Origin: Meghimatium bilineatum
Taxonomy: Eukaryota; Mollusca; Gastropoda; Stylommatophora; Philomycidae
Direction: 5' to 3'
NCBI GenBank assembly: GCA_034231615.1
Contig: CM067315.1
Location: forward strand, 36,162,129-36,226,128
Length of the DNA: 64,000 nucleotides
Each line of letters begins with the position of its first letter. Position 1 is the first letter of the stretch. The position numbers and the translations under genes are program-made. The notes below the pieces were generated by a model. That model did not search any database. It was not told the DNA's origin and was given only the letters and a program-made list of their open reading frames with translations. Shown here in pieces: positions 1 through 64,000 of this stretch.

Positions 1-292
1 TCCAAGAAGGCTGGACCATGAACACGATATCAAAGAAAAGCTAGTTTTTTTCGGTCACATTAAGATACACATCGACATGGAGAGAGTGTTACTGGAGAGA
101 GTGATAGAAAGCAACAGGGGCAAAAGCCGCCCAAGTCGAATTTGGACAAAAGACGTTGAAGAATGCCTGCTAACGTCACTAAAAGAGGCGGGACAACTTG
201 CTAAAACCCGCAGAGAATGCAAGAGATTCATAGAGAAGACTACGCTCTGGAAAGAATGTCACCTGATGATGATGACTCTATTTTCTATATAG
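1..292 (+). pseudogene. LINE C-terminal ORF remnant
   Basis: The + strand reads as the end of a non-LTR retrotransposon polyprotein. A degenerate 'FFGHI' stands where these families have WxGHV. It is followed by a basic GKSRPSRIWTKDVEE stretch, matching the usual GRxRGRPxxxWxDdi block, then an 'LTSLKEAGQLAKTRRECKRFI' region where the family has xxLAxDRxxWR. Reading continues to a stop near 290. The 5' part lies outside the window or is lost. No host function is implied. Confidence 0.6.
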
Positions 293-329
293 GAGATCCT
301 TTTAAATTATGTAAATTCTCCCGCAAACG

Positions 330-475
330 GATTTGTCTGGCCATATGCGCAAATAAAACAACGACACAACATATTTACATTCTATGGACTACATCCTGCT
401 GGAAATAATATAGCATCATTGTCCTACTGCACGAGAGATCCAGCAGGAGTTTGAGAATGAACAATGAAGAAGAAG
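330..475 (+). mobile_element. SINE type B copy
   Basis: Copy of a short retroposon also seen at 29533-29693 (+) and 53826-53965 (-). Shared landmarks are 'gcgcaaataaaa', 'acgacacaac', 'ggactac(a/g)tcctg', a 'ctgc(a)...gagagat' block, and a 3' end 'gagaatgaac' followed by GAAGAAGAAG. The purine tail at about 462-475 marks the 3' end. No TSD could be resolved. Confidence 0.65.
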
Positions 476-484
476 AGGAAGATT

Positions 485-725
485 TCTGTCAACCTTCCGT
501 CCTCCTAGTGGGGTCCAGCCATCTCAGCCTACGTAATCCGAGCTTGGAAAATAGTGTTAAAAAATTCTCTTTTTCCATTATTACAAATGTGTTCTGCCAC
601 CTGACCCCCGGGAATTCTACGTAGGCACGGCTATGAAAGCTATTTATCCGCATCTCCTGCTGTATATATGTTGACCAAATCTCACTACCGAAGATGATTG
701 TGCGAATGACATAAGCTTGGTAAAA
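485..725 (-). pseudogene. LINE remnant (post-RT region)
   Basis: The minus strand is open for about 71 codons and reads IIFGSEIWSTY, then INSFHSRA and finally LRRLRWLD. These match the familiar YGSETWTxY / LNxFHxRC / LRWxGHV series found after the RT domain in many invertebrate LINEs. It is diverged: the GHV is lost and a stop follows. It is a transposon fossil and not a host exon. Confidence 0.65.
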
Positions 726-1319
726 TAAGTCTTCGTTTAATAATTATTTCTATTTATTATATCCCCAGACCATCTTTGTTATTCTGTTAATTATTGATAA
801 TTTACCAATTCTAAGGTTGATTTCCAGATTTACAGATCATGAATTGTTGATTGATGTTACAGATCATGTATTGTTGATTGATGAATTTCGATATATAAAG
901 TGGTTGCGATATAATGTTACTACAAAATTAACATTTCACAACAAACAAAGGAAGAGAATACAAATAATATTTAGATTTTAAAATAAATTTAACGCTTTAT
1001 CTCCGTAGTTGTTCTCCCACCCTGCAGTAATAGGGGATATAATAGAAAATGAGGTCTTACTGACAGAATGGACAAGAAAAGACAACAGTTAGATAGATAG
1101 ACTGATAAAAGGGGTATGTTTAACTGGCGGTTTTAGCGGGTTGCTGGAGATTCGGAGTTTTAATAAGCAGAGATACATGCATATATATTTTAGGAAACCT
1201 TCTTCTAGTAGTCATGATTCTAAAAGCGACTTCCCGTGGTGCATTAGGAAACATCATACATACTTCTACATACGTAAAAACGGGGCTCGTGTCAATCACC
1301 TGCGGTTTGAGAAATGACA
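726..1319. other. No recognisable feature
   Basis: AT-rich sequence. A short imperfect duplication ('acagatcatg(a/t)attgttgattgatg') lies near 832-885. I see no coding signal on either strand. Confidence 0.4.
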
Positions 1320-1605
1320 AGAAGGCAGACCAGCTGTTGCTTTAAAACTGTTCTGCCACTATTTTTGGCTGTATGGTCTGAGAGCTGCCACTAGGAGATA
1401 TGTTGTTTGTCATTTGCAATCAATTATCATTCCATCTTAGTCTGCACTTCCTACACAATCCATGAAGCATTAACCAGACTGCTTTGCGCGAGATTCAAAA
1501 CAATTTGTTTCCAGGTTGCGCTACGGGGAGGTGATCTTAGGAATTTGGTTATCTGCTAACCTTGGTATTACACGAGAGCATAGCATATCCTTTTGCACCC
1601 CATTA
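1320..1605 (-). mobile_element. Degenerate copy of the 1.2-kb retroposon family (family C)
   Basis: The block around 1540-1605 ('ttggttatctgctaacc', then 'gcacccc') matches the 5' end of the retroposon at 31609-32958 in the same orientation. Weaker similarity extends left to about 1320. The copy is old and incomplete. Confidence 0.5.
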
Positions 1606-2094
1606 AACTATCTAATATTTAATCTAGCCGTAGTCCTGGATGTTTTTTTTTATCTTTCAGCAAACCTTTTGTAACTATGTTTACATGACTTCCCTATCTC
1701 ATCACGTGACCGGAAGAAGGAATGTTTCATTTTTCATCAATTCATGTATTCCAATTATAAATACTTTCATTTTTTTAAACTGGTCTACCGTATCCTATTT
1801 GGCATGCAACAATCAGCTCAGAATTTCTTTATATAGTTAGTTTCTAGGTAATATTAGCGTTCAGTAGGTAGATTGTCATTGCTTTATGAACGGTCCGACT
1901 ACGGAGTTGCCTGCGATTGAATTTTAACTTGCTAGCGCAGGCTACTAGGCTATACCTATCACTCAGACATAAAGCTGGACAACACGGATTCAAATATACA
2001 GGCTATACCCTCCTCTCACACTTCAAATCAAAATCAGTTGTCAGACAAGAATCAAAATAAGAATATGTATCCACCTATATTAGAAAGCTTCGCT

Positions 2095-2388
2095 GGAATT
2101 ACATCGTACACGCACTACGAATGGATACTGAAAGACTCCCCTGTCAAGCTTTGATGTGGTCACCAAAAGGCAAGAGAAAACGAGGAAGACCAAAAGAAAC
2201 TTTACGTAGAACTATTTCAAGGGAACGTTTCACCATCGGCATCAGAAACCTTTAAGATCTAAAGCAAATTGCAATAAAACGAGAGACATGGAAATCTATA
2301 ACATCCGCCCTATGTGCCGTCTTTGGACCTAGAGGAATAACTAACTAACTAACTAACTAACTAACTTACTAACTAACTAACTAATACC
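2095..2388 (+). pseudogene. LINE 3' end with (TAAC)n tail
   Basis: The + strand reads GKRKRGRPKETLRRTISRE, then after a stop a WKSITSALCAVFG-like block, followed directly by about 12 TAAC units at 2338-2384. The same GKRKxGRPKxTLxRTI...AL motif occurs at 40160-40590, and a (TAAC)n tail recurs at about 25932. This fits one LINE family whose 3' end is a tetranucleotide repeat. Confidence 0.7.
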
Positions 2389-2504
2389 CTCTAATAAAGT
2401 CGTCTTCACATCGCAATGTACTTTGTCTTTGTGCGACCAGGCCCGAAAGTGGAAAAAAGAATAGACAACAGTTAACCTTACATGCGTGTTTTAAGAGGTT
2501 GTTA

Positions 2505-2690
2505 AAGGGGTTATGGGCTGTTCATCCCATAACGGATCAAAGTGACCCAGAAGCCATGGTGAAGTCGAATGTGTCAGACTGAAAATTGCAGCTAAACCGT
2601 AAACCACGACAATGCATTCCGTACTACAGACGTATCCTGCTAATCTGTGGGAGTTTGAGAACGAAAGCAGAAGAAGAAATTGTGACCCAA
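2505..2690 (+). mobile_element. SINE type A copy, 5'-truncated
   Basis: Matches the 3' two thirds of the SINE at 4059-4334. Shared blocks are the 'ggttatgggctg' segment, 'tgaagtcgaatgtgtcag', 'aatgcattc(c/a)gt' and 'tcctgctaatctg', then 'gtttgagaacgaaagcag' with a GAAGAAGAA tail. Confidence 0.7.
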
Positions 2691-2959
2691 GTTCAAGTGA
2701 CCAAAACGGGTATGTCCTGGCACTATAAAAGCGGCGAGGAGAGTGCACGTTTGAATGATGTTTGCTACCACATCAGAGAAGGTCAGGACATATCACTGTC
2801 ACTTGCATACTAAAAATATCTTGCCCTTAAGTTAAGACTACTGTTTATAAGAAGCAACATTGCTGGGTTGTGTCAAGGCATATAGTTATTATATTTCTAC
2901 TATCATTTAATGCTCTTATTTTCTTGTCCACAAATATAATGTAGGCCTACAATAAAATA
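2691..2959. other. No recognisable feature
   Basis: AT-rich spacer with no coding or repeat signal I can name. Confidence 0.35.
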
Positions 2960-3330
2960 TAAGGGATAGGTGAATCACACAAGATTTCAGAATGTGTGCT
3001 GTCAAACATACCAAATACGGAATGGATACGTGAATCATACAAGATTTTAGTATGTTGTCATACATGCTACGCTCGAAACAGATAGGTGAATCAGACAAGG
3101 TTTCGGTGTGTGTGTCAACGTGTTACACACGTAAAGGATGGGTGAATCAGACAAGATTTCGGTGTGTGTGTCAATGTGTTACACACGTAAAGGATGGGTG
3201 AATCAGACAAGATTTTGGTGTGTGTGTCAATGTGTTACACACGTAAAGGATGGGTGAATCAGACAAGATTTCGGTGTGTGTGTGTGTCAACATGTTACAC
3301 ACGTAACGGACAGGTGAATCATGCAAGATT
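2960..3330. repeat. 56-bp tandem array with embedded GT runs
   Basis: About six copies of a unit containing 'gtgaatcagacaagattt', a (GT)4-6 run and 'acacacgtaaagg'. The two central copies are exactly 56 bp apart (3131 and 3187). Outer copies are diverged and the GT run varies in length. Confidence 0.85.
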
Positions 3331-3477
3331 AACAAATAATTAACTACAAGAGTACACCTTTTGGGGTCATAGATGCATCGACAATTTTTGTGTCAATGGA
3401 TTCCAAAATTATTTCTTGAAAATAAAGTAAATACTAAAATATATAATAGCTACACAAATATTTGTATTATCATTCAT

Positions 3478-3660
3478 TTAAGCAAAGAGATTGTACTTTT
3501 CTCGTTCGCAGTTTAACAGTTTTGACAGCAAGTCCAAATTTCTTGATATTTGTTGCTGTAATTGAAAGCTCATCAAAGCTCTCATATAGTTTGACATGCC
3601 TACACGACAAGTCCGGTTTTCTTGATGGTTGGTTGGTTGGTTGCTGATCCAGCGGCCCAT
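3478..3660 (-). pseudogene. C-terminal fragment of an RNase H-bearing LINE
   Basis: The minus strand contains an LYESFDELSITATNIKKFG-like stretch. It aligns with the last residues of the LINE at 45480-48805 (LYELQKTVSFIKETELQI) and with the adjacent copy at 4433-4693. It looks like a second, shorter copy next to the larger fragment. Confidence 0.45.
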
Positions 3661-5285
3661 GGGCTCATGACCTTTGACCCAATGCCATTAAATGGCATTA
3701 TATTGCTGGGAAGTCTGTGGATTTTCGGCCCACCCCGGGCCAGTGCCAGATAATAACTATCATACATCCAGGAAGGTAGGTTTCAACCTATGCACTGCTC
3801 CTAGCCACTGTAGCCAAAATAGGGTTCACTGTGCTCATTCCCCGCCACCAATTGACTACTGGTTATGCAGAACTTCTCTATTGCTCCAGGCATGCAACCA
3901 AATGTTCAAGTCAAAAGGATTGTCACGTCCTGAGTCACTGCGCCTCTACGATGGGTCTCAGCCATAGGAAAAAACAGTGCTGTCAGTTTCCTCCTCCCCA
4001 GTGCTGCACAGTACACCTCTGGCTCCCTCCCAACCACAGAGGGTGCATACATATATTCTTCTTCTTCTTCGTTCGTTCTCAAACTCCTGCAGATTACCAG
4101 GATGTAGTCCGGAGAACGGAATGCGTTGTGTCATGGTTTACAGCATTGATGCGATATCTGCGCCTTTCGGCCTGACACATCCGACTTCAGCATGGCTTTG
4201 GGTCACTGACCCTATATGGGATGGGACAGCCAACTATCCCATAACCTCCTTAGTCGCCTTTTACGACATGCGTGGAAGTAAACACTGTTGCTATTCTTTG
4301 CTCCCCTTTCGGGCCCTGGCAACACACGGGCGTTATACATATATTCAAGTGAATATGAAACACATTTCAACAGCAAAATAACAGCATAACTATATAGACG
4401 ACGTGCTATGAAGCTTCTATAAGAAGATAACCTCAATGTAACGGCATGTCATCTACTAAGGTTTTCTGTTGCATGGGTGGTTTTTTTCTAGTGTCATTGG
4501 TGAGACCCACAGACGCAACCACATGCGTGGTTTTCTTGATAAATGCTGCTGTATTTGAAAGCTCATCAAGGCTTTCTACAGCTTTCTGTAGATGTCTGCC
4601 TGTGTGGACTATCGTTCCTCCCTCAACTGGTTTAGTATAATGCAGTCGTGAGGAATATGTCCCGCGGACTGAGCTGTCTATCCACATGGACACAGATGTG
4701 GTGGAACGAATCTTAGTCTATTTAAATCGCTGTTTATTCTGTTGTATTCAGTCCTGATGCGAAAGATGATAGTGATAGGTGTATTTTGGGTAATCGACTT
4801 TCCTAATGAACTTTGATAGGGGGTCCTATTTTCCTGGTAGGTGATTTCGTGGTATTTTTGTTCCCGTGTTGTTTTATTTGTCGCTAGCATATATTCCTCT
4901 TCATTTTCTGGTATTTCACAGTTGAATGGTATCTAATATAGTACTACCCTTCTTTTGATGCTTACTTCTTGTATGACTTACATCAAGTCAGGAAGTTTAT
5001 CGTTGTCAAGGGTTTGGAGGACATTCATTGCATCAGTAAAAAACACCACCTGTTGACTTTGGATTGTGTTTTTTAATTATTTATGCAGCAATGCTTAATT
5101 AATGCCTGTACTTCCACAAAGTTGTTGGAACAGAAGATTCCAGCTGGTAAAATTGTGGATTTATTTTCTTTCTCTTAATATTGTATTTACACTTTAGCAC
5201 TTCCGTTCTTCGTCGCTTTTGTTGCTGATCCATTAGTGTATACTTGTATCTTCGCTTTCCTGGTGTGAATATCTTCAAACATGTT
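3661..5285 (-). pseudogene. I-like LINE remnant: RNase H, C-terminus and 3' UTR
   Basis: Read on the minus strand from 5285 leftwards. It begins with an RNase H start (VYTNGSATKATKNG, expected YTDGSA). Next come the glutamate block (VEVQALI), QQVVFFTDAMNVLQTLDNDKL, and the region after RNase H ending in HLCPCG, the first half of a CCHC-type knuckle. The C-terminal DELSNTAAFIKKTT stretch follows. Several frameshifts and stops break it. The part left of about 4433 is non-coding and is shared with 20860-21440, so it is probably the element's 3' UTR. A SINE with its own TSD interrupts it at 4047-4346. Confidence 0.65.
4047..4346 (-). mobile_element. SINE type A with 12-bp TSD, nested in LINE 3' UTR
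   Basis: The body is 4059-4334. It is flanked by identical ATACATATATTC copies at 4047-4058 and 4335-4346. The element runs on the minus strand: its purine tail appears as CTTCTTCTTCTT next to the left TSD, and its 5' end is the 'gttgccagggcccgaaag' region near 4310-4334. The related LINE end at 21205-21225 has no SINE at this position and so serves as an empty site. A full copy is about 276 bp. Confidence 0.9.
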
Positions 5286-5294
5286 GCATATTAT

Positions 5295-5440
5295 TGTTTT
5301 TAACGACGAAAACTAGCATGGTTCGGACATGTACGCAGGCACGATTCCTTATCAAAAACAATACTGCAGGGAACTGTCGAGGGAGGAAGAAGCAGAGGAG
5401 CTAAAGGTATGGACAGACAACATTAAGGAATGAACAGGTC
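5295..5440 (+). pseudogene. LINE tail remnant
   Basis: Reads KLAWFGHVRRHDSLSKTIL then QGTVEGGRSRG and a frameshifted W-DNIKEW block. It is closely related to 50010-50260. The GHVxRxDxLSKTxLQGTVEGxRxRG pattern is typical of the 3' end of a LINE ORF. Confidence 0.7.
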
Positions 5441-5566
5441 TTTTCTGATTTTGCCTCTATTTTTTCAATATGATGTCTCCATGTCAAACTCCTATCTAGT
5501 GTGGTACCCATGCTCCTCTTCTGTCTTGATATGTGTATTTCCTAGTTTAATCTGTTTTATCCGTAC

Positions 5567-5745
5567 TTGAGAGTGTAAAGAGTGTAAATAGTGTAAAGAG
5601 TGTAAATAGTGTAAATATTGTAAATATTGTAAATAGTGTAAATAGTGTAAAGAGTGTAAAGAGTATAAATAGTGTAAATAGTGTAAAGAGTGTAAAGAGT
5701 GTAAATAGTGTAAATAGTGTAAATAGTGTAAAGAGTGTAAAGAAA
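5567..5745. repeat. 9-bp tandem array
   Basis: About 19 units of GTGTAAA(T/G)A, read as alternating GTGTAAATA and GTGTAAAGA. Because the unit is 9 bp, minus-strand frames stay open (repeating LFTLFT or IYTIYT). These are by-products of the repeat. Confidence 0.95.
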
Positions 5746-6084
5746 GATATTTGGGAAATTTTCATCATTGATCTTTACCATCCATTTCTCTGCCCATGCT
5801 ACGAGACTGTCTGTTGCCTCTTGTTTTTCTTGTTGACTATCTTAAGTTGTTTTTCTACACACCACACCACCAAGTCATCAGCATGTCGTCCCTACACCTT
5901 ATGGTAGTTGGCAGATTAGTCAAGTTATGAACTCATGAAACAGAGTTCTAAACAGTACTCCATGATGTACGAGAACCTTTTTACTGTTGTATCCATCCAC
6001 ATTAACTCTTGCTTTCCGTTTGCGTATGAAGAATCGTATACACTTACTGCTATTAATCAGAGTTGATATAGATACTTCTCAATA
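5746..6084. other. No clear feature; possible antisense LINE debris
   Basis: No intact coding signal. Some stretches, such as 'tcatcagcatgtcgtcc' near 5875, resemble the reverse complement of RT active-site regions, but I cannot assemble a convincing reading. Confidence 0.3.
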
Positions 6085-6440
6085 GAGGAAAGCTAAACCA
6101 TATGACGTTCTAGCTAAGTCAGATGACATTCAAGCTAAGACACATGACATTCTAGCTAAGTCACATGATGTTCTAGCTAAGACACATGACATTCTAGCTA
6201 AGTCACATGATGTTCTAGCTAAGTCACATGATGTTCTAGCTAAGTTAGATGACAGTCTAAGTCATAAAAAAATCTAGATAAGTCACATGATGTCCTAGTT
6301 AGTCAGATGCCGCTCTAGTGAAATCAGATTATGGTCTTACTCTCAGATAACGTTCAACCTAAGCCAGATACTATTGCACCGAAGTCAGATAACGTCCCGG
6401 TCAAGTCAGATAAAGTTCAAGCTAAGTCAGATGACGATCT
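6085..6440. repeat. Degenerate ~21-bp tandem array
   Basis: Units of the form 'agctaagtcacatgacattct' are nearly regular at 6110-6260 and then decay to 'aagtcagataacgt' types up to about 6440. This looks like an old array. Confidence 0.8.
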
Positions 6441-6869
6441 AACAAAAGGCCCGTATTCAGAAAAAAACCCAGATGTCATAACCTAACCAAGGTGTCATAT
6501 GATGGAATTTTATCCTTTTTTTGGACTGTTTAAACAATTCACGATTGTTTGCTAGTTATGATCCGGTCAACGCAATGAATAAATAATCCGAAATGTTTCT
6601 TGTACATCGTCGTCTTCGGCAGCCCTTTACCATGTTGCCATAAAACATGCGTTTCTATTAGTAATTTGTAGATGCTGCTATGCTTCGTTATATGGTCATA
6701 AAACCTCAGAAATCCTGGTATAATTTTGTTTAAGAACTAACCATCTTCCACATTGAATGTTCTTGAATACTTCTTGATTTTTGTTTTTCGTCGCATTCTC
6801 AATATCTTTCTTGCATTTCAAAGAAAACAGTTCTTGTTGTAACTACTTTATTTTTTTATTTTTTTTGCC
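6441..6869. other. No recognisable feature
   Basis: AT-rich. I see no ORF, repeat or RNA structure that I can support. Confidence 0.35.
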
Positions 6870-6995
6870 GCGGTAGTTCGGTTGTTAGTAAACTGGTTTC
6901 CTATCCGGGTGATCAAAGATTAAGTCCACGGGAGTGATGTTGACGACCTCATCCTCATTTACGCTGTATGTTAATGACATGTACGGGCAAAAAAC
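6870..6995 (+). mobile_element. Possible tRNA-derived SINE fragment
   Basis: 'gccgcggtagttcggttgtt' resembles a tRNA 5' half with a degenerate A box, followed by 'ccgggtgatcaaagattaa' where a B box would lie. No second copy in the window supports it. Confidence 0.3.
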
Positions 6996-7349
6996 CGCAA
7001 TTCCCAATATGTCTCAATCATGAGTGAAGTCAAGGAAAGACCTGTTTGACCAAGAAGGCTGGTTTTCCGGTATTTTGATAATTTCTGTGTGTTTCACTGC
7101 TCAGCTATTTTTGACGGGCGACTCCAAGAATGTAAATAGTGACCAACGAATATCTACACAATAATCTAAAACTGCACGAATGAAGGGTTGTTTACTTTCT
7201 GTACTTATTTCTTCTCTACTGTCGGCGGTATCGCCTCAATGAAGGGGAAACTGGAAACCATACTTACTTTTTACGTCATAAATTGCTACCTGTGAATATG
7301 TTGTCACTGATCAGATGTAATTTAGCTTTTCTTCTGATGTTTTAGAATT
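6996..7349. other. No recognisable feature
   Basis: Unique-looking AT-rich sequence without coding signal. Confidence 0.35.
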
Positions 7350-8500
7350 GTTACTCCTCGGAGAAATTATATGTTCATGTGATAAATTACGAGTACAATT
7401 TTGCTGAAGAAATTGTATGTTGATGTGAGGAACGGTGTCCGGAAAAAATAAAATTATATAGATAAGGAAAATTGTATCCCTTTGGGAAATTATCTATTTA
7501 TACCGTAAATTATATGTTAATAAAAGAAATTGTTTATTGATTTCATAATATATTTGAAATGCAGAAAAACTGTAATCCGACAGCGAGAATTTGAAACAGG
7601 ACAACGAAAACACAATTCATACGCTTTCAAACTTCAGCCATATGTGTTTTTTGGCTTTGTGGTGTGACGGTTGATAGAGTCTTCTTTTAGTTGTCTGTTA
7701 CGTTGTCTTAATTTATTTTGGTGAAGGCGTTTAAATGTGTATGTTTTCTTGTGTAATCAGTAGTTATCAACATTTCATTACTCTGTTTACAATTATCGTT
7801 CGTGTTTATCTGGTAAACTATAGGGACCTACGTATAAATAGAAATTATATTTAATGAAATTATATGAAGATTTGGGAAACTATATTTTGAAATTGAAATT
7901 GATGATAGAAATTGTATGTAGGTTTTATAAACTATATGTATAAATTAAAATTTGAGGAGAGAAATTATATGTTGATTTGAAAAACTATATGCCCCTCTAT
8001 GTTGAAATTGAAATTATATTTAATGAGAGAAATATAATGTAAACCTATATTTAGAAAAATATATGTTAAAATTCAAATTAGGCCTGTTTTTTAATGAAAG
8101 AAATTTATGAGATTTGAAAAATTATATGCAGACATTGAAACTGTATTTCATGAGAGAAATTGTAAGCCTATATTTGGGAAAGTATATACTGGAATTGAAA
8201 TTCTATTTAATGAAATTGTGTATGTGCTTATATTTTAAAAACTATATGTTGAATTCACATTATATTAAATAAGATAAATTGTATGTATTTTGAGAGATTT
8301 TATGCTGAAGAAACTATATTTGATGAGAGTTATTTCAGGCCTAAATTTAGAAAACTATATGCTGAAATTAAAATTATATTTGATAATAGAAATTGTATGT
8401 AGATTTGAGAAACTATATGCTGAAATTGAAATTATATTTGATAATAGAAATTGTATGTATATGCTGAAATTATATTGACATGAAAAGTTGTATTAATATG
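7350..8500. repeat. Large degenerate AT-rich tandem array (~55-65 bp unit)
   Basis: Recurrent 'gagaaattgtatgt', 'tttgagaaactatatgctg' and 'aaattgaaattatattt' modules are clearest at 8340-8480, where two successive units can be aligned. Towards the left the modules persist but lengths and bases drift, as expected of an old minisatellite. Short open frames here come from the repeat. Confidence 0.75.
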
Positions 8501-9299
8501 AGAAATCAAATGATTGAACTAAATCCAAACTAAGAAATCAGAGCAGACAACATAGAACGTGATTGCTGAGTAAGGAATATTTTTCTAACACTTTCCCCCC
8601 AAAAAAGTGCTGCTAAATTTCTACTCGACAAGATAATTATTAATGCTACATATGAACTGGATTCAGACGTCAACGTGTGACATTTAAAATATAGAATCAC
8701 GAGTGTCACACTGCTCATATAGATCTTTGAGACAACGAAACAAACTTTGATTTATGAACGTTAGGACAGGGTGCGATGTAGAAACTTTGCAAGTGCGTTA
8801 GAACGTTTTCTTTTCAAATATTTTGACGTTTTCTTCTAATTCTTTCTAGCGACATTTAAGCAGCATATATGTGTCTTGTAATGCTTCCATTTTAACGTGA
8901 CTTCATGTGGTCAAATATTTTGGGTATTAAATTGTTTTCTAAGTCCTTATATATCAATTTTATATAGTTCCTTAATTACTATTTTCAATTCTTCTCTATA
9001 TTTAATTGCTTTCTACATACAATGCTTTTCTATATTCAATTCTGTTCCATTTACAGTTATATTGTATATTCACATCTTTTTTATATAGGCATATATTCAG
9101 ACATAAAATATATATATTTGCCAAAATATATAGTTACACACGCATGCTAAAAATAGCAAAGGCAACTTTAAGTATTGAAATAATGACCAACGAAAATAAC
9201 GATAATAATGAAACACGTAACGCATGACGTTCTAATTAATTATGTGCAGAGGAATTCTACTGTGGAGAGTTAATCTAGTTTCTTATGGGATAATGCCGA
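8501..9299. other. No recognisable feature
   Basis: AT-rich DNA with no gene or repeat that I can support. Confidence 0.35.
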
Positions 9300-9645
9300 T
9301 TCGTCTACTACTACTTCTAATACTACAATAACTACTAAAAACATTACTATTACTAACACTACTAATATTACAACAAGTACTGTTACTACTAGGGTTAATA
9401 CAGCTGAGTCGAGTGGGGGAGTGGTCGTGTCAAGTGAGAAATCACAACCCGGATTTGTTAATTTTTTTTAATGTCCAGACGTGGTTTCGAACATTGCACG
9501 CTGTAACCAGATGATAGCAAGCAAGCAAGCTCACTATCCACTAGGCTACCGCGCCCCAGTACTACTACTACTACTACTATTACCATTAGGCTATTACTGC
9601 TACTACCACTACTATTGTTACTACTACTACTATTCCTACCAATAT
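9300..9645. repeat. (TAC/ACT)n microsatellite split by a SINE
   Basis: Imperfect trinucleotide TAC/ACT repeats at about 9305-9400 and 9557-9640 flank a tRNA-derived SINE. The split suggests that the SINE inserted into an existing microsatellite, or that the repeat grew at its ends. Confidence 0.8.
9412..9557 (-). mobile_element. tRNA-derived SINE
   Basis: On the minus strand the element starts GGGGCGCGG and continues with an A box, TAGCCTAGTGG (9538-9548). A B-box-like TGTTCGAAACC follows (9483-9493), with tRNA-like spacing of about 55 bp. The promoter arrangement is that of a Pol III SINE. Confidence 0.7.
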
Positions 9646-10029
9646 TCGCTCAAGTGACACATCCCCTCAATAACGTAGTTTTCTCTGTGGACGCTCTGAA
9701 AGCAAGCTTCACGACTCTTGGCAGGTTGACATTATGGTGGCAAGGACACGTCAAACACTCTGAAATGTTTAATTCCATTGTTATCTTGTCTGCCCTTACT
9801 ACAAGCCACCATGCCCTCAATTGCTAATTTTTCAATGTTATGCTGCTTTTTGTGGCTAAGAATCCAGCTTCCTTATTTTTATGTTGTTAAGAGCCAGCCA
9901 TCTTACGCATTTAATGTTCTTAACAATTCCCAAATTATTTTTAGTCGCTTGCATGACATTCTCAATATCCCTATGTAGCACCTCATTTTAAAAGAATCGA
10001 CAACTACTACCTTACTACTATGTTATTTA
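9646..10029. other. No recognisable feature
   Basis: No supported gene. Short open frames lack any family resemblance. Confidence 0.35.
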
Positions 10030-10320
10030 TGTTTACAAAATTGTCTATCTCTATATTATTTATGTTTAGAAGAGTGCCTGTATGTCCTTCTAGTACAAAT
10101 ATGAATGTTATATGTTTGTGTTCCTGATGATACTTACATACTTGTTCGTTGGTGTTGTAATAGTCCTTGTTTCGATTGGTCCGTTCTCAGTGACTTGAGT
10201 ACACAGGTTGAATGTCAGATGAGATCACATCTTTTTTTTGGAATGTGATTAGTCAAGTAGGCTCTATGGAAAACCTGTTTACTTGTGTTGCAAAGCGATT
10301 CCCGTCAGCTGTAAGAATTA
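10030..10320 (+). mobile_element. Dispersed repeat family D, diverged copy
   Basis: Shares 'gtaatagtccttg', 'cgattggtccgttct' and the 'atgagatc(a/g)catctttttt' block with 55640-56010, 62107-62440 and, inverted, 63745-64000. The conserved 3' end with its tRNA-like B box is missing or degenerate here. Confidence 0.65.
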
Positions 10321-11132
10321 TTTTCATTTATCCTCATGCTTACTGCTTGAATTTACTTGAATATTATTCGATCCCAGATGTTGAACTCATCATCAAGTGG
10401 CGTTTCGGCAACGATAGCTGGTGGAAACGAACTTTCAACATCCCCTGCCCAGTGTTATTGGTTTGTTGGTCGGTTTTGGAATATACGTAACAAGACCCAC
10501 AATCATTTCCACTGTACCGGTCAGGATTCATTATCATAATATAATCGTGTGCGTCACACACTCTGCTATTTCGCCGTTGGAGCCGTTGAACCATTGAATT
10601 CCTCCGCCTCGTGCACCGTCACAGACACATAAATACAATTCTGACTTCTTTGTCAACAAAACAAACTTAATTAATTTAGTGTGTGAGAAATGTTATGAAT
10701 GTTTTTGTAAAAACATACAACGTTATATTTTTTATTGTATGATATTATTTTTGGACTATGCCTCAATGTCGCGTCTAACACGACCAATATAAATCTTAGA
10801 AAAATGGTATTCAGAAAGTTCACATATACAAAAAAATCAACTGGCCAGATTTAACTCATAATCTGACGGATAAAAAAAATGTCGGAATTCTTTACCAGGG
10901 TAAGGAAAAACAAGGCTAATTAAATTATATTTGAACAAAGAAATCAGATGTTGAGAAGTCATCCTTCTTCGCAGACATCGCAATCATTATCCATCTGATA
11001 TCCAATGACAGATTTACACTCAAAGTCTTGGTTATTTCCGTTCAAGAAATTCCGTTTCCTACATTGGTTATTCTATTTTTCTTTTTACATATCTGGTCTT
11101 TGTTCTCATTATATTTTTTATTCAGATGTCAT
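10321..11132. other. No recognisable feature
   Basis: AT-rich spacer. No coding potential I can tie to a family. Confidence 0.35.
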
Positions 11133-11353
11133 TTTTAATACAGGGTTGCCACATAATTGAAGTTAATTGTAGTTAAATGCATGTAAAGTATGAACAAAAA
11201 GGTCAAACTGCTAACTTGTAATACATTTTCAAATTAGCCAAAATTACAAAATTTACTACCGCATACATTTCATGGCCAGCTGCATTTCAAAATGGCAAAA
11301 TTTGCCAAAGTATTTTCATGAAATTGTTAAATTTTGGCAACCCTGTTTTAATT
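11133..11353. mobile_element. hAT-like MITE (205 bp)
   Basis: The body is 11141-11345, bounded by perfect inverted ends CAGGGTTGCCA and TGGCAACCCTG. Flanking 8-mers TTTTAATA (11133-11140) and TTTTAATT (11346-11353) match at 7 of 8 positions, as expected of an 8-bp hAT TSD. No coding capacity. Confidence 0.7.
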
Positions 11354-12221
11354 TAAGGTGTGTCACGTTAATTTGTTATTAAGCATGTCGTCTGTCGGTA
11401 TATACATAAATGCATGGAGTATATAGCGAGACAGGCTAAACAACTCGGGTTTTCGGAGCATCCCACAGATATAATTCTCTGGTCACGCGTGGTCAAAGAT
11501 AACGACAAAGCTGACTTATTGACGGTAAATTATGTGGTTCCTGACACAGTACCGAAAAGAGATACACGTATGTCCCTACTTACTGCGCTAAACTGAAATC
11601 CAACAGGTAAATCCAAGAAAAGGATAATGAAGTTTTCCTAATCACTAAAGACACACATAATAACACACCCAAATCGATGTTTCGACCAAAAGGCCTTTAG
11701 CAAGACAAAACTTAAAACAAAATTAAAACATACAATATAAAATGGACAGTAAGGATTATGGAAGTTCACATTGGCATGTGTAATATAGATTGACCGGAAG
11801 AGGTGAAACGACACAAGACAATGAATGTAAAAAAATGAGTACATACATGTGACACGAAACAAACCGAAACTATGGAACACTTAGGATCAACATGAGACAG
11901 GCGCTCAATGATGCCGTATGGTATAAGAGTGTTATATTGGTAAATGTAGCGGTTCCCTAGAGCAAGACGGATCTGGTCGTCAGAGAAGCACGACTTAATG
12001 GCCGTAACGATGAATGTCCTGGGCGCCCTGATGGCCCGTGCCATTACAGGATAACCCAAATAGATTTTTATGTTATATAGATGTTCACAGAATCATTCCA
12101 CGAGCCTTTTTCCAGTTTCAGCTATATATGTCATGGATTTTGCAGGTTACGGCCATTAAGTCGTGCTTCTCCGACGACTGGACCCGTCTTGCGTTGGATA
12201 TGACACATTATAACTTCGACC
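11354..12221. other. Mostly unassigned; two related short blocks
   Basis: 'gtcgtgcttctc(c/t)gacgac' and 'cggccattaagtcgtgcttc' occur once on each strand (about 11975-12005 and 12150-12180), giving a short inverted repeat. The stretch 11640-11720 contains 'tttcgaccaaaaggccttt', a motif shared with family H. No gene seen. Confidence 0.4.
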
Positions 12222-12410
12222 TCTCTACTGTCTGAAACCACGACCTCTCGACTGTCTGAAACCACGATCTCTCAACTGTCTGAAACCACGACCTCTGGAC
12301 TGTCTGAAACCACGACCTCTGGACTGTCTGAAGCCACGACCTCTCGACTGTCTGAAATCACGACCTCTTGACTGTCTGAAATCACGACCTCTGGACTGTC
12401 TGAAGCCACT
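12222..12410. repeat. 24-bp tandem array
   Basis: About eight copies of CTGTCTGAAACCACGACCTC plus four variable bases. Being a multiple of three, it yields an open minus-strand frame (DSPEVVVS repeats) that I treat as incidental. Confidence 0.9.
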
Positions 12411-12479
12411 GTTCTCAAATGCACCTCATTTTGAACTATTCTGATTATGAATATGGAGTCACTGAGGATGCAGGAAAAT

Positions 12480-13262
12480 GTTGCCATTTACGTTCCATAA
12501 CGTTGAAGGAGCTGACCACTGCATAATGTCCATAGTCATGCTGCTTGTAGTCACAGCAAATGTTCCACCCTTTTCTTTGACTGACTTCCCCATAGAATGA
12601 GCTGTGAATGTTCCAGAACTACGAATTTGTCTAACAATCGAACAAGCCTGCATGTAATTGTGTTCCCTTCCCGGAAATTCTTATCAATGTCAGCACCCCA
12701 GATTTCACCGCAATAGTTCACCACTCGTTGCATTGTCTATTGTGTGTTATTATTACGCAAAAAGATTGTGGTAATCCATAGGCACATACCCATTCCACAC
12801 TAGGTTATGTTTTCCAACATTCGAATATTTTGTAGACGTCTTCAGCACGCCCCATCAATGACTTTCTCTGTTAGGATTACTGCATTTTGCTTTTTTAATT
12901 TCAAATTGTAGTGGGTATTCTTTATCAGCTGTGATTTGGAGGTAGATTCTGGCTATGCATGATTGCATTCTTTGCTCTGTAGTTGGTCAGTTCTATCAGA
13001 ATTTCGTGGCTTGTATTGATGTACTTATAGTACACACAAGCAGGACACGCATAGCCTCATTCTGGATCTTATGCAATCTTTCAGTTTGCGTCTGGCTGAG
13101 TTTAAGAATTGTCAGTTCATATTCTATCACAGAAATAATCAGGCCTTGATATACAAGAAAGGGTAACCTTAGTTCACACTTAACAGCATCCACTAATTTC
13201 ATCCCTGCTAGACCTTTGTTTGCCTTTAAATAAATGTAATCAACCATAATAAAAACAGCCAT
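12480..13262 (-). pseudogene. LINE remnant: RT thumb and RNase H
   Basis: Read on the minus strand from 13262. A ...YQGLIISVIEYEL...LHKIQNEAMRVLLVC segment matches the RT connection region (SVLDYGxxxxxS...LDxIQNxALRxxxG). Further along, around 12540-12570, 'FAVTTSSMTMD' matches the TTSSMTMEVEAV block of a well-known LINE RNase H. Order and strand agree with one decayed element. Confidence 0.6.
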
Positions 13263-13485
13263 TCAACCAAGCAACAAAATAGTTAATCAGATCGTCATTC
13301 AAGCGAAGCAACTAAAAAGTTTACATGCCATTCAACCATACAAATAGTTAGCCAATCAACCAGTCAAGCAGCTAATTGATGGGACAAATAACCACCAAGG
13401 GAAATAATTAGTTCGCTAGTCTAATTAGTCCAACCAGGCAACATATTGATCGGTGAGACACCCAATCATCTAATTAGAGATCAGA

Positions 13486-14050
13486 CAGGGCTGCGTGCTT
13501 TCCCCTCTACGTTTCAATCTCCATATGGATAGAATAAGGAAACACGCTATCGAAGCTATAATAAGCTATATTACAAAATGGGAAACTAGACAGAAAAATA
13601 TAATCAAGATGCCAAAAAGAGAAATGCAGTGACATGTCAACTTTCACCATTACTCTTGCACCAATATGGACATGAAGATACAAATAATATCTACAATTTT
13701 CGTACGAACACTTTGTTTGTTAGTAGTGTCAAACATGGTCATAATCATATGTGATATGAAGTGTTTAAGAAAAGCAGATATAGTCACTAAACTGGACATA
13801 GTAAGAAACCAGGATATCGGAAAAAGAGTAGGAATAATGCCTTGTATCAAATATATAGAAGTTCAGCAGATAAAGTGGTGTGGTCATCGTGTGTGAATGG
13901 ATCCAAGCCAACTACCACTGAGAACTTACCTATAACAAACAGTCGGATACAGAGCCAAGGAAAAACCGAGAAAGAGATAGATTGATAAAATCACGACCAC
14001 CCCTCACAAACACGGACTCAGCACGACTCATGCGTCACATCTGGCCTTGA
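13486..14050 (+). pseudogene. LINE remnant: RT motif and C-terminal tail
   Basis: Begins with EIRQGCVLSPLRFNLHMDRI, the RT motif-B region (RQGCxLSPLLFNxYM). After an internal deletion it continues as MKCLRKADIVTKLDIVRNQD and IEVQQIKWCGHR, matching the common LRRVxGVTxxDRVRNxDI...QLRWxGHV tail. Near 13955-14030 a GYRAKEKPRKR block follows, then a stop where W is expected, then IDKITT. Confidence 0.7.
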
Positions 14051-14104
14051 TTAGAAAATTACAGTTCCACCCTAAGTGTGGATCCTATCATCCAGCTTCT
14101 ACCA

Positions 14105-14190
14105 GGGATAGACAACTAGTTTACAGCTGGGGATAGACAGTTTACAGCTGGGGATAGACAACCAGTTTACAGCTGGGGATAGACAATCAA
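14105..14190. repeat. 23-26 bp short tandem repeat
   Basis: Three to four copies of 'ggggatagaca(accagtt)tacagct'. Confidence 0.85.
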
Positions 14191-15214
14191 ACAACTCAAA
14201 TTACTCAGAAAGCGTAGAACATTACTTCGTGGTACTCGATTTACACCATACGTATTCAGTTCCTCCAAGTGAGGTAGCACGCGACTTTCCCCCATGCGGC
14301 AGACTCATAACAAGTATTCTGAAGCTTTAAATGATACTCTCCCGGGATCTTCGGAAAACATACAACATAAACAAGACAAAGCGAGCCAGATTTTAATTCG
14401 TCATCTATTGAGCACAAAGGAACGGCTTAACCACTACACCAGAAATATCAGCAGTTAAACAACTAAATAACTGCTTAATTAATAAGTTTTCTAACAAGCA
14501 ACCAGAGATCACTTAATTATTTTGCCAGTCATCCAATCAGGCAACTAATTATTTAAGCAGTCGTCCAACCAGGCAACTTATACTTATTGACAATTAAAAT
14601 AACCAATAAATTAATCAGTTGACCAATGATCAAATCATGGAACTAACGTATGAATAAGTTAGCCAAAAAAGCAATATATCGGTTAGTCAATCAAACAAAG
14701 AGGCCAATAAATAAGTAACCATCCAACCAACTAGTGAAATAAACAATTTGTGTGTCACCCAAATAACATAGTTTTCATGTTTACTCCCGCCGCGAGTTAG
14801 CAGATATAACGGTTCAATGGCGAATGAATTAAACTACAAAACAACGGAAACATAAATGATTGCATCCAAAAAAATATCACTTGTGATAACAGATTTGTGA
14901 TTTCAGCTTCTGTTGCTTAATAACCATATGTCAATTTGGGTTTAATATAGAAACACAATACCTGGGATCAGGTGTTACGCAATGAGAGATAATCAAATGT
15001 CACCGATTTCCAGGTGTTTGTAATGTTGGTGTTTTAAATGTTCTTCTATATCGACGTTTTGAAGCGTGTTTGGGTTCTGAGATAAACGAGAGTAATAGAG
15101 AGAAAGCGAGGGAGAAAGTGTTGGAGAGAGGGGAGAATAAACTAGACGGTGGAATAAAGTGAAAACGTAAATGTGAATTAAAATAGAGAATGTGTACAAA
15201 AGGGATAGCCTGAA
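14191..15214. other. No gene; loosely repetitive AT-rich DNA
   Basis: Contains scattered 'aaccaggcaactaatt' and 'cagtcatccaatcag' type words (also at 13265-13480), suggesting a very decayed array. No coding signal. Confidence 0.4.
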
Positions 15215-15470
15215 AGCATTTATTAGTATTAATGTTGGAGTTCCACAGTGTATCACATCAATGTTGGAGTGTCACCTTGTATTACATCAACGTTGGAGTG
15301 CTACCTTGTATTTCATCAATGTTAAAGTGTCACCTTGTATCATATCAATGTTAGGCTGCCACCTCGTATCACATCAATTTTGGAATGCCACCTAGTATCA
15401 CATCAGTGTTGGAATGCCACCATATATCACATCAGTGTTGGAGTGCCACCATGTATCACCATGTATCCCA
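15215..15470. repeat. ~29-bp tandem array
   Basis: About nine imperfect units of 'tatcacatcaatgttggagt' followed by 'gccaccttg'. Substitutions are frequent, so this is a moderately old array. Confidence 0.9.
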
Positions 15471-15524
15471 TTCGAAGGGGGGATATGAATGGCTAAAAGT
15501 ACTTTCAATGACATCAGGAAAATA

Positions 15525-15660
15525 TTAACATCTAAACAAATTACAAACAAGCTAAAATGAGAAATGTAAAATACTACATCTATTCAATATATGGCTCAGA
15601 AACATGGATAATAAAACAAACAATTAGAACACAGAATTGATGTATTTGAGATATGAATTT
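15525..15660 (+). pseudogene. LINE fragment, uninterrupted paralogue of 43625-44948
   Basis: Carries 'aaattacaaacaagctaa' followed without a break by 'atatggctcagaaacatgg', encoding an SIYGSETW-like motif. The copy at 43625/44614 has the same sequence split by 0.9 kb, so this one provides the empty-site comparison. Confidence 0.7.
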
Positions 15661-16108
15661 ATGGAAGAATGGGGGGGTGTATGGGGTTCAGGGAGGGGTA
15701 GAGTCTCTGATGCTGAGCCTGTCATATTTCTTTGAAGTAGTTGTCACACTAACACCTGAAACTCAGCTCTCGCCTGTGGCTCCCGTTAATTGCCAGTATG
15801 CGGCAGCAGCAATCCCCCGATAACGGCTTTGACTAATCGGCCAAACTAGGTGGTAACCAGGGGAGGGGGGAATTTCACCATTAGCCACACGGCCACGAAC
15901 CACGAACATATTAGAGCAGAAAATCCGGAATCATCGATGTTGCCAAATTGGTCAATAAAATATGTGAAATGTTAAAAATGTTGACCAGTGAAAAGAATGT
16001 AAAACTATGTGAAAGAATGATCAGCGATTTGCACATAACCACTTTGGTAAAATCAGTTAATCATCCATGATTTAATTGAAGATCGTGTATCACATCCATC
16101 ATCCAGAG
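15661..16108. other. No recognisable gene
   Basis: A G-rich stretch (15668-15700) and a GC-richer block (15760-15910) of unknown nature. No partner elsewhere in the window was noticed. Confidence 0.3.
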
Positions 16109-16838
16109 AAGTGGTTCTCAATGTAGACAGTATGTCTCCTCCTTGGTTGTCATAACGTTTTGCTGGCGAGCTAGAAGAAAAACGTTGGAAATTGGGGGTG
16201 GGGTTCAATGTTTGTGACCACAACACATTAACTCTTCGGACGATGTTTAAATAACATATAGTCTATTACTAGTAATAATTGAGGAAAGTTCACCAGCTTT
16301 ATTTTATAAGATCACAGTAAGCCACCAAATAAATGTGGGGTGCAGAGACGCTGAAGCGATCCTTCCGCTCGCTAGGACCAGGATATATGCCCTACTGTGT
16401 CCAGACCTTGCTAGTCCTTCTCGCGGAGTAACCTGAGCAACAGATTATTCTGGCTAAGCTAGCAAGGAATGCGTAATCTCCAGCCACCGTGGGGATCTGC
16501 TGTAGCCTTGGAAACTTTCAAGAGAAAATTGACTCTTCTTATCTGCAGTTCGTCCCGGGATTACAATCAAGCTTCAGCAACTTTCGACAGCTTTTTCGTA
16601 ATTTTAACCAAGGGCAAGTGCTTTTTGTCAGTTCCCCGACCGTACCCAGCGTCGTGATATAATCATCATCATCATACTCTTCTTTAGGATGTTTCTTGAA
16701 AGACGGCGTGACTAGGCACCAGGAGATGGTCTGATCAAATCCTGCATTTAACAAACTAATTAAATGTTACTTCTAAAAGAAAGGGAAAAGGGGGGGGGGG
16801 GAGGGAAATCATGTGCCAAAAAAAGTTGAGAACCACTG
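16109..16838. mobile_element. Candidate hAT-like non-autonomous element (~730 bp)
   Basis: The left end AAGTGGTTCTCAA (16109-16121) is inverted relative to the right end GTTGAGAACCACTG (16825-16838). These are close to the CAGTGGTTCTCAACC ends of many hAT elements. The flanking 8-mers do not match, so the TSD test fails as read. Inside, 16469-16540 encodes an ALETFKRKL peptide resembling a common LINE C-terminal tail, which may be an older insertion. Confidence 0.4.
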
Positions 16839-17922
16839 TGTTAGTGAGACGTTTCTAATATCTAGATTTAGATATAGGCCTATGCCGTAGATACAAATTA
16901 GAGATGAGTAATCTTTTTTTTGGGGGGGGGGCATCGGAGAGCCGGGTTGAGTGGATTGGGTTTGAATTTTTTTTTTGGTATGCCGTAAAGCTCCAAGTAA
17001 TGTGTTTATTTTAGTGCAACGGCCAGTCAGTGAATATAGTAGGCTACATTTAAACGACCTTGACGAACCACTAATATATATCTTTGGATCGTATTGTTAC
17101 AACTCTTGATAGAAAACATTTAAATTGTAAACACTAAGTTAGTTCGCTGTCCTACTCAAGAGATGGCACCTGGACATTATCATCATTCAACTCGGCAAGC
17201 AATATTTGTCAGCAAAATTAATGTTACAGGATTGCAAAAAGAGACTGTAGAATTGATTTCACTTGCATCTACAATTCTACAATTCGCAGTATTATGCAGA
17301 ATTAAGTGTGAGGCGTATAAAATTATTGATAAATCAATGAGATATAATTGTTTGCAGATTACTTGTCAGTTTCGTAATCTGATATTGATTTTATGTATGG
17401 TTTTATTAACTGAATGTTCATTGTTTTTACTTACTGAATGGTTTTTACAGTTTTGTTCATATCTACGGGCCTAGGCTACTCGCTGAGAACAGAACAAACA
17501 CCACGGAACACCCAAAATGAATGAATGATTTTAAATACTAGGCCTTTACTTTAATAATTAATTATATCAGTTAGACCTATAATGATACCGTTACAACTGT
17601 AGTATAGTTATATAGTACAGTATACCGTGCCGTATAGCCAGGCCTATCTAATTATTATTCATAATCAAGAGACCTAGGCCTAAAATATAGGTCCATACTG
17701 AACTCACCTCCTACTGTTAGTGTTAGACCTGTCATAGGCTAAATAAATAATAGGCATAGAAGATTATAATAATAATTAATATATATAGTGGGCCACTAGA
17801 TAGGCTATAGTGGCTGTTTAGGCTTAACTGAACCCTGACCCTTTCCCCTGGGCGCATGAGAAAAAAATACACAAAAAGAACACCTGAACAGATTTATTTA
17901 AAAATAAATAAGACATAAAATT
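16839..17922. other. No recognisable gene
   Basis: AT-rich with many 'taggcctac/t' words and G runs near 16920. I see no exon, RNA gene or repeat boundary I can support. Confidence 0.35.
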
Positions 17923-19172
17923 ATCTGTTTGACTGGGGTGCAAAGGGAACGCATTGCTCTAGGCGGACCCAGGGTTAGCAGATAACCAAGACCCCAAATG
18001 TACCTCCACGCCGTGCACCCTGGAAACAGAAATACAGCAGCTCGAGCTGATTCTGGCCAAATCATTTGGGGATCATGTCCGAGAATGTGGAGGTAGCAGA
18101 TGGAAAGAGATTTGACTGCACAAGAGACAGACAATATCTCCGACACCACCAGCATCACCACATATAGCGACACTGTCGACATACAGTGAAGCAAGTCAGT
18201 CCAGTCCGAACATTGGAGGGGCGGCCAATGTCAAATGCACGTAAAGATAGATGCATGGCGAGAGACAAATATATTTCATACCGAGTACAATGAAACAATG
18301 AAAGGGCAGAACAGCGCTAGAGAGCAGCGCGAACTGCAAATAGAAAGTAAAAAGTCCCTAGGAAAGGGGAACTACAAGCTCCGTCAGCTCGAGTAGAGCT
18401 TCTAGTTACCTGTGTTCCTTACAGGTAGAGACCCAGACCCATCCATTGGCGTTTGGTAAAGCAAGAAGACCTAACCCAACTCTAATGTCGAGCCTTCCTA
18501 AACCGGAAATATGCTCGCGAAGAGAAATGGTTCCATACTCGATGCGCTCAGGCACAAAAGGGACAACGATTTAGCCCTGGCCCAACTCTACTGTCAGGTT
18601 TTCCTACACCAGAAATACACTTGAAGAGAGAAAGGGTTCAGTACCTGATGGGCTCAGGCGCTATTGGGACAAGGACGCTCAGCTCGAGAACGCCTTGCTC
18701 TCATACGCGTGGTGTGAGACTCGAACTTGGACAAGGGGTACACGATGTCGGTGAATGACACCTCGGCTAAGAGGGCGAAAGAGCCAGGGTCCAACTCCTC
18801 TGTTGAGTTCTTCCCCTTAAGGAACCAGGCTCAAGGATGAGAAACGGTTCAGTACCCAATGGGCACAGGCACAGCACGTCTAATTACACAAGGCAAGTTC
18901 ATAGACAGTGGAACACCTCGTTCGAGTCAGACGATAGCAAAAAATCGTCTTGGCGAAGAGTCTCCGCTACGCGTGCCTGGAGACAGATATAGAGGCTGTC
19001 ACAGGCTAAGGGTAGCCCATCCGAATTGTCAAGGCATGCCGAAATCGGATGTGCTAGGCCTACAAGGCGCATAACGGTGGCACAACGTAATCACGCTCCC
19101 GGCGGAAATCGCACGGATATCCGTGATGGTTACAATGGAGCGAACGAAAAACAAACAAACATCTGTTTGACT
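17923..19172 (+). mobile_element. Family C retroposon, full-looking copy with 12-bp TSD
   Basis: The body is 17935-19160 (1,226 bp), flanked by identical ATCTGTTTGACT at 17923-17934 and 19161-19172. The 5' end is GGGGTGCAAAGGGAACG and the 3' end is an A-rich (ACAA/AAAC) tail. The element is markedly more GC-rich than its surroundings. It contains an internal imperfect tandem repeat of roughly 110-120 bp (18440-18860), marked by 'ggttcagtacc(t/c)' and 'gcccaactcta'. No long ORF is present. A near-full inverted relative is at 31609-32958. I do not recognise the family. Confidence 0.85.
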
Positions 19173-20536
19173 TACCTTTCCTTATGCTGTTCAGTGTTTT
19201 TGCTTTATAAGTTCTGGTCAGAGTGCATCATAAATATTTCACTTAGGCTATAAATTATCACGGAGAAATCTCATAGCCACACAGGGTGTGTCCCTTGTGC
19301 ATCCAAGAATGATCCATAACATGTATATATTTCTATGTGTGCGAATGTTTATGTAAATGCATGTATTTATGTGAGAAAATGTTTATGTGAATACATGTAT
19401 AAATATCTTGTGACCAACTTTTTTTATTGGGGAAGGCCCTTTGTAGGCTAAATTTTAAAAAAATGTATAGAGTAAATGCATTCTTCCTATAAAAGATTTT
19501 ATGATTCCTGATCTGCCTTTTTTACCATGCATGGGACACTTGGACATTTTTTGAAATATTACCTCACATTGAAATAAAACTGTATTTAGTGCTAATAGGT
19601 TTGTTAAAATGATTATATCAGATCCACTTTTAATTTAGATTGCCACATTTTGTTCCTTGTTTTATAAGTTCTTAGAATATTTTTAAGTAGATATGTGTAA
19701 CTTTCAAGAATTTCAGACATCATGGCAAGTTTGAAATAATTTATGAAGACATCAACATTCTTTGCTCACAAAGTTGTTGCCATCTGACCTAACTGTTCTA
19801 TTGATTATTTTCGCCATGTCAGATTTTGACGTACCAATCATACATTAAAATATGTATATTTGTTTAGCTGTTAGATTTATAGTGTAATAAATGTATTTTT
19901 GGCAATTAAGAACGCAGACTGATCACTTGGGCAAAATTTACTTAGACTTGTAGTATAGAATAATATTATATGTACTTTACGTAAGGCGTACTAAGTATGT
20001 CGCACAATTGCACAGTCATAACTGTGGCTACGGTAATAAATAACTAGACCTAATGATCCTGGTTGGCATCTATAATTACCATTTTTTTTGCTGTTGCATG
20101 CAATTCTGTGTAGTGAACATCATTTTTTTTCCTTTGTTAAAATTTGTTATTTCTAGTTATAATTTCATAAACGTGATCACAAACGAAAGGTCCTTAGATG
20201 ATCTGAGGGTGCATGCAAGCCTATAGTGTATTTTTTTTTGAGTGGATGGGGGTGGGGGAATATTTAGGCAGAGTGTTTTCCAGGCTTCAGTTGCAAAAAA
20301 AAGAATACATGGAAATGAAGCTCATAGTCACAAAGTTTTACTTAGATTCTTTACCCCCGAATCACTTTGTTAGCAAATATCATAAATAAAATAATTCCTT
20401 TAATTGTGAATAGGTAGCTCTTGACAGCTCATAGCCTTCCTGAGAAAAACACAAGTGCTCCTTATTTGTGATGCGGTAAAGAGGCACCACCGAGCTCATA
20501 AGGGTTGATGTCTCAAAGGCGTGGTTGAGGTATATG
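19173..20536. other. No recognisable gene
   Basis: AT-rich sequence with poly-T runs. Nothing supported on either strand. Confidence 0.35.
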
Positions 20537-20697
20537 GTTGCATGTTTGGTCTCCAACAGGAGTCATTCTAGTGCAGCAGTATCCCAGGATGACATTGTCC
20601 TGCCAGGAGCATATCATATCATGTTTGGTCTCCAACAGGAGTCATTCTAGTGCAGCAGTATCCCAGGATGACATTGTCCTGTCAGGAGCATATCATA
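20537..20697. repeat. Two-copy tandem duplication, ~79 bp
   Basis: 'catgtttggtctccaacagg' through 'caggagcatatcat' occurs twice in immediate succession with one or two differences, which indicates a recent duplication. Confidence 0.9.
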
Positions 20698-20859
20698 TAC
20701 TGCTAAGCCAACTACTTCACCATTCTTGTATCAGATTTGTTAACCTGTGTCCAGTGACAGTATATCAGACATACCATGCCTTGTAGGAACCTGTCGCAAA
20801 AGGACAACATTGCAATGTCCACTGACCGGCATCTCTTTAACACTCACAGGGATAATTTG

Positions 20860-21440
20860 ATTATTATATTGCTGGGGAGTCTGTGAATTTTCATCCCACC
20901 CCGGGCCAGAGCCAGAGAACAACTATCATACCACCAGGAAAGTAGGTTTCAATCTATGAACTGCTCCGAGCCACTGCAGCCAAGATAGGGTTCACTGTGC
21001 TCATTCCCCACCACCAATTGACTACTGGTTATGTCAAACTTTTCTATTGCTCCAGGCATGCAACCAAATGTTCAAGTCAAAAGGATTGTCACGTCCTGAG
21101 TCAGTGTGCCTCTGTAATGGGCCTCAGCCATAGGAAAAACAGTGCTGTCAGTTTCCTCCTCCCCACTGCTGCGCAGCAAATCTCTGGCTCTCTCCCAACC
21201 ACAGAGGGTGCATACATAAACAAAAAAAGAAAACAACATGGCATAAAATACATTGTAACAAACAAAAAATTTAAGTATGAGAGGCATAATTGTATAGATG
21301 AAATGCCATGAAGCTTCTATAATAGATATCTTCAATATAACGGCATGTCATCTACTTAGGTTTTTCTGTTGCATGGGTGGTTTGTCTAATGGGCCATTGG
21401 TGAGACCCACAGATGCAAACCTTGTGTGGATAATTTAATA
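20860..21440 (-). pseudogene. LINE 3' UTR / 3' end copy
   Basis: Closely matches 3690-4046 plus 4347-4530 without the SINE found there. It ends near 21430 in a region equivalent to the start of the coding tail at 4433-4530. No coding content is recognisable beyond that. Confidence 0.65.
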
Positions 21441-21599
21441 GATGACAAAAATTAAGAAATTGAGACAAGACGTGCATTTAACCAATAAATCAGGGACAAC
21501 ATACAACATGAAAAATATCAATGTAAAGATGAATGTTGGAGTAAGAACAGTAATTTATAAGAATAGTCTCCTTATATAGTTATTTACTAGAAGTGGAAT

Positions 21600-22900
21600 G
21601 CAACATGCTGGTTTGTTAGTGCAGCATGCTGGTTTGTTAGTGCAGCATGCTGGTTTGTTAGTGCAACATGCTGATTTGTTAGTGGAACATGCTGGTTTGT
21701 TAGTGCAGCAAGCTGGTTTGTTAGTGTAACATGCTGGTTTGTTAGTGCAACATGCTGATTTGTTAGTGGAACATGCTGGTTTGTTAGTGCAACATGCTGG
21801 TTTGTTAGTGGAACATGCTGGTTTGTTAGTGCAGCAAGCTGGTTTGTTAGTGCAACATGCTGGTTTGTTAGTGCAGCATGCTGGTTTGTTAGTGCAACAT
21901 GCTGGTTTGTTAGTGTAACATGCTGGTTTGTTAGTGCAGCATGCTGGTTTGTTAGTGTAACATGCTGGTTTGTTAGTGCAGCATGCTGGTTTGTTAGTGT
22001 AACATGCTGGTTTGTTAGTGCAACATGCTGGTTTGTTAGTGCAGAAGCTGGTTTGTTAGTGCAGCAAGCTGGTTTGTTAGTGCAGCATGCTGGTTTGTTA
22101 GTGCAGCATGCTGGTTTGTTAGTGCAGCATGTTGGTTTGTTAGTGCAGCATGCTGGTTTGTTAGTGCAGCATGCTGGTTTGTTAGTGCAGCATGTTGGTT
22201 TGTTAGTGCAGCATGCTGGTTTGTTAGTGTAACATGCTGGTTTGTTAGTGTAACATGCTGGTTTGTTAGTGCAACATGCTGGTTTGTTAGTGTAACATGC
22301 TGGTTTGTTAGTGCAACATGCTGGTTTGTTAGTGCAGTAAGCTGGTTTGTTAGTGCAGCATGCTGGTTTGTTAGTGCAGCATGCTGGTTTGTTAGTGCAG
22401 CATGCTGGTTTGTTAGTGCAGCATGTTGGTTTGTTAGTGCAGCATGCTGGTTTGTTAGTGCAGCATGTTGGTTTGTTAGTGCAGCATGCTGGTTTGTTAG
22501 TGCAGCATGCTGGTTTGTTAGTGTAACATGCTGGTTTGTTAGTGTAACATGCTGGTTTGTTAGTGCAACATGCTGGTTTGTTAGTGTAACATGCTGGTTT
22601 GTTAGTGCAACATGCTGGTTTGTTAGTGCAGTAAGCTGGTTTGTTAGTGCAGCATGCTGGTTTGTTAGTGCAGCATGCTGGTTTGTTAGTGCAGCATGCT
22701 GGTTTGTTAGTGTAACATGCTGGTTTGTTGGTGTAGCATGCTGGTTTGTTAGTGTAACATGCTGGTTTGTTAGTGCAGCATGCTGGTTTGTTAGTGCAGC
22801 ATGCTGGTTTGTTAGTGCAGCATGTTGGTTTGTTAGTGCAGCATGCTGGTTTGTTAGTGCAGCATGCTGGTTTGTTAGTGTAACATGCTGGTTTGATAGT
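21600..22900. repeat. 21-bp minisatellite, ~62 copies
   Basis: Unit GCATGCTGGTTTGTTAGTGCA with variants 'gtaacatg' and 'gcagcaag'. Runs of the same variant order recur (for example 22080-22330 and 22350-22610), showing higher-order duplication. The minus strand is open over 22036-22917 as heptapeptides LTNQHAA/VTLTNQH because 21 is a multiple of 3. The array ends about 400 bp before the first recognised RPAP2 exon. Confidence 0.97.
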
Positions 22901-22978
22901 CTACTGGTAAGTCTCACAAGATCTTGTGTATGTGGATGTACTCCTATATGGTATTATATAATTTCTTTGTTGATGGAG

Positions 22979-23254
22979 CCTGGCAGGGGAGTAAAGAATA
23001 GCAACACTGTTACCTGCCATGCATGACAAGGACAAGGCCACTAATGAAGGGTGGATGTGAAATTGGCTGTCCCATCCCATAGATGGCAAAAGTGAACCAG
23101 AAGACATGGGGAAGTTGGATGTGTCAGAACGTAAGGCCTGACAGATATCACAACCAAACTGTAAACTATCAAAACGCATTCTGTTCTCTGGAGTACATCC
23201 TGCTTATCTTCTGGAACTTGAGAACAAACACAGAAGAAGAAGAATATAATTTCT
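22979..23254 (+). mobile_element. SINE type A, near full length
   Basis: Starts 'cctggcaggggagtaaagaa' and carries the family blocks 'gcaacactgtt', 'catgcatg', 'ggatgtgtcaga' and 'tacatcctgctta', ending in 'gagaacaaacacag' with GAAGAAGAAG. It lies only about 60 bp upstream of the RPAP2 exon at 23313. Confidence 0.8.
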
Positions 23255-23312
23255 CAAAATATATTCATGAGAGCTCTGTTGTGCTAAAGCTATTTTTCAT
23301 CCTGTGTTTCAG

Positions 23313-23448
23313 CATGGCCAGCAAGATTGAAGACATAAGAAAATATGAAACGGCTTTACGTAGACGTATAGAATATGAAGAGAAAGCATTTCACATAGTC
23401 AATAATCTCATTGACAGTAAAGTGGATGGTTCATATCTTGTTCAATGT
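23313..23448 (+). CDS. RPAP2: RPAP2 exon 1 (first recognised)
   Basis: Follows 'tcatcctgtgtttcag' and ends before GTAAGT (23449). It encodes residues 1-45, beginning MASKIEDIRKYETALRRRIE. This matches the vertebrate 'ASKRKAELEAAVRKKIEFE' helix that precedes the zinc domain. Phase 0 at the donor. The acceptor directly before the ATG means this is probably not the first transcribed exon. Confidence 0.9.
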
Positions 23449-26400
23449 GTAAGTATAGTAGATGTCCCGTTGCAAAAGATAAAAAAATGTGTTGCATGTA
23501 ATTGAAAAATATATCATATGCCAGTAGAAATAGTATCATATGCCAGTAGAAATAGTAACATATGCCAGTAGAAATAGTAGCATATGCCAGTAGAAATAGT
23601 AGCATATGCCAGTAGAAATAGTAGCATATGCCAGTAGAAATAGTAGCATATGCCAGTAGAAATAGTATCATATGCCAGTAGAAATAGTAGCATATGCCAG
23701 TAGAAATAGTAGCATATGCCAGTAGAAATAGTAGCATATGCCAGTAGAAATAGTAGCATATGCCAGTAGAAATAGTATCATATGCCAGTAGAAATAGTAG
23801 CATATGCCAGTAGAAATAGTAGCATATGCCAGTAGAAATAGTATCATATGCCAGTAGAAATAGTAGCATATGCCAGTAGAAATAGTAGCATATGCCAGTA
23901 GAAATAGTAGCATATGCCAGTAGAAATAGTATCATATGCCAGTAGAAATAGTAGCATATGCCAGTAGAAATAGTAACATATGCCAGTAGAAATAGTATCA
24001 TATGCCAGTAGAAATAGTAGCATATGCCAGTAGAAATAGTAGCATATGCCAGTAGAAATAGTAGCATATGCCAGTAGAAATAGTATCATATGCCAGTAGA
24101 AATAGTAGCATATGCCAGTAGAAATAGTATCATATGCCAGTAGAAATAGTATCATATGCCAGTAGAAATAGTAGCATATTCCAGTAGAAATAGTGTCATA
24201 TGCCAGTAGAAATAGTAGCATATGCCAGTAGAAATAGTAGCATATGCCAGTAGAAATAGTAGCATATGCCAGTAGAAATAGTAACATATGCCAGTAGAAA
24301 TAGTAGCATATGCCAGTAGAAATAGTAGCATATTCCAGTAGAAATAGTAGCATATGCCAGTAGAAATAGTATCATATGCCAGTAGAAATAGTAGCATATG
24401 CCAGTAGAAATAGTAGCATATGCCAGTAGAAATAGTAGCATATGCCAGTAGAAATAGTAACATATGCCAGTAGAAATAGTAGCATATGCCAGTAGAAATA
24501 GTAACATATGCCAGTAGAAATAGTAGCATATGCCAGTAGAAATAGTATCATATGCCAGTAGAAATAGTATCATATGCCAGTAGAAATAGTAGCATATGCC
24601 AGTAGAAATAGTATCATATGCCAGTAGAAATAGTAGCATATGCCAGTAGAAATAGTATCATATGCCAGTAGAAATAGTAGCATATGCCAGTAGAAATAGT
24701 ATCATATGCCAGTAGAAATAGTAGCATATGCCAGTAGAAATAGTATCATATGCCAGTAGAAATAGTATCATATGCCAGTAGAAATAGTAGCATATGCCAA
24801 TAGAAATAGTAGCATATGCCAGTAGAAATAGTATCATATGCCAGTAGAAATAGTAGCATATGCCAGTAGAAATAGTATCATATGCCAGTAGAAATAGTAT
24901 CATATGCCAGTAGAAATAGTATCATATGCCAGTAGAAATAGTAGCATATGCCAGTAGAAATAGTATCATATGCCAGTAGAAATAGTATCATATGCCAGTA
25001 GAAATAGTATCATATGCCAGTAGAAATAGTAGCAAATGCCAGTAGAAATAGTATCATATGCCAGTAGAAATAGTAGCATATGCCAGTAGAAATAGTAGCA
25101 TATGCCAGTAGAAATAGTATCATATGCCAGTAGAAATAGTAGCATATGCCAGTAGAAATAGTAGCATATGCCAGTAGAAATAGTAACATATGCCAGTAGA
25201 AATAGTAGCATATGCCAGTAGAAATAGTATCATATGCCAGTAGAAATAGTAGCATATGCCAGTAGAAATAGTAGCATATGCCAGTAGAAATAGTATCATA
25301 TGCCAGTAGAAATAGTAGCATATGCCAGTAGAAATAGTAGCATATGCCAGTAGAAATAGTAACATATGCCAGTAGAAATAGTAGCATATGCCAGTAGAAA
25401 TAGTATCATATGCCAGTAGAAATAGTAGCATATGCCAGTAGAAATAGTATCATATGCCAGTAGAAATAGTAGCATATGCCAGTAGAAATAGTAGAGCCAT
25501 CAAAATGTGTAGAATAGCTGTTCTCACCCTGTGGGCCATGACCCCTTTGGTGGTCGAACGACCCTTTCACAGGGGTCACTTAAGCCCTTGTTCTTTCCGG
25601 TCATTACTAAATGTTCAAGTTTTGCTTTTCTCATCACACGTCCTAAAAATCATGATTGTCTGCTTCGAATTTTTGCTATAATATGTCATTTTATTCCAGC
25701 ATCTCTGAGGATGTCGACATTAGTTTTCTTGGCTGTCCATAAAATTTCATCAATCTTTTTAAGAACCACATCTCAGTTGCCTCCATCTTATCTTGGGCAC
25801 TTTTGTTTACCATCCATACTGCGCATCCGTCAATCAGCATAGGACCGGTACTGTCATCAGAAGTGTAATGGTTATACACTCAACAAGAGATCAGAGCAAC
25901 TATGGACGTGTGCAGTTTGCAGGGATGAAGATCCGATAACTAACTAACTAACTTTGCATCCATAAAGTAGAATTGGCTCAATATAACATCCTAGCCCTCA
26001 AATTGGCATATGCATGGATATTACTCCATTGCATAGAATATTTCTAATTTTTTGAAATGCTGATTTGACCTGTGCTATCCTGCTTTTGGTCTCATTGAAG
26101 CATCTGCCATCTGATGTTAAAATCGTGCTATGTTACTTGACCAATTATTCATATAATGTTCATATGCTATGCATATACTAGTACTGTTCATATACTGTTT
26201 ATATAATGTTCATATAGGGCCTACTGTTCATTTAGTGTTCATTTCCATTGTCCTTTCTGTGCAGGCTCAAATGATATCTAGAGAACACTATAAAGATGTG
26301 ATTGAAGAGAGAGCCATATCTTTCTTGTGTGGTTACCCATTATGTGATAACAGTTTAACTGATGTAAGTTCTTCGTTGTTTGTGGTCATCAGTTTAATAA

Positions 26401-29400
26401 CTCTGTTGCTTCCCAGCATCATGAAGTGGCCAAAGGGCATAAGCCAGTGGGTCACTGGATCAGCAACCAATAATTCTATTTTTGCATGTGTTTGTCCATG
26501 AATAAAAAACCAAAATATGGGAAAAAATATGATAAAAATAAAATGATAAAATGAAAAGTGCTGCAGTAACCAGATACTTAAAAGGTGAATCCTAAATAAT
26601 GTAAACAGGTTACTGTGAATACCTATCAATATAAAACAATAATAAATAACACAACATAGAACAAGGACAATTATCAACGTATCGGTCCAATCGGGACCTT
26701 TCTCAAGAAACAAATAACGATTAAGAAAACACAACCATAAAAATATTGATAACCAAGATGATTAGGGCAATGTTTTTTGGTGAGGAAGACATTGTCCTAC
26801 TTACGTTGTTCAGTTTGACTACTTTCCATCCCATGAACTTAAGTTGTTCAGTTTGACTACTTTCCATCCCATGAACTTAAGTTGTTCAGTTTGACTACTT
26901 TCAATCCCATGAACTTAAGTTGTTCAGTATTACTTATAATGTCATCCTAAAATTTTTTGGGAGCATTTGTTCTCAAACTCCCATTAGATCTCTCTTGTAG
27001 CAGGATGTTCCAACTAGATCTCTGTCTTGTAGCAGGATGTTCCAACTAGATCTCTGTCTTGTAGCAGGATGTTCCTACTAGATCTCTGTCTTGTAGCAGG
27101 ATGTTCCTACTAGATCTCTGTCTTGTAGCAGGATGTTCCTACTAGATCTCTGTCTTGTAGCAGGATGTTCCTACTAGATATCTGTCTTGTAGCAGGATGT
27201 TCCTACTAGATCTCTGTCTTGTAGCAGGATGTTCCTACTAGATCTCTGTCTTGTAGCAGGATGTTCCTACTAGATCTCTGTCTTGTAGCAGGATGTTCCT
27301 ACTAGATCTCTGTCTTGTAGCAGGATGTTCCTACTAGATATCTGTCTTGTAGCAGGATGTTCCTACTAGATCTCTGTCTTGTAGCAGGATGTTCCAACTA
27401 GATCTCTGTCTTGTAGCAGGATGTTCCTACTAGATCTCTGTCTTGTAGCAGGATGTTCCTACTAGATCTCTGTCTTGTAGCAGGATGTTCCTACTAGATC
27501 TCTGTCTTGTAGCAGGATGTTCCTACTAGATCTCTGTCTTGTAGCAGGATGTTCCTACTAGATCTCTGTCATCTCTGTCTTGTAGCAGGATGTTCCTACT
27601 AGATCTCTGTCTTGTAGCAGGATGTTCCTACTAGATCTCTGTCTTGTAGCAGGATGTTTCTACTAGATCTCTGTCTTGTAGCAGGATGTTCCAACTAGAT
27701 CTCTGTCTTGTAGCAGGATGTTCCTACTAGATCTCTGTCTTGTAGCAGGATGTTCCTACTAGATCTCTGTCTTGTAGCAGGATGTTCCTACTAGATCTCT
27801 GTCTTGTAGCAGGATGTTCCTACTAGATCTCTGTCTTGTAGCAGGATGTTCCTACTAGATATCTGTCTTGTAGCAGGATGTTCCTACTAGATCTCTGTCT
27901 TGTAGCAGGATGTTCCTACTAGATCTCTGTCTTGTAGCAGGATGTTCCTACTAGATCTCTGTCTTGTAGCAGGATGTTCCTACTAGATCTCTGTCTTGTA
28001 GCAGGATGTTCCTACTAGATATCTGTCTTGTAGCAGGATGTTCCTACTAGATCTCTGTCTTGTAGTAGGATGTTCCAACTAGATCTCTGTCTTGTAGCAG
28101 GATGTTCCTACTAGATCTCTGTCTTGTAGCAGGATGTTCCTACTAGATCTCTGTCTTGTAGCAGGATGTTCCTACTAGATCTCTGTCTTGTAGCAGGATG
28201 TTCCTACTAGATCTCTGTCTTGTAGCAGGATGTTCCTACTAGATCTCTGTCATCTCTGTCTTGTAGCAGGATGTTCCTACTAGATCTCTGTCTTGTAGCA
28301 GGATGTTCCTACTAGATCTCTGTCTTGTAGCAGGATGTTCCAACTAGATCTCTGTCTTGTAGCAGGATGTTCCAACTAGATCTCTGTCTTGTAGCAGGAT
28401 GTTCCTACTAGATCTCTGTCTTGTAGCAGGATGTTCCTACTAGATCTCTGTCTTGTAGCAGGATGTTCCTACTAGATCTCTGTCTTGTAGCAGGATGTTC
28501 CTACTAGATCTCTGTCTTGTAGCAGGATGTTCCTACTAGATCTCTGTCTTGTAGCAGGATGTTCCTACTAGATCTCTGTCTTGTAGCAGGATGTTCCAAC
28601 TAGATCTCTGTCTTGTAGCAGGATGTTCCTACTAGATCTCTGTCTTGTAGCAGGATGTTCCTACTAGATCTCTGTCTTGTAGCAGGATGTTCCTACTAGA
28701 TCTCTGTCTTGTAGCAGGATGTTCCTACTAGATCTCTGTCTTGTAGCAGGATGTTCCTACTAGATCTCTGTCATCTCTGTCTTGTAGCAGGATGTTCCTA
28801 CTAGATATCTGTCTTGTAGTAGGATGTTCCTACTAGATCTCTGTCTTGTAGCAGGATGTTCCTACTAGTTCATACTATAACATATTATATAACATTACAT
28901 ATTACATCAGATATTATATATTACTATTACATGCATCAGATATGATAAACACATTTTTCTGATCAGCTAATGAGGTTCCTTTGTTTGCCTCAGTGAGATT
29001 ATAACTACAAACTGTATTCACTGCTCAGAGTGGACTTTTAAAAAAATTATAAAATTAGAAGGTTGCAGATGAGATTTGAACCTTGGATGGATCAGCACAG
29101 AGCGCAGTTAAGTAATGGAGGAAGTGGAGTATACATGAGATATCCAGATAGCAATAGTGATATCATAGGTATCTATCTATAGCCATTTTTACTTGTGTCA
29201 TTAAGTGTCTTAGGGTGAGGGGAAGTTGGAGCTGTCTGTCTTTGACAATTTGGGTCTCATTGGCCATGTCTCTTTAAAATTTCTTTGATTGTCTCCACCC
29301 ATATAGTTGTTGGTCTTCCTTGTGTTTTGTAGCCCGATGTTCTGGTGTTGTATGCAGAAGATCTGGTTGGGTTGGTTCCACTCTCATAGTGTGACCTAAC

Positions 29401-32400
29401 CATCTGGTCTGCTATCTCTCAGTGTATACCAACGGAAAATTACTACAACAATTGTGACTCTGAATTCAAAGCTATTTGTGCAGCTGCAGAAAAACTTTTA
29501 ATATCTAACAAGACCTTTCATACTATTGTAATCCGCCAAATATGGATATGTCGGGCCATTGGCGCAAATAAAATAACGACACAACGCATTTCCATTCTCT
29601 GGACTACGTCCTGTTGGAAATCTAGTAGGACCATTGTCCTGCTGCAAGAGAGATCTAGTGGGAGCTTGAGAATGAACGCAGAAGAAGATGAAGATACTAT
29701 TGTAATACAGATGCAATATCAGTATTGGAAGCACTACAATTCAATAAACTACCAGAGTTAAAAGAGGTATTGTCCATAGTGCAACATCAATGTAGGATCA
29801 TAATGCAATGGATGCCATCAAATTTGGAATAGCGGGAATTGAGAGAGCAGATAAACTGGCAAAGGAATGTACTAACATGCAACAATTTGATATGTCAATC
29901 AGCTATCATCAAAAGAAATACACGATAAAGGAACAACAAAAGCCTTACTTACTTTCACGGGATGACTTTGTTTGCTGAACAGACAACTCATAGTCAAGGA
30001 TGTAAATGTAACTAAATTTCATAAAATGCGTGTAACAGTTATGAACAACAACAAACAGACAAGAACAGGTATCGTAATTCAACTCAAAACTGGACACAAT
30101 AGACTAAGCAGCCAGCCATATGTATACAAAATTAAAAATTGACATCAGAAAAGTTTACATGTGGGCAATCCAACCAAATTCCAGAGCCTATCCTTCAATA
30201 ATGTGTAAACTGTGGCACATTAAGGTGCACATACTGGCCTTCTGATGCACCTATGAATGTTAAATCCGTTGGTACAAAATAAGAAATGGAAAACACTGTC
30301 CAATTTATACAAGAGTCAACACAGCAGATATAAACATTAGCGAACAATTTATACAAGAAATAACACTGCAGATATAAACATTACTAGACAATTTATACAA
30401 GAAACAACACTGCAGATATAAACATTATTAGCCAATAATTTATACAAGAAACAACACAGCAGATATAGACATTATTAGCCAATAATTTATACAAGAAATA
30501 ACACTAGATATAAACATTATAAGCCAACAATTTATACATGAAATAACACTGCAGATATAAACATTACTAGACAATTTATACAAGAAACAACACTGCAGAT
30601 ATAAACATTATTAGCCAACAATTTATACAAGAAACAACACTGCAAATATAAACATTATTAGCCAACAATTTATACAAGAAATAACACTGCAGATACAGAC
30701 ATTAAGAGCCAACAATTTATACAAGAAACAACACTGCAGTTATAGACATTACTAGACAACAATGTATATAAGAAACAACACTGCAGATATAGATATTAAG
30801 TACCCACATTTTATACAAGAAACAAAACTGCAGATATAAACATTATTAGCGAATGAAAGAAGAAGAACCTTGTCCACCTGTCATGAATTCGCTTTACACC
30901 TTCAGTTGACAAGTATAACTCAACCAAACCAATATTAGTTACATGTTTGTTAAAGATATACAATTTCTCAAAATTATAATTAATTGTGATAGCAGTTCAG
31001 ATTTTGAAAATGATATCTTTCTAGATCCCAAAGAAACAGTACCACATCTCAATGAAAACTAACAAGGTTTATGATATCTCGGAAAGAAAGGTACATCCTA
31101 ATTCTGATTCTACCAATGATTCTATTTGTTTTAAATATGATTACCATATTATATGTTTTAGCTCTAGCTAAATTTCATTATTGTCAATGGGGATCCTGGG
31201 GAGAGGTTCGTTTAAACATTAATTTTTCTATATGTAATTGGCACAAAGTCTTGGTAACATCAGAGGTAATGTCTACTAAATTTTGATGTTCCCATTGAAG
31301 CATAAGTCTGCAACAGTCACCCTCAACTAAATTATATTCTGGGACACCTTCAGCTCGACCTGTAGCTCTACCTGTAAGGCTCTGACTTCCTGAGATCCAA
31401 TTCAATTGTTATAAATAATCAAAATATCGGAGGAAGTCTGACAAAATGGAGAGTGCCGCAGGAACCAAACAAATAAGTAGGAAATACTATATAAGGTAGA
31501 AAAGTTACTAAAAAATGACTATCAATAATAAAAAATTAATAACTAACAATAAAACATGGAACAAGGACACTTTTCTACGTAGCGGTCCAAACAGGAAAAA
31601 AACAAGTCAAAGTCTGCTTGTTTGTTTGTTTTGCGTTCGCTCCATTGTAATCAGCACGGATATCCGTGTGATTTCCGCCGGGAGCGTGATTACGTTGTGC
31701 CACCGTTATGCGCCTTGTAGGCCTAGCACATCCGATTTCAGCATGCCTTGACAATTCGGGTGGGCTACCCTAGCCTGTGACAGCCTCCATATCTGTCTCC
31801 AGGCACGCGTATGTGGTGACTCTTCGCCCAGACGATTTTTGCTCTCGTCTGTCTCGCACGAGGTGTTCCACTGTCTATGAACTTGTCTCGTGTAATTGGA
31901 CATATTGTGCCTGTGCCCATCAGGTACTGAACCGTTTCTCATTCATGAGCCTGGGCCCTTAAGGGGAAGACCCTAGCTCTTTCGCCCTCTTAGCCGAGGT
32001 GTTATTCACCGACATCGTGTACCCCTTGTCCAAGTTCGAGTCTCACACCACGCGTTTCAGAGCAAGGCGTTCTCGAGCTGAGCGACCTTGTCCCAATAGC
32101 GCCTGAGCCCATCAGGTACTGAACCCTTTCTCTCTGCACGTGTATTTCCGGTATAGGAAAACTTAACAGTAGAGTTGGGCCAGGGCTAAAATTGTTGTCA
32201 CTTTTGAGCCTGAGCCCATCGGGCACGGAACCCTTTCTCTCTGCAAGTGTATTTCCGGTATAGGAAAACTTGACAGTAGAGTTGGGCCAGGACTGCCATC
32301 GTTGTCCCTTTCTTGTCTAAGCCCATCGGGTACGGATCCCTTTCTCTTCACGAGCATATTTCCGGTTTAGGAAGGCTCGACATTAGAGTTGGGTTAGGTC

Positions 32401-35400
32401 TTCTTGCTTTTCCGAACGCCAATGATTGGGTCTGGGTTTCTGTCTGTAAGGAGCACAGGTATCTAGAAACTCATCTCGAGCTGACAGAGCTTGTAGTTCC
32501 CCTTTCTTAGGTATTTTTCACTTTCTATTTGCAGTTCGCGCTGCCCTATAACGCTGTTCTGCCCTTTCATTTAAAAAATTGTTTTTTCATTGTACTCAGT
32601 ATGAAATCTATTTGTCTCTCACCTTGCATCTACCTTTACGTGCATTTTACATTGGCCGCCCCTCCAATGTTCGGACTGAACAAAACTAGCTTCACTGTAT
32701 GTCGACATTGTCACTATATGTGGTGATGCTGGTGGTGTCTGAGATATTGTCTATCTCTTATGCAGACAAATCTCTTTCCATCTGCTACCTCCACATTCTC
32801 GGACACGATCCCCAAATGATTTGGCCAGAATCAGCTCGAGCTGCTGTATTTCTGTTACCAGGGTGCACCGTGAGGAGGTACATTTGGGATCTTGGTTATC
32901 TGCTAACCCTGGGTCCGCCTAGAGCAATGCGTTCCCTATGCACCCCAAAGTCTGCTTGAAAAGCTTGATATCTAGCCAGTACTCATGACACTTACATTTT
33001 CATTTCATGCATTCCTTCATATCTCACATCCACAAGCTTCTTACTCTGCCTCTACTACATCTTCCTGAAACCATGCCTTCCATTACTACTTTCTAAACCA
33101 CTATAGAATTTAATATGGCCAAAAAATTATTTTTGTTCTAGATATAGTATTTTAGTTTATTCAATATAAAAGTCTTGTAGGGTGTGGTGCATGGCCAGAA
33201 GGTTAGAGCTTTGGTCTCACACTTGGGAGGTCCAGGGTTCAATTGCTGGTAATGACTGGGTTTTTTCTGTATGCATGTAAAAAAATCCCCCTAAACATGG
33301 TATGGCGACAACAAAGACGTGCAACCTTTATCACACAATCTACATGAAAACTCCCTAAATTTATTACATGAGCCACACAAAAACTTCCTTCAACTCCCTA
33401 ATTTTATCACACAAGCCACACAAAAACTCCCTGCAACTCCCTAATTTTATCACGTCATGTGAAAACTCAAATTTATCACACACAAACTCCCTGCAACTCC
33501 TAACTTTATCATACAAGCCACACGAAAACTCTCTAACTTCATCGCACAAGGAACATGAAAATTCCCAAAATTAATCACACAAGCCACATGAAAATTCCCA
33601 AATGAGAAAATTGCAGTATTGACAATTTGTGCATAGTATTTTTAGTTTTATTAGTCTTTGTCCAGAACATTCAAAGAATTGCACTGGCAGTTCATATAGT
33701 TTCACAATTTCCAGTGTACGTAGATTCAGAAGTCCAGGCTCTAATCAGTGAGAATTTCTCATATGGGGATATTATTGTCTACACTGATGGGTCTATGGTT
33801 TGGCATGTTTACAGTACTAGGGCATTCATGGTTCACTGCATAGGGAAGCGTATTAGTGAAGAATGTGGTCCCTTTTAATACAGCCACCATTAGTATGACA
33901 GCCACCATGGAGGTGATGACATTGATGAAGGTAATGATATGGCTGGAGCCCCAGAATGCTATAGGTGTCTGTTTTCTTACTGATTCTATGAGTGTGCTTC
34001 GAAAGATTCAGTTTAGCTAGATTCACCGTCAGTGCCTTGAGTCAGTGATGAAATCTGTACTGAAGAGAGTTACCTTCATTTTTGTAACTGGACAGGTGAG
34101 GGAAAGGAAGGTACAAACAGACTTGCTATGGCTAGAATTAATGCAAGACCTGGGGTAAAGCATGACATTGCAAAAAATTAGCGGCATATAGGAATCAAAA
34201 GAAGAGTTATCGACCAACTCAGAACAGTCAGTTACCTCATGCTGAGGGAAATACTGAAAAAGTCTGATGTTTATCTAGTGCATCCCCTTTCACAAGTCCC
34301 ATCTAGGCAGGTAATTACACTCACAGGTGGGCAACATATGTCAGGTTCCATCATGCCCAGAGTGGCCAGCTAAGATATCAAGACTAACTACAAGTTTCAG
34401 GTATGCAAAGTTTCATCAAATCAGTTTATTCTGAAAAAATATTTTTTGGACAATAATTCACATTTCAGAATTTCTGCAGCAACAAGTGCTTTAAGGCTTC
34501 TAAACATTTCAGTAGCCAGATTTCAGAGTCTCCTCTTTGGGTAAAAGCTAAAGAGACACCAGTTGAAATTGAACTTTTGCCACATACAGAGATCAGGTAA
34601 TTGAATTAGTTTGAAAGCACTAATTATGTTTAGTATGTCTACTAAATATTAAATATATAAATGTTGAATATGTAATTCTGTCAACATTCCTCTGCTGATA
34701 ATTAATCAGGTATTTGAAGTAGTTTAAAAGCAGCAATAGTTTTAGTTTGTCTTTTTGATAGTTTTTTTAAAACTCGTACAAAGATCCTTATAGTATTTTT
34801 TCCAGTGTTGTTTTTCTGGGCTGGTATGTCTGTCTCAGCATTTCATATCTGGGACATTCTTGAAGTATATGTTCTGCAGCCTGAGGTGTCAGTCCACATG
34901 CACTCGTGGTATAAATATCATTTTCTTCTGTGGTATTCTTCTTCTACTTCTTCCTTCGTTCACTTGAAACATGTCTATATCTGTAATTCCGTCTTCTGAA
35001 TAAAACTCACTGTCTTTTGTAGTTCATACAGTGGCCCATAGAGCTTTGATTCCAGTGTTGTTTCCTCTGGCCAATATGTCTGCCTCAGCGTTTCATGCTC
35101 AGAACACTCTTGAAGTATATGTTTGACACTCTGTGCTGCCTGTACACATGGCTGTGTTGCCAATCTTGAACTTTATATACATGTGACTGCGGAGTCGGTT
35201 GTGTTCTGTTCTGAGGCGTAGAATTATAACTTGTTCTGATCTGTTCTTAATGTGATAGCCATCTTGTTGTTGGTGTTTGTGGCTTTCTTATTGACTTGAT
35301 CATCTGTTTCAATGGTATGATTATCATCTTCTGTGGTATGATTGTCATCTTCTGTGGTATGATTATCATCTTCCGTGGTATGATTATCATCTTCCATGGT

Positions 35401-38400
35401 ATGATTATCATCTTCCGTGGTATGATTATCATCTTCTGTGGTATGATTATCATCTTCCGTGGTATGATTATCATCTTCCGTGATATGATTATCATACTTC
35501 CTTGGTATGATTATCATCTTCTGTGGTATGATTATCATCTTCTATATATGGTTGATATTTGAAAATGATTATGCTATATTTATTTCTACATTACCATCTG
35601 GACATCATCTTTTGTGGAAAAAACATTAATTTTGACATCCATTCATTAATTCTTTTAATTGTAAAAAAACCAAATATTACTATTTTTTTTCAGGGGCATA
35701 GTTGGCAGCGAAGTTATAGGAATATCGCCACAGAAAGTACTTGAAAATGAAATAAAAATGTTGGAAGAGCTGGATATAAGATCGAGATCGTCCAGTAAAT
35801 ATTCTGACAAAAAGAACACGAAATCATCAGACAAAACTAAAACTGCAGTTATAAAAGAAGAAAATAATGTGAATTCATTGCAGAATTCAGTGAAAAATGT
35901 AGAAAAGTTAAATTCTGAGAATATTAAGGAATATGCTATTGCTAAACCTCGATGTAGCAATGATGCACCTGGGGATAAGAAAGATGTTGTTACATTTCCA
36001 TGTAGCAGTGATGTATCTGATAATAGAGAAACATTAGAGAATGTAGAAAGAGAACTAACAACTAAAGAGATTAACAGAGAACATAGTATTGACACAGCCT
36101 ACAAAAGGGAAAGAATAAAAGTACTTCATCAAGAAAGTAGTCAAATTTCTGAACAGAAATTCAATTCCATTAATAGTGGTAATAATGTTGCTGAAATATT
36201 AAATGAAGAAATAGTTATTGAGAAAGATTCAGGATTAGAAACTTGCAAATCAGAACTTCAGGAGAATAAAAAAGTCAGTAAACTTGATGAAAGTGTAGAA
36301 CATGAAAGAAAAATGAACCACCTCTTGAGACTTTTGTCAAATCGAAAATCTGTGTTATCTGGAATGATAGATGTTGTGACAGCTGATTCTTTGAATAGAT
36401 CAGACACTTCTCAAATATCACAGGTAGTATCAAGTAAACCAGACACTATTTCTGCACAGGACACAGCTAAACATACATCTAGTCATCCTGTTCCCAGCCA
36501 AACCTTATCACAAATCAGTCAGCATTATCCAATTCAGGATTTTTCCAAAGATTCAGCTGACAAACTGTCTTCAAAAAGTAAGAAACTGTTACCTGAGAAA
36601 AGAAAGTCTGTCTCCAAATCCCCACTTGAATATATCGGGAGAATTGTTAAAACATGGATAACGGAAGACACTAAACAATATCTTCGTTCAACATTTTGGG
36701 ATGGCAACACTGAAAGTCCATCAAGTTTCTCAGATCCCAGGATTCAAAAAGGATATGCAGATTTATGCCATCGCCTGAATGCACAACATAAAGATTTTGA
36801 TCTTGTGAACGATATAGAAGGTAGTGATCACAGTTTGATTGACACTGGTGGAGCTTCAAAGCCGTTGCCTAATTACAATGCTCTGAAGGAGGAAACAGAA
36901 AAATTTCAACTGCAGGTGACAGAATTTATGGCTGGAAAGGCACAAGAGCCTACAAATAAGGTATGTTTGTGTTTCATTTCATGGTCTTTATCTATCTCTA
37001 TATCTATCTATCTATCTATCTACCTATCTATCTACCTATCTATCTATATATCTATCTCTCTATATATCTCTCTATCTATCTATCTATCTATCTAATCTAC
37101 CTATCTATATATCTCTATCTCTATGTATCTATCTCTCTATATCTCTCTATCTATCTCTTGTTCTCTATGTCTTTCTCTCTCTCTCTCTCTCCCCGTGCCA
37201 TTGTCTTTTTCTGTCTGAAATGTTTCAGTTTTCTATGTAAAATTGTATTCACCAGCCATCCCCCTCCTCTATATTCAGCATATTCAAAACCTCACTGTTC
37301 CTTATTTTTTTCTGTCCAGGAAATTCTTAATATTGCCCTATAACACTGCAGTTTGAAAGCTGATATTCTTTTTGCTGTTATTCTATTTATAGTCCAAATC
37401 TGACAACCATTATGTTGCTACTGAAAAAATGTATGATCTAAGAAGTATAACTTTTGTCTCTTTATAACAGTTTTTTCATATATTTTTTATTTCTTTTAAT
37501 TTTTTTTATCGCTAATCTTTTCCTAATTTCCATTGTACAATCACCCAAGCTGTTTATATTTGCACCCAGATAATCAAACGTGTTGACGTTTTCCAGTTCC
37601 ATATTAACTAATTTAATTCTTGGTGTTACTTTGGTTTTCTCTGTTGTCATGACCTTTGTTTTCTGTATTAAACAGAAAATTTTGAATGTTTTGTTCCTCG
37701 TTGTATGATTTTGTTTTAATGATCATCCTTTCTAGTCCTTCTATGTGTGTAGTTAGAATTACCGTATCATCTGCATATCTTATCTCTGGTATTTCATATC
37801 CTATATTTAGGGGATGGAATTTTTTGTGTTCCTTGTCGTTTCTTACTTTCCTCATGATGTTTTCCGCATATATATTATATAAGTATGGTGATAGGGTGCA
37901 TCCCTGTCTTACTCCGCTATCTACCGAGATATCACCATCAACCCTCACAGCTTCTTGTTGATTCAATCAGATAATCAATCTTATTAACTCTCTATGTCCA
38001 CCGAGCCGCTAATATCTACATTTTGGAGACCCACTTTGCCGAAAAGCCGCTCAAATCTACATTTTGGAGACCCACTTTGCCGAAAAGCCGCTCAAATCTA
38101 CATTTTAATATGAATATTCTTTCGTGTTCGGCATAGCAGGAAAACCGTACGAAGACAAAGAGTTAGGTCACTTAACATGATGTTATCATTACACAAATTA
38201 TTCAGGAAGACTGCATTTTATTATTATTTCCTTAAAATTTTCCACTGTAAACAAAATAGTACCGCCATTTTGAAAGGGACACAACTCACTATTTTAGATT
38301 AATAGGTTAAAAATGCTGAACAATATGTTGATTATCTTGTCTGCTGTTTTCATAGAAAGAAAAAGATGATGATGATGTCAAAGATCCTGTCTACATTCCA

Positions 38401-41400
38401 ACGGTTGACATTTATGACCAGCGGCAGATCCGCATCAAGATTGTTCTCGACCGACTGGATAAATTGTAAGTTTCTGGAAAATGTTAAGTTCACTTGAAAA
38501 TATTATTATTTCTTGGATTCAGGCATGGCCAAGTGGTTGGAACACTATTAAAGTGGTTTTTTTTCCAGGTGTAGGCACACTCCAGTTGATGCACCTATAA
38601 TTATAAGTATGCTGAGTTCTTTATCATTAGGTTAAACAGTCTGTAGACTTGTAATGAAGTTAACAACTAGGTTCGTACCAGAGAGAAAGTAGTTATTTTA
38701 TTTAATAGAATTGCAATGGATTCGAAAAACAGTTTTGCATTGCTCTCATTTGATTTAGGAGCAAGGTAACATAGTTGATGGTGAGTTTGTCTGCTATCAC
38801 TGGTTTACAGCATGCCAGGCTTGAAACCACATCTGGACAAAACAGAACGGTTCATGATTTCATGAACACGACCATTCTTCCAGTCAACCCTGCTGTAAAT
38901 GGGTACCTGGTGCATGGGTTGGGGAAAGTAAACTTGGCAAGTAAGGGAGCTGGCCACCCCACATAATAGTTGCTGTGGCTTAGTACATGAAGAGTTATCT
39001 TCATTCTCGATGGTAGGTTGCTGCCATGGGACCTACCTTTATCTTTACATGTGATTCAAATGCTAGCAGATAGCAAATATACTAAATGCACCTTATGGAG
39101 AATAACCTGCTGAATGCTTTAGGGATAAATCTTGGGATTTGTGGATAAGATGGACTGATAATTGTTTGTATACAGACAACCAATATCTCAGCGACCTCTC
39201 AGCCCATCATGGTGTCTGACAACAGCAGCTGGAACAGACAACAAGGCTGTCAGAACTTATTGACCTCAACACCGAGATCAGTGAGTAAAACCTCCAAGAA
39301 TTGATATGAGTAGGAATACCTGAACCATGACCTCCATTATCTTTTAATGTTCATTATCTCTAATATATTTATGAGTAGAGTGTCTATGGTGAAGATAGTA
39401 CAAAGGGCACACCAAATACAATGAGCACACAAAGTCCTTCTCAGAGAGAATGTACCATCTATCCAAATAGTTGGGGGTGCATAAGGTGAGTTCTTCCGAT
39501 TACTCCAGATGCGCACATGTTCCTGCATTACGTAAATGTAACACAACTGTTGATGTGCCCTTCATAATCTTATAAGACCATCGTCTGCCAAAGATACTTC
39601 TCTATGGTGAGCTAGAGAAGGGTATACGATCTCAAGGTGGCCAAAGGAAGCGCTACAAGGACTCGTTAAAGGACTCACTTTGAAATAGACCACGATACAT
39701 GGGAAGAACTTGCACAAAATAGATCTACATGGCGTTCTAAAATAAAAAAGAGCGTATCGTCTTGTGAAAAGAAGAGAAATGCAGCAGCTCAACAGCGGAG
39801 AGCAGCTAGAAAGTCACGGATAGACCAAGATCCGTCTACAGCCGTTATTCCATGTCCAAACTGTCCAAGGACATTTACAGCTCGAATATGGCTCATTAGC
39901 CATCTACGAACTCATAATCAAGGACATAACTCAAATTGAATTTTCAAAAGTGGATGTAACAAATGGTCATCATTACTTGTGATGGACAAACAACAATAAA
40001 TTCACTTGGACATGTTTCGTTATATTTATGCTGTGATTGAAGAAATTTGGAATAGAATGTGATACAAGTACGACTTATGAGTACTGAATGACAGCGGTTA
40101 CTTTAACAATATTCATAATAACTATCAATGTATCGTTTGAAATGGTTCCGCCACTTAATGAGAATGAAACCTTATTGGTCAGTGGCAAGAGCATACAGCA
40201 TGAAAATGGAAATAGTAAGATACAAAAAAAACTAAATGTCTTCGAAAACAAATGTCTCAGGAAAATCACAAACTGGAAAGGTTTCAAGTCAAACAAGTCA
40301 CTAAGAGAAGAGACAAAACAAGAATACATCACAGATGTTATTAGAAAAATGAGTTGGGCATACATCGGTCACGCACTCAGAATGAATGAAGACAGAATAC
40401 CATGTCAAGGCTTTACATAGTCACTGAGTGGCAAGAGAAAATGGGGAAGACCAAAAACAACACTGAAAAGAACTATTGAAAAAGAAATCACAACAGCTGA
40501 TATGAAAATGAACGATCTGGATTGACTGGCTGTTGATCGACAAGCATGGAGAGCTATGACATGTGCCCTATGTACCAAGCTTGGCAACAAGCATGGAGAG
40601 CTATAACATCTGCCCTATGTACCTAGCTTGGCAACAAGCATGGAGAGCTATAACATTTGCCCTATGTACCTAGCTTGGCAACAAGCATGGAGAGCTATAA
40701 CATCTGCCCTATGTACCTAGCTTGGCAACAAGCATGGAGAGCTATAACATCTGCCCTATGTACCAAGCTTGGCAACAAGCATGGAGAGCTATGACATCTG
40801 CCCTATGTACCAAGCTTGGCAACAAGCATGGAGAGCTATGACATCTGCCCTATGTACCAAGCTTGGCAACAAGCATGGAGAGCTATGACATCTGCCCTAT
40901 GTACCAAGCTTGGCAACAAGCATGGAGAGCTATGACATCTGCCCTATGTACCAAGCTTGGCAACAAGCATGGAGAGCTATAACATTTGCCCTATGTACCT
41001 AGCTTGGCACAAGAGGAAAATGATGATGATGAAATTACAGAGGGAGACCAAGAAGAAGGTGGAGTGAAGGAGTTGAGATCTCACAATATGGTGGGTGGGT
41101 GTGTAGATAGGCAGGCAGGTATGTATCCTTTGACATATGCTGAGTCTTGGAAAACACGTATGCCAGAGTATAAATTGTTTTCAATAACTTATAATAATTT
41201 TGTGTGTGTATCAACAGTTTGCCAGATCTGCTTGTGCCTCTTCAACTCTCTATACAAGACATATCTTCCTTTGTCAGAGAACTAGTCTACACCTTCAGGT
41301 AGGTGGTCCAACACAGTAGTTGTCTTAAATGTGTAATTAATAGATTCTTCTGAGTTTGTTCTCAAACTCCTGCAGATTAGCAGGATGTAGTCCGGAGATC

Positions 41401-44400
41401 AGAATTGGTTGTGTCATAATTTACACTTTTGCTGCAATATCTGCTTCACTCAGCCTGACACATCCAGCTTCAGCATGGCTTCTGGGTCACTTTAACTCAT
41501 TATGATGAATGGGACAGTCAACTCCACCCCATAATGTCCTTAGTCACCTCTTATGACATGCAAGGAAGGTAAACAGTGTTGCTATTCTCTGCTCCTCTTT
41601 TGGGTCTCGGCAACTCACAAGCAATCTATGTTGACTCTTGATTTGGAGCCAGCATCATTGCACAAGAGGCAATCCCATAAATACTCTGCTATTAATGTGA
41701 ATAACAAGTTTAGGTTTAACAGACCTATGTGTATTCCTGTGTGTCTGTGCCTACATATGCTTACAGATCTGTTGAACCAATATCAGATCTCTCTATCTAT
41801 TCGCTAAACCTTTTGTTGCCTTTCAGCATCAGGGACAGAAGGAGTTTTCTGGAGATGGCCCTCGTGTGTGCTGAGTATATTGTGGAGTATTCTATATTTG
41901 ATTTCTGTGCTTACAGATCTGTTGTACCAATACCAGAGATCAAATATTCTGGTATAAAATATTCCAGATCAGTTCATAATACTCACGTGTAAGACAGGTA
42001 TTGAAGTCCTACTGAATGATGACTAAAACACTACACACTATCACTAATGGATGTAAATATGGTACATATAACAAAACAAAACACAGAATATAATCTACAG
42101 ATGACAATACACAGGACAAAGTCGACGTTTCGGACCAATGGGCCTTTTTCAAGATACGGACATAACATACAAACATAAAAAAACCACAAGTAAAAATGAA
42201 TGCATATCCGAGTGAAATGTGGTAGTAAGATAGATAACCTATCTATAACCACTTCTGTAACCACTTGCATGCTATCAAACACAGAACACCCACTCCTGTG
42301 GCCAATCACTTCAACGGCGATGGCCACCGTGGTGTCCTTGACATTCAGGTCACTGCCATCAGATCCTGCACCACCGATGATAGATCTAGGTACGCCCTCG
42401 AAAATCATCTCATTTTTTAGTTGGGTACCATCAAGCCATTTGGACTCAATTCCGACCACTCTTTCGCTTAGTTCTCAGTCGTATTGGTCTTTGTTACGTC
42501 ATCGTTTTGTTCCTCTCGTTCCACCTGTATTATCGTCTTTGTGTACTTCCTGTTCGTATGCTTCCGGTAATTATCTTACTACACATTTCACTCGGATACG
42601 CATTCATTTTTACTTGTGGTTTTTTTATGTTTGTATGTTATGTCCGTATCTTGAAAAAGGCCTATTGGTCAGAAACGTCGACTTTGTCCTGTGTATTGTC
42701 ATCTGTAGATTATATTCTGTGTTTTGTTTTGTTATATGTACCATATTTACATCCGTTAGTGATAGTGTGTAGTGTTTTAGTCATCATTCGGTGGAACTTC
42801 ATTACCTGTCTTACACGTGAGTATTATTTTCCATTATGTTCTACTAGCAGTACCACCTTCTACAGATCAGCTCAGAGAATTGAATGTGTTATACATCAAT
42901 AATATATATCATATAACATATATGTAAAATATAATATAAATATACGTAATATAAATATACATAATAATGTATATGTAAAATATAATATATATTGCAAATG
43001 ATCAGATTTGAGCAGACATTTCTTCTTTGTCTTTCTTTTTACCTTTTATCTCATGAGTTAATATCAGCGCAAACAAATATAAATTGGGGTAATAGATGAC
43101 AAAGTTCTCCGACCCCCAGCACTAGAGTGAAAGAATTTTCCACTTGTGGCATTGTCACCTACAGCCACATTGAGTTAACCTTTTAAAAATAAACCTTGGG
43201 CATGCCCTCGGAGAAAGGTGTCGCCAATTATTTTCTATGTGTAAACAAGCGGTGGTGACTTGTGTCGCATGTTGCTATGCACTCATTTAGCGACAAGAGG
43301 CTACATCATGTTTAAGGTTCATGTGACCAGGAATTAGTGCCATCTAGGCTAGGAATATGCAACTTCTTTTTTCCTGCATTTTATTTAGAAGCAGAGAAAG
43401 TAGCAGACATGTGTTTTAATTTCAAATCTGTCCCATCCCAATCAGCGTGATAAATCTAGTGAAATAAATGTTATTTTCAGTGAAATTATTATGAATTGTG
43501 ATTCTGATGGTAAGGAATTCTTGGTAATTACATTTGTTTCCAAGGAAGATAATAGTAACGCTATTATCAGTAATGTTACTATTATCAACACAAAGAAGGT
43601 AATAGAAGATAATATTAGTTAACAATCCAAACAAATTACAAACAAGCTAACAATGAGAATTATAAATTCTTACATCTATTCTATATTAACCTTTAGCAAG
43701 CCAGATTCAAAAATACGAAGTGTCTCCCTGCCACCAGATTCCTTTTTGAAAAATTTCGTTATTGATGGTGACTGTTTTGAAAATGTGATAATTTTTTGGT
43801 TAGAGATATTTAAATAATATTTGCACATATAAATAAAGAATTGAATTCTGCATATATTGGTGTAATTTATGTACGTGTGTGTGTGTGATACCAGACATAT
43901 GAGAAAGTGGTAAAGATGTTTTTCTCAAAAAAACATATTTTATAACAAATAAAGTACAAGTTTAGAAACTTTATTAGTTAGTTTAGTTTATAACAAAAAT
44001 TAGTACAAAAAATAACTTGCCTTACTTATTGAATTTCTTGGCAACACTGTATTCTAAATCACATGCAAATCTGTTGTATTTATGTTCTTTCATTGCGAAA
44101 TTATCAAAATATTACTGGGGAACTGTATAAAACATGTAGATTTGCAGTAAAATCGTTCTTTGAGCATAGGCCTAGAGTCATTTTTGGTGCCACTTCAACA
44201 TATTCGATATCAAACGTACAAGTCCCCAAACCAACACGGCATTCTGTATATTCACTGCTGTGAAACTATATAACCCAATAATTCATGATTCAAGCCACAA
44301 TTCAATGTTATTTTATTCAAAATACGATGAAAGAAAGGTCTATAAAACTGATCCACCATCATGGCATCGTACCGGTGTGCAGCTGTGTTCAGATTAATTG

Positions 44401-47400
44401 CTATGAAACGTGTACCTTCCATCTAGACATCTTTACAATGATCATGTTGGATGTGGGAATGTACCGGCTTCGATTGCGCATGTCCTCAGCTATGTTCATC
44501 GGGCTGTGGTACATGTAAATCTCACGATATCTCGTTGGATGGGGTGTGTCGCCAACGGCGCACGCTGCCATTTTTTTTTTATCGACCAGTGTTAATTAAC
44601 TGGTGAAGGTTAATGTATGGCTCAGAAACATGGACAATAAACAATTAGAAGACAGATTTGATGCCTTTGAGATGTCGATATATAGCCAGATAGGAAGAAT
44701 GAAAAGAGAAGAAAACAAACAAAGAGGTACTAACAACACTTATTATGAAGGAAGAATTATTAAAGGAAATAAAGATCAAGCAAATAAAAGTTGAGGGGAG
44801 ACGAGCAAGAGGTAGGCAGAGATACAAGTGGAAGAGTAACATCACGAGATGGACAGGTTACAGTTTAGCAGAGTACACCACCAAGACAAGAGACAGGAGA
44901 TGTTGGAGGTCTGTTGCAGCCAACCTTCATTGCGGAAATGGAACTTGATGAGATTTGTTACGAAATGATATGGGAAGAATAGACCCAGACATTTTGCTGC
45001 ATTTTATTCTGCATTGAGTATGATTACATTGTGTGTAGACCTAGGCCTAGTGAAGAATGCACAGACAAGGTAAGGAACATCTACATGTTGTATTTGTTTT
45101 CACAGGTCACATTATGTTAATTTGGTTATGAAAAAACATAAATACAATAGGCCTAGATATGTGGAAGAATTTTATCAGTGTTGCCAGACAAGTATAAGTG
45201 AGTCAGTATTTTGTTAAAATATTTTTTCCCCCAATTTTGGTCCTCACCTCCTTCTCATATATCATACATACAACGAAACTTACATCATTAAATTCAGTAT
45301 TAAATTCTTTATGTCCATAAAAATATATATTTAAAAATCTCTGAAAACAAAAATGTTATTGAGTTTTCCAAACACCCATCCAAAAAAAAAAAAGATAAAT
45401 TGTTAAAAAAAGAATCCCGTTGCAAGGGGGGAATTTATATAATTTTAATGCAGAGTGCTAAAGGTTAACCAGTCATCGGAGACTAGCAAAAATTATGGAA
45501 ATCTGCCCAATAAACAATAATGCCAGAAAAATACCGATCTGGAGCTGGAAGTAAAACTCTTCCTCCTGGCAGAAGGAACAAGAGAGACAAACTCATACTC
45601 ACTCTTTATTTACCAGCCAGCAGACTCACCAACCTTCTACTCGAGAGCATGGCACACCACCTCTACACCAGATCTGGCATTCCACTCACCAGGCCTGGAA
45701 TGGAACATCACACATGTTGTTGGAAAGCAGTTTGGGGGTAGTGACCACAGACCAGTATTTCTGGAAATCCACAATGAATTTACCAAGGACAGCAGCAAGC
45801 TCACTAGGTGGAACTATAAGAGGGCAGACTGGAAAATGTACCAGCATTTAACCAGTGTTCTAGCTAAGGACATGAACTTGGAAAAAGACATCAATAGAGC
45901 AGTGAGTGAATTTAATAGATGTATACTACATGCTGCTAGAAAACCATACCCAGGGGGGCACGCAGAAACTACAAACCCTACTGGAATGATGAACTGGAAA
46001 AGCTGCAAAATGAGATGGAAACATCTAGACAGCAGGCTGAGAACAGACCTAGCCAAGAACATCACAACAAATATCAGCAAACAAAGGCTAAATTTCAAAG
46101 AGCCAAGTTACAAGCCAGACGGAGTAGCTGGAAAGAAAAAACAGAGTCGCTGAACCTAGAAAGAGATACTATGAAATTATGGAAACTTGTAAAACAACTA
46201 AATGATGAAGGTACAGGGAGAAATACCAGGATCACACTTTATAAAGATAGAAACATTTTAACAGGTAAACATGCAGTTGATTACTTTGCAGATTCCTTTG
46301 CAGAAGACAATAACATCAAAGTCAGCCCAGACAAACAACAGGAGGTTCGAGAGAACCAGCAAAACATTGGACAAGGTGAACCTATACCTGAAGTCATGAA
46401 GGCACCAATCACAATGAGAGAACTGGAGCATGCAATATCCAAATTGAAAATGAAAAAGTCCCCTGGAGCTGATGGAGTGTCCAATGAAATGATTAGAAAC
46501 CTGGGAATTGCAGCAAGAGCAAAGCTACTGCAGATCTTTAACACAAGCTGGTCCATGGGTAATGTACCACAGGCGTGGAGAGAAGCAATAATGATACCAC
46601 TCCTCAAATCAGGAAAAGATTGCAACACAGTCTCCAACTACAGGCCCATCAGCCTCACAAGTTGTCTATGCAAAACAATGGAACGCATTATCAATCTTAG
46701 GATGCAGTGGTACCTTGAAAGTGAAAACCTTCTGGTATCACAGCAAGCAGGTTTCAGACAGTGCTACTCTACTGAAGATCAGGCAACCTACCTCTCCCAA
46801 GAGATTGAGGATGCCTTCCAAGATAAGAAACTGGTACTAGCAGCATGGATAGACCTCAGAAAAGCATTTGATAAGGTCTGGAAAGAAGGGCTCCTAAAGA
46901 AATTGCGAAATTGCAGGGTTAGCTCAAGAATGTACAAATGGGTAAAAGCATACCTGCATAATAGAAGAGCCAGCTTACAATTAGATGGTCGCAAAAGCAA
47001 GAAAGTTCTACTGTGTCATGGAGTTCCCCCAGGGAGGAGTCCTGTCACCCACACTTTTCTTGGTTTACATCAATGACTAGTTGCTGAACTACCACATGGG
47101 ATCAAAGTGGCAATATATGCTGATGACCTGGTGATCTGGTGCACGGAAGAACATGCGACAGTGGCCACTAAACAAATACAAAGAGCTATCGATGCCCTAA
47201 CCTTATGGGCAAATAGATGGTGCGTCAGCATTAACACAGATAAGTGCAGGACTACACTCTTTACCCTCTCACCAAAACAAAAAGCCGGTCATATCAAAAT
47301 AGATGGAGAGCTCTTGAAAGAAGACAAACAACCCACATACCCCGGAGTTACTTTTGATGATAAACTGACATGGAAGCAGCACATAAACAAAGCAACAACA

Positions 47401-49536
47401 AAAGCCAGGAGGAAATTAGCTATTCTGAGAAAACTAAGTGGAACCACATGGGGAGCCAATGGGAATATACTCAGTAAAGTTTACCAGCAAGGCATAAGAC
47501 CACACCTGGAATATGGTTCAGCTGCATGGTGTCCTGCATCAAACACCACATTACAAGATCTAGATAAAGTGCAAAACCAGGCACTTAGAATAATGTTGGG
47601 AGCAATGACATCAACACCCATAACAGAGATGCAGAAAATGGGAAGAATGCAAACACTTGGCGAACGCAGAGACACAAAAGTACTAATTCAGGCAGAAAAG
47701 TTTCAGTGTATGCCAAGTCATCCAATGAAGGAAAGATTCCAAAATCTAGCAATGGGACGACTGAAAAGAAGCAGCTTTATCCAACAAGCTAAACGACTCC
47801 GCAGATAACTTACAGACCTACCTGAAGTTGACAGCCCCTTAAGGCCTGTACCAGAACAAACCCCGTGGAGTGAAAGGCATGGAATGCCAATATACATTCA
47901 GACCCATGTGAAAGGAATACTAAGCAAGGACGAACAGAACAGTGTGCAGCGAAGGACAGTCACCCTCAGTTTCCTGGATGAGGAATATCCACAAGATATA
48001 TGGGTCAGAGTATACACAGATGGGTCAGCACAGAATGCCGTGAGGAATGGAGGTGCAGGTGTATATATAGAATATACACACAAGCCTAGAGATACAATCA
48101 GAACACAGACAGGAAAATTCTGCAATAATTATGATGCAGAAATCCAGGCAATTAGTGTGGCAGCTAAAAAACTGCTGAACTCCAACTCTGACCTACAGCC
48201 TGTTGTATTCCTGACAGATGCAAGGTCAGTGCTTCAAGCTCTCCAGTCTGGAAAACTAACAGACTTGAAAAAACTACTTAGCGAATTGTCTTACCAGTAT
48301 AGGGTAACCATGCAGTGGATACCCTCTCACTGTGGAATACCAGGAAATGAAAAAGCAGACCAACTGGCTAAGGAAGGTGCTGCCGAAGACCAACCAGATA
48401 TACCAATCACCTACCATCAGAAAAAACAGATGATCAAGTCAATAAGAAAGCCACAAACGCCAACACAAGATGACTATCACATTATGAACAGACCAGAACA
48501 AGTTATAATTCTACGTCTCAGAACAGGACACAACCGACTCCGCAGTCACAATGTATACAAAGTTCAAGATTGGCAACACTGCCATGTGTACATGTGGACA
48601 GACATCACAGAGTGCCAAACATATACTTCAAGAGTGTTCTGAGCATGAAACGCTGAGGCAGACATATTGGCCAGAGGAAACAACACTGGAATCAAAACTC
48701 TATGGGACACTGTATGAACTACAAAAGACAGTGAGTTTTATTAAGGAGACAGAATTACAGATATAGACATGTTTCAAGTGAACGAAAGAAGAAGAAGAAG
48801 AATACTCACTCTGGGTTCTATGCTGTTTATTTTACTGTATATTTGATTTCAGACTGGAGAAAGATAACATTGTGTTCAAGCCTTCTGAATGGATTTTGGT
48901 GGCTATATTTATCTTGAAGATGTAAGTTTACCTAAATATTGAAATTGTGTACTATTTATCTTGCAGATGTAAGTTTAATCCTAAAATTGTGTACTTTTTA
49001 TCTTGCAGATTAAGTTTACCTTAATCCTAAAATTGTGTACTATTTATCTTGCAGATTAAGTTTACCTTAATCCTAAAATTGTGTACTATTTATCTTGCAG
49101 ATTAAGTTTACCTTAATCCTAAAATTGTGTACTATTTATCTTGCAGATTAAGTTTACCTTAATCCTAAAATTGTTTACCACAACTATTGGAAACATAGAA
49201 TGATCTTGAATACATTGAAATACAAAACACTCATTCTAATAACTGCAGTGACAATATTAACACTTTCACATCCGACATAGTTATAAATGATATATGATCT
49301 CACATACAAACTTGTGTTCCTTGGTTGCCACTTTTTAATTTGAAAAAACTTCACTATCCTCTCAGTAGTAATTATATTTTGTGAACTCTATTCTCAGGTT
49401 AGCAAAAAAGAACAAGAAAATTGCAGAAGCATTTGAAGGAGACTCATCAACCCGTCATTTTACCATTTTGTTGAAGGGAATAGGTCAAACAATTTCAGAT
49501 CTGGATGTAGTGACAGGAGATATTCTTTGCTCTTAG
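23314..49536 (+). CDS. RPAP2: RNA polymerase II-associated protein 2 (RPAP2/RTR1), spliced gene
   Basis: Nine exons join in phase to about 697 residues (human protein: 612). RPAP2/Rtr1 removes Ser5 phosphate from the Pol II CTD at the initiation-elongation transition and helps assemble and import Pol II. The N-terminal domain shows the RTR1 zinc finger: CGYPLC (Cys67, Cys72) and FCSNKC (Cys103, Cys107), with [17 protein letters not shown] between. The middle (about 165-520) is a poorly conserved Ser/Lys/Glu-rich linker in one 1.27-kb exon. Conserved vertebrate-like blocks follow: SKPLPNYNALKEETEKF (about 531-547), QIRIKIVLDRLDKFLPDLLV, RELVYTFRLEKDNIVFKPSEW and a C-terminal tail. All junctions are GT-AG. 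The start is uncertain: the Met at 23314 lies 1 base after a good acceptor, so an upstream exon may add residues. No disabling lesion was seen. Confidence 0.93.
23512..25494. repeat. 22-bp minisatellite in RPAP2 intron 1, ~90 copies
   Basis: Unit ATATGCCAGTAGAAATAGTA plus two bases. The main variation is GC/TC/AC at one dinucleotide. It starts 64 bp after the exon 1 donor and fills about 70% of intron 1. Blocks with the same variant order recur, suggesting segmental amplification. The minus strand has no stop in any frame, so several 80-220 codon frames read a 22-residue period; these are artefacts. Confidence 0.98.
25515..25690 (+). mobile_element. SPIN-like hAT transposon end
   Basis: 25515-25589 closely follows the terminal sequence of SPIN/Charlie-type hAT elements. 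Recognisable segments are 'gttctcaccctgtggg', 'gacccctttgg(t)ggtcgaac' and 'gaccctttcacaggggtca'. Only this end is visible. The continuation to about 25690 is diverged, and no matching inverted end is found before the LINE fragment that follows. It sits directly beyond the 22-bp array. Confidence 0.75.
25691..25958. pseudogene. Two short LINE fragments in opposite orientation
   Basis: On the minus strand (25691-25879) the reading KMEATEMWFLKRLMKF matches the common KxxAxEMWFLRRMLRI tail region. From about 25880 the + strand carries a 3' end finishing in (TAAC)n at 25932-25954, as at 2338. Confidence 0.65.
25959..26264. other. Remainder of RPAP2 intron 1
   Basis: AT-rich with 'ttcatat' words. 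Nothing identified apart from the acceptor at its end. Confidence 0.4.
26265..26363 (+). CDS. RPAP2: RPAP2 exon 2 (zinc-finger first half)
   Basis: Acceptor 'tcctttctgtgcag', donor GTAAGT. It encodes 33 residues including HYKDVIEERAISFLCGYPLC. The family has HYxDVVxERSIxxLCGYPLC. It contains zinc ligands Cys67 and Cys72. Phase 0 at both ends. Confidence 0.95.
26520..26760. mobile_element. Family H terminal sequence, copy in intron 2
   Basis: Shares 'gaacaaggac', 'cggtcca(a)tcgggacctttctcaag' style words and 'aagtgctgcagtaacc' with 31440-31608 and 54540-54720. It is distantly related to the arms of the inverted repeat at 41978-42825. Confidence 0.55.
26795..26935. repeat. 38-bp tandem repeat, 3-4 copies
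   Basis: 'gttgttcagtttgactactt' followed by 'tccatcccatgaacttaa', with copies starting near 26805, 26843 and 26881. Confidence 0.9.
26936..28869. repeat. 32-bp minisatellite in RPAP2 intron 2, ~59 copies, seeded from a SINE tail
   Basis: Unit 'actagatctctgtcttgtag' plus 'caggatgttcct' (32 bp, checked by spacing). The left edge (26965-27010), 'ttctcaaactcccattagat', is the minus-strand 3' part of SINE type B (compare 53850-53875), so the array grew from it. A 9-bp insertion 'atctctgtc' recurs at 27571, 28252 and 28773. These are 681 and 521 bp apart, or 21 and 16 units plus 9 bp each, so large blocks were duplicated. Confidence 0.97.
28870..29169. other. No recognisable feature
   Basis: AT-rich segment with short 'acatattatat' repeats (28875-28935). 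Confidence 0.4.
29170..29424 (-). pseudogene. Faint LINE tail remnant
   Basis: The minus strand gives LQNTRKTNNYMGGDNQRNF then KETWPM, resembling the GxRxRGRPxxxWxDxIxxxL block. Weak and short. Confidence 0.35.
29425..30310 (+). pseudogene. I-like LINE remnant: RNase H to C-terminus
   Basis: Reads NYYNNCDSEFKAICAAAEKLL, then after a SINE insertion NTDAISVLEALQFNKLPELK, IIMQWMPS, GIERADKLAKE and SISYHQKKYTIKEQQK. These align step by step with the LINE at 48120-48430 (AEIQAISVAAKKLL, TDARSVLQALQSGKL, MQWIPSHCG, NEKADQLAKEG). The C-terminal ...TVQFIQESTQQI and stop lie near 30270-30305 and run into a tandem array. Frameshifts are present. Confidence 0.75.
29520..29706 (+). mobile_element. SINE type B with 13-bp TSD inside a LINE
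   Basis: The body is 29533-29693 (161 bp). It is flanked by identical ATACTATTGTAAT at 29520-29532 and 29694-29706. Removing it and one TSD restores continuous RNase H reading. The 3' end is GAAGAAGATGAAG. Confidence 0.92.
30260..30850. repeat. ~47-bp array grown from a LINE ORF end
   Basis: About 12 units of 'aatttatacaagaaacaaca' plus 'ctgcagatataaacattatt' plus 'agccaac' (41-48 bp). The first unit lies at the LINE's last codons (FIQESTQQI-stop), equivalent to FIKETELQI-stop at 48740-48766. The array is therefore an amplification of the LINE's coding terminus. Confidence 0.9.
31025..31090 (+). CDS. RPAP2: RPAP2 exon 3
   Basis: A 66-bp exon after 'gatatctttctag' and before GTACAT. It encodes 22 residues, [19 protein letters not shown] then ERK, a near match to the vertebrate [21 protein letters not shown] segment. 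Phase 0 at both ends. Confidence 0.95.
31091..31439. other. Unassigned part of RPAP2 intron 3
   Basis: No repeat or coding signal recognised. Confidence 0.35.
31440..31608. mobile_element. Family H copy, interrupted by family C
   Basis: 'ggaacaaggacactttt' and 'cgtagcggtccaaacagg' parallel 26655-26700 and 54625-54670. The downstream part of the family is missing where the family C TSD begins at 31609. Confidence 0.5.
31609..32958 (-). mobile_element. Family C retroposon, inverted copy with 12-bp TSD
   Basis: The body is 31621-32946 (1,326 bp), flanked by identical AAAGTCTGCTTG at 31609-31620 and 32947-32958. On the minus strand it starts GGGGTGCATAGGGAACG and ends in (CAAA)n, as in the copy at 17935-19160. 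It is about 100 bp longer, which fits one extra internal tandem unit (units around 32100-32210, 32210-32320 and 32320-32400). No long ORF. Confidence 0.87.
32959..33184. other. No recognisable feature
   Basis: AT-rich intron DNA. Confidence 0.35.
33185..33320 (+). mobile_element. tRNA-derived SINE
   Basis: A box TGGCCAGAAGG (33192-33202) and B box GGTTCAATTGC (33237-33247) are correctly spaced for a tRNA promoter. The intervening 'ttagagctttggtctcacac' looks like the D-arm/anticodon part of a tRNA. 'ctgggttttttctgtatg' follows. Confidence 0.7.
33325..33610. repeat. ~45-bp degenerate array in intron 3
   Basis: About six units built from 'ccctaattttatcacacaag' and 'ccacacaaaaactcc'. The third unit is shortened. 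Confidence 0.88.
33700..34310 (+). pseudogene. LINE RNase H remnant (second LINE type)
   Basis: Contains IIVYTDGSMV (33772 onward), TATISMTATMEVMTLMKV where the family has TTSSMTMEVEAVTxAL, and FLTDSMSVLRKIQ. Near 34075-34100 comes a damaged WIFCPGH-type block (FIFVTGQ). Stops and frameshifts follow. The TTSSMTM-type RNase H differs from the one at 48000-48400. Confidence 0.7.
34469..34596 (+). CDS. RPAP2: RPAP2 exon 4 (zinc-finger second half)
   Basis: Acceptor 'tcacatttcag', donor GTAATT. It encodes NFCSNKCFKASKHFSSQI then SESPLWV, matching [24 protein letters not shown]. It supplies zinc ligands Cys103 and Cys107. It ends with two bases of an Arg codon completed by exon 5. Confidence 0.95.
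34800..35303 (-). pseudogene. Two stacked C-terminal copies of the I-like LINE
   Basis: 34940-35303 on the minus strand encodes the same end as 48420-48766 (ACVQAAQSVKHILQECSEHE then TLRQTYWPEETTLESKLYG). 34800-34930 is an older, shorter copy of the same end. Both are 5'-truncated and lie in RPAP2 intron 4. Confidence 0.85.
35304..35555. repeat. 21-bp array inside a LINE copy
   Basis: About 12 units of 'tatgattatcatcttctgtgg'. It begins exactly where the LINE reads 'gatcatctgttt', so the repeat interrupts the LINE at its 'QKKQMIKS' codons. Alternate frames read DDNHTTE repeats and are incidental. Confidence 0.92.
35694..36960 (+). CDS. RPAP2: RPAP2 exon 5 (large central exon)
   Basis: Acceptor 'actattttttttcag', donor GTATGT. 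It encodes residues 143-565 and opens with GIVGSEVIGISPQKVLENEI. Next is a low-conservation charged linker. At the 3' end come YIGRIVKTWITEDTKQYLRS (vertebrate LLKETLIEWKTEETLRFLY) and KPLPNYNALKEETEKF. The open frame of over 400 codons in AT-rich DNA supports selection. Minus-strand open frames inside it are shadows. Confidence 0.95.
36965..37190. repeat. (TATC)n microsatellite at the exon 5 donor
   Basis: Imperfect CTAT/CTCT repeats start about 35 bp after the donor at 36961 and end in a (CT)n run near 37180. Confidence 0.95.
37191..37455. other. Unassigned part of intron 5
   Basis: Pyrimidine-rich. No feature recognised. Confidence 0.35.
37456..37966 (-). pseudogene. LINE reverse transcriptase fragment
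   Basis: The minus strand reads DSGVRQGCTLSPYLYNIYAE then NIMRKVRN, followed by EIRYADDTVILTTHIEGLER. This covers RT motif B and the catalytic YADD of motif C. After a frameshift near 37650 it continues VNTFDYLGANINSLGDCTME, the family's FxYLGxxIxxxGxxxxEI block. Inert fragment within RPAP2 intron 5. Confidence 0.88.
37967..38355. other. Intron 5 end with a two-copy 48-bp duplication
   Basis: 'ctacattttggagacccact' followed by 'ttgccgaaaagccgctcaaa' occurs about twice at 38018-38105. The rest is unremarkable. Confidence 0.6.
38356..38465 (+). CDS. RPAP2: RPAP2 exon 6
   Basis: Acceptor 'tgctgttttcatag', donor GTAAGT. It encodes an acidic KEKDDDD start and QRQIRIKIVLDRLDK, matching the vertebrate QIRKRIVLEKLSK. 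It ends with TT of a Phe codon. Confidence 0.93.
38519..39050 (+). mobile_element. tRNA-derived SINE, probably interrupted
   Basis: A box TGGCCAAGTGG (38526-38536). The B-box-like GGCTTGAAACC lies at 38818-38828, about 210 bp too far away, so something was probably inserted between them. The downstream 'aaatgggtacctgg' and 'ggggaaagtaaacttggcaa' words are usual in invertebrate SINE bodies. Confidence 0.5.
39400..39939 (+). pseudogene. LINE C-terminus with intact C2H2 finger
   Basis: Reads LLYGELEKGIRSQGGQRKRYKDSLK. After a stop/frameshift it continues DHDTWEELAQNRSTWRSKI, then AAQQRRAARK and CPNCPRTFTARIWLISHLRT with H following, ending at TGA 39937. C-x2-C-x12-H-x3-H is preserved. The RSxGGQxKRYKDxLK...CPxCxRxFxARIGLxSHLRTH layout is a common LINE tail. 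Confidence 0.85.
40160..40590 (+). pseudogene. LINE C-terminal tail
   Basis: Reads KLNVFENKCLRKITNWKGF, then ITDVIRKMSWAYIGHALRMN. After a stop GKRKWGRPKTTLKRTIEKE and DRQAWRAMTCALCTKLG follow. It belongs to the same family as 2095-2388. Its last coding segment was amplified into the array that follows. Confidence 0.85.
40545..41013. repeat. 47-bp array grown from a LINE tail
   Basis: About ten units of 'ggcaacaagcatggagagct' plus 'ataacatctgccctatgtac' plus 'c(t/a)agctt', exactly 47 bp apart. The first unit is the LINE's RQAWRAMTCALCTKLG codons. Confidence 0.95.
41014..41217. other. End of RPAP2 intron 6
   Basis: Short unassigned segment leading to the exon 7 acceptor. Confidence 0.4.
41218..41298 (+). 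CDS. RPAP2: RPAP2 exon 7
   Basis: Acceptor 'gtgtatcaacag', donor GTAGGT. It encodes LPDLLVPLQLSIQDISSFVR then ELVYTF, matching [26 protein letters not shown]. Phases join exons 6 and 8 exactly. Confidence 0.95.
41345..41625 (-). mobile_element. SINE type A, full length
   Basis: Same block order as 4059-4334: 'ttctcaaactcctgcagatt', 'ggatgtagtccggaga', 'tgacacatccagcttcagca', 'gggacagtcaactcc', 'tgacatgcaaggaaggtaaa' and a 'gggtctcggcaac' 5' end. It lies 47 bp after the exon 7 donor. Confidence 0.85.
41740..41977. repeat. Dispersed repeat family G
   Basis: 'tattcgctaaaccttttgttgcc' type words and 'tttcagcatcagggacagaa' recur inverted at about 55020-55075 and weakly at 51045-51105. 'cttacagatctgttg(a/t)acca' occurs twice locally. 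Nature unknown. Confidence 0.5.
41978..42825. mobile_element. 848-bp foldback element with ~255-bp inverted arms
   Basis: The left arm (41978-42232) and right arm (about 42571-42825) are near-identical inverted copies, both bounded by AATACTCACGTGTAAGACAG. The arms contain 'gacgtttcggaccaatgggc' followed by a 'ctttttcaag' motif. The central 340 bp is unique and has no coding similarity. Two minus/plus open frames with the same C-terminal peptide exist only because the arms are copies. Distant relatives of one arm occur singly elsewhere (family H). Confidence 0.9.
42826..43624. other. No recognisable gene
   Basis: Includes an AT-rich 'ataatatacataat' patch (42895-42995). A TTAACCTTTT word at about 43165 could be another decayed TTAA-element end, but nothing confirms it. 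Confidence 0.3.
43625..44948 (+). pseudogene. LINE fragment split by a TTAA element
   Basis: Left piece 43625-43685 ('ttacaaacaagctaacaatg'...'ctattctata') and right piece 44614-44948 ('tgtatggctcagaaacatgg'...). Together they read the YGSETWTINKQLEDRFDAFE region and then RRARGRQRYKWKSNITRWTG, YSLAEYTTKTRDRRCWRSVA and HCGNGT, a typical LINE end. The uninterrupted version at 15525-15660 shows that the intervening 0.9 kb is an insertion. Confidence 0.85.
43686..44613 (+). mobile_element. TTAA-flanked (piggyBac-type) non-autonomous element, copy A
   Basis: TTAA at 43686-43689 and 44610-44613 flank a 920-bp body. It opens CCTTTAGCA and closes TGGTGAAGG, which are imperfect inverted ends. No transposase was recognised. 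TTAA duplications and CC(C/T)T ends are hallmarks of the piggyBac superfamily. The excision-like comparison is given by the paralogous LINE at 15525. Confidence 0.78.
45100..45468 (-). mobile_element. TTAA element, inverted relative of copy A (partial)
   Basis: Ends TGCTAAAGG (45456-45464) + TTAA (45465-45468), a perfect inverse of copy A's CCTTTAGCA start. For about 350 bp leftwards it resembles the first 350 bp of copy A read inverted, including the 'agagatttttaaatatatat' and 'ggcaacactg' landmarks. Its other end is not clear. Confidence 0.65.
45480..48805 (+). pseudogene. I-like LINE pol: EN (part), RT, RNase H, zinc knuckle
   Basis: The most complete retrotransposon here, in RPAP2 intron 7. 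The order is: end of an AP endonuclease (GSDHRPVFLEI, about 45737); linker; RT with NYRPISLTSCLCKTMERIIN (about 46630), AAWIDLRKAFDKVW, the GVPQGG region (47020) and YADDLVIW (about 47118); RT thumb; RNase H with RVYTDGSA (48010), YDAEIQAI, LTDARSVLQAL and SHCGIPGNEKADQLAKEG, so all four acidic residues are kept; and a C-terminal CTCGQTSQSAKHILQEC knuckle. It ends with (GAA)n. Damage: 5' truncation in EN, frameshifts near 46000, 47023 (+1), 47080 (-1, restoring frame) and 48550, and a stop at 47806. RNase H places it near the I/Nimb group rather than typical Jockey. Confidence 0.93.
48853..48921 (+). CDS. RPAP2: RPAP2 exon 8
   Basis: Acceptor 'tatatttgatttcag', donor GTAAGT (48922). It encodes LEKDNIVFKPSEWILVAIF then ILK. 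The vertebrate equivalent is [21 protein letters not shown]. The donor and the last exon bases are duplicated 47 bp downstream. Confidence 0.93.
48908..49172. repeat. 46-bp array formed from the exon 8-intron 8 junction
   Basis: Five to six units of 'tttatcttgcagat(g)taagtttacc' plus 'ttaatcctaaaattgtgtac'. The founder unit includes the last 14 bases of RPAP2 exon 8 and its GTAAGT donor. The second unit keeps GTAAGT (48969); later units have lost the G ('cagattaagt'). Confidence 0.93.
49173..49397. other. Remainder of RPAP2 intron 8
   Basis: Unremarkable AT-rich sequence ending in the exon 9 acceptor. Confidence 0.5.
49398..49536 (+). CDS. RPAP2: RPAP2 exon 9 (terminal) and stop
   Basis: Acceptor 'ctctattctcag'. 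It encodes MLAKKNKKIAEAFEGDSSTR then HFTILLKGIGQTISDLDVV and a short tail, ending at TAG 49534-49536. The pattern F..LL..I......L..V fits the conserved C-terminus (FLDTLLEELHLKNEDLESL). The end of this exon is tandemly repeated in the downstream sequence. Confidence 0.9.
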
Positions 49537-49665
49537 CATTGTTGAATTCAGTACGCCAAGCAATATTAGACCTGGATATAGTGACAGAATAAATATACTT
49601 AGAGATCATTTTTGAAGTGTTTGGGCAAAGCAATGTTAGATTTGAATGTAGTGACAGAATATATT
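49501..49665. repeat. ~70-bp triplication of the RPAP2 3' coding end
   Basis: 'ctggatgtagtgacagg' (49501, coding), 'ctggatatagtgacag' (49572) and 'ttgaatgtagtgacag' (49642) are 71 and 70 bp apart. Each is preceded by 'caa(t/c)(a/t/g)tt(a/t)(c/g)a' and followed by 'atattc'-like sequence. The second and third lie in the presumed 3' UTR. Confidence 0.85.
49588..49593 (+). promoter_or_regulatory. Possible poly(A) signal of RPAP2
   Basis: AATAAA lies 52 bases after the stop codon, inside the second copy of the triplicated segment. It is the first canonical hexamer after the stop. Use cannot be proven from sequence. Confidence 0.4.
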
Positions 49666-49679
49666 CTCATCTCTTTGTT

Positions 49680-49895
49680 ATCATTGTTGAAGACTAGATT
49701 CATTCATTGTTGAAGGCTAGATTCATTCATTGTTGAAGACTAGATTCATTCATTGTTGAAGGCTAGATTCATTCATTGTTGAAGGCTAGATTCATTCATT
49801 GTTGAAGGCTAGATTCATTCATTGTTGAAGACTAGATTCATTCATTGTTGAAGACTAGATTCATTCATTGTTGAAGACTAGATTCATTCATTGTG
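49680..49895. repeat. 23-bp array downstream of RPAP2
   Basis: About nine units of 'attgttgaag(a/g)ctagattc' plus 'attc'. The founder word 'cattgttgaa' also occurs just after the RPAP2 stop (49538), linking it to the triplication. Confidence 0.95.
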
Positions 49896-50009
49896 TTTTA
49901 TTCATAATCTAGTGTATGTAGTGTTTCCTATATTACAATTTCTTATAGAGAACATAAGAAAAATGTGTATGTAATAAGTAAAGTGGAGATGTATGCAGGT
50001 CTATAAGAA

Positions 50010-50260
50010 CCATTGCTTACAATAGTGAAATGACAAAAACTAGCTTGGTTTGGACATGTATGCAGACATGATTCCTTGTCAAAAACAATACTGCAAGGAA
50101 CCGCCGAAGGGTGGAGAAGCAGAGGAGGAAAATAAAGACATAGACAGACAACATCAAAGAATGGACAGGACAAGATTTTTTTCTCACTCATCTGCATCGT
50201 TGAAAATAGAAATCACTGGAGGACTCTGTGTGCTGAAGCATCGAATGTGGTACTCCTACG
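50010..50260 (+). pseudogene. LINE tail remnant
   Basis: Reads TSLVWTCMQT / LVWFGHVCRHDSLSKTILQG (frames vary), then GWRSRGG and DNIKEWTGQD. Sister to 5295-5440. Confidence 0.7.
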
Positions 50261-51430
50261 AACCTGACTGGTTACGGTTTTATAGATAGATAGTATATAG
50301 TACTATACTAATAGTATAACCCAGAACCCGTTAGGGTTGTGCTGTCGAGAAGGATACGTCAACACATTGAGATCATAATTTTCCCCTTTTGTCTGTGGTA
50401 TGGACAAGTGTGTAGAATTCTAGTCCTGTCCATACTTTGATGTTGTCAATCCATGATCTCTGCCCCCACCCAGACCCAACTGCTTCTTCCAGCCTTCACT
50501 ATTCCCAGCAAGAATATATTAGATAAGAGTAGTACCGGATGATATACCCAAACCATATCAACTTTCTTCATATAACTATTGATATAAATTATTCTTGGAA
50601 TCCTATACAGGACACATAAATCCTGCATACATGACTCACTTCTGACATTTTCCTTTGTTAGATGATCCCTATAGTAAATCAGCAGTATCTGTCTATAGCA
50701 TATATGTGTATGAGAACTACAGTAGTTCTGCAAGTGGAGTGCTTAAAGTCCAGTTTAAAGGATTGTTGTGTCTTGTCTCAGCCATATGTGGTGTGAAATG
50801 TCATGGGGATCCAGTCTATATTAAAATTATTATAAATCATAAATAAAATTCTAGACCAGTCTATGATAAAAATGTGCTTAGAGTTGGTAGTATCCCTATT
50901 CAGATTCTAGCAATCACAACCAGCATCTTTTATCTGTGTATCTATTCAGTTTTTGCATTTGTCATGCCATTGTTTTTTAAGTTTGATGCCGGCAGCTGAA
51001 ATAAATCCTGGTATTTTGGAAAACAAACACCAAATCTTTATTTTCGCTTTATACCTCTTTGTGCCTTGCAGTGCCAGAGGTAGAAGAGATCTCTGAAGAT
51101 GTTTTTTTGTGTGCTTCATATATGTTTGTTTTCATTGACTTTTTATTTCCGTAATCCATCGTTTGCAAGGTCTGCCACTGATATTATATCCATCGTGTCT
51201 GTATAGTAATGACCAAATAAACACCAAATAACGGAATAAAATTGGGAAACTGCTTAGAATTTAACCCAAGCCTGTTAAAATGGTGGTAGCATCTTGTCAC
51301 AAAGAATATGTGCTTTCTTGGTTAGGAAGCAGCATCACAGCACTGCTGATCCATTAATCATATGTTCAGTGTCTCTGTTGTTGTATGTTATTTGAATCTT
51401 TCTAAGGGAAGATCTTCCCTGTTTATTCCA
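50261..51430. other. No recognisable gene
   Basis: No exon or RNA recognised. 'tgccagaggtagaagagatc' near 51070 weakly resembles family G. Confidence 0.35.
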
Positions 51431-51464
51431 ATTTCTATCATTCACTGAACATTATCTCTTTCAT

Positions 51465-51840
51465 CATCTTCATCACTTTGTAGTGTATCCATGACATCAT
51501 CTTCATCACTTTGTAGTGTATCCATGACATCATCTTCATCACTTTGTAGTGTATCCATGACATCATCTTCATCACTTTGTAGTGTATCCATGACAACATC
51601 CTCTTCATCACTTTGTAGTGTATCCATGACATCATCTTCATCACTTTGTAGTGTATCCATGACATCATCTTCATCACTTTGTAGTGTATCCATGACAACA
51701 TCCTCTTCACCACTTTGTAGTGTATCCATGACAACATTCTCTTCATCATTTTGTAGTGTATCCATGACAACATTCTCTTCATTATTTTGTAGTGTATCCA
51801 TGACAACATCCTCTTCATCACTTTGTAGTGTATTCATAGC
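51465..51840. repeat. 33/36-bp minisatellite, ~11 units
   Basis: Unit 'catcatcttcatcactttgt' plus 'agtgtatccatga' (33 bp), with a 36-bp variant. All length changes are multiples of three, so the minus strand (51442-51846) reads MDTLQSDEDDV repeats through about 134 codons starting MAAMNTLQSDEED. No promoter, homologue or splice context supports a gene. Confidence 0.93.
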
Positions 51841-51849
51841 TGCCATAAT

Positions 51850-52110
51850 TAACTCAGGTTCTGTCTCTTCTTATCACTGTGCCATCCACTAGAACATTGC
51901 CTGCCAATGCATCAGCTTTTTCCTTGCCTCTGGCTCCTGCATGGCCTGGACAGTACCAGTAGCTTCAGTGATACATTGGATGTTGTAGTTTAGAAAGGTG
52001 TTGGTCACTCTTCTCAACAACATCCAGAATGACTCACACTTTTCATATTATGCACAATTTCTGTTGCACGCAGAATATGTTGAGAGTCTGATAGAAGCAC
52101 TGTATCTGTG
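51850..52110 (-). pseudogene. LINE RNase H remnant (TTSSMTM type)
   Basis: The minus strand reads TVLLSDSQHILRATEIVHNM then VSHSG. Further along are pieces equivalent to YCPGHAGARGKEKADALAGN, after frameshifts. Decayed relative of 33700-34310. Confidence 0.5.
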
Positions 52111-52499
52111 ATGTTTCTGTTGTTGTTGAGCAATTCATTCATAACAGAACTACTTTCTTGTATATTACAATTGTTGTATTGCCACTATTATATTCTTGTA
52201 TTTACATCAAGCTTGTGTTGGTTTTATTTGTTTGTTTGCCATGATCCCCATGAGTTACTGGGAACTTTCTCTTACTCCCTCTACACTGGGGGGGGTGGTT
52301 TCTCCAGAGCTTTCTTTTATACCCTGGAGACTTCAGCTTAATGCATTGCCTATTGAAGAAGCCTTCTACTCGGAGGAGAAGAGGGGGGTTTATGTCATGA
52401 GACGAACTAGTATTTTGCCTGGGTGACTTACTATGCATCTATATTTGGACAGGGCACTTTACAGTCAATGAAGCATTCCCCATGGAAACACATCTTCAT
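52111..52499. other. No recognisable gene
   Basis: Two or three short open frames overlap here, none with a family signature. Confidence 0.3.
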
Positions 52500-53790
52500 T
52501 GTTCATTGTGTCCCTAAATCCCAAACCACATTTCTTCTGTAGCTGTCATATTTAAATATGGAAACAGACAAATTAGACTTGCGTTGTTTTATCTTCATAG
52601 ACAAGATCCCTTTCACTTGGCGCATCTCCAAATATTTCTAGAGTATGGGATTTGTTCTGCGCATTTCTCATGCACTCGTTCTGTCCACCTGTGATAACCT
52701 TTCAGTCTATCTATTGCCAAGTATGACTCCTAGCCACAGCATTTACCACCGAAAGAAGTGGGTTGATTGCGCATATCTCTGATGAGTTACTTCACAGTCT
52801 AAGAACAAATCTCACATAAGAAAGACAATATCATTGCTCGCCGTAAGTGATCCCAATTCTTTCTGTATGAGCCGCATTGGGCAATGATTTTAGTCCAGTC
52901 AGACTTGGGTTGCTTTATCCTCAAAGATGAGGACTTGCCCCCCCCCCCCCCATCTAAGTTGCCCACAACGTCTAGAGTCTGAACACTGTTTTAGTCAGTG
53001 AATTTGAACAGAATATGCTCCCTGACATTTATTCATCGCTTTTTCTTTGTTAAATGGAAAGCTGTATTCAAAACTTTCTTTCATACCAAATAGTACCTGC
53101 TCTATCTTGGCATATCCAATACTTGAAACATGACTCCTACTTTGACACTACTCTTGAGGTGAGATGTTTTGTTATCAGACATTTCATTTTGACTATTGTC
53201 TGTTCTTTTCCATTAAAAACACTTTTGCCAGTTCTGCGCTTTCCTCTTTAGACATTGTTACTTTTTTCCTTACACAACACTGCCGTCTAGCATGTGTTGC
53301 CTTGGTAGTAGTTAATGAGTTTGCCTCTATTTTGGAGAGGCGTGCCCCTTTCAACCAGCGGACAAAGTCCAATTAGGTTATATCAGGACACACTACCATA
53401 AAATATTAGAGGTAACAAAGACCCAATATCTGTTGCCTTCACAAGAGGCATTCAATGTATACTTTAGGTCCTATTATACCATAGTGGCATTTACTCATAT
53501 CAGGACGTCTACATTTGTCTCCCCTCCAATGTCACTACATTGCAGCTGTTCAAGTTGGAATGCCTTGTGTCACCATATGATGACAGAGCTGCTGGTTGTG
53601 TTGGCTGAGAGATGTCAGAGATGTTGCTTGTCTCATTTCATCTATATCCTCCACAGTCTCCCTAGACACCATCCTTAAAAGTGTACCACACAAGCCATGG
53701 TATATATGTTCCCAGAGTTTCCATGAGGATGTACTTTTAAAATCTTGGTTATCTGCTAACCCTGAGGATTATATGGCATGAATTCTGTGA
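52500..53790 (-). mobile_element. Old, heavily diverged family C copy
   Basis: 53505-53770 aligns with 32655-32930: 'cccctccaatgt(c/t)', 'atcttggttatctgctaacc' and 'ctgagagatgtcagagat'. 52565-52640 and 52890-52985 are internal paralogues of each other, as expected of the family's internal tandem units. Boundaries uncertain. Confidence 0.5.
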
Positions 53791-53825
53791 ATTATGAATA
53801 CTGTGAATTCATTTAGATTTTGATT

Positions 53826-53965
53826 TTCTTCTTCTTCTTCAGTGTTCATTCTCAAACTCCCGCTGGATTTCCCTTATAACAGAACCATGGTCCTACTAGA
53901 TGTCCATCAGGATATAGTCCAGAAAATGGAAATGGGTTGTGTCACCGTTTTATTTGTGCCAATGT
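53826..53965 (-). mobile_element. SINE type B copy
   Basis: Starts with CTTCTTCTTCTTC (the tail, inverted). 'ttctcaaactcccgctggat', 'tggtcctactagat' and 'ggatatagtccagaaaatgg' follow, ending 'attTgtgccaatg'. Same family as 29533-29693. Confidence 0.75.
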
Positions 53966-54539
53966 ACACATCCGTCTTCTGCGTAATTTTGATTTAACAA
54001 TAAATGTAATTTTTAATACTATATCTTCTAGATTGTTGGACGAAAGTACATTTGTAGAATAATTATCTAGTAGACTTTGTAATATAATAGGACTTATGGT
54101 TGTACAAAATTTGCACTGCAACACACAATTTTTTTTGCAGTTAAAACAGATTTCAAATTCTCTAAAATTAAACAAATCTGCAGATCCCACGAAAAAAAAA
54201 GGTTTCAGGCGCATATCAGAAGACACCATTAAACTGTTGAAGTTGTGAAATGTCAGCCTAAGTGGCATGAGTCTGAAGCAGGGTGTTTACACAATACAAT
54301 TTAATATATGCTCCAAATGGTAAGATATCACTGTAGACCGTGGCTATAAAACAAATAGCAGGAATATAAATAAATAGTAGACAAGCATGACAGGACTGTC
54401 CCTGCTTTGCTGCTCACAGAAATATGGTGCACCCACAGGCACATCTCTGGTCCACCCACAAGTACATCTCTGCAAAATAGGTTGTGATGAACCAGCAATG
54501 ACCAAGCTGCTCTATACATGATCAATATCAAACTAGATG
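53966..54539. other. No recognisable feature
   Basis: A minus-strand open frame over 53942-54268 has no recognisable motif. I do not call it a gene. Confidence 0.3.
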
Positions 54540-54720
54540 AATAGTCTGAACACACAAATACTATATAAAGTACTAAGCTACCTGTAAAAGCTTAAATATC
54601 AATGTAAAAAAGGAAATAAATAGCAATAAACAAAAGAACAAGGACTTTTTTCCACATTCCAGTCCAACTGGGACCTTTTTCAAGAAACACATAAACATTA
54701 AACATGAAAAATATAAATGT
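54540..54720. mobile_element. Family H copy
   Basis: 'aaagaacaaggactttttt' and 'ccaactgggacctttttcaa' match 26655-26705 and resemble the arm motif at 42115-42160. Confidence 0.55.
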
Positions 54721-55009
54721 GATTATTTGGAGACATCTTTCTTACAGCAAGACTCACCAAGAACTAAGTTTAACACTTATCTCTATTATATTCAGAAAAA
54801 TGTTTCAGTGTTTGATGTATTTTCATTAAGATTTCATTTCTTTACATGTATTTCAAATATCCTTGGGACAGCAGACACTTATTCCAGCAGCCCTGTCATT
54901 GTTGGAAACATTTCCTAAACAAATGTTTCCTAGTGGATACCAGCTGGGCTATCACATTCCACCTCTCTTTGGATCCCTCGTCATCTTCATTTTCAGCTCA
55001 GGATTATAA
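54721..55009. other. No recognisable feature
   Basis: Nothing supported. Confidence 0.3.
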
Positions 55010-55075
55010 GAAAAATGGGTAGGGGAGTTTTCTATCCCTGACACTGAAAGGCAACAAAGGGTTTAGCGAATAGAT

Positions 55076-55556
55076 AGACAGACTACAAGCATTAAAATGG
55101 GTACCAGATGGCAAAAGAAAAAGAGGAAGACCAAGAGAGACTCTTCGCAGAACAACCATCAAGAGGATATGATTATAGGTCTCAACAACATACAAGAATT
55201 ACACAGTAGCATCCCATCATGCTTGTAGTGGTAGTCTGTATTCATTTATTCTAAGCACATGTGCCATATAAGTCCATCATTTTCTTCTTATTGTTGTAGA
55301 AACATATTGGTGTTTGGTGTCTTCTCTTACTTGCATGCTGGACTTGAATTCTTCCCAACCAATATTTAAGTCTTCTAAGACATTTATTTTCAAATGAGTT
55401 CAATTTCTTCTCCAGGGCTTTTGTTATTTTCCAACTTTCGCAACCATATGTCAACATGGATATCACATTGGAGTTGAACAGTCGTAGTTTGGTATTTTTA
55501 CATATTGTTTCTTTGGACAACATCCTATTAATTTTTACGGAAGAAATCGTGTGCAA
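55076..55556. pseudogene. Two convergent LINE fragments
   Basis: On + (55076-55200) GKRKRGRPRETLRRTTIKR is a LINE tail block. On minus (55251-55556) KLRLFNSNVISMLTYGCESW then KKLNSFENKCLRRLKYW is the post-RT block of another copy of the family at 40160-40590. Confidence 0.75.
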
Positions 55557-56020
55557 TAGTTGCTAGGCGATTTGGTGCCGTTGAACGGACTGGTTCAATT
55601 CCCTTTAGTCTCAAGAATTTTTAATTATTGTCCTCTGCTTCCTACTTAAATTTACTTGTATAAGCAATTATTTGAAGCAAAATTGTATTGTCTATATTTG
55701 TTATCCCTGTTTACAAGAAGACCTATCGGTCCTTGTATAACTAATACGGATATTAAATGTTATATGTTTATTGTTACTGAGGATATTTCAATACCTGTAC
55801 AGGATGTTTGTTGTTGTTGTAATAGTCCTTGCCTCGATTGGTCCATTCGTGTGACTTTGAGTGCACGGTTTGAATGTCTTGATGAAATCGCATCTTTCTT
55901 GAAGATGCGGTTAGTCAAGTACGGAAGAACATGTGTTCAATAGTTGCTAGGCGATTTGGTGCCGTTGAACGGACTGGTTCAATTCCCGTTAGTCTCAAGA
56001 ATTTTTAAAAATTGTCCTCT
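55545..56020 (+). mobile_element. Family D repeat: partial unit plus full unit in tandem
   Basis: 'caatagttgctaggcgattt' through 'ggttcaattccc(g/t)ttagtct' occurs at 55552-55615 and again at 55936-56000, about 384 bp apart. The full unit carries 'caaaattgtattgtctatat', 'aagacctatcggtccttgta', 'tgtaatagtccttg' and 'gattggtcc'. GGTTCAATTCC matches a tRNA B box. Confidence 0.75.
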
Positions 56021-56199
56021 GGCTTCGTACTTAAATTTATTTATATTAATTTTCAGGAGTTTAAGAAGGAGTGTGGAAGGAGAAGAGGATATTATTAATT
56101 TATCTAAAAGTAGCAAGGAGTCATTTGCGGAGATTAGGGAGCCCGATGAAGTTTACAAATGTTGGACTGTCAAGAAAAAATCAGTCTTGTGCAATGTTG
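56021..56199 (+). other. Unassigned segment with a possible exon-like reading
   Basis: 'tattaattttcag' is followed by sequence open in one frame (RRSVEGEEDIINLSKSSKES then FAEIREPDEVYKCW). I do not recognise it. It is flanked by family D and a minisatellite, so it may be transposon sequence. Confidence 0.2.
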
Positions 56200-56850
56200 A
56201 GAATCGACATGATGGCACCACTGTCTGTATAGTGCAGTGTTGAGACTCTGACATGTTGGCAGTACTGTTTGTATAGTGCAGTGTTGAGACTCTGACATGA
56301 TGGCAGTACTGTCTTTATAGTGCAGTGTTGAGACTCTGACATGATGGCAGTACTGTCTGTATAGTGCAGTGTTGAGACTCTGACATGATGGCAGTACTGT
56401 CTGTATAGTGCAGTGTTGAGACTCTGACATGATGGCAGTACTGTCTGTATAGTGCAGTGTTGAGACTCTGACATGATGGCAGTACTGTCTGTATAGTGCA
56501 GTGTTGAGACTCTGACATGATGGCAGTACTGTCTGTATAGTGCAGTGTTGAGACTCGGACATGATGGCAGTACTGTCTGTATAGTGCAGTGTTGAGACTC
56601 TGGCATGATGGCAGTACTGTCTGTATAGTGCAGTGTTGAGACTCTGGCATGATGGCAGTACTGTCTGTATAGTGCAATGTTGAGACTCTGACATGATGGC
56701 AGTACTGTCTGTATAGTGCAGTGTTGAGACTCTGGCATGATGGCAGTACTGTCTGTATAGTGCAGTGTTGAGACTCTGGCATGATGGCAGTACTGTCTGT
56801 ATAGTGCAATGTTGAGACTCTGACATGATGGCAGTACTGTCAATAAACTG
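56200..56850. repeat. 44-bp minisatellite, ~14-15 copies
   Basis: Unit 'tgatggcagtactgtctgta' plus 'tagtgcagtgttgagactct' plus 'gaca'. Variants 'tggca' and 'caatg' recur in the same order twice (56590-56690 and 56725-56820), so a multi-unit block was duplicated. Long minus-strand frames here are repeat artefacts. Confidence 0.97.
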
Positions 56851-57491
56851 GACATTGTATAAGCAGACATAGCAACCCAAGTTCTATTTGATTGACAGCC
56901 ATTACTGAACACGGGAATACAGAGAAAATTGGAGTCAGCATACTATGAGCAATGAAATAGTCTTCTTATATGAGATAGGCTTACTGGAGTCAAAACGTTT
57001 CATTTGTATATAGATATAATTGACCCAAATCTATATAATTGATCCAACTATATAAAATATAATTGATTCAACTTGAGTGACAGCCAGTGCTCAACACAAC
57101 TTTCCAGAAAAATTTGAGTTCAGAAATCCATGATCACAGGCAGTGCTTGTCAACATTGGAAGACCATCTAGGGCAGACAAGGTGAATGCAAAAATTCAAA
57201 CCCATACTATGTGTTTTCATCTCTGCCGGGAAACAGCGCCTTGTCTATCTGAATGAAGCAAACCAAGTCCTGTTAGAGTGATAACTATTGCCCAGCTGAC
57301 TGTACAGAAAATATTGGGCCCAGGAACTCAAGGGCACAGAGGATGATAAACAGTCCATGCAGAGGAAAGATGTAAACAAAGTCGAACATTTGTCTCGTGA
57401 CATAAGCTACCTGAGTAAGAGGTATCAGCAGTGCACACCAGCACATGCACACACCAGCAAGAGTCAAGGTCATCTGAGATTGAAAGAATGC
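56851..57491. other. No recognisable gene
   Basis: Unique-looking sequence with a few 'tataattgatccaac' repeats near 57010-57070. Confidence 0.35.
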
Positions 57492-57741
57492 TCTAGAGAG
57501 CAGTGTTTACCAACGGTTTTTTTTTTTTTACCATTTGCCATGCCCCACTTAAGTCTCTAAAATTCTGATGACCCGCAATATAACATATACATATTTTTTT
57601 TGATATATTCACAAATTGAACTATTTCTAATTGAAGGCGAACTATTTCTACTTGTTCGAAATGCCCTCCTGAACAATCAAATTGCCCCCCCCCCCTCCAT
57701 TGGGACGTGGGTCCCACGTTGGGAAACACTGGTCTAGAGAG
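57492..57741. mobile_element. hAT MITE with 9-bp flank repeat
   Basis: The body, about 57501-57731, starts CAGTGTTTACCAACG and ends CGTTGGGAAACACTG, an inverted pair with one mismatch. TCTAGAGAG stands on both sides (57492-57500 and 57733-57741), consistent with an 8-bp hAT TSD plus a chance base. The interior is T-rich at one end and has a C10+ run near the other. No ORF. Confidence 0.88.
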
Positions 57742-58369
57742 TCATCACATAGGCGACAAAGGTTACACTGCTCGTAATTCCTGTGACAGGAACACCATAC
57801 CATCATGCTTTTCAGGACACAAGTTGACAAAGTGAGGTATTACAGTAGCAACATTTCTGAAAAGAGCGGGGGAAAATGGCTACATAGACTTTTCATTGTA
57901 ATATGGAAGAAATAAGAAACACCAGAAGACTTGAGAAACGCAACAATTATAAAACGTATATACGTTCTTGCTTTCGATCTATTGACAGGTGTGAAGAGTG
58001 TATCAACTCTATAAGATGATATTTTGTCAATTTATGTTTCATTAGACAGTGAAGATCAATAGTTTATTATCATGGGGACAGTTGTCGGCGTGGAAATGGT
58101 TGGCACGAAGTTGGGCTTTGGTCGACAATGTCTACCTAACATTGTATGATATGTAGACATATCCATTTACTCGTTATATGCTATGTCGTGTTCTTGGTAA
58201 AAGACTTTTGATACAAAACGTCAAAGTGAGTTTTTTTGTGGAGTTCGAGAAATATCATTATTCCGTGTTTCAAATGTTGTCCTATCTATATCGTAAGACG
58301 TGTTTCGCTATCAATATATTCATCTCGTACGCTATAATTAAATGCTATATCCCCCCTTCCTTTCCCGGA
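57742..58369. other. No recognisable gene
   Basis: No supported feature on either strand. Confidence 0.35.
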
Positions 58370-58760
58370 AGCACATAACATTAATTATTGGAGATCTTGG
58401 TTCCAGTATATGAACTTCTTGACAATAGAATTGGGCTAGGATTTGTTTGCCATCTTAAGTTAATCAAAGTTTTGCTCGTATACATCATAGGAACCTCATC
58501 CAAGTTTGAGCATTGATACATGTTTTTCTGCAGACTTGAAAAGTATGGCCTCCTACCTATTGCTATTCTACACCACGTACTCCTGATAGATAACAAAAAG
58601 CTTATTCTTGAACACAAAGGATGCTTTTACATTGATAGCTGTATCTGACAGCTCATTGTACTTAGTACACTGGTCATCATTCTCTGTGACTTTCATATTT
58701 TATTATCTCGAGTGTATCACCACTTGCACTAATCATGGAAGTATAGCGCTATACTCGTCA
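58370..58760 (-). mobile_element. Possible ancient family C fragment
   Basis: 'ttgacaatagaattgggcta' parallels 'ttgacagtagagttgggcca' at 32268. Neighbouring words agree only loosely. Confidence 0.35.
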
Positions 58761-59369
58761 CCGTAAACATTGTATTCAATAATTGGATGTTACTTCACCA
58801 GAAAATTGCTCAGTAATCTGGCAATCGTTAATTATGGTTCCTGACAAACTAGCTGTCCAGCCAGCCGTTATCGTTGTGCATCGTTCTGCGACAGTTCTGT
58901 ATGATGTTTGGGCTGATAGATACTGATCAAAAAGATCATTTGTCTAAGTAGAGTCAATTTGATATTAATCTACATTATCCAAAGTCGAACCAGGATTGTA
59001 GATACGGTATTGGTTAAAGAAAAAGGGTGGGGTTTCCCGTAAGTAAAGATAATCATTTCGCTCTTGTTGTATTTGCTCTAAAAAAAATATTCGGGTGGGG
59101 GAAACAGTTAAACGTGGTATTTTACACTTTAATTTACTAGTTACTTAGTACTAAAAATTATTAGTTTATTTGAATCACTCAAATCCATCCCTTAAATGCT
59201 ACCCTCAAACGCACCCCTTGTGGCCTATGCGGCCTTGATTCAATCCATAAACTATTTGTTATGTTTGACACGAGTTTTGAAACTACGTGTTACTGGAATG
59301 CCCTCCGACCACGAGGAAGTATCTTTGGACTTTCGTTTATCCGAGGACCCACTCCCAAGTCAGGGCCTG
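58761..59369. other. No recognisable gene
   Basis: AT-rich. Nothing supported. Confidence 0.3.
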
Positions 59370-59690
59370 TGCTTTTAGTTCAGTGTGTAAAGAATAGGAC
59401 AACTGTCTTCTTTACACGTAGGTCCTGTGTTATAGTGGGCAACTAAGGAAAGTTGGGGGATCGGCTGACAAACTGTAACCTGTGAAAAATTCATTCTCGT
59501 TGCATATCCTGACTCAATTTGTTGCCTCTGTCAAATGGTTCCCATGGATAATGGAAAGATGCAAGTCAGTGAACATTATACATTTGTAGGAGGCCTGCTT
59601 TTTTGGCACTCATAGGTGGCAGGGGATGCTAGGTGTGCCATCATTGCAGATTGGTCAACAGATCTGACAGAAGAATGATGAAGAATCGTA
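59370..59690 (+). repeat. Dispersed repeat family F, copy 1
   Basis: Aligns with 62655-62990 in the same orientation: 'tttagttcag', 'actgtcttcttt', 'gactaaggaaagtt', 'gtcaaatggt', 'ccagtgaacattgcac'-type blocks and 'gatctgacagaa'. No coding sequence; type unknown. Confidence 0.7.
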
Positions 59691-61220
59691 CAATACCGTG
59701 TAAGATTCCTTTGCATTCAACCCTGATGCCGGAAAGACATTTTGGTCGAAACGTCTACCGTGTATTTATGTTGACTATTATAATTTGATTAAGTAAAATG
59801 TATTTCTTACGGCGAGGTATAGGCCTACTTCTTTCAACAGCGGACATTAGTCCAGTTTTGTTATATTCGAGCTTTCCAACCAAATAAAATTAGTGGAGGG
59901 TGCGGTTCTGGTAATCCAATCTCGACAACGTACTATAATTATATAATAGTGCTCGTAAAACTGTCAATAGCAACAAACCTGCAAGGGAAGGCTACTCTAA
60001 AAATCCATATTTGAGTCGGAATTGATTTGTTTAAACAATGTCGTTAGCTAGGCCTATCCTATACTTTGTGATTTCTTATTCGCTGGGTCAGGACATGCCG
60101 GTACATAAATTTCAGGTAGATTTTATGTTATGTATTTATATAGGCTTATATATTTTAAAAGCAATGTTTTCCATGTACCTGAAAGACAGTCATGAATGAA
60201 TTGACTAGTCATAGGCCTACTCATAAGCATGATTCACGTGTGTCACTCAACTCACTGCTGTCTGCGGTGTCAGTAGAGATGTAACAAACATCATTAGTTC
60301 ACATTGCATTGAGTCCGAGTAATTTAATTGGCGATTTAATTAAATAATAGGTCAGGCCTCGGCCCTATGATCATAACAACAAAAAAGTCATAATAATGAA
60401 TGCTAGGTGTATGCCGTCGGGTCTTAGACTAGCCTAAATTGAGTCAACAAATGAACATGATGATATGAATTATGAATCATATTCATATTATAATACTGGC
60501 GAACATTAACATTACTTACTTATGATACTTGATTCTATTTTCAGAATCTCTACACTACATCTAAAGTTGAACTCTTGAGTTGGACGATTATTTTCTAATT
60601 TGAACTGTATGCATATATGGCATGTCATATACGAAATGATTATAATATTAATATTATTATGATATTAAATAAATAAGCCTAAATATTAGGGGACGGGCTA
60701 TTAAGGTGCATATACTATATAGGGGTTGATTTTTGTAAATCACTTTCGAACTTTCTAAGATTTAGACATAGGCCCCTAGGCCTACTATTATTCAGCCTAT
60801 TAATAATTATTCCTCATTTATTATCTTTGATGCTATTTTATAAATAATTTTCCTCTTAATACTTCATCCTTGTCAGGGTTTTATATTAATTTGTGTCTAA
60901 ATTTGAGGGGAATAAAGAGGACAGTTTCCAGATATAGCATTCCAACTACAATATAAACTATATGGCCCACAGTGATTTGTATGTAAATGAACAGTCATAA
61001 ATCAAAACATTGTTCCTTCCCACCTGGACTGAGATGGGCATAAGGTGGTACTTAGATCAATACAGAAATAAATCACATTTTACAGCTGGAGCATCAAGGG
61101 AATGTAACCTATAATCTTGTGTCATCAGGACACAAATCTGAAAATACAAAGAACTAGGCCTGCCTATACTTTTGCAATGCAAATACCATCAGATAGACAG
61201 GATATAGGAGATCTTATTTT
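59691..61220. other. No recognisable gene
   Basis: AT-rich with frequent 'aggcctac' words. 'ttttggtcgaaacgtct' at 59736-59755 resembles the family H arm motif. Confidence 0.35.
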
Positions 61221-61885
61221 CTTTCGTTCACTTGAAACATGTCTATATCTGTAATTCTGTCTCCTTAATAAATCTCACTGTCTTTTGTAGTTCATACAGT
61301 GTCCCATAGAGTTTTGATTCCAGTGTTGTTTCCTCTGGCCAATATGTCTGCCTCAGCATTTCATGCTCAGAACACTCTTGAAGTATATGTTTGGCACTCT
61401 GTGCTGCCTGTACACATGGCCGTGTTGCCAATCTTGAACTTTGTATAGGCCTACATGTGACTGCGGAGTCGGTTGTGTCCTGTTCTGAGACGTAGAATTA
61501 TAACTTGTTCTGATCTGTTCATAATGTGATAGTCATCTTGTGTTGGTGTTTGTGGCTTTCTTATTGACTTGATCATCTGTTTTTTCTGATGGTAGGTGAT
61601 TGGTATATCTGGTTGGTCTTCGGCAGCACCTTCCTTAGCCAGTTGGTCTGTTTTTTCATTTCCTGGTATTCCACAGTGAGAGGGTATCCACTGCATGGTT
61701 ATCCTATACTGGTACGACAATTCGCTAAGTAGTTTTTTCAAGTCTGTTAGTTTTCCAGACTGGAGAGCTTGAAGCACTTACCTTGCATCTGTCAGGAATA
61801 CCACAGGCTGTAGGCCAGAGTTGGAGTTCAGCAGTTTTTTAGCTGCCACACTAATTGTCTGGATTTCTGCATCATAATTATATAG
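61221..61885 (-). pseudogene. I-like LINE, 5'-truncated copy (RNase H to 3' end)
   Basis: The minus strand encodes NYDAEIQTISVAAKKLLNSN, VVFLTDAR, MQWIPSHCGIPGNEKTDQLA, the QKKQMIKSIRKPQTPTQDD segment and the C-terminal SAKHILQECSEHE. It is nearly identical to 48130-48780. Stops and frameshifts are few, so this is a young copy. RNase H catalytic positions after the first Asp are kept. Confidence 0.9.
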
Positions 61886-62029
61886 ATGACCCTGAAATAA
61901 AAAACACAAACAAACTTGCTGAAGATAAAGTGTATCTGATTTAACCAATAGAATAAATATGGCACACACATCACTATGTGACAGCCAAAGCCGTTGTCAT
62001 GGTTTTATCACCTACAACTGCCTGTATTT
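61886..62029. other. Short unassigned segment
   Basis: Nothing recognised. Confidence 0.3.
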
Positions 62030-62632
62030 TGCCAGGGCCCAAAAGGGGAGCAAAGAATAACAACACTGTTTACCTTCCATGCATGTTGTAAAAGGCGACT
62101 AAGGACAATTATTCGAAGCAAAATTGTACTGTCTATATATGTTATCCATGTTTACAAGAAGACCTATCGGCCCTTGTATAACTAAATACGGATATTATGT
62201 TATATGTTTGTTACTGAGGATATTTCAAAAAACCTGTACGGGATGTTTGTTGTTGTTGTAATAGTCCTTGTCTTGATTGGTCCGTTCTGGTGACTTTGTG
62301 TGCACGGTTTGAATGGCTTGATGAAATCGCATCTTTTTTTTTGAGATGCAGTTAGTCAAGCACTGAAGAACGCGTGTTCAATAGTTGCTAGGTGATTTGG
62401 TGCCGTTGAACGGACTGGTTCAATTCCCGTTAGTCTCAAGGTTATGGGATGGAGTTGGCTGTTCCATCTCATATAGGGTCAGTGACCCAAAGCCATGCTG
62501 AAGTCAGATGTGTCAGGCTGAAAGGCGCAGATATCGCTGTAATGCTGTAAAACCATGACACAACGCATTCAGTTTTCCGGACTACATCCTGCTAATTTGC
62601 AGGAGTTCGGGAAGGAACGCAGAAGAAGAATC
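62030..62632 (+). mobile_element. SINE type A interrupted by a family D element
   Basis: SINE 5' part 62030-62106 ('gccagggcccaaaaggggag'...'gtaaaaggcgactaagga') and 3' part 62441-62632 ('gttatgggatgg'... GAAGAAGAA) are separated by a family D copy at 62107-62440. The D copy ends in 'ggttcaattcccgttagtct'. Joined, the SINE matches 22979-23254. Confidence 0.85.
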
Positions 62633-62654
62633 ACCTGCAACTGCCCATGTGGCA

Positions 62655-62990
62655 ACCAGGTTCCCGACTTCTAGTTCAGGAAGAAAATAGGTACACTGTC
62701 TTCTTTCCAGACAGGTCATAGGAGATGACTAAGGAAAGTTATGGGATGAGCTGTGATCTGTAAAAAAGTCAGGGTCATAGCATTCCTTGTCTCAATTTCT
62801 TACTTTTGTCTTCGGTCAAATGGTCGCCATGAATGATGGAGAGCTCAATCCAGTGAACATTGCACCTTTGTGCTTTTGTAGCAGACTCCAATGTAGCTGG
62901 GAATGCTTTGTGTACCATCACTGTAGATATGGATCAACAGATCTGATGGAAAATGATGAACTAGTTGGTCCAGACATTTATGTTGCACTC
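62655..62990 (+). repeat. Dispersed repeat family F, copy 2
   Basis: Partner of 59370-59690. The short open frame over 62787-63065 is not conserved between the two copies. Confidence 0.7.
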
Positions 62991-63069
62991 TTGGCAGGAA
63001 GTGAGGATTTGGGATACTGCTACACTGGAATGCTTCCCTTCGTGGGGCTAAATATTTATCCATAAATCC

Positions 63070-63195
63070 CCCTTTGAGACAACAAACTGTAACCATGCAG
63101 TTGAGACAGCAAACTGTAACCATGCAGTTGAGACAGCAAACTGTAACCATGCTGTTGAGACAGTAAACTAACCATGCTGTTGAGACAGCAAACTT
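63070..63195. repeat. 27-bp array, 4-5 copies
   Basis: Unit 'aactgtaaccatgcagttga' plus 'gacagca', with one 3-bp deletion in the fourth copy. Confidence 0.95.
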
Positions 63196-63744
63196 TGTGT
63201 GTTTGAATGTCACATCGGTTACTGAACTGTGGAGAACTTATGCTTTTGTCAGAATGGCTATGGGCTGTTAAGAGCTACTTGCTAATCTAAAGGGATTATT
63301 CATCATCATTTCTACAGAATATGTCACATGATGATGGTACTCATTGTTAACCCCTTCCCTGAGGAGGCATCCTTAAGGATACGATAAGCTCCTATATTTT
63401 GCAGACATCTCCATATCGAGAGATGGGCCATGTATTCATATGATCTATCCCTGAAAGCACCTCAAAGTGTTCAAATATTCTGATTGGCTAGTTCAAGCTA
63501 TCTAAAGGTCATATAACAATTGAAATTCTATATTTGTACACATTTGGAAGCATAATTACTGCTTTCTGTGTGTTGACACTGGTGGTCTTTCCTTGTGTAG
63601 CCATTTTTCCTTGACAGTACTATATGGGCAACTCAACACTCAATGAATTTGGAAATTATAAACTTTTGGAAGTATTTGATTCAGGAAGTGATTTAGAAAG
63701 TGTTAATTTACATTGTGATACTAGTACTAATTTGGTATTCAGAT
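63196..63744. other. No recognisable gene
   Basis: Nothing supported. Confidence 0.3.
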
Positions 63745-64000
63745 GATAGGTCCTATATGCAGCGCACATGTTTCTTTGTATTTGACCAACCACATCCCCA
63801 AAAAATGATGTGATCTCGTCAAGACTTTCAACCTGTGTACTCAAGTCACTGAGAACAGACCAATTGAAACAAGGACTATTACAACATCAATGAACATCTC
63901 ATACAAGTATTAAAGTATCCTCAGGAACACAAACACAGAACATGCATATTCGCACACAAGGACCTAAAGACCTTCATGTAAACATAAATAACATAGAGAC
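63745..64000 (-). mobile_element. Family D copy, cut by the window end
   Basis: Inverted match to 10030-10260: 'caaggactattacaacatca', 'gagaacagaccaattgaaac' and 'tgatgtgatctcgtcaagac'. Confidence 0.65.

What the first reader, a model, noticed from the sequence alone, without database searches (positions are those of the whole stretch)
17923..19172. Unrecognised 1.2-kb GC-rich retroposon family with 12-bp TSDs (family C)
Two near-full copies (17935-19160 + and 31621-32946 -) share a defined 5' end GGGGTGCA, an A-rich (CAAA)n 3' tail, perfect 12-bp TSDs and internal ~110-bp tandem units whose number differs between copies. Older decayed copies lie at 1320-1605, 52500-53790 and perhaps 58370-58760. 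There is no long ORF, and I know no SINE or LINE fitting this plan. Each internal unit carries a GGTTCAGTACC word that resembles a Pol III B box. It may be an unusually long SINE or a retroposed non-coding RNA.
Basis: partly seen in the sequence, partly recalled or inferred. Interest (0 to 1): 0.75.

Follow-up and report, generated by a model that had tools for sequence, protein, structure and literature searches.

The report
Ribozyme-headed SINE-like retroposon family
A non-coding 1.2-1.3-kb jumping element in an animal genome appears to start with a self-cutting RNA of the hepatitis-delta-like type and to end with the tail of short SINE elements, which would explain its sharp 5' end and how it is copied without its own promoter or enzymes.

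Summary
Copies A (17935-19160 +) and B (31621-32946 -) are one family with the same 5' end, a CAAA tail, 12-bp target-site duplications and a variable number of ~107-bp units. Older heads lie at 1440-1601 (-), 53640-53802 (-) and, newly found, 39018-39155 (+). The copy suggested at 58370-58760 is not secured.

The first ~137 nt fit an HDV-like self-cleaving ribozyme whose predicted cut site is nucleotide 1 of the element. Helices, paired changes across copies and Rfam's drz-agam-1 as best hit support this, though that hit lies below the curated cut-off. The last ~160 nt resemble SINEs of the same window in sequence and terminal stem, and three of those SINE copies have 11-13-bp TSDs. Best reading: a non-autonomous, ribozyme-headed, SINE-tailed composite retroposon, closest in plan to Drosophila R2/R1 SIDEs and trypanosomatid RIME/NARTc, not a Pol III SINE.

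A different element (16337-~16676) starts with the same GGGGTGCA and a similar predicted ribozyme. Self-cleavage, partner LINE, copy number and host species could not be tested.

The parts
17923..17934 (+). 5' target-site duplication of copy A (ATCTGTTTGACT)
17935..19160 (+). copy A of the element, 1226 bp
17935..18071 (+). predicted HDV-like ribozyme of A: P1 nt 1-7 with 81-87, P2 nt 58-66 with 129-137, P4 nt 93-121 (inner helix 101-104 with 112-115), structured J1/2 nt 8-57; P3 has one mismatch in A; predicted cleavage just before nt 1
18467..18873 (+). internal ~106-nt units of A (18467-18569, 18573-18675, partial 18782-18873)
18986..19148 (+). 3' module shared with SINEs, ending in a terminal stem CGCTCC/GGAGCG followed by AACGAA
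   Evidence: (0 of 1000 shuffles against SINE 4059-4331)
19149..19160 (+). CAAA-type tail of A
19161..19172 (+). 3' target-site duplication of A
31621..32946 (-). copy B of the element, 1326 bp, one internal unit more than A
32810..32946 (-). predicted HDV-like ribozyme of B (P1 7/7, P2 9/9, P3 3/3, P4 4/4 inner pairs); Rfam RF01787 drz-agam-1 19.0 bits, E 0.11, full model
31609..31620 (-). 3' target-site duplication of B (5' copy at 32947-32958)
1394..1601 (-). old copy E, ribozyme head (1440-1601) and the start of the body; P1 6/7, P2 6/9
52220..53802 (-). old copy D; head lacks the 5' strand of P1, P2 9/9 with compensatory changes; body after A nt 300 not demonstrably homologous; CAAA-like tail near 52220-52240 (by eye)
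16337..16467 (+). head of a different element G: same GGGGTGCA start, P2 CCTTGCTAG/CTAGCAAGG, P3 TCC/GGA, P4 CAGA/TCTG, J4/2 CTAA; P1 6/7
4059..4331 (-). SINE with the same 3' module and a 12-bp TSD
29533..29696 (+). short SINE with a similar 3' terminal stem and a 13-bp TSD (sequence similarity to the module of A alone not significant: 203/1000 shuffles)

Best explanation
The element is a non-autonomous, non-coding composite retroposon. Its first ~137 nt form an HDV-like self-cleaving ribozyme that frees the element RNA from longer read-through transcripts exactly at the GGGG start. This makes the uniform 5' end and removes the need for an internal promoter. Its last ~160 nt are a SINE-type tail: a terminal stem-loop, an AAC(GAA) end and a short A-rich repeat. 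A LINE reverse transcriptase in trans recognises this tail and inserts the RNA by target-primed reverse transcription, leaving ~12-bp TSDs. The ~0.9-kb body with variable ~107-bp units is passenger or spacer sequence, comparable in plan to the VNTR of SVA elements. Shown here: the anatomy, TSDs, helix pairing with paired changes, and shared 3' module. Inferred: self-cleavage, read-through transcription and LINE dependence.
For: (1) A strict HDV descriptor (7-bp P1 starting G-U, GG after P1', CC in L3, P3, P2 of at least 6 bp, P4, C.RA in J4/2) hits once in the window on both strands, exactly at nt 1 of B, against 0 hits in 60 whole-window shuffles. In shuffles of B, 25 of 122,213 had a hit anywhere and 0 had one at nt 1. 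(2) Rfam on 201-bp stretches, 4227 families: the best match of B is drz-agam-1 (19.0 bits, E 0.11, whole model; P2 and P3 in the register noted beforehand); of A also drz-agam-1 (13.9 bits, E 2.2); of element G the only match up to E 10 is HDV-F-prausnitzii (12.3 bits, E 5.1). (3) Covariation: in A1 (4 rows) 83.3% of cells pair (0/500 shuffles), P2 91.7% with 4 of 9 pairs changed on both sides. In A2 (7 rows, P1 not included) 14 of 27 pairs change on both sides (0/500 shuffles; slid controls 1-4). (4) GGGGTGCA occurs 5 times (0.58 expected); 4 of the 5 begin a predicted ribozyme head. (5) The most conserved ribozyme word of Drosophila R2, CCUCCUCGUGG (PMC5035012, passage), compares with CCUCCUCACGG in B. 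(6) 3' module against SINE 4059: 0/1000 shuffles. A terminal stem with two (S4059) or three (T elements) pairs exchanged on both sides relative to A/B. TSDs of 12 (A), 12-13 (B), and 12, 13 and 11 bp in three SINEs.
Against: All three Rfam matches are far below gathering scores (37 and 44 bits), and the whole-window scan at E up to 1 did not list them. The strict descriptor was written after seeing the sequence, and it does not hit A or the older copies. A looser core descriptor is not specific: 18 P2 end positions in the window against a mean of 8.9 per shuffle (886 in 100). In A1 the count of pairs changed on both sides (6) is reached by 14/500 shuffles and the count of pair types (12) by 345/500. 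A2 was fitted to the structure and holds one weak row. A has a P3 mismatch, E and G share a P1 mismatch at pair 4, and G lacks the GG after P1'. The nested minimum-energy fold of B does not contain P1; its z-score is -0.97, with 29 of 200 shuffles folding as well. For G the HDV fold sums to about -26 kcal/mol against -44.1 for its best nested fold. Five of nine comparisons of the 3' module are weak (32 to 203 of 1000 shuffles). The LINE in the window is one of them (73/1000), so no partner LINE is identified. Five of eight SINE copies tested have no clear TSD. No transcript or cleavage data were available.
Confidence: 0.8

Rival explanations
1. A long Pol III SINE: transcribed from an internal A/B box, with the GGTTCAGTACC word as B box.
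For: GGTTC[AC]GTACC occurs twice in each of A and B; TSDs and the SINE-like 3' module fit a SINE.
Against: The strict B-box pattern is absent from A and B; the only loose match is one in A at nt 986. The word lies at nt 701 and 912 (A) and 822 and 1014 (B). Internal T4-T6 runs would stop Pol III: 1 in A, 5 in B. No tRNA in the window.
Confidence: 0.05
2. A variant of the best explanation: an internally deleted derivative of one autonomous LINE (a SIDE in the strict sense), so that ribozyme, body and tail all come from one parent LINE with a ribozyme in its 5' UTR.
For: R2 SIDEs have a ribozyme and 3' end of one element (PMC3414825, abstract and discussion); RIME and NARTc are truncated versions of ingi and L1Tc (PMC4035085, passages). 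Element G looks by eye like such a case.
Against: No coding remnant seen in A or B; the tail matches SINEs and not significantly the window's LINE. The parent cannot be excluded without the genome.
Confidence: 0.3
3. A retroposed ordinary non-coding RNA or pseudogene, without a ribozyme.
For: Non-coding; only sub-threshold Rfam scores.
Against: Five copies with a recognisable head, A, B, E, D and F, suggest a lasting mobile lineage; the head keeps its pairing through paired changes.
Confidence: 0.07
4. The non-coding part of an LTR or DNA transposon.
For: Defined ends.
Against: No terminal direct or inverted repeats of 14 nt or more in A; A-rich tail, and TSDs of the length seen in SINEs.
Confidence: 0.02

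Closest known systems
R2 and R2/R1 hybrid SIDEs of Drosophila (PMC3414825)
   Same: HDV-like ribozyme at the 5' end joined to the 3' end recognised by a LINE, in the hybrids a LINE different from the ribozyme donor; non-autonomous; the hybrids have the TSDs of that LINE (abstract and discussion)
   Different: SIDEs sit in 28S rDNA and rely on rDNA cotranscription. This family is dispersed, carries ~0.9 kb of non-coding body with tandem units, and its tail matches SINEs.
RIME / NARTc and relatives of trypanosomatids (L1Tc/ingi clade; PMC4035085)
   Same: Non-autonomous elements derived from LINEs of a group with an HDV-like ribozyme at the 5' end (abstract start in listings, passages); 12-bp TSDs (recalled)
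   Different: The 5' Pr77 sequence there also acts as promoter (PMC4748587, PMC8190864, abstract starts in the listing); host and sequences differ. Clade membership not tested.
drz-agam-1 and large HDV-like ribozymes with a J1/2 peripheral domain (Rfam RF01787; PMC4908430)
   Same: Best Rfam match for A and B; a J1/2 helix that brings P1 and P2 together is described for Agam-2 (abstract and passages), and a structured J1/2 is predicted here
   Different: Score below the curated threshold; activity untested.
Metazoan hammerhead retrozymes (PMC7229834, abstract and outline)
   Same: Non-autonomous non-LTR elements with a self-cleaving ribozyme, also in mussels
   Different: Hammerhead, ~170-400 nt, circular RNAs; no hammerhead was listed in this window at E up to 1.
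SVA / LAVA composite retroposons (PMC4432496, search listing and abstract start only)
   Same: Composite plan with a central variable number of tandem units
   Different: No ribozyme (recalled); hominoid-specific.

Membership tests
HDV-like self-cleaving ribozyme | 7-bp P1 starting at the cleavage site, G1-U wobble | tested here: met
   7/7 pairs in A and B; 6/7 in E, F and G, of which F has A-U at position 1; D lacks the 5' strand
HDV-like self-cleaving ribozyme | P2 closing the nested double pseudoknot | tested here: met
   9/9 pairs in A, B, D, G; 6/9 in E and F; paired changes
HDV-like self-cleaving ribozyme | P3 / L3 with CC and GG after P1' (P1.1) | tested here: inconclusive
   P3 3/3 only in B and G; A 2/3, D 2/3, E 1/3, F not tabulated; G lacks the GG after P1'
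HDV-like self-cleaving ribozyme | P4 hairpin and catalytic C in J4/2 | tested here: met
   P4 paired in A, B, E, D, G; not found in F. C.RA-type word in J4/2 of B and G in the descriptor scans
HDV-like self-cleaving ribozyme | Rfam gathering threshold | tested here: not met
   19.0 and 13.9 against 37 bits; 12.3 against 44 bits
HDV-like self-cleaving ribozyme | self-cleavage before G1 | not testable with these tools
   needs an in vitro transcription assay
SINE (Pol III) | internal Pol III promoter | tested here: not met
   no strict B box in A or B, internal T runs; no tRNA. The A box was not scanned.
SINE (Pol III) | 3' end shared with SINE/LINE tails, TSDs | tested here: met
   four of nine comparisons clear, five weak
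SIDE (short internally deleted element) | 5' ribozyme joined to a LINE 3' end, no ORF | tested here: inconclusive
   ribozyme-like head and no ORF; the LINE owning the tail was not found
SIDE (short internally deleted element) | insertion in rDNA (R2/R1 type) | tested here: not met
   dispersed at several places of one 64-kb window; no rRNA family in the whole-window Rfam scan at E up to 1
Retrozyme | hammerhead ribozyme in the element | tested here: not met
   no hammerhead at E up to 1 in the window
5'-truncated LINE | variable 5' ends and coding remnant | tested here: not met
   A, B and E start at the same base, though D and F lack it; no Pfam domain in the three ORFs tested that overlap A, B or D

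The most novel reading that the evidence does not exclude
In this animal genome an HDV-like ribozyme acts as an exchangeable 5' module ('ribo-SINE'). The same GGGGTGCA-starting head is joined to unrelated bodies and tails: the SINE-tailed family described here, and element G with a LINE-like end and (ATC)n tail. This would found several dispersed, promoter-less retroposon families that live on read-through transcription.
Probability: 0.35. Interest if true: 0.68.

Novelty: new variant of a known kind. Interest (0 to 1): 0.55.

Why it matters
It would give a ribozyme-based alternative to the Pol III head that defines classical SINEs: an element that needs no promoter because it cuts itself out of whatever transcript contains it, and that borrows a SINE/LINE tail for copying. 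It also offers a mechanism for a repeat that a tool-free reader could only call unclassifiable, and it makes testable whether sharp 5' ends of long non-coding repeats in animal genomes come from self-cleavage.

Tried and rejected
Own-genome search: none is held. Conserved words of the head and the 3' module in viral contigs and of the head in genome contigs: 0 matches each. Rfam whole window at E up to 1: one chance-like match elsewhere. The core HDV descriptor is not specific, nor is the relaxed variant (21 hits in 60 shuffles; in the window it found B only). Comparing the 3' module with the window's LINE end: not significant (73/1000). A copy at 58250-59449: not significant. The weak model hits at 59244-59333 (E 0.1), 47566-47609, 63623-63663 and 47626-47654 (E 0.84 to 2.2) are treated as chance. 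TSDs of E and D: none found; the D search gave only 8-mers in the sequence upstream. Copies without a clear TSD: S41345, S2439, the split 62018-62630, T329 and T53823 (a 10-mer only), and the LINE copies at 45528 and 61881 (5 and 6 nt only). Pol III reading: rejected. Naming the SINE tail as a published conserved domain: not attempted, since no reference sequence was at hand. Host: not identified; a molluscan origin is a recollection from the look of the SINEs, not a result.

Full report
What is there. Copies A (17935-19160 +) and B (31621-32946 -) are the same element: 1116 of 1204 aligned bases identical, the same GGGGTGCA start, the same CAAA-type tail and 12-bp TSDs. They stand out in base composition (50% and 49% GC in a 38% window; CpG o/e 0.80 for A against 0.45). 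They differ by one ~107-bp internal unit and small indels. There is no ORF of note, and no Pfam match up to E 0.1 in the three ORFs tested that overlap copies A, B or D.

Other copies. For the first, nothing beyond ~1394 matches (200/200). For the second, the part after A nt 300 could not be shown to be homologous (50/200). The suggested 58370-58760 copy is at best a relic of one internal unit (2/200 with B and 12/200 with A on the minus strand; the wider region 16/200 and 109/200). A covariance model built from four heads recovers those four by construction and finds two more places: 39018-39155 (+), E 2.8e-7, and 16337-16485 (+), E 4.3e-4 (E-values of this model are rough). The first is an old copy (0 of 200 shuffles against A and against B). 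The second, called G, is a different element: its whole 370-nt stretch is not significantly similar to A (65/200) or B (132/200), and the likeness is in the ribozyme plan.

The 5' end. The first 137 nt of B can form the order of helices of an HDV-like ribozyme: P1 5' strand (GGGGTGC), a ~50-nt J1/2, P2 5' strand, P3/L3/P3', P1 3' strand (GCACCCT) followed by GG, P4, a C-containing J4/2, and P2 3' strand. P1 begins at the first base of the element with a G-U pair, so the predicted cleavage site is exactly the observed 5' boundary. Cleavage at the element's own 5' end is reported for Drosophila R2 and for R4/Dong, L1-group and RTE ribozymes; in most other R2s the cut lies 9 to 36 nt upstream in 28S sequence (PMC3774820, passages). 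A strict descriptor of this fold has one hit in both strands of the window, at nt 1 of B, and none in 60 shuffles of the window. I wrote the descriptor after seeing the sequence, so this is a consistency check, not a blind test. The more independent check is Rfam: among 4227 families the best match of B is drz-agam-1, full-length, with P2 and P3 in the register noted beforehand (19.0 bits, E 0.11). A gives the same family (13.9 bits, E 2.2), and G gives only HDV-F-prausnitzii (12.3 bits, E 5.1). All are below the curated cut-offs of 37 and 44 bits. The structure lines printed show that the drz-agam-1 model does not pair P1 and the HDV-F-prausnitzii model does not pair P2, and neither has the long J1/2; this may explain part of the shortfall (inference). 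The word CCUCCUCACGG of B resembles CCUCCUCGUGG, stated to be the most conserved sequence of the Drosophila melanogaster R2 ribozyme region and also present in zebra finch R2 (PMC5035012, passages).

Paired changes. In the MAFFT alignment of four heads, 83.3% of cells pair (0 of 500 shuffles) and P2 pairs in 91.7% of cells, with 4 of its 9 pairs changed on both sides. The whole structure has 6 such pairs (reached by 14 of 500 shuffles) and 12 further pair types (reached by 345 of 500). Slid structures pair in 30-47% of cells. In copy D all nine P2 pairs are kept although five bases of one strand and three of the other differ from A. Copy F keeps the J1/2 hairpin with two pairs exchanged on both sides. 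In the seven-row alignment from the model search, which leans towards the structure and includes the weak hit at 59244-59333, 14 of 27 pairs change on both sides (0 of 500; slid controls 1-4). Against this, A has a P3 mismatch, and E and G share one P1 mismatch. P1 mismatches are said to be uncommon in HDV-like ribozymes and one may explain an inactive R2 ribozyme (PMC3774820), so those copies may be dead. The nested minimum-energy fold of B is not exceptional and uses another partner for the P1 strand (z -0.97, 29 of 200 shuffles as low). The nested part of the HDV fold plus P1 gives -33.4 and -11.8 kcal/mol for B against -41.9 for its best nested fold; -33.8 and -11.8 for A against -38.5; but -22.2 and -4.0 for G against -44.1. 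No pseudoknot penalty is included, and the energy does not favour the HDV fold for G. J1/2 of A and B carries two predicted hairpins. A helix there is reported to speed large HDV-like ribozymes by pulling P1 and P2 together (PMC4908430, abstract and passages).

The 3' end. The last 163 nt before the tail of A align along their length with the SINE at 4059-4331 (score 223; maximum of 1000 shuffles 170). Of the nine comparisons made, S2439 (0/1000), S62434 (1/1000) and T329 (8/1000) are also clear. S22985 (32), T53823 (36), S41345 (95), T29544 (203) and the window's LINE end (73) are weak or not significant. Of ten ends listed for the stem table, eight were tabulated and two (S22985, S2439) were left out by the script. 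A, B, S4059, T329, T29544 and T53823 pair fully (T53823 with one G-U); S41345 and S62434 have one mismatch each. Seven of the eight continue with AAC (S41345 with AAA), and A and S4059 with AACGAA. Relative to A/B (CGCTCC/GGAGCG), two pairs are exchanged on both sides in S4059 (CGTTCTC/GAGAACG) and three in the T elements (such as CATTCT/AGAATG). TSD lengths agree: 12 (A), 12-13 (B), 12 (S4059), 13 (T29544) and 11 (S22985); the other five SINE copies tested gave none or only a 10-mer. The simplest reading is one LINE machinery serving these SINEs and this element. The LINE itself was not found: the RVT_1 + RNase H LINE at 45521-48805 ends in GAACGAAAGAAG but shows no such stem in its predicted fold.

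How it works, step by step. (a) Read-through transcription from any neighbouring promoter: inferred; no strict B box, with internal T runs against Pol III. (b) Self-cleavage before G1: predicted. (c) Recognition of the terminal stem and end by a LINE protein: inferred from the shared end. (d) TPRT with ~12-bp TSDs: inferred from the form of the insertions. A and B are most alike in the ribozyme (134/140) and the 3' end (137/143), and less so in between (352/390 and 482/520). This fits constraint on the two ends but is weak evidence.

What it is like. The plan, an HDV-like ribozyme plus a tail recognised by a LINE, is that of the R2 and R2/R1 hybrid SIDEs (PMC3414825, abstract and discussion), and RIME/NARTc are comparable (PMC4035085, passages). 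It differs by being dispersed, by its long unit-bearing body and by the SINE tail. Searches of the held open-access library for HDV-like ribozymes with SINEs (6 of 6 listed), with molluscs (20 of 52 listed), with non-LTR elements (25 of 39), with nonautonomous SINEs (15 of 123), by drz names (5 of 5) and for SINE/ribozyme/mollusc (15 of 25) listed no paper whose title or abstract start describes such a family. I saw abstracts, outlines, passages and one discussion section as cited, no whole paper, and two founding papers of the field were not held. The claim is therefore limited to 'not seen in these listings'.

Verdict. Observation confirmed; interpretation partly supported; a new variant of a known kind, with a clear laboratory test.

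Noticed in passing
window 16337-~16676 (+): Element G: same GGGGTGCA start with a predicted HDV-like ribozyme (perfect 9-bp P2, P3, P4, CTAA in J4/2), then what looks by eye like the C-terminal end of a LINE ORF and an (ATC)n tail; a SIDE-like element. No TSD seen by eye.
   Followed up: partly
window 4059-4331 (-), 41345-41618 (-), 22985-23248 (+), 2439-2678 (+), 62020-62630 (+): A SINE family with its own head and a 3' part resembling that of the element; the 62020-62630 copy is split by another repeat.
   Followed up: partly
window 329-483 (+), 29533-29696 (+), 53823-53964 (-): A short SINE-like family with a similar terminal stem; the 29533 copy sits, by eye, inside a LINE RNase H fragment, with a 13-bp TSD.
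   Followed up: partly
window 45521-48805 (+), 61212-61881 (-), 34933-35309 (-): Partial LINE copies; the first has RVT_1 and RNase H domains and a (GAA)n tail and seems 5'-truncated.
   Followed up: partly
window 35665-36960 (+): Possible exon of an RPAP2-like host gene (phmmer E 0.3 to RPAP2 chains).
   Followed up: no
window 21599-22900, 23507-25494, 26985-28868: Very long, homogeneous minisatellites (21 bp x 62, 22 bp x 90, 32 bp x 58).
   Followed up: no
window 41976-42232 (+) and 42572-42827 (-): Inverted repeat of 257 bp at 96% identity.
   Followed up: no
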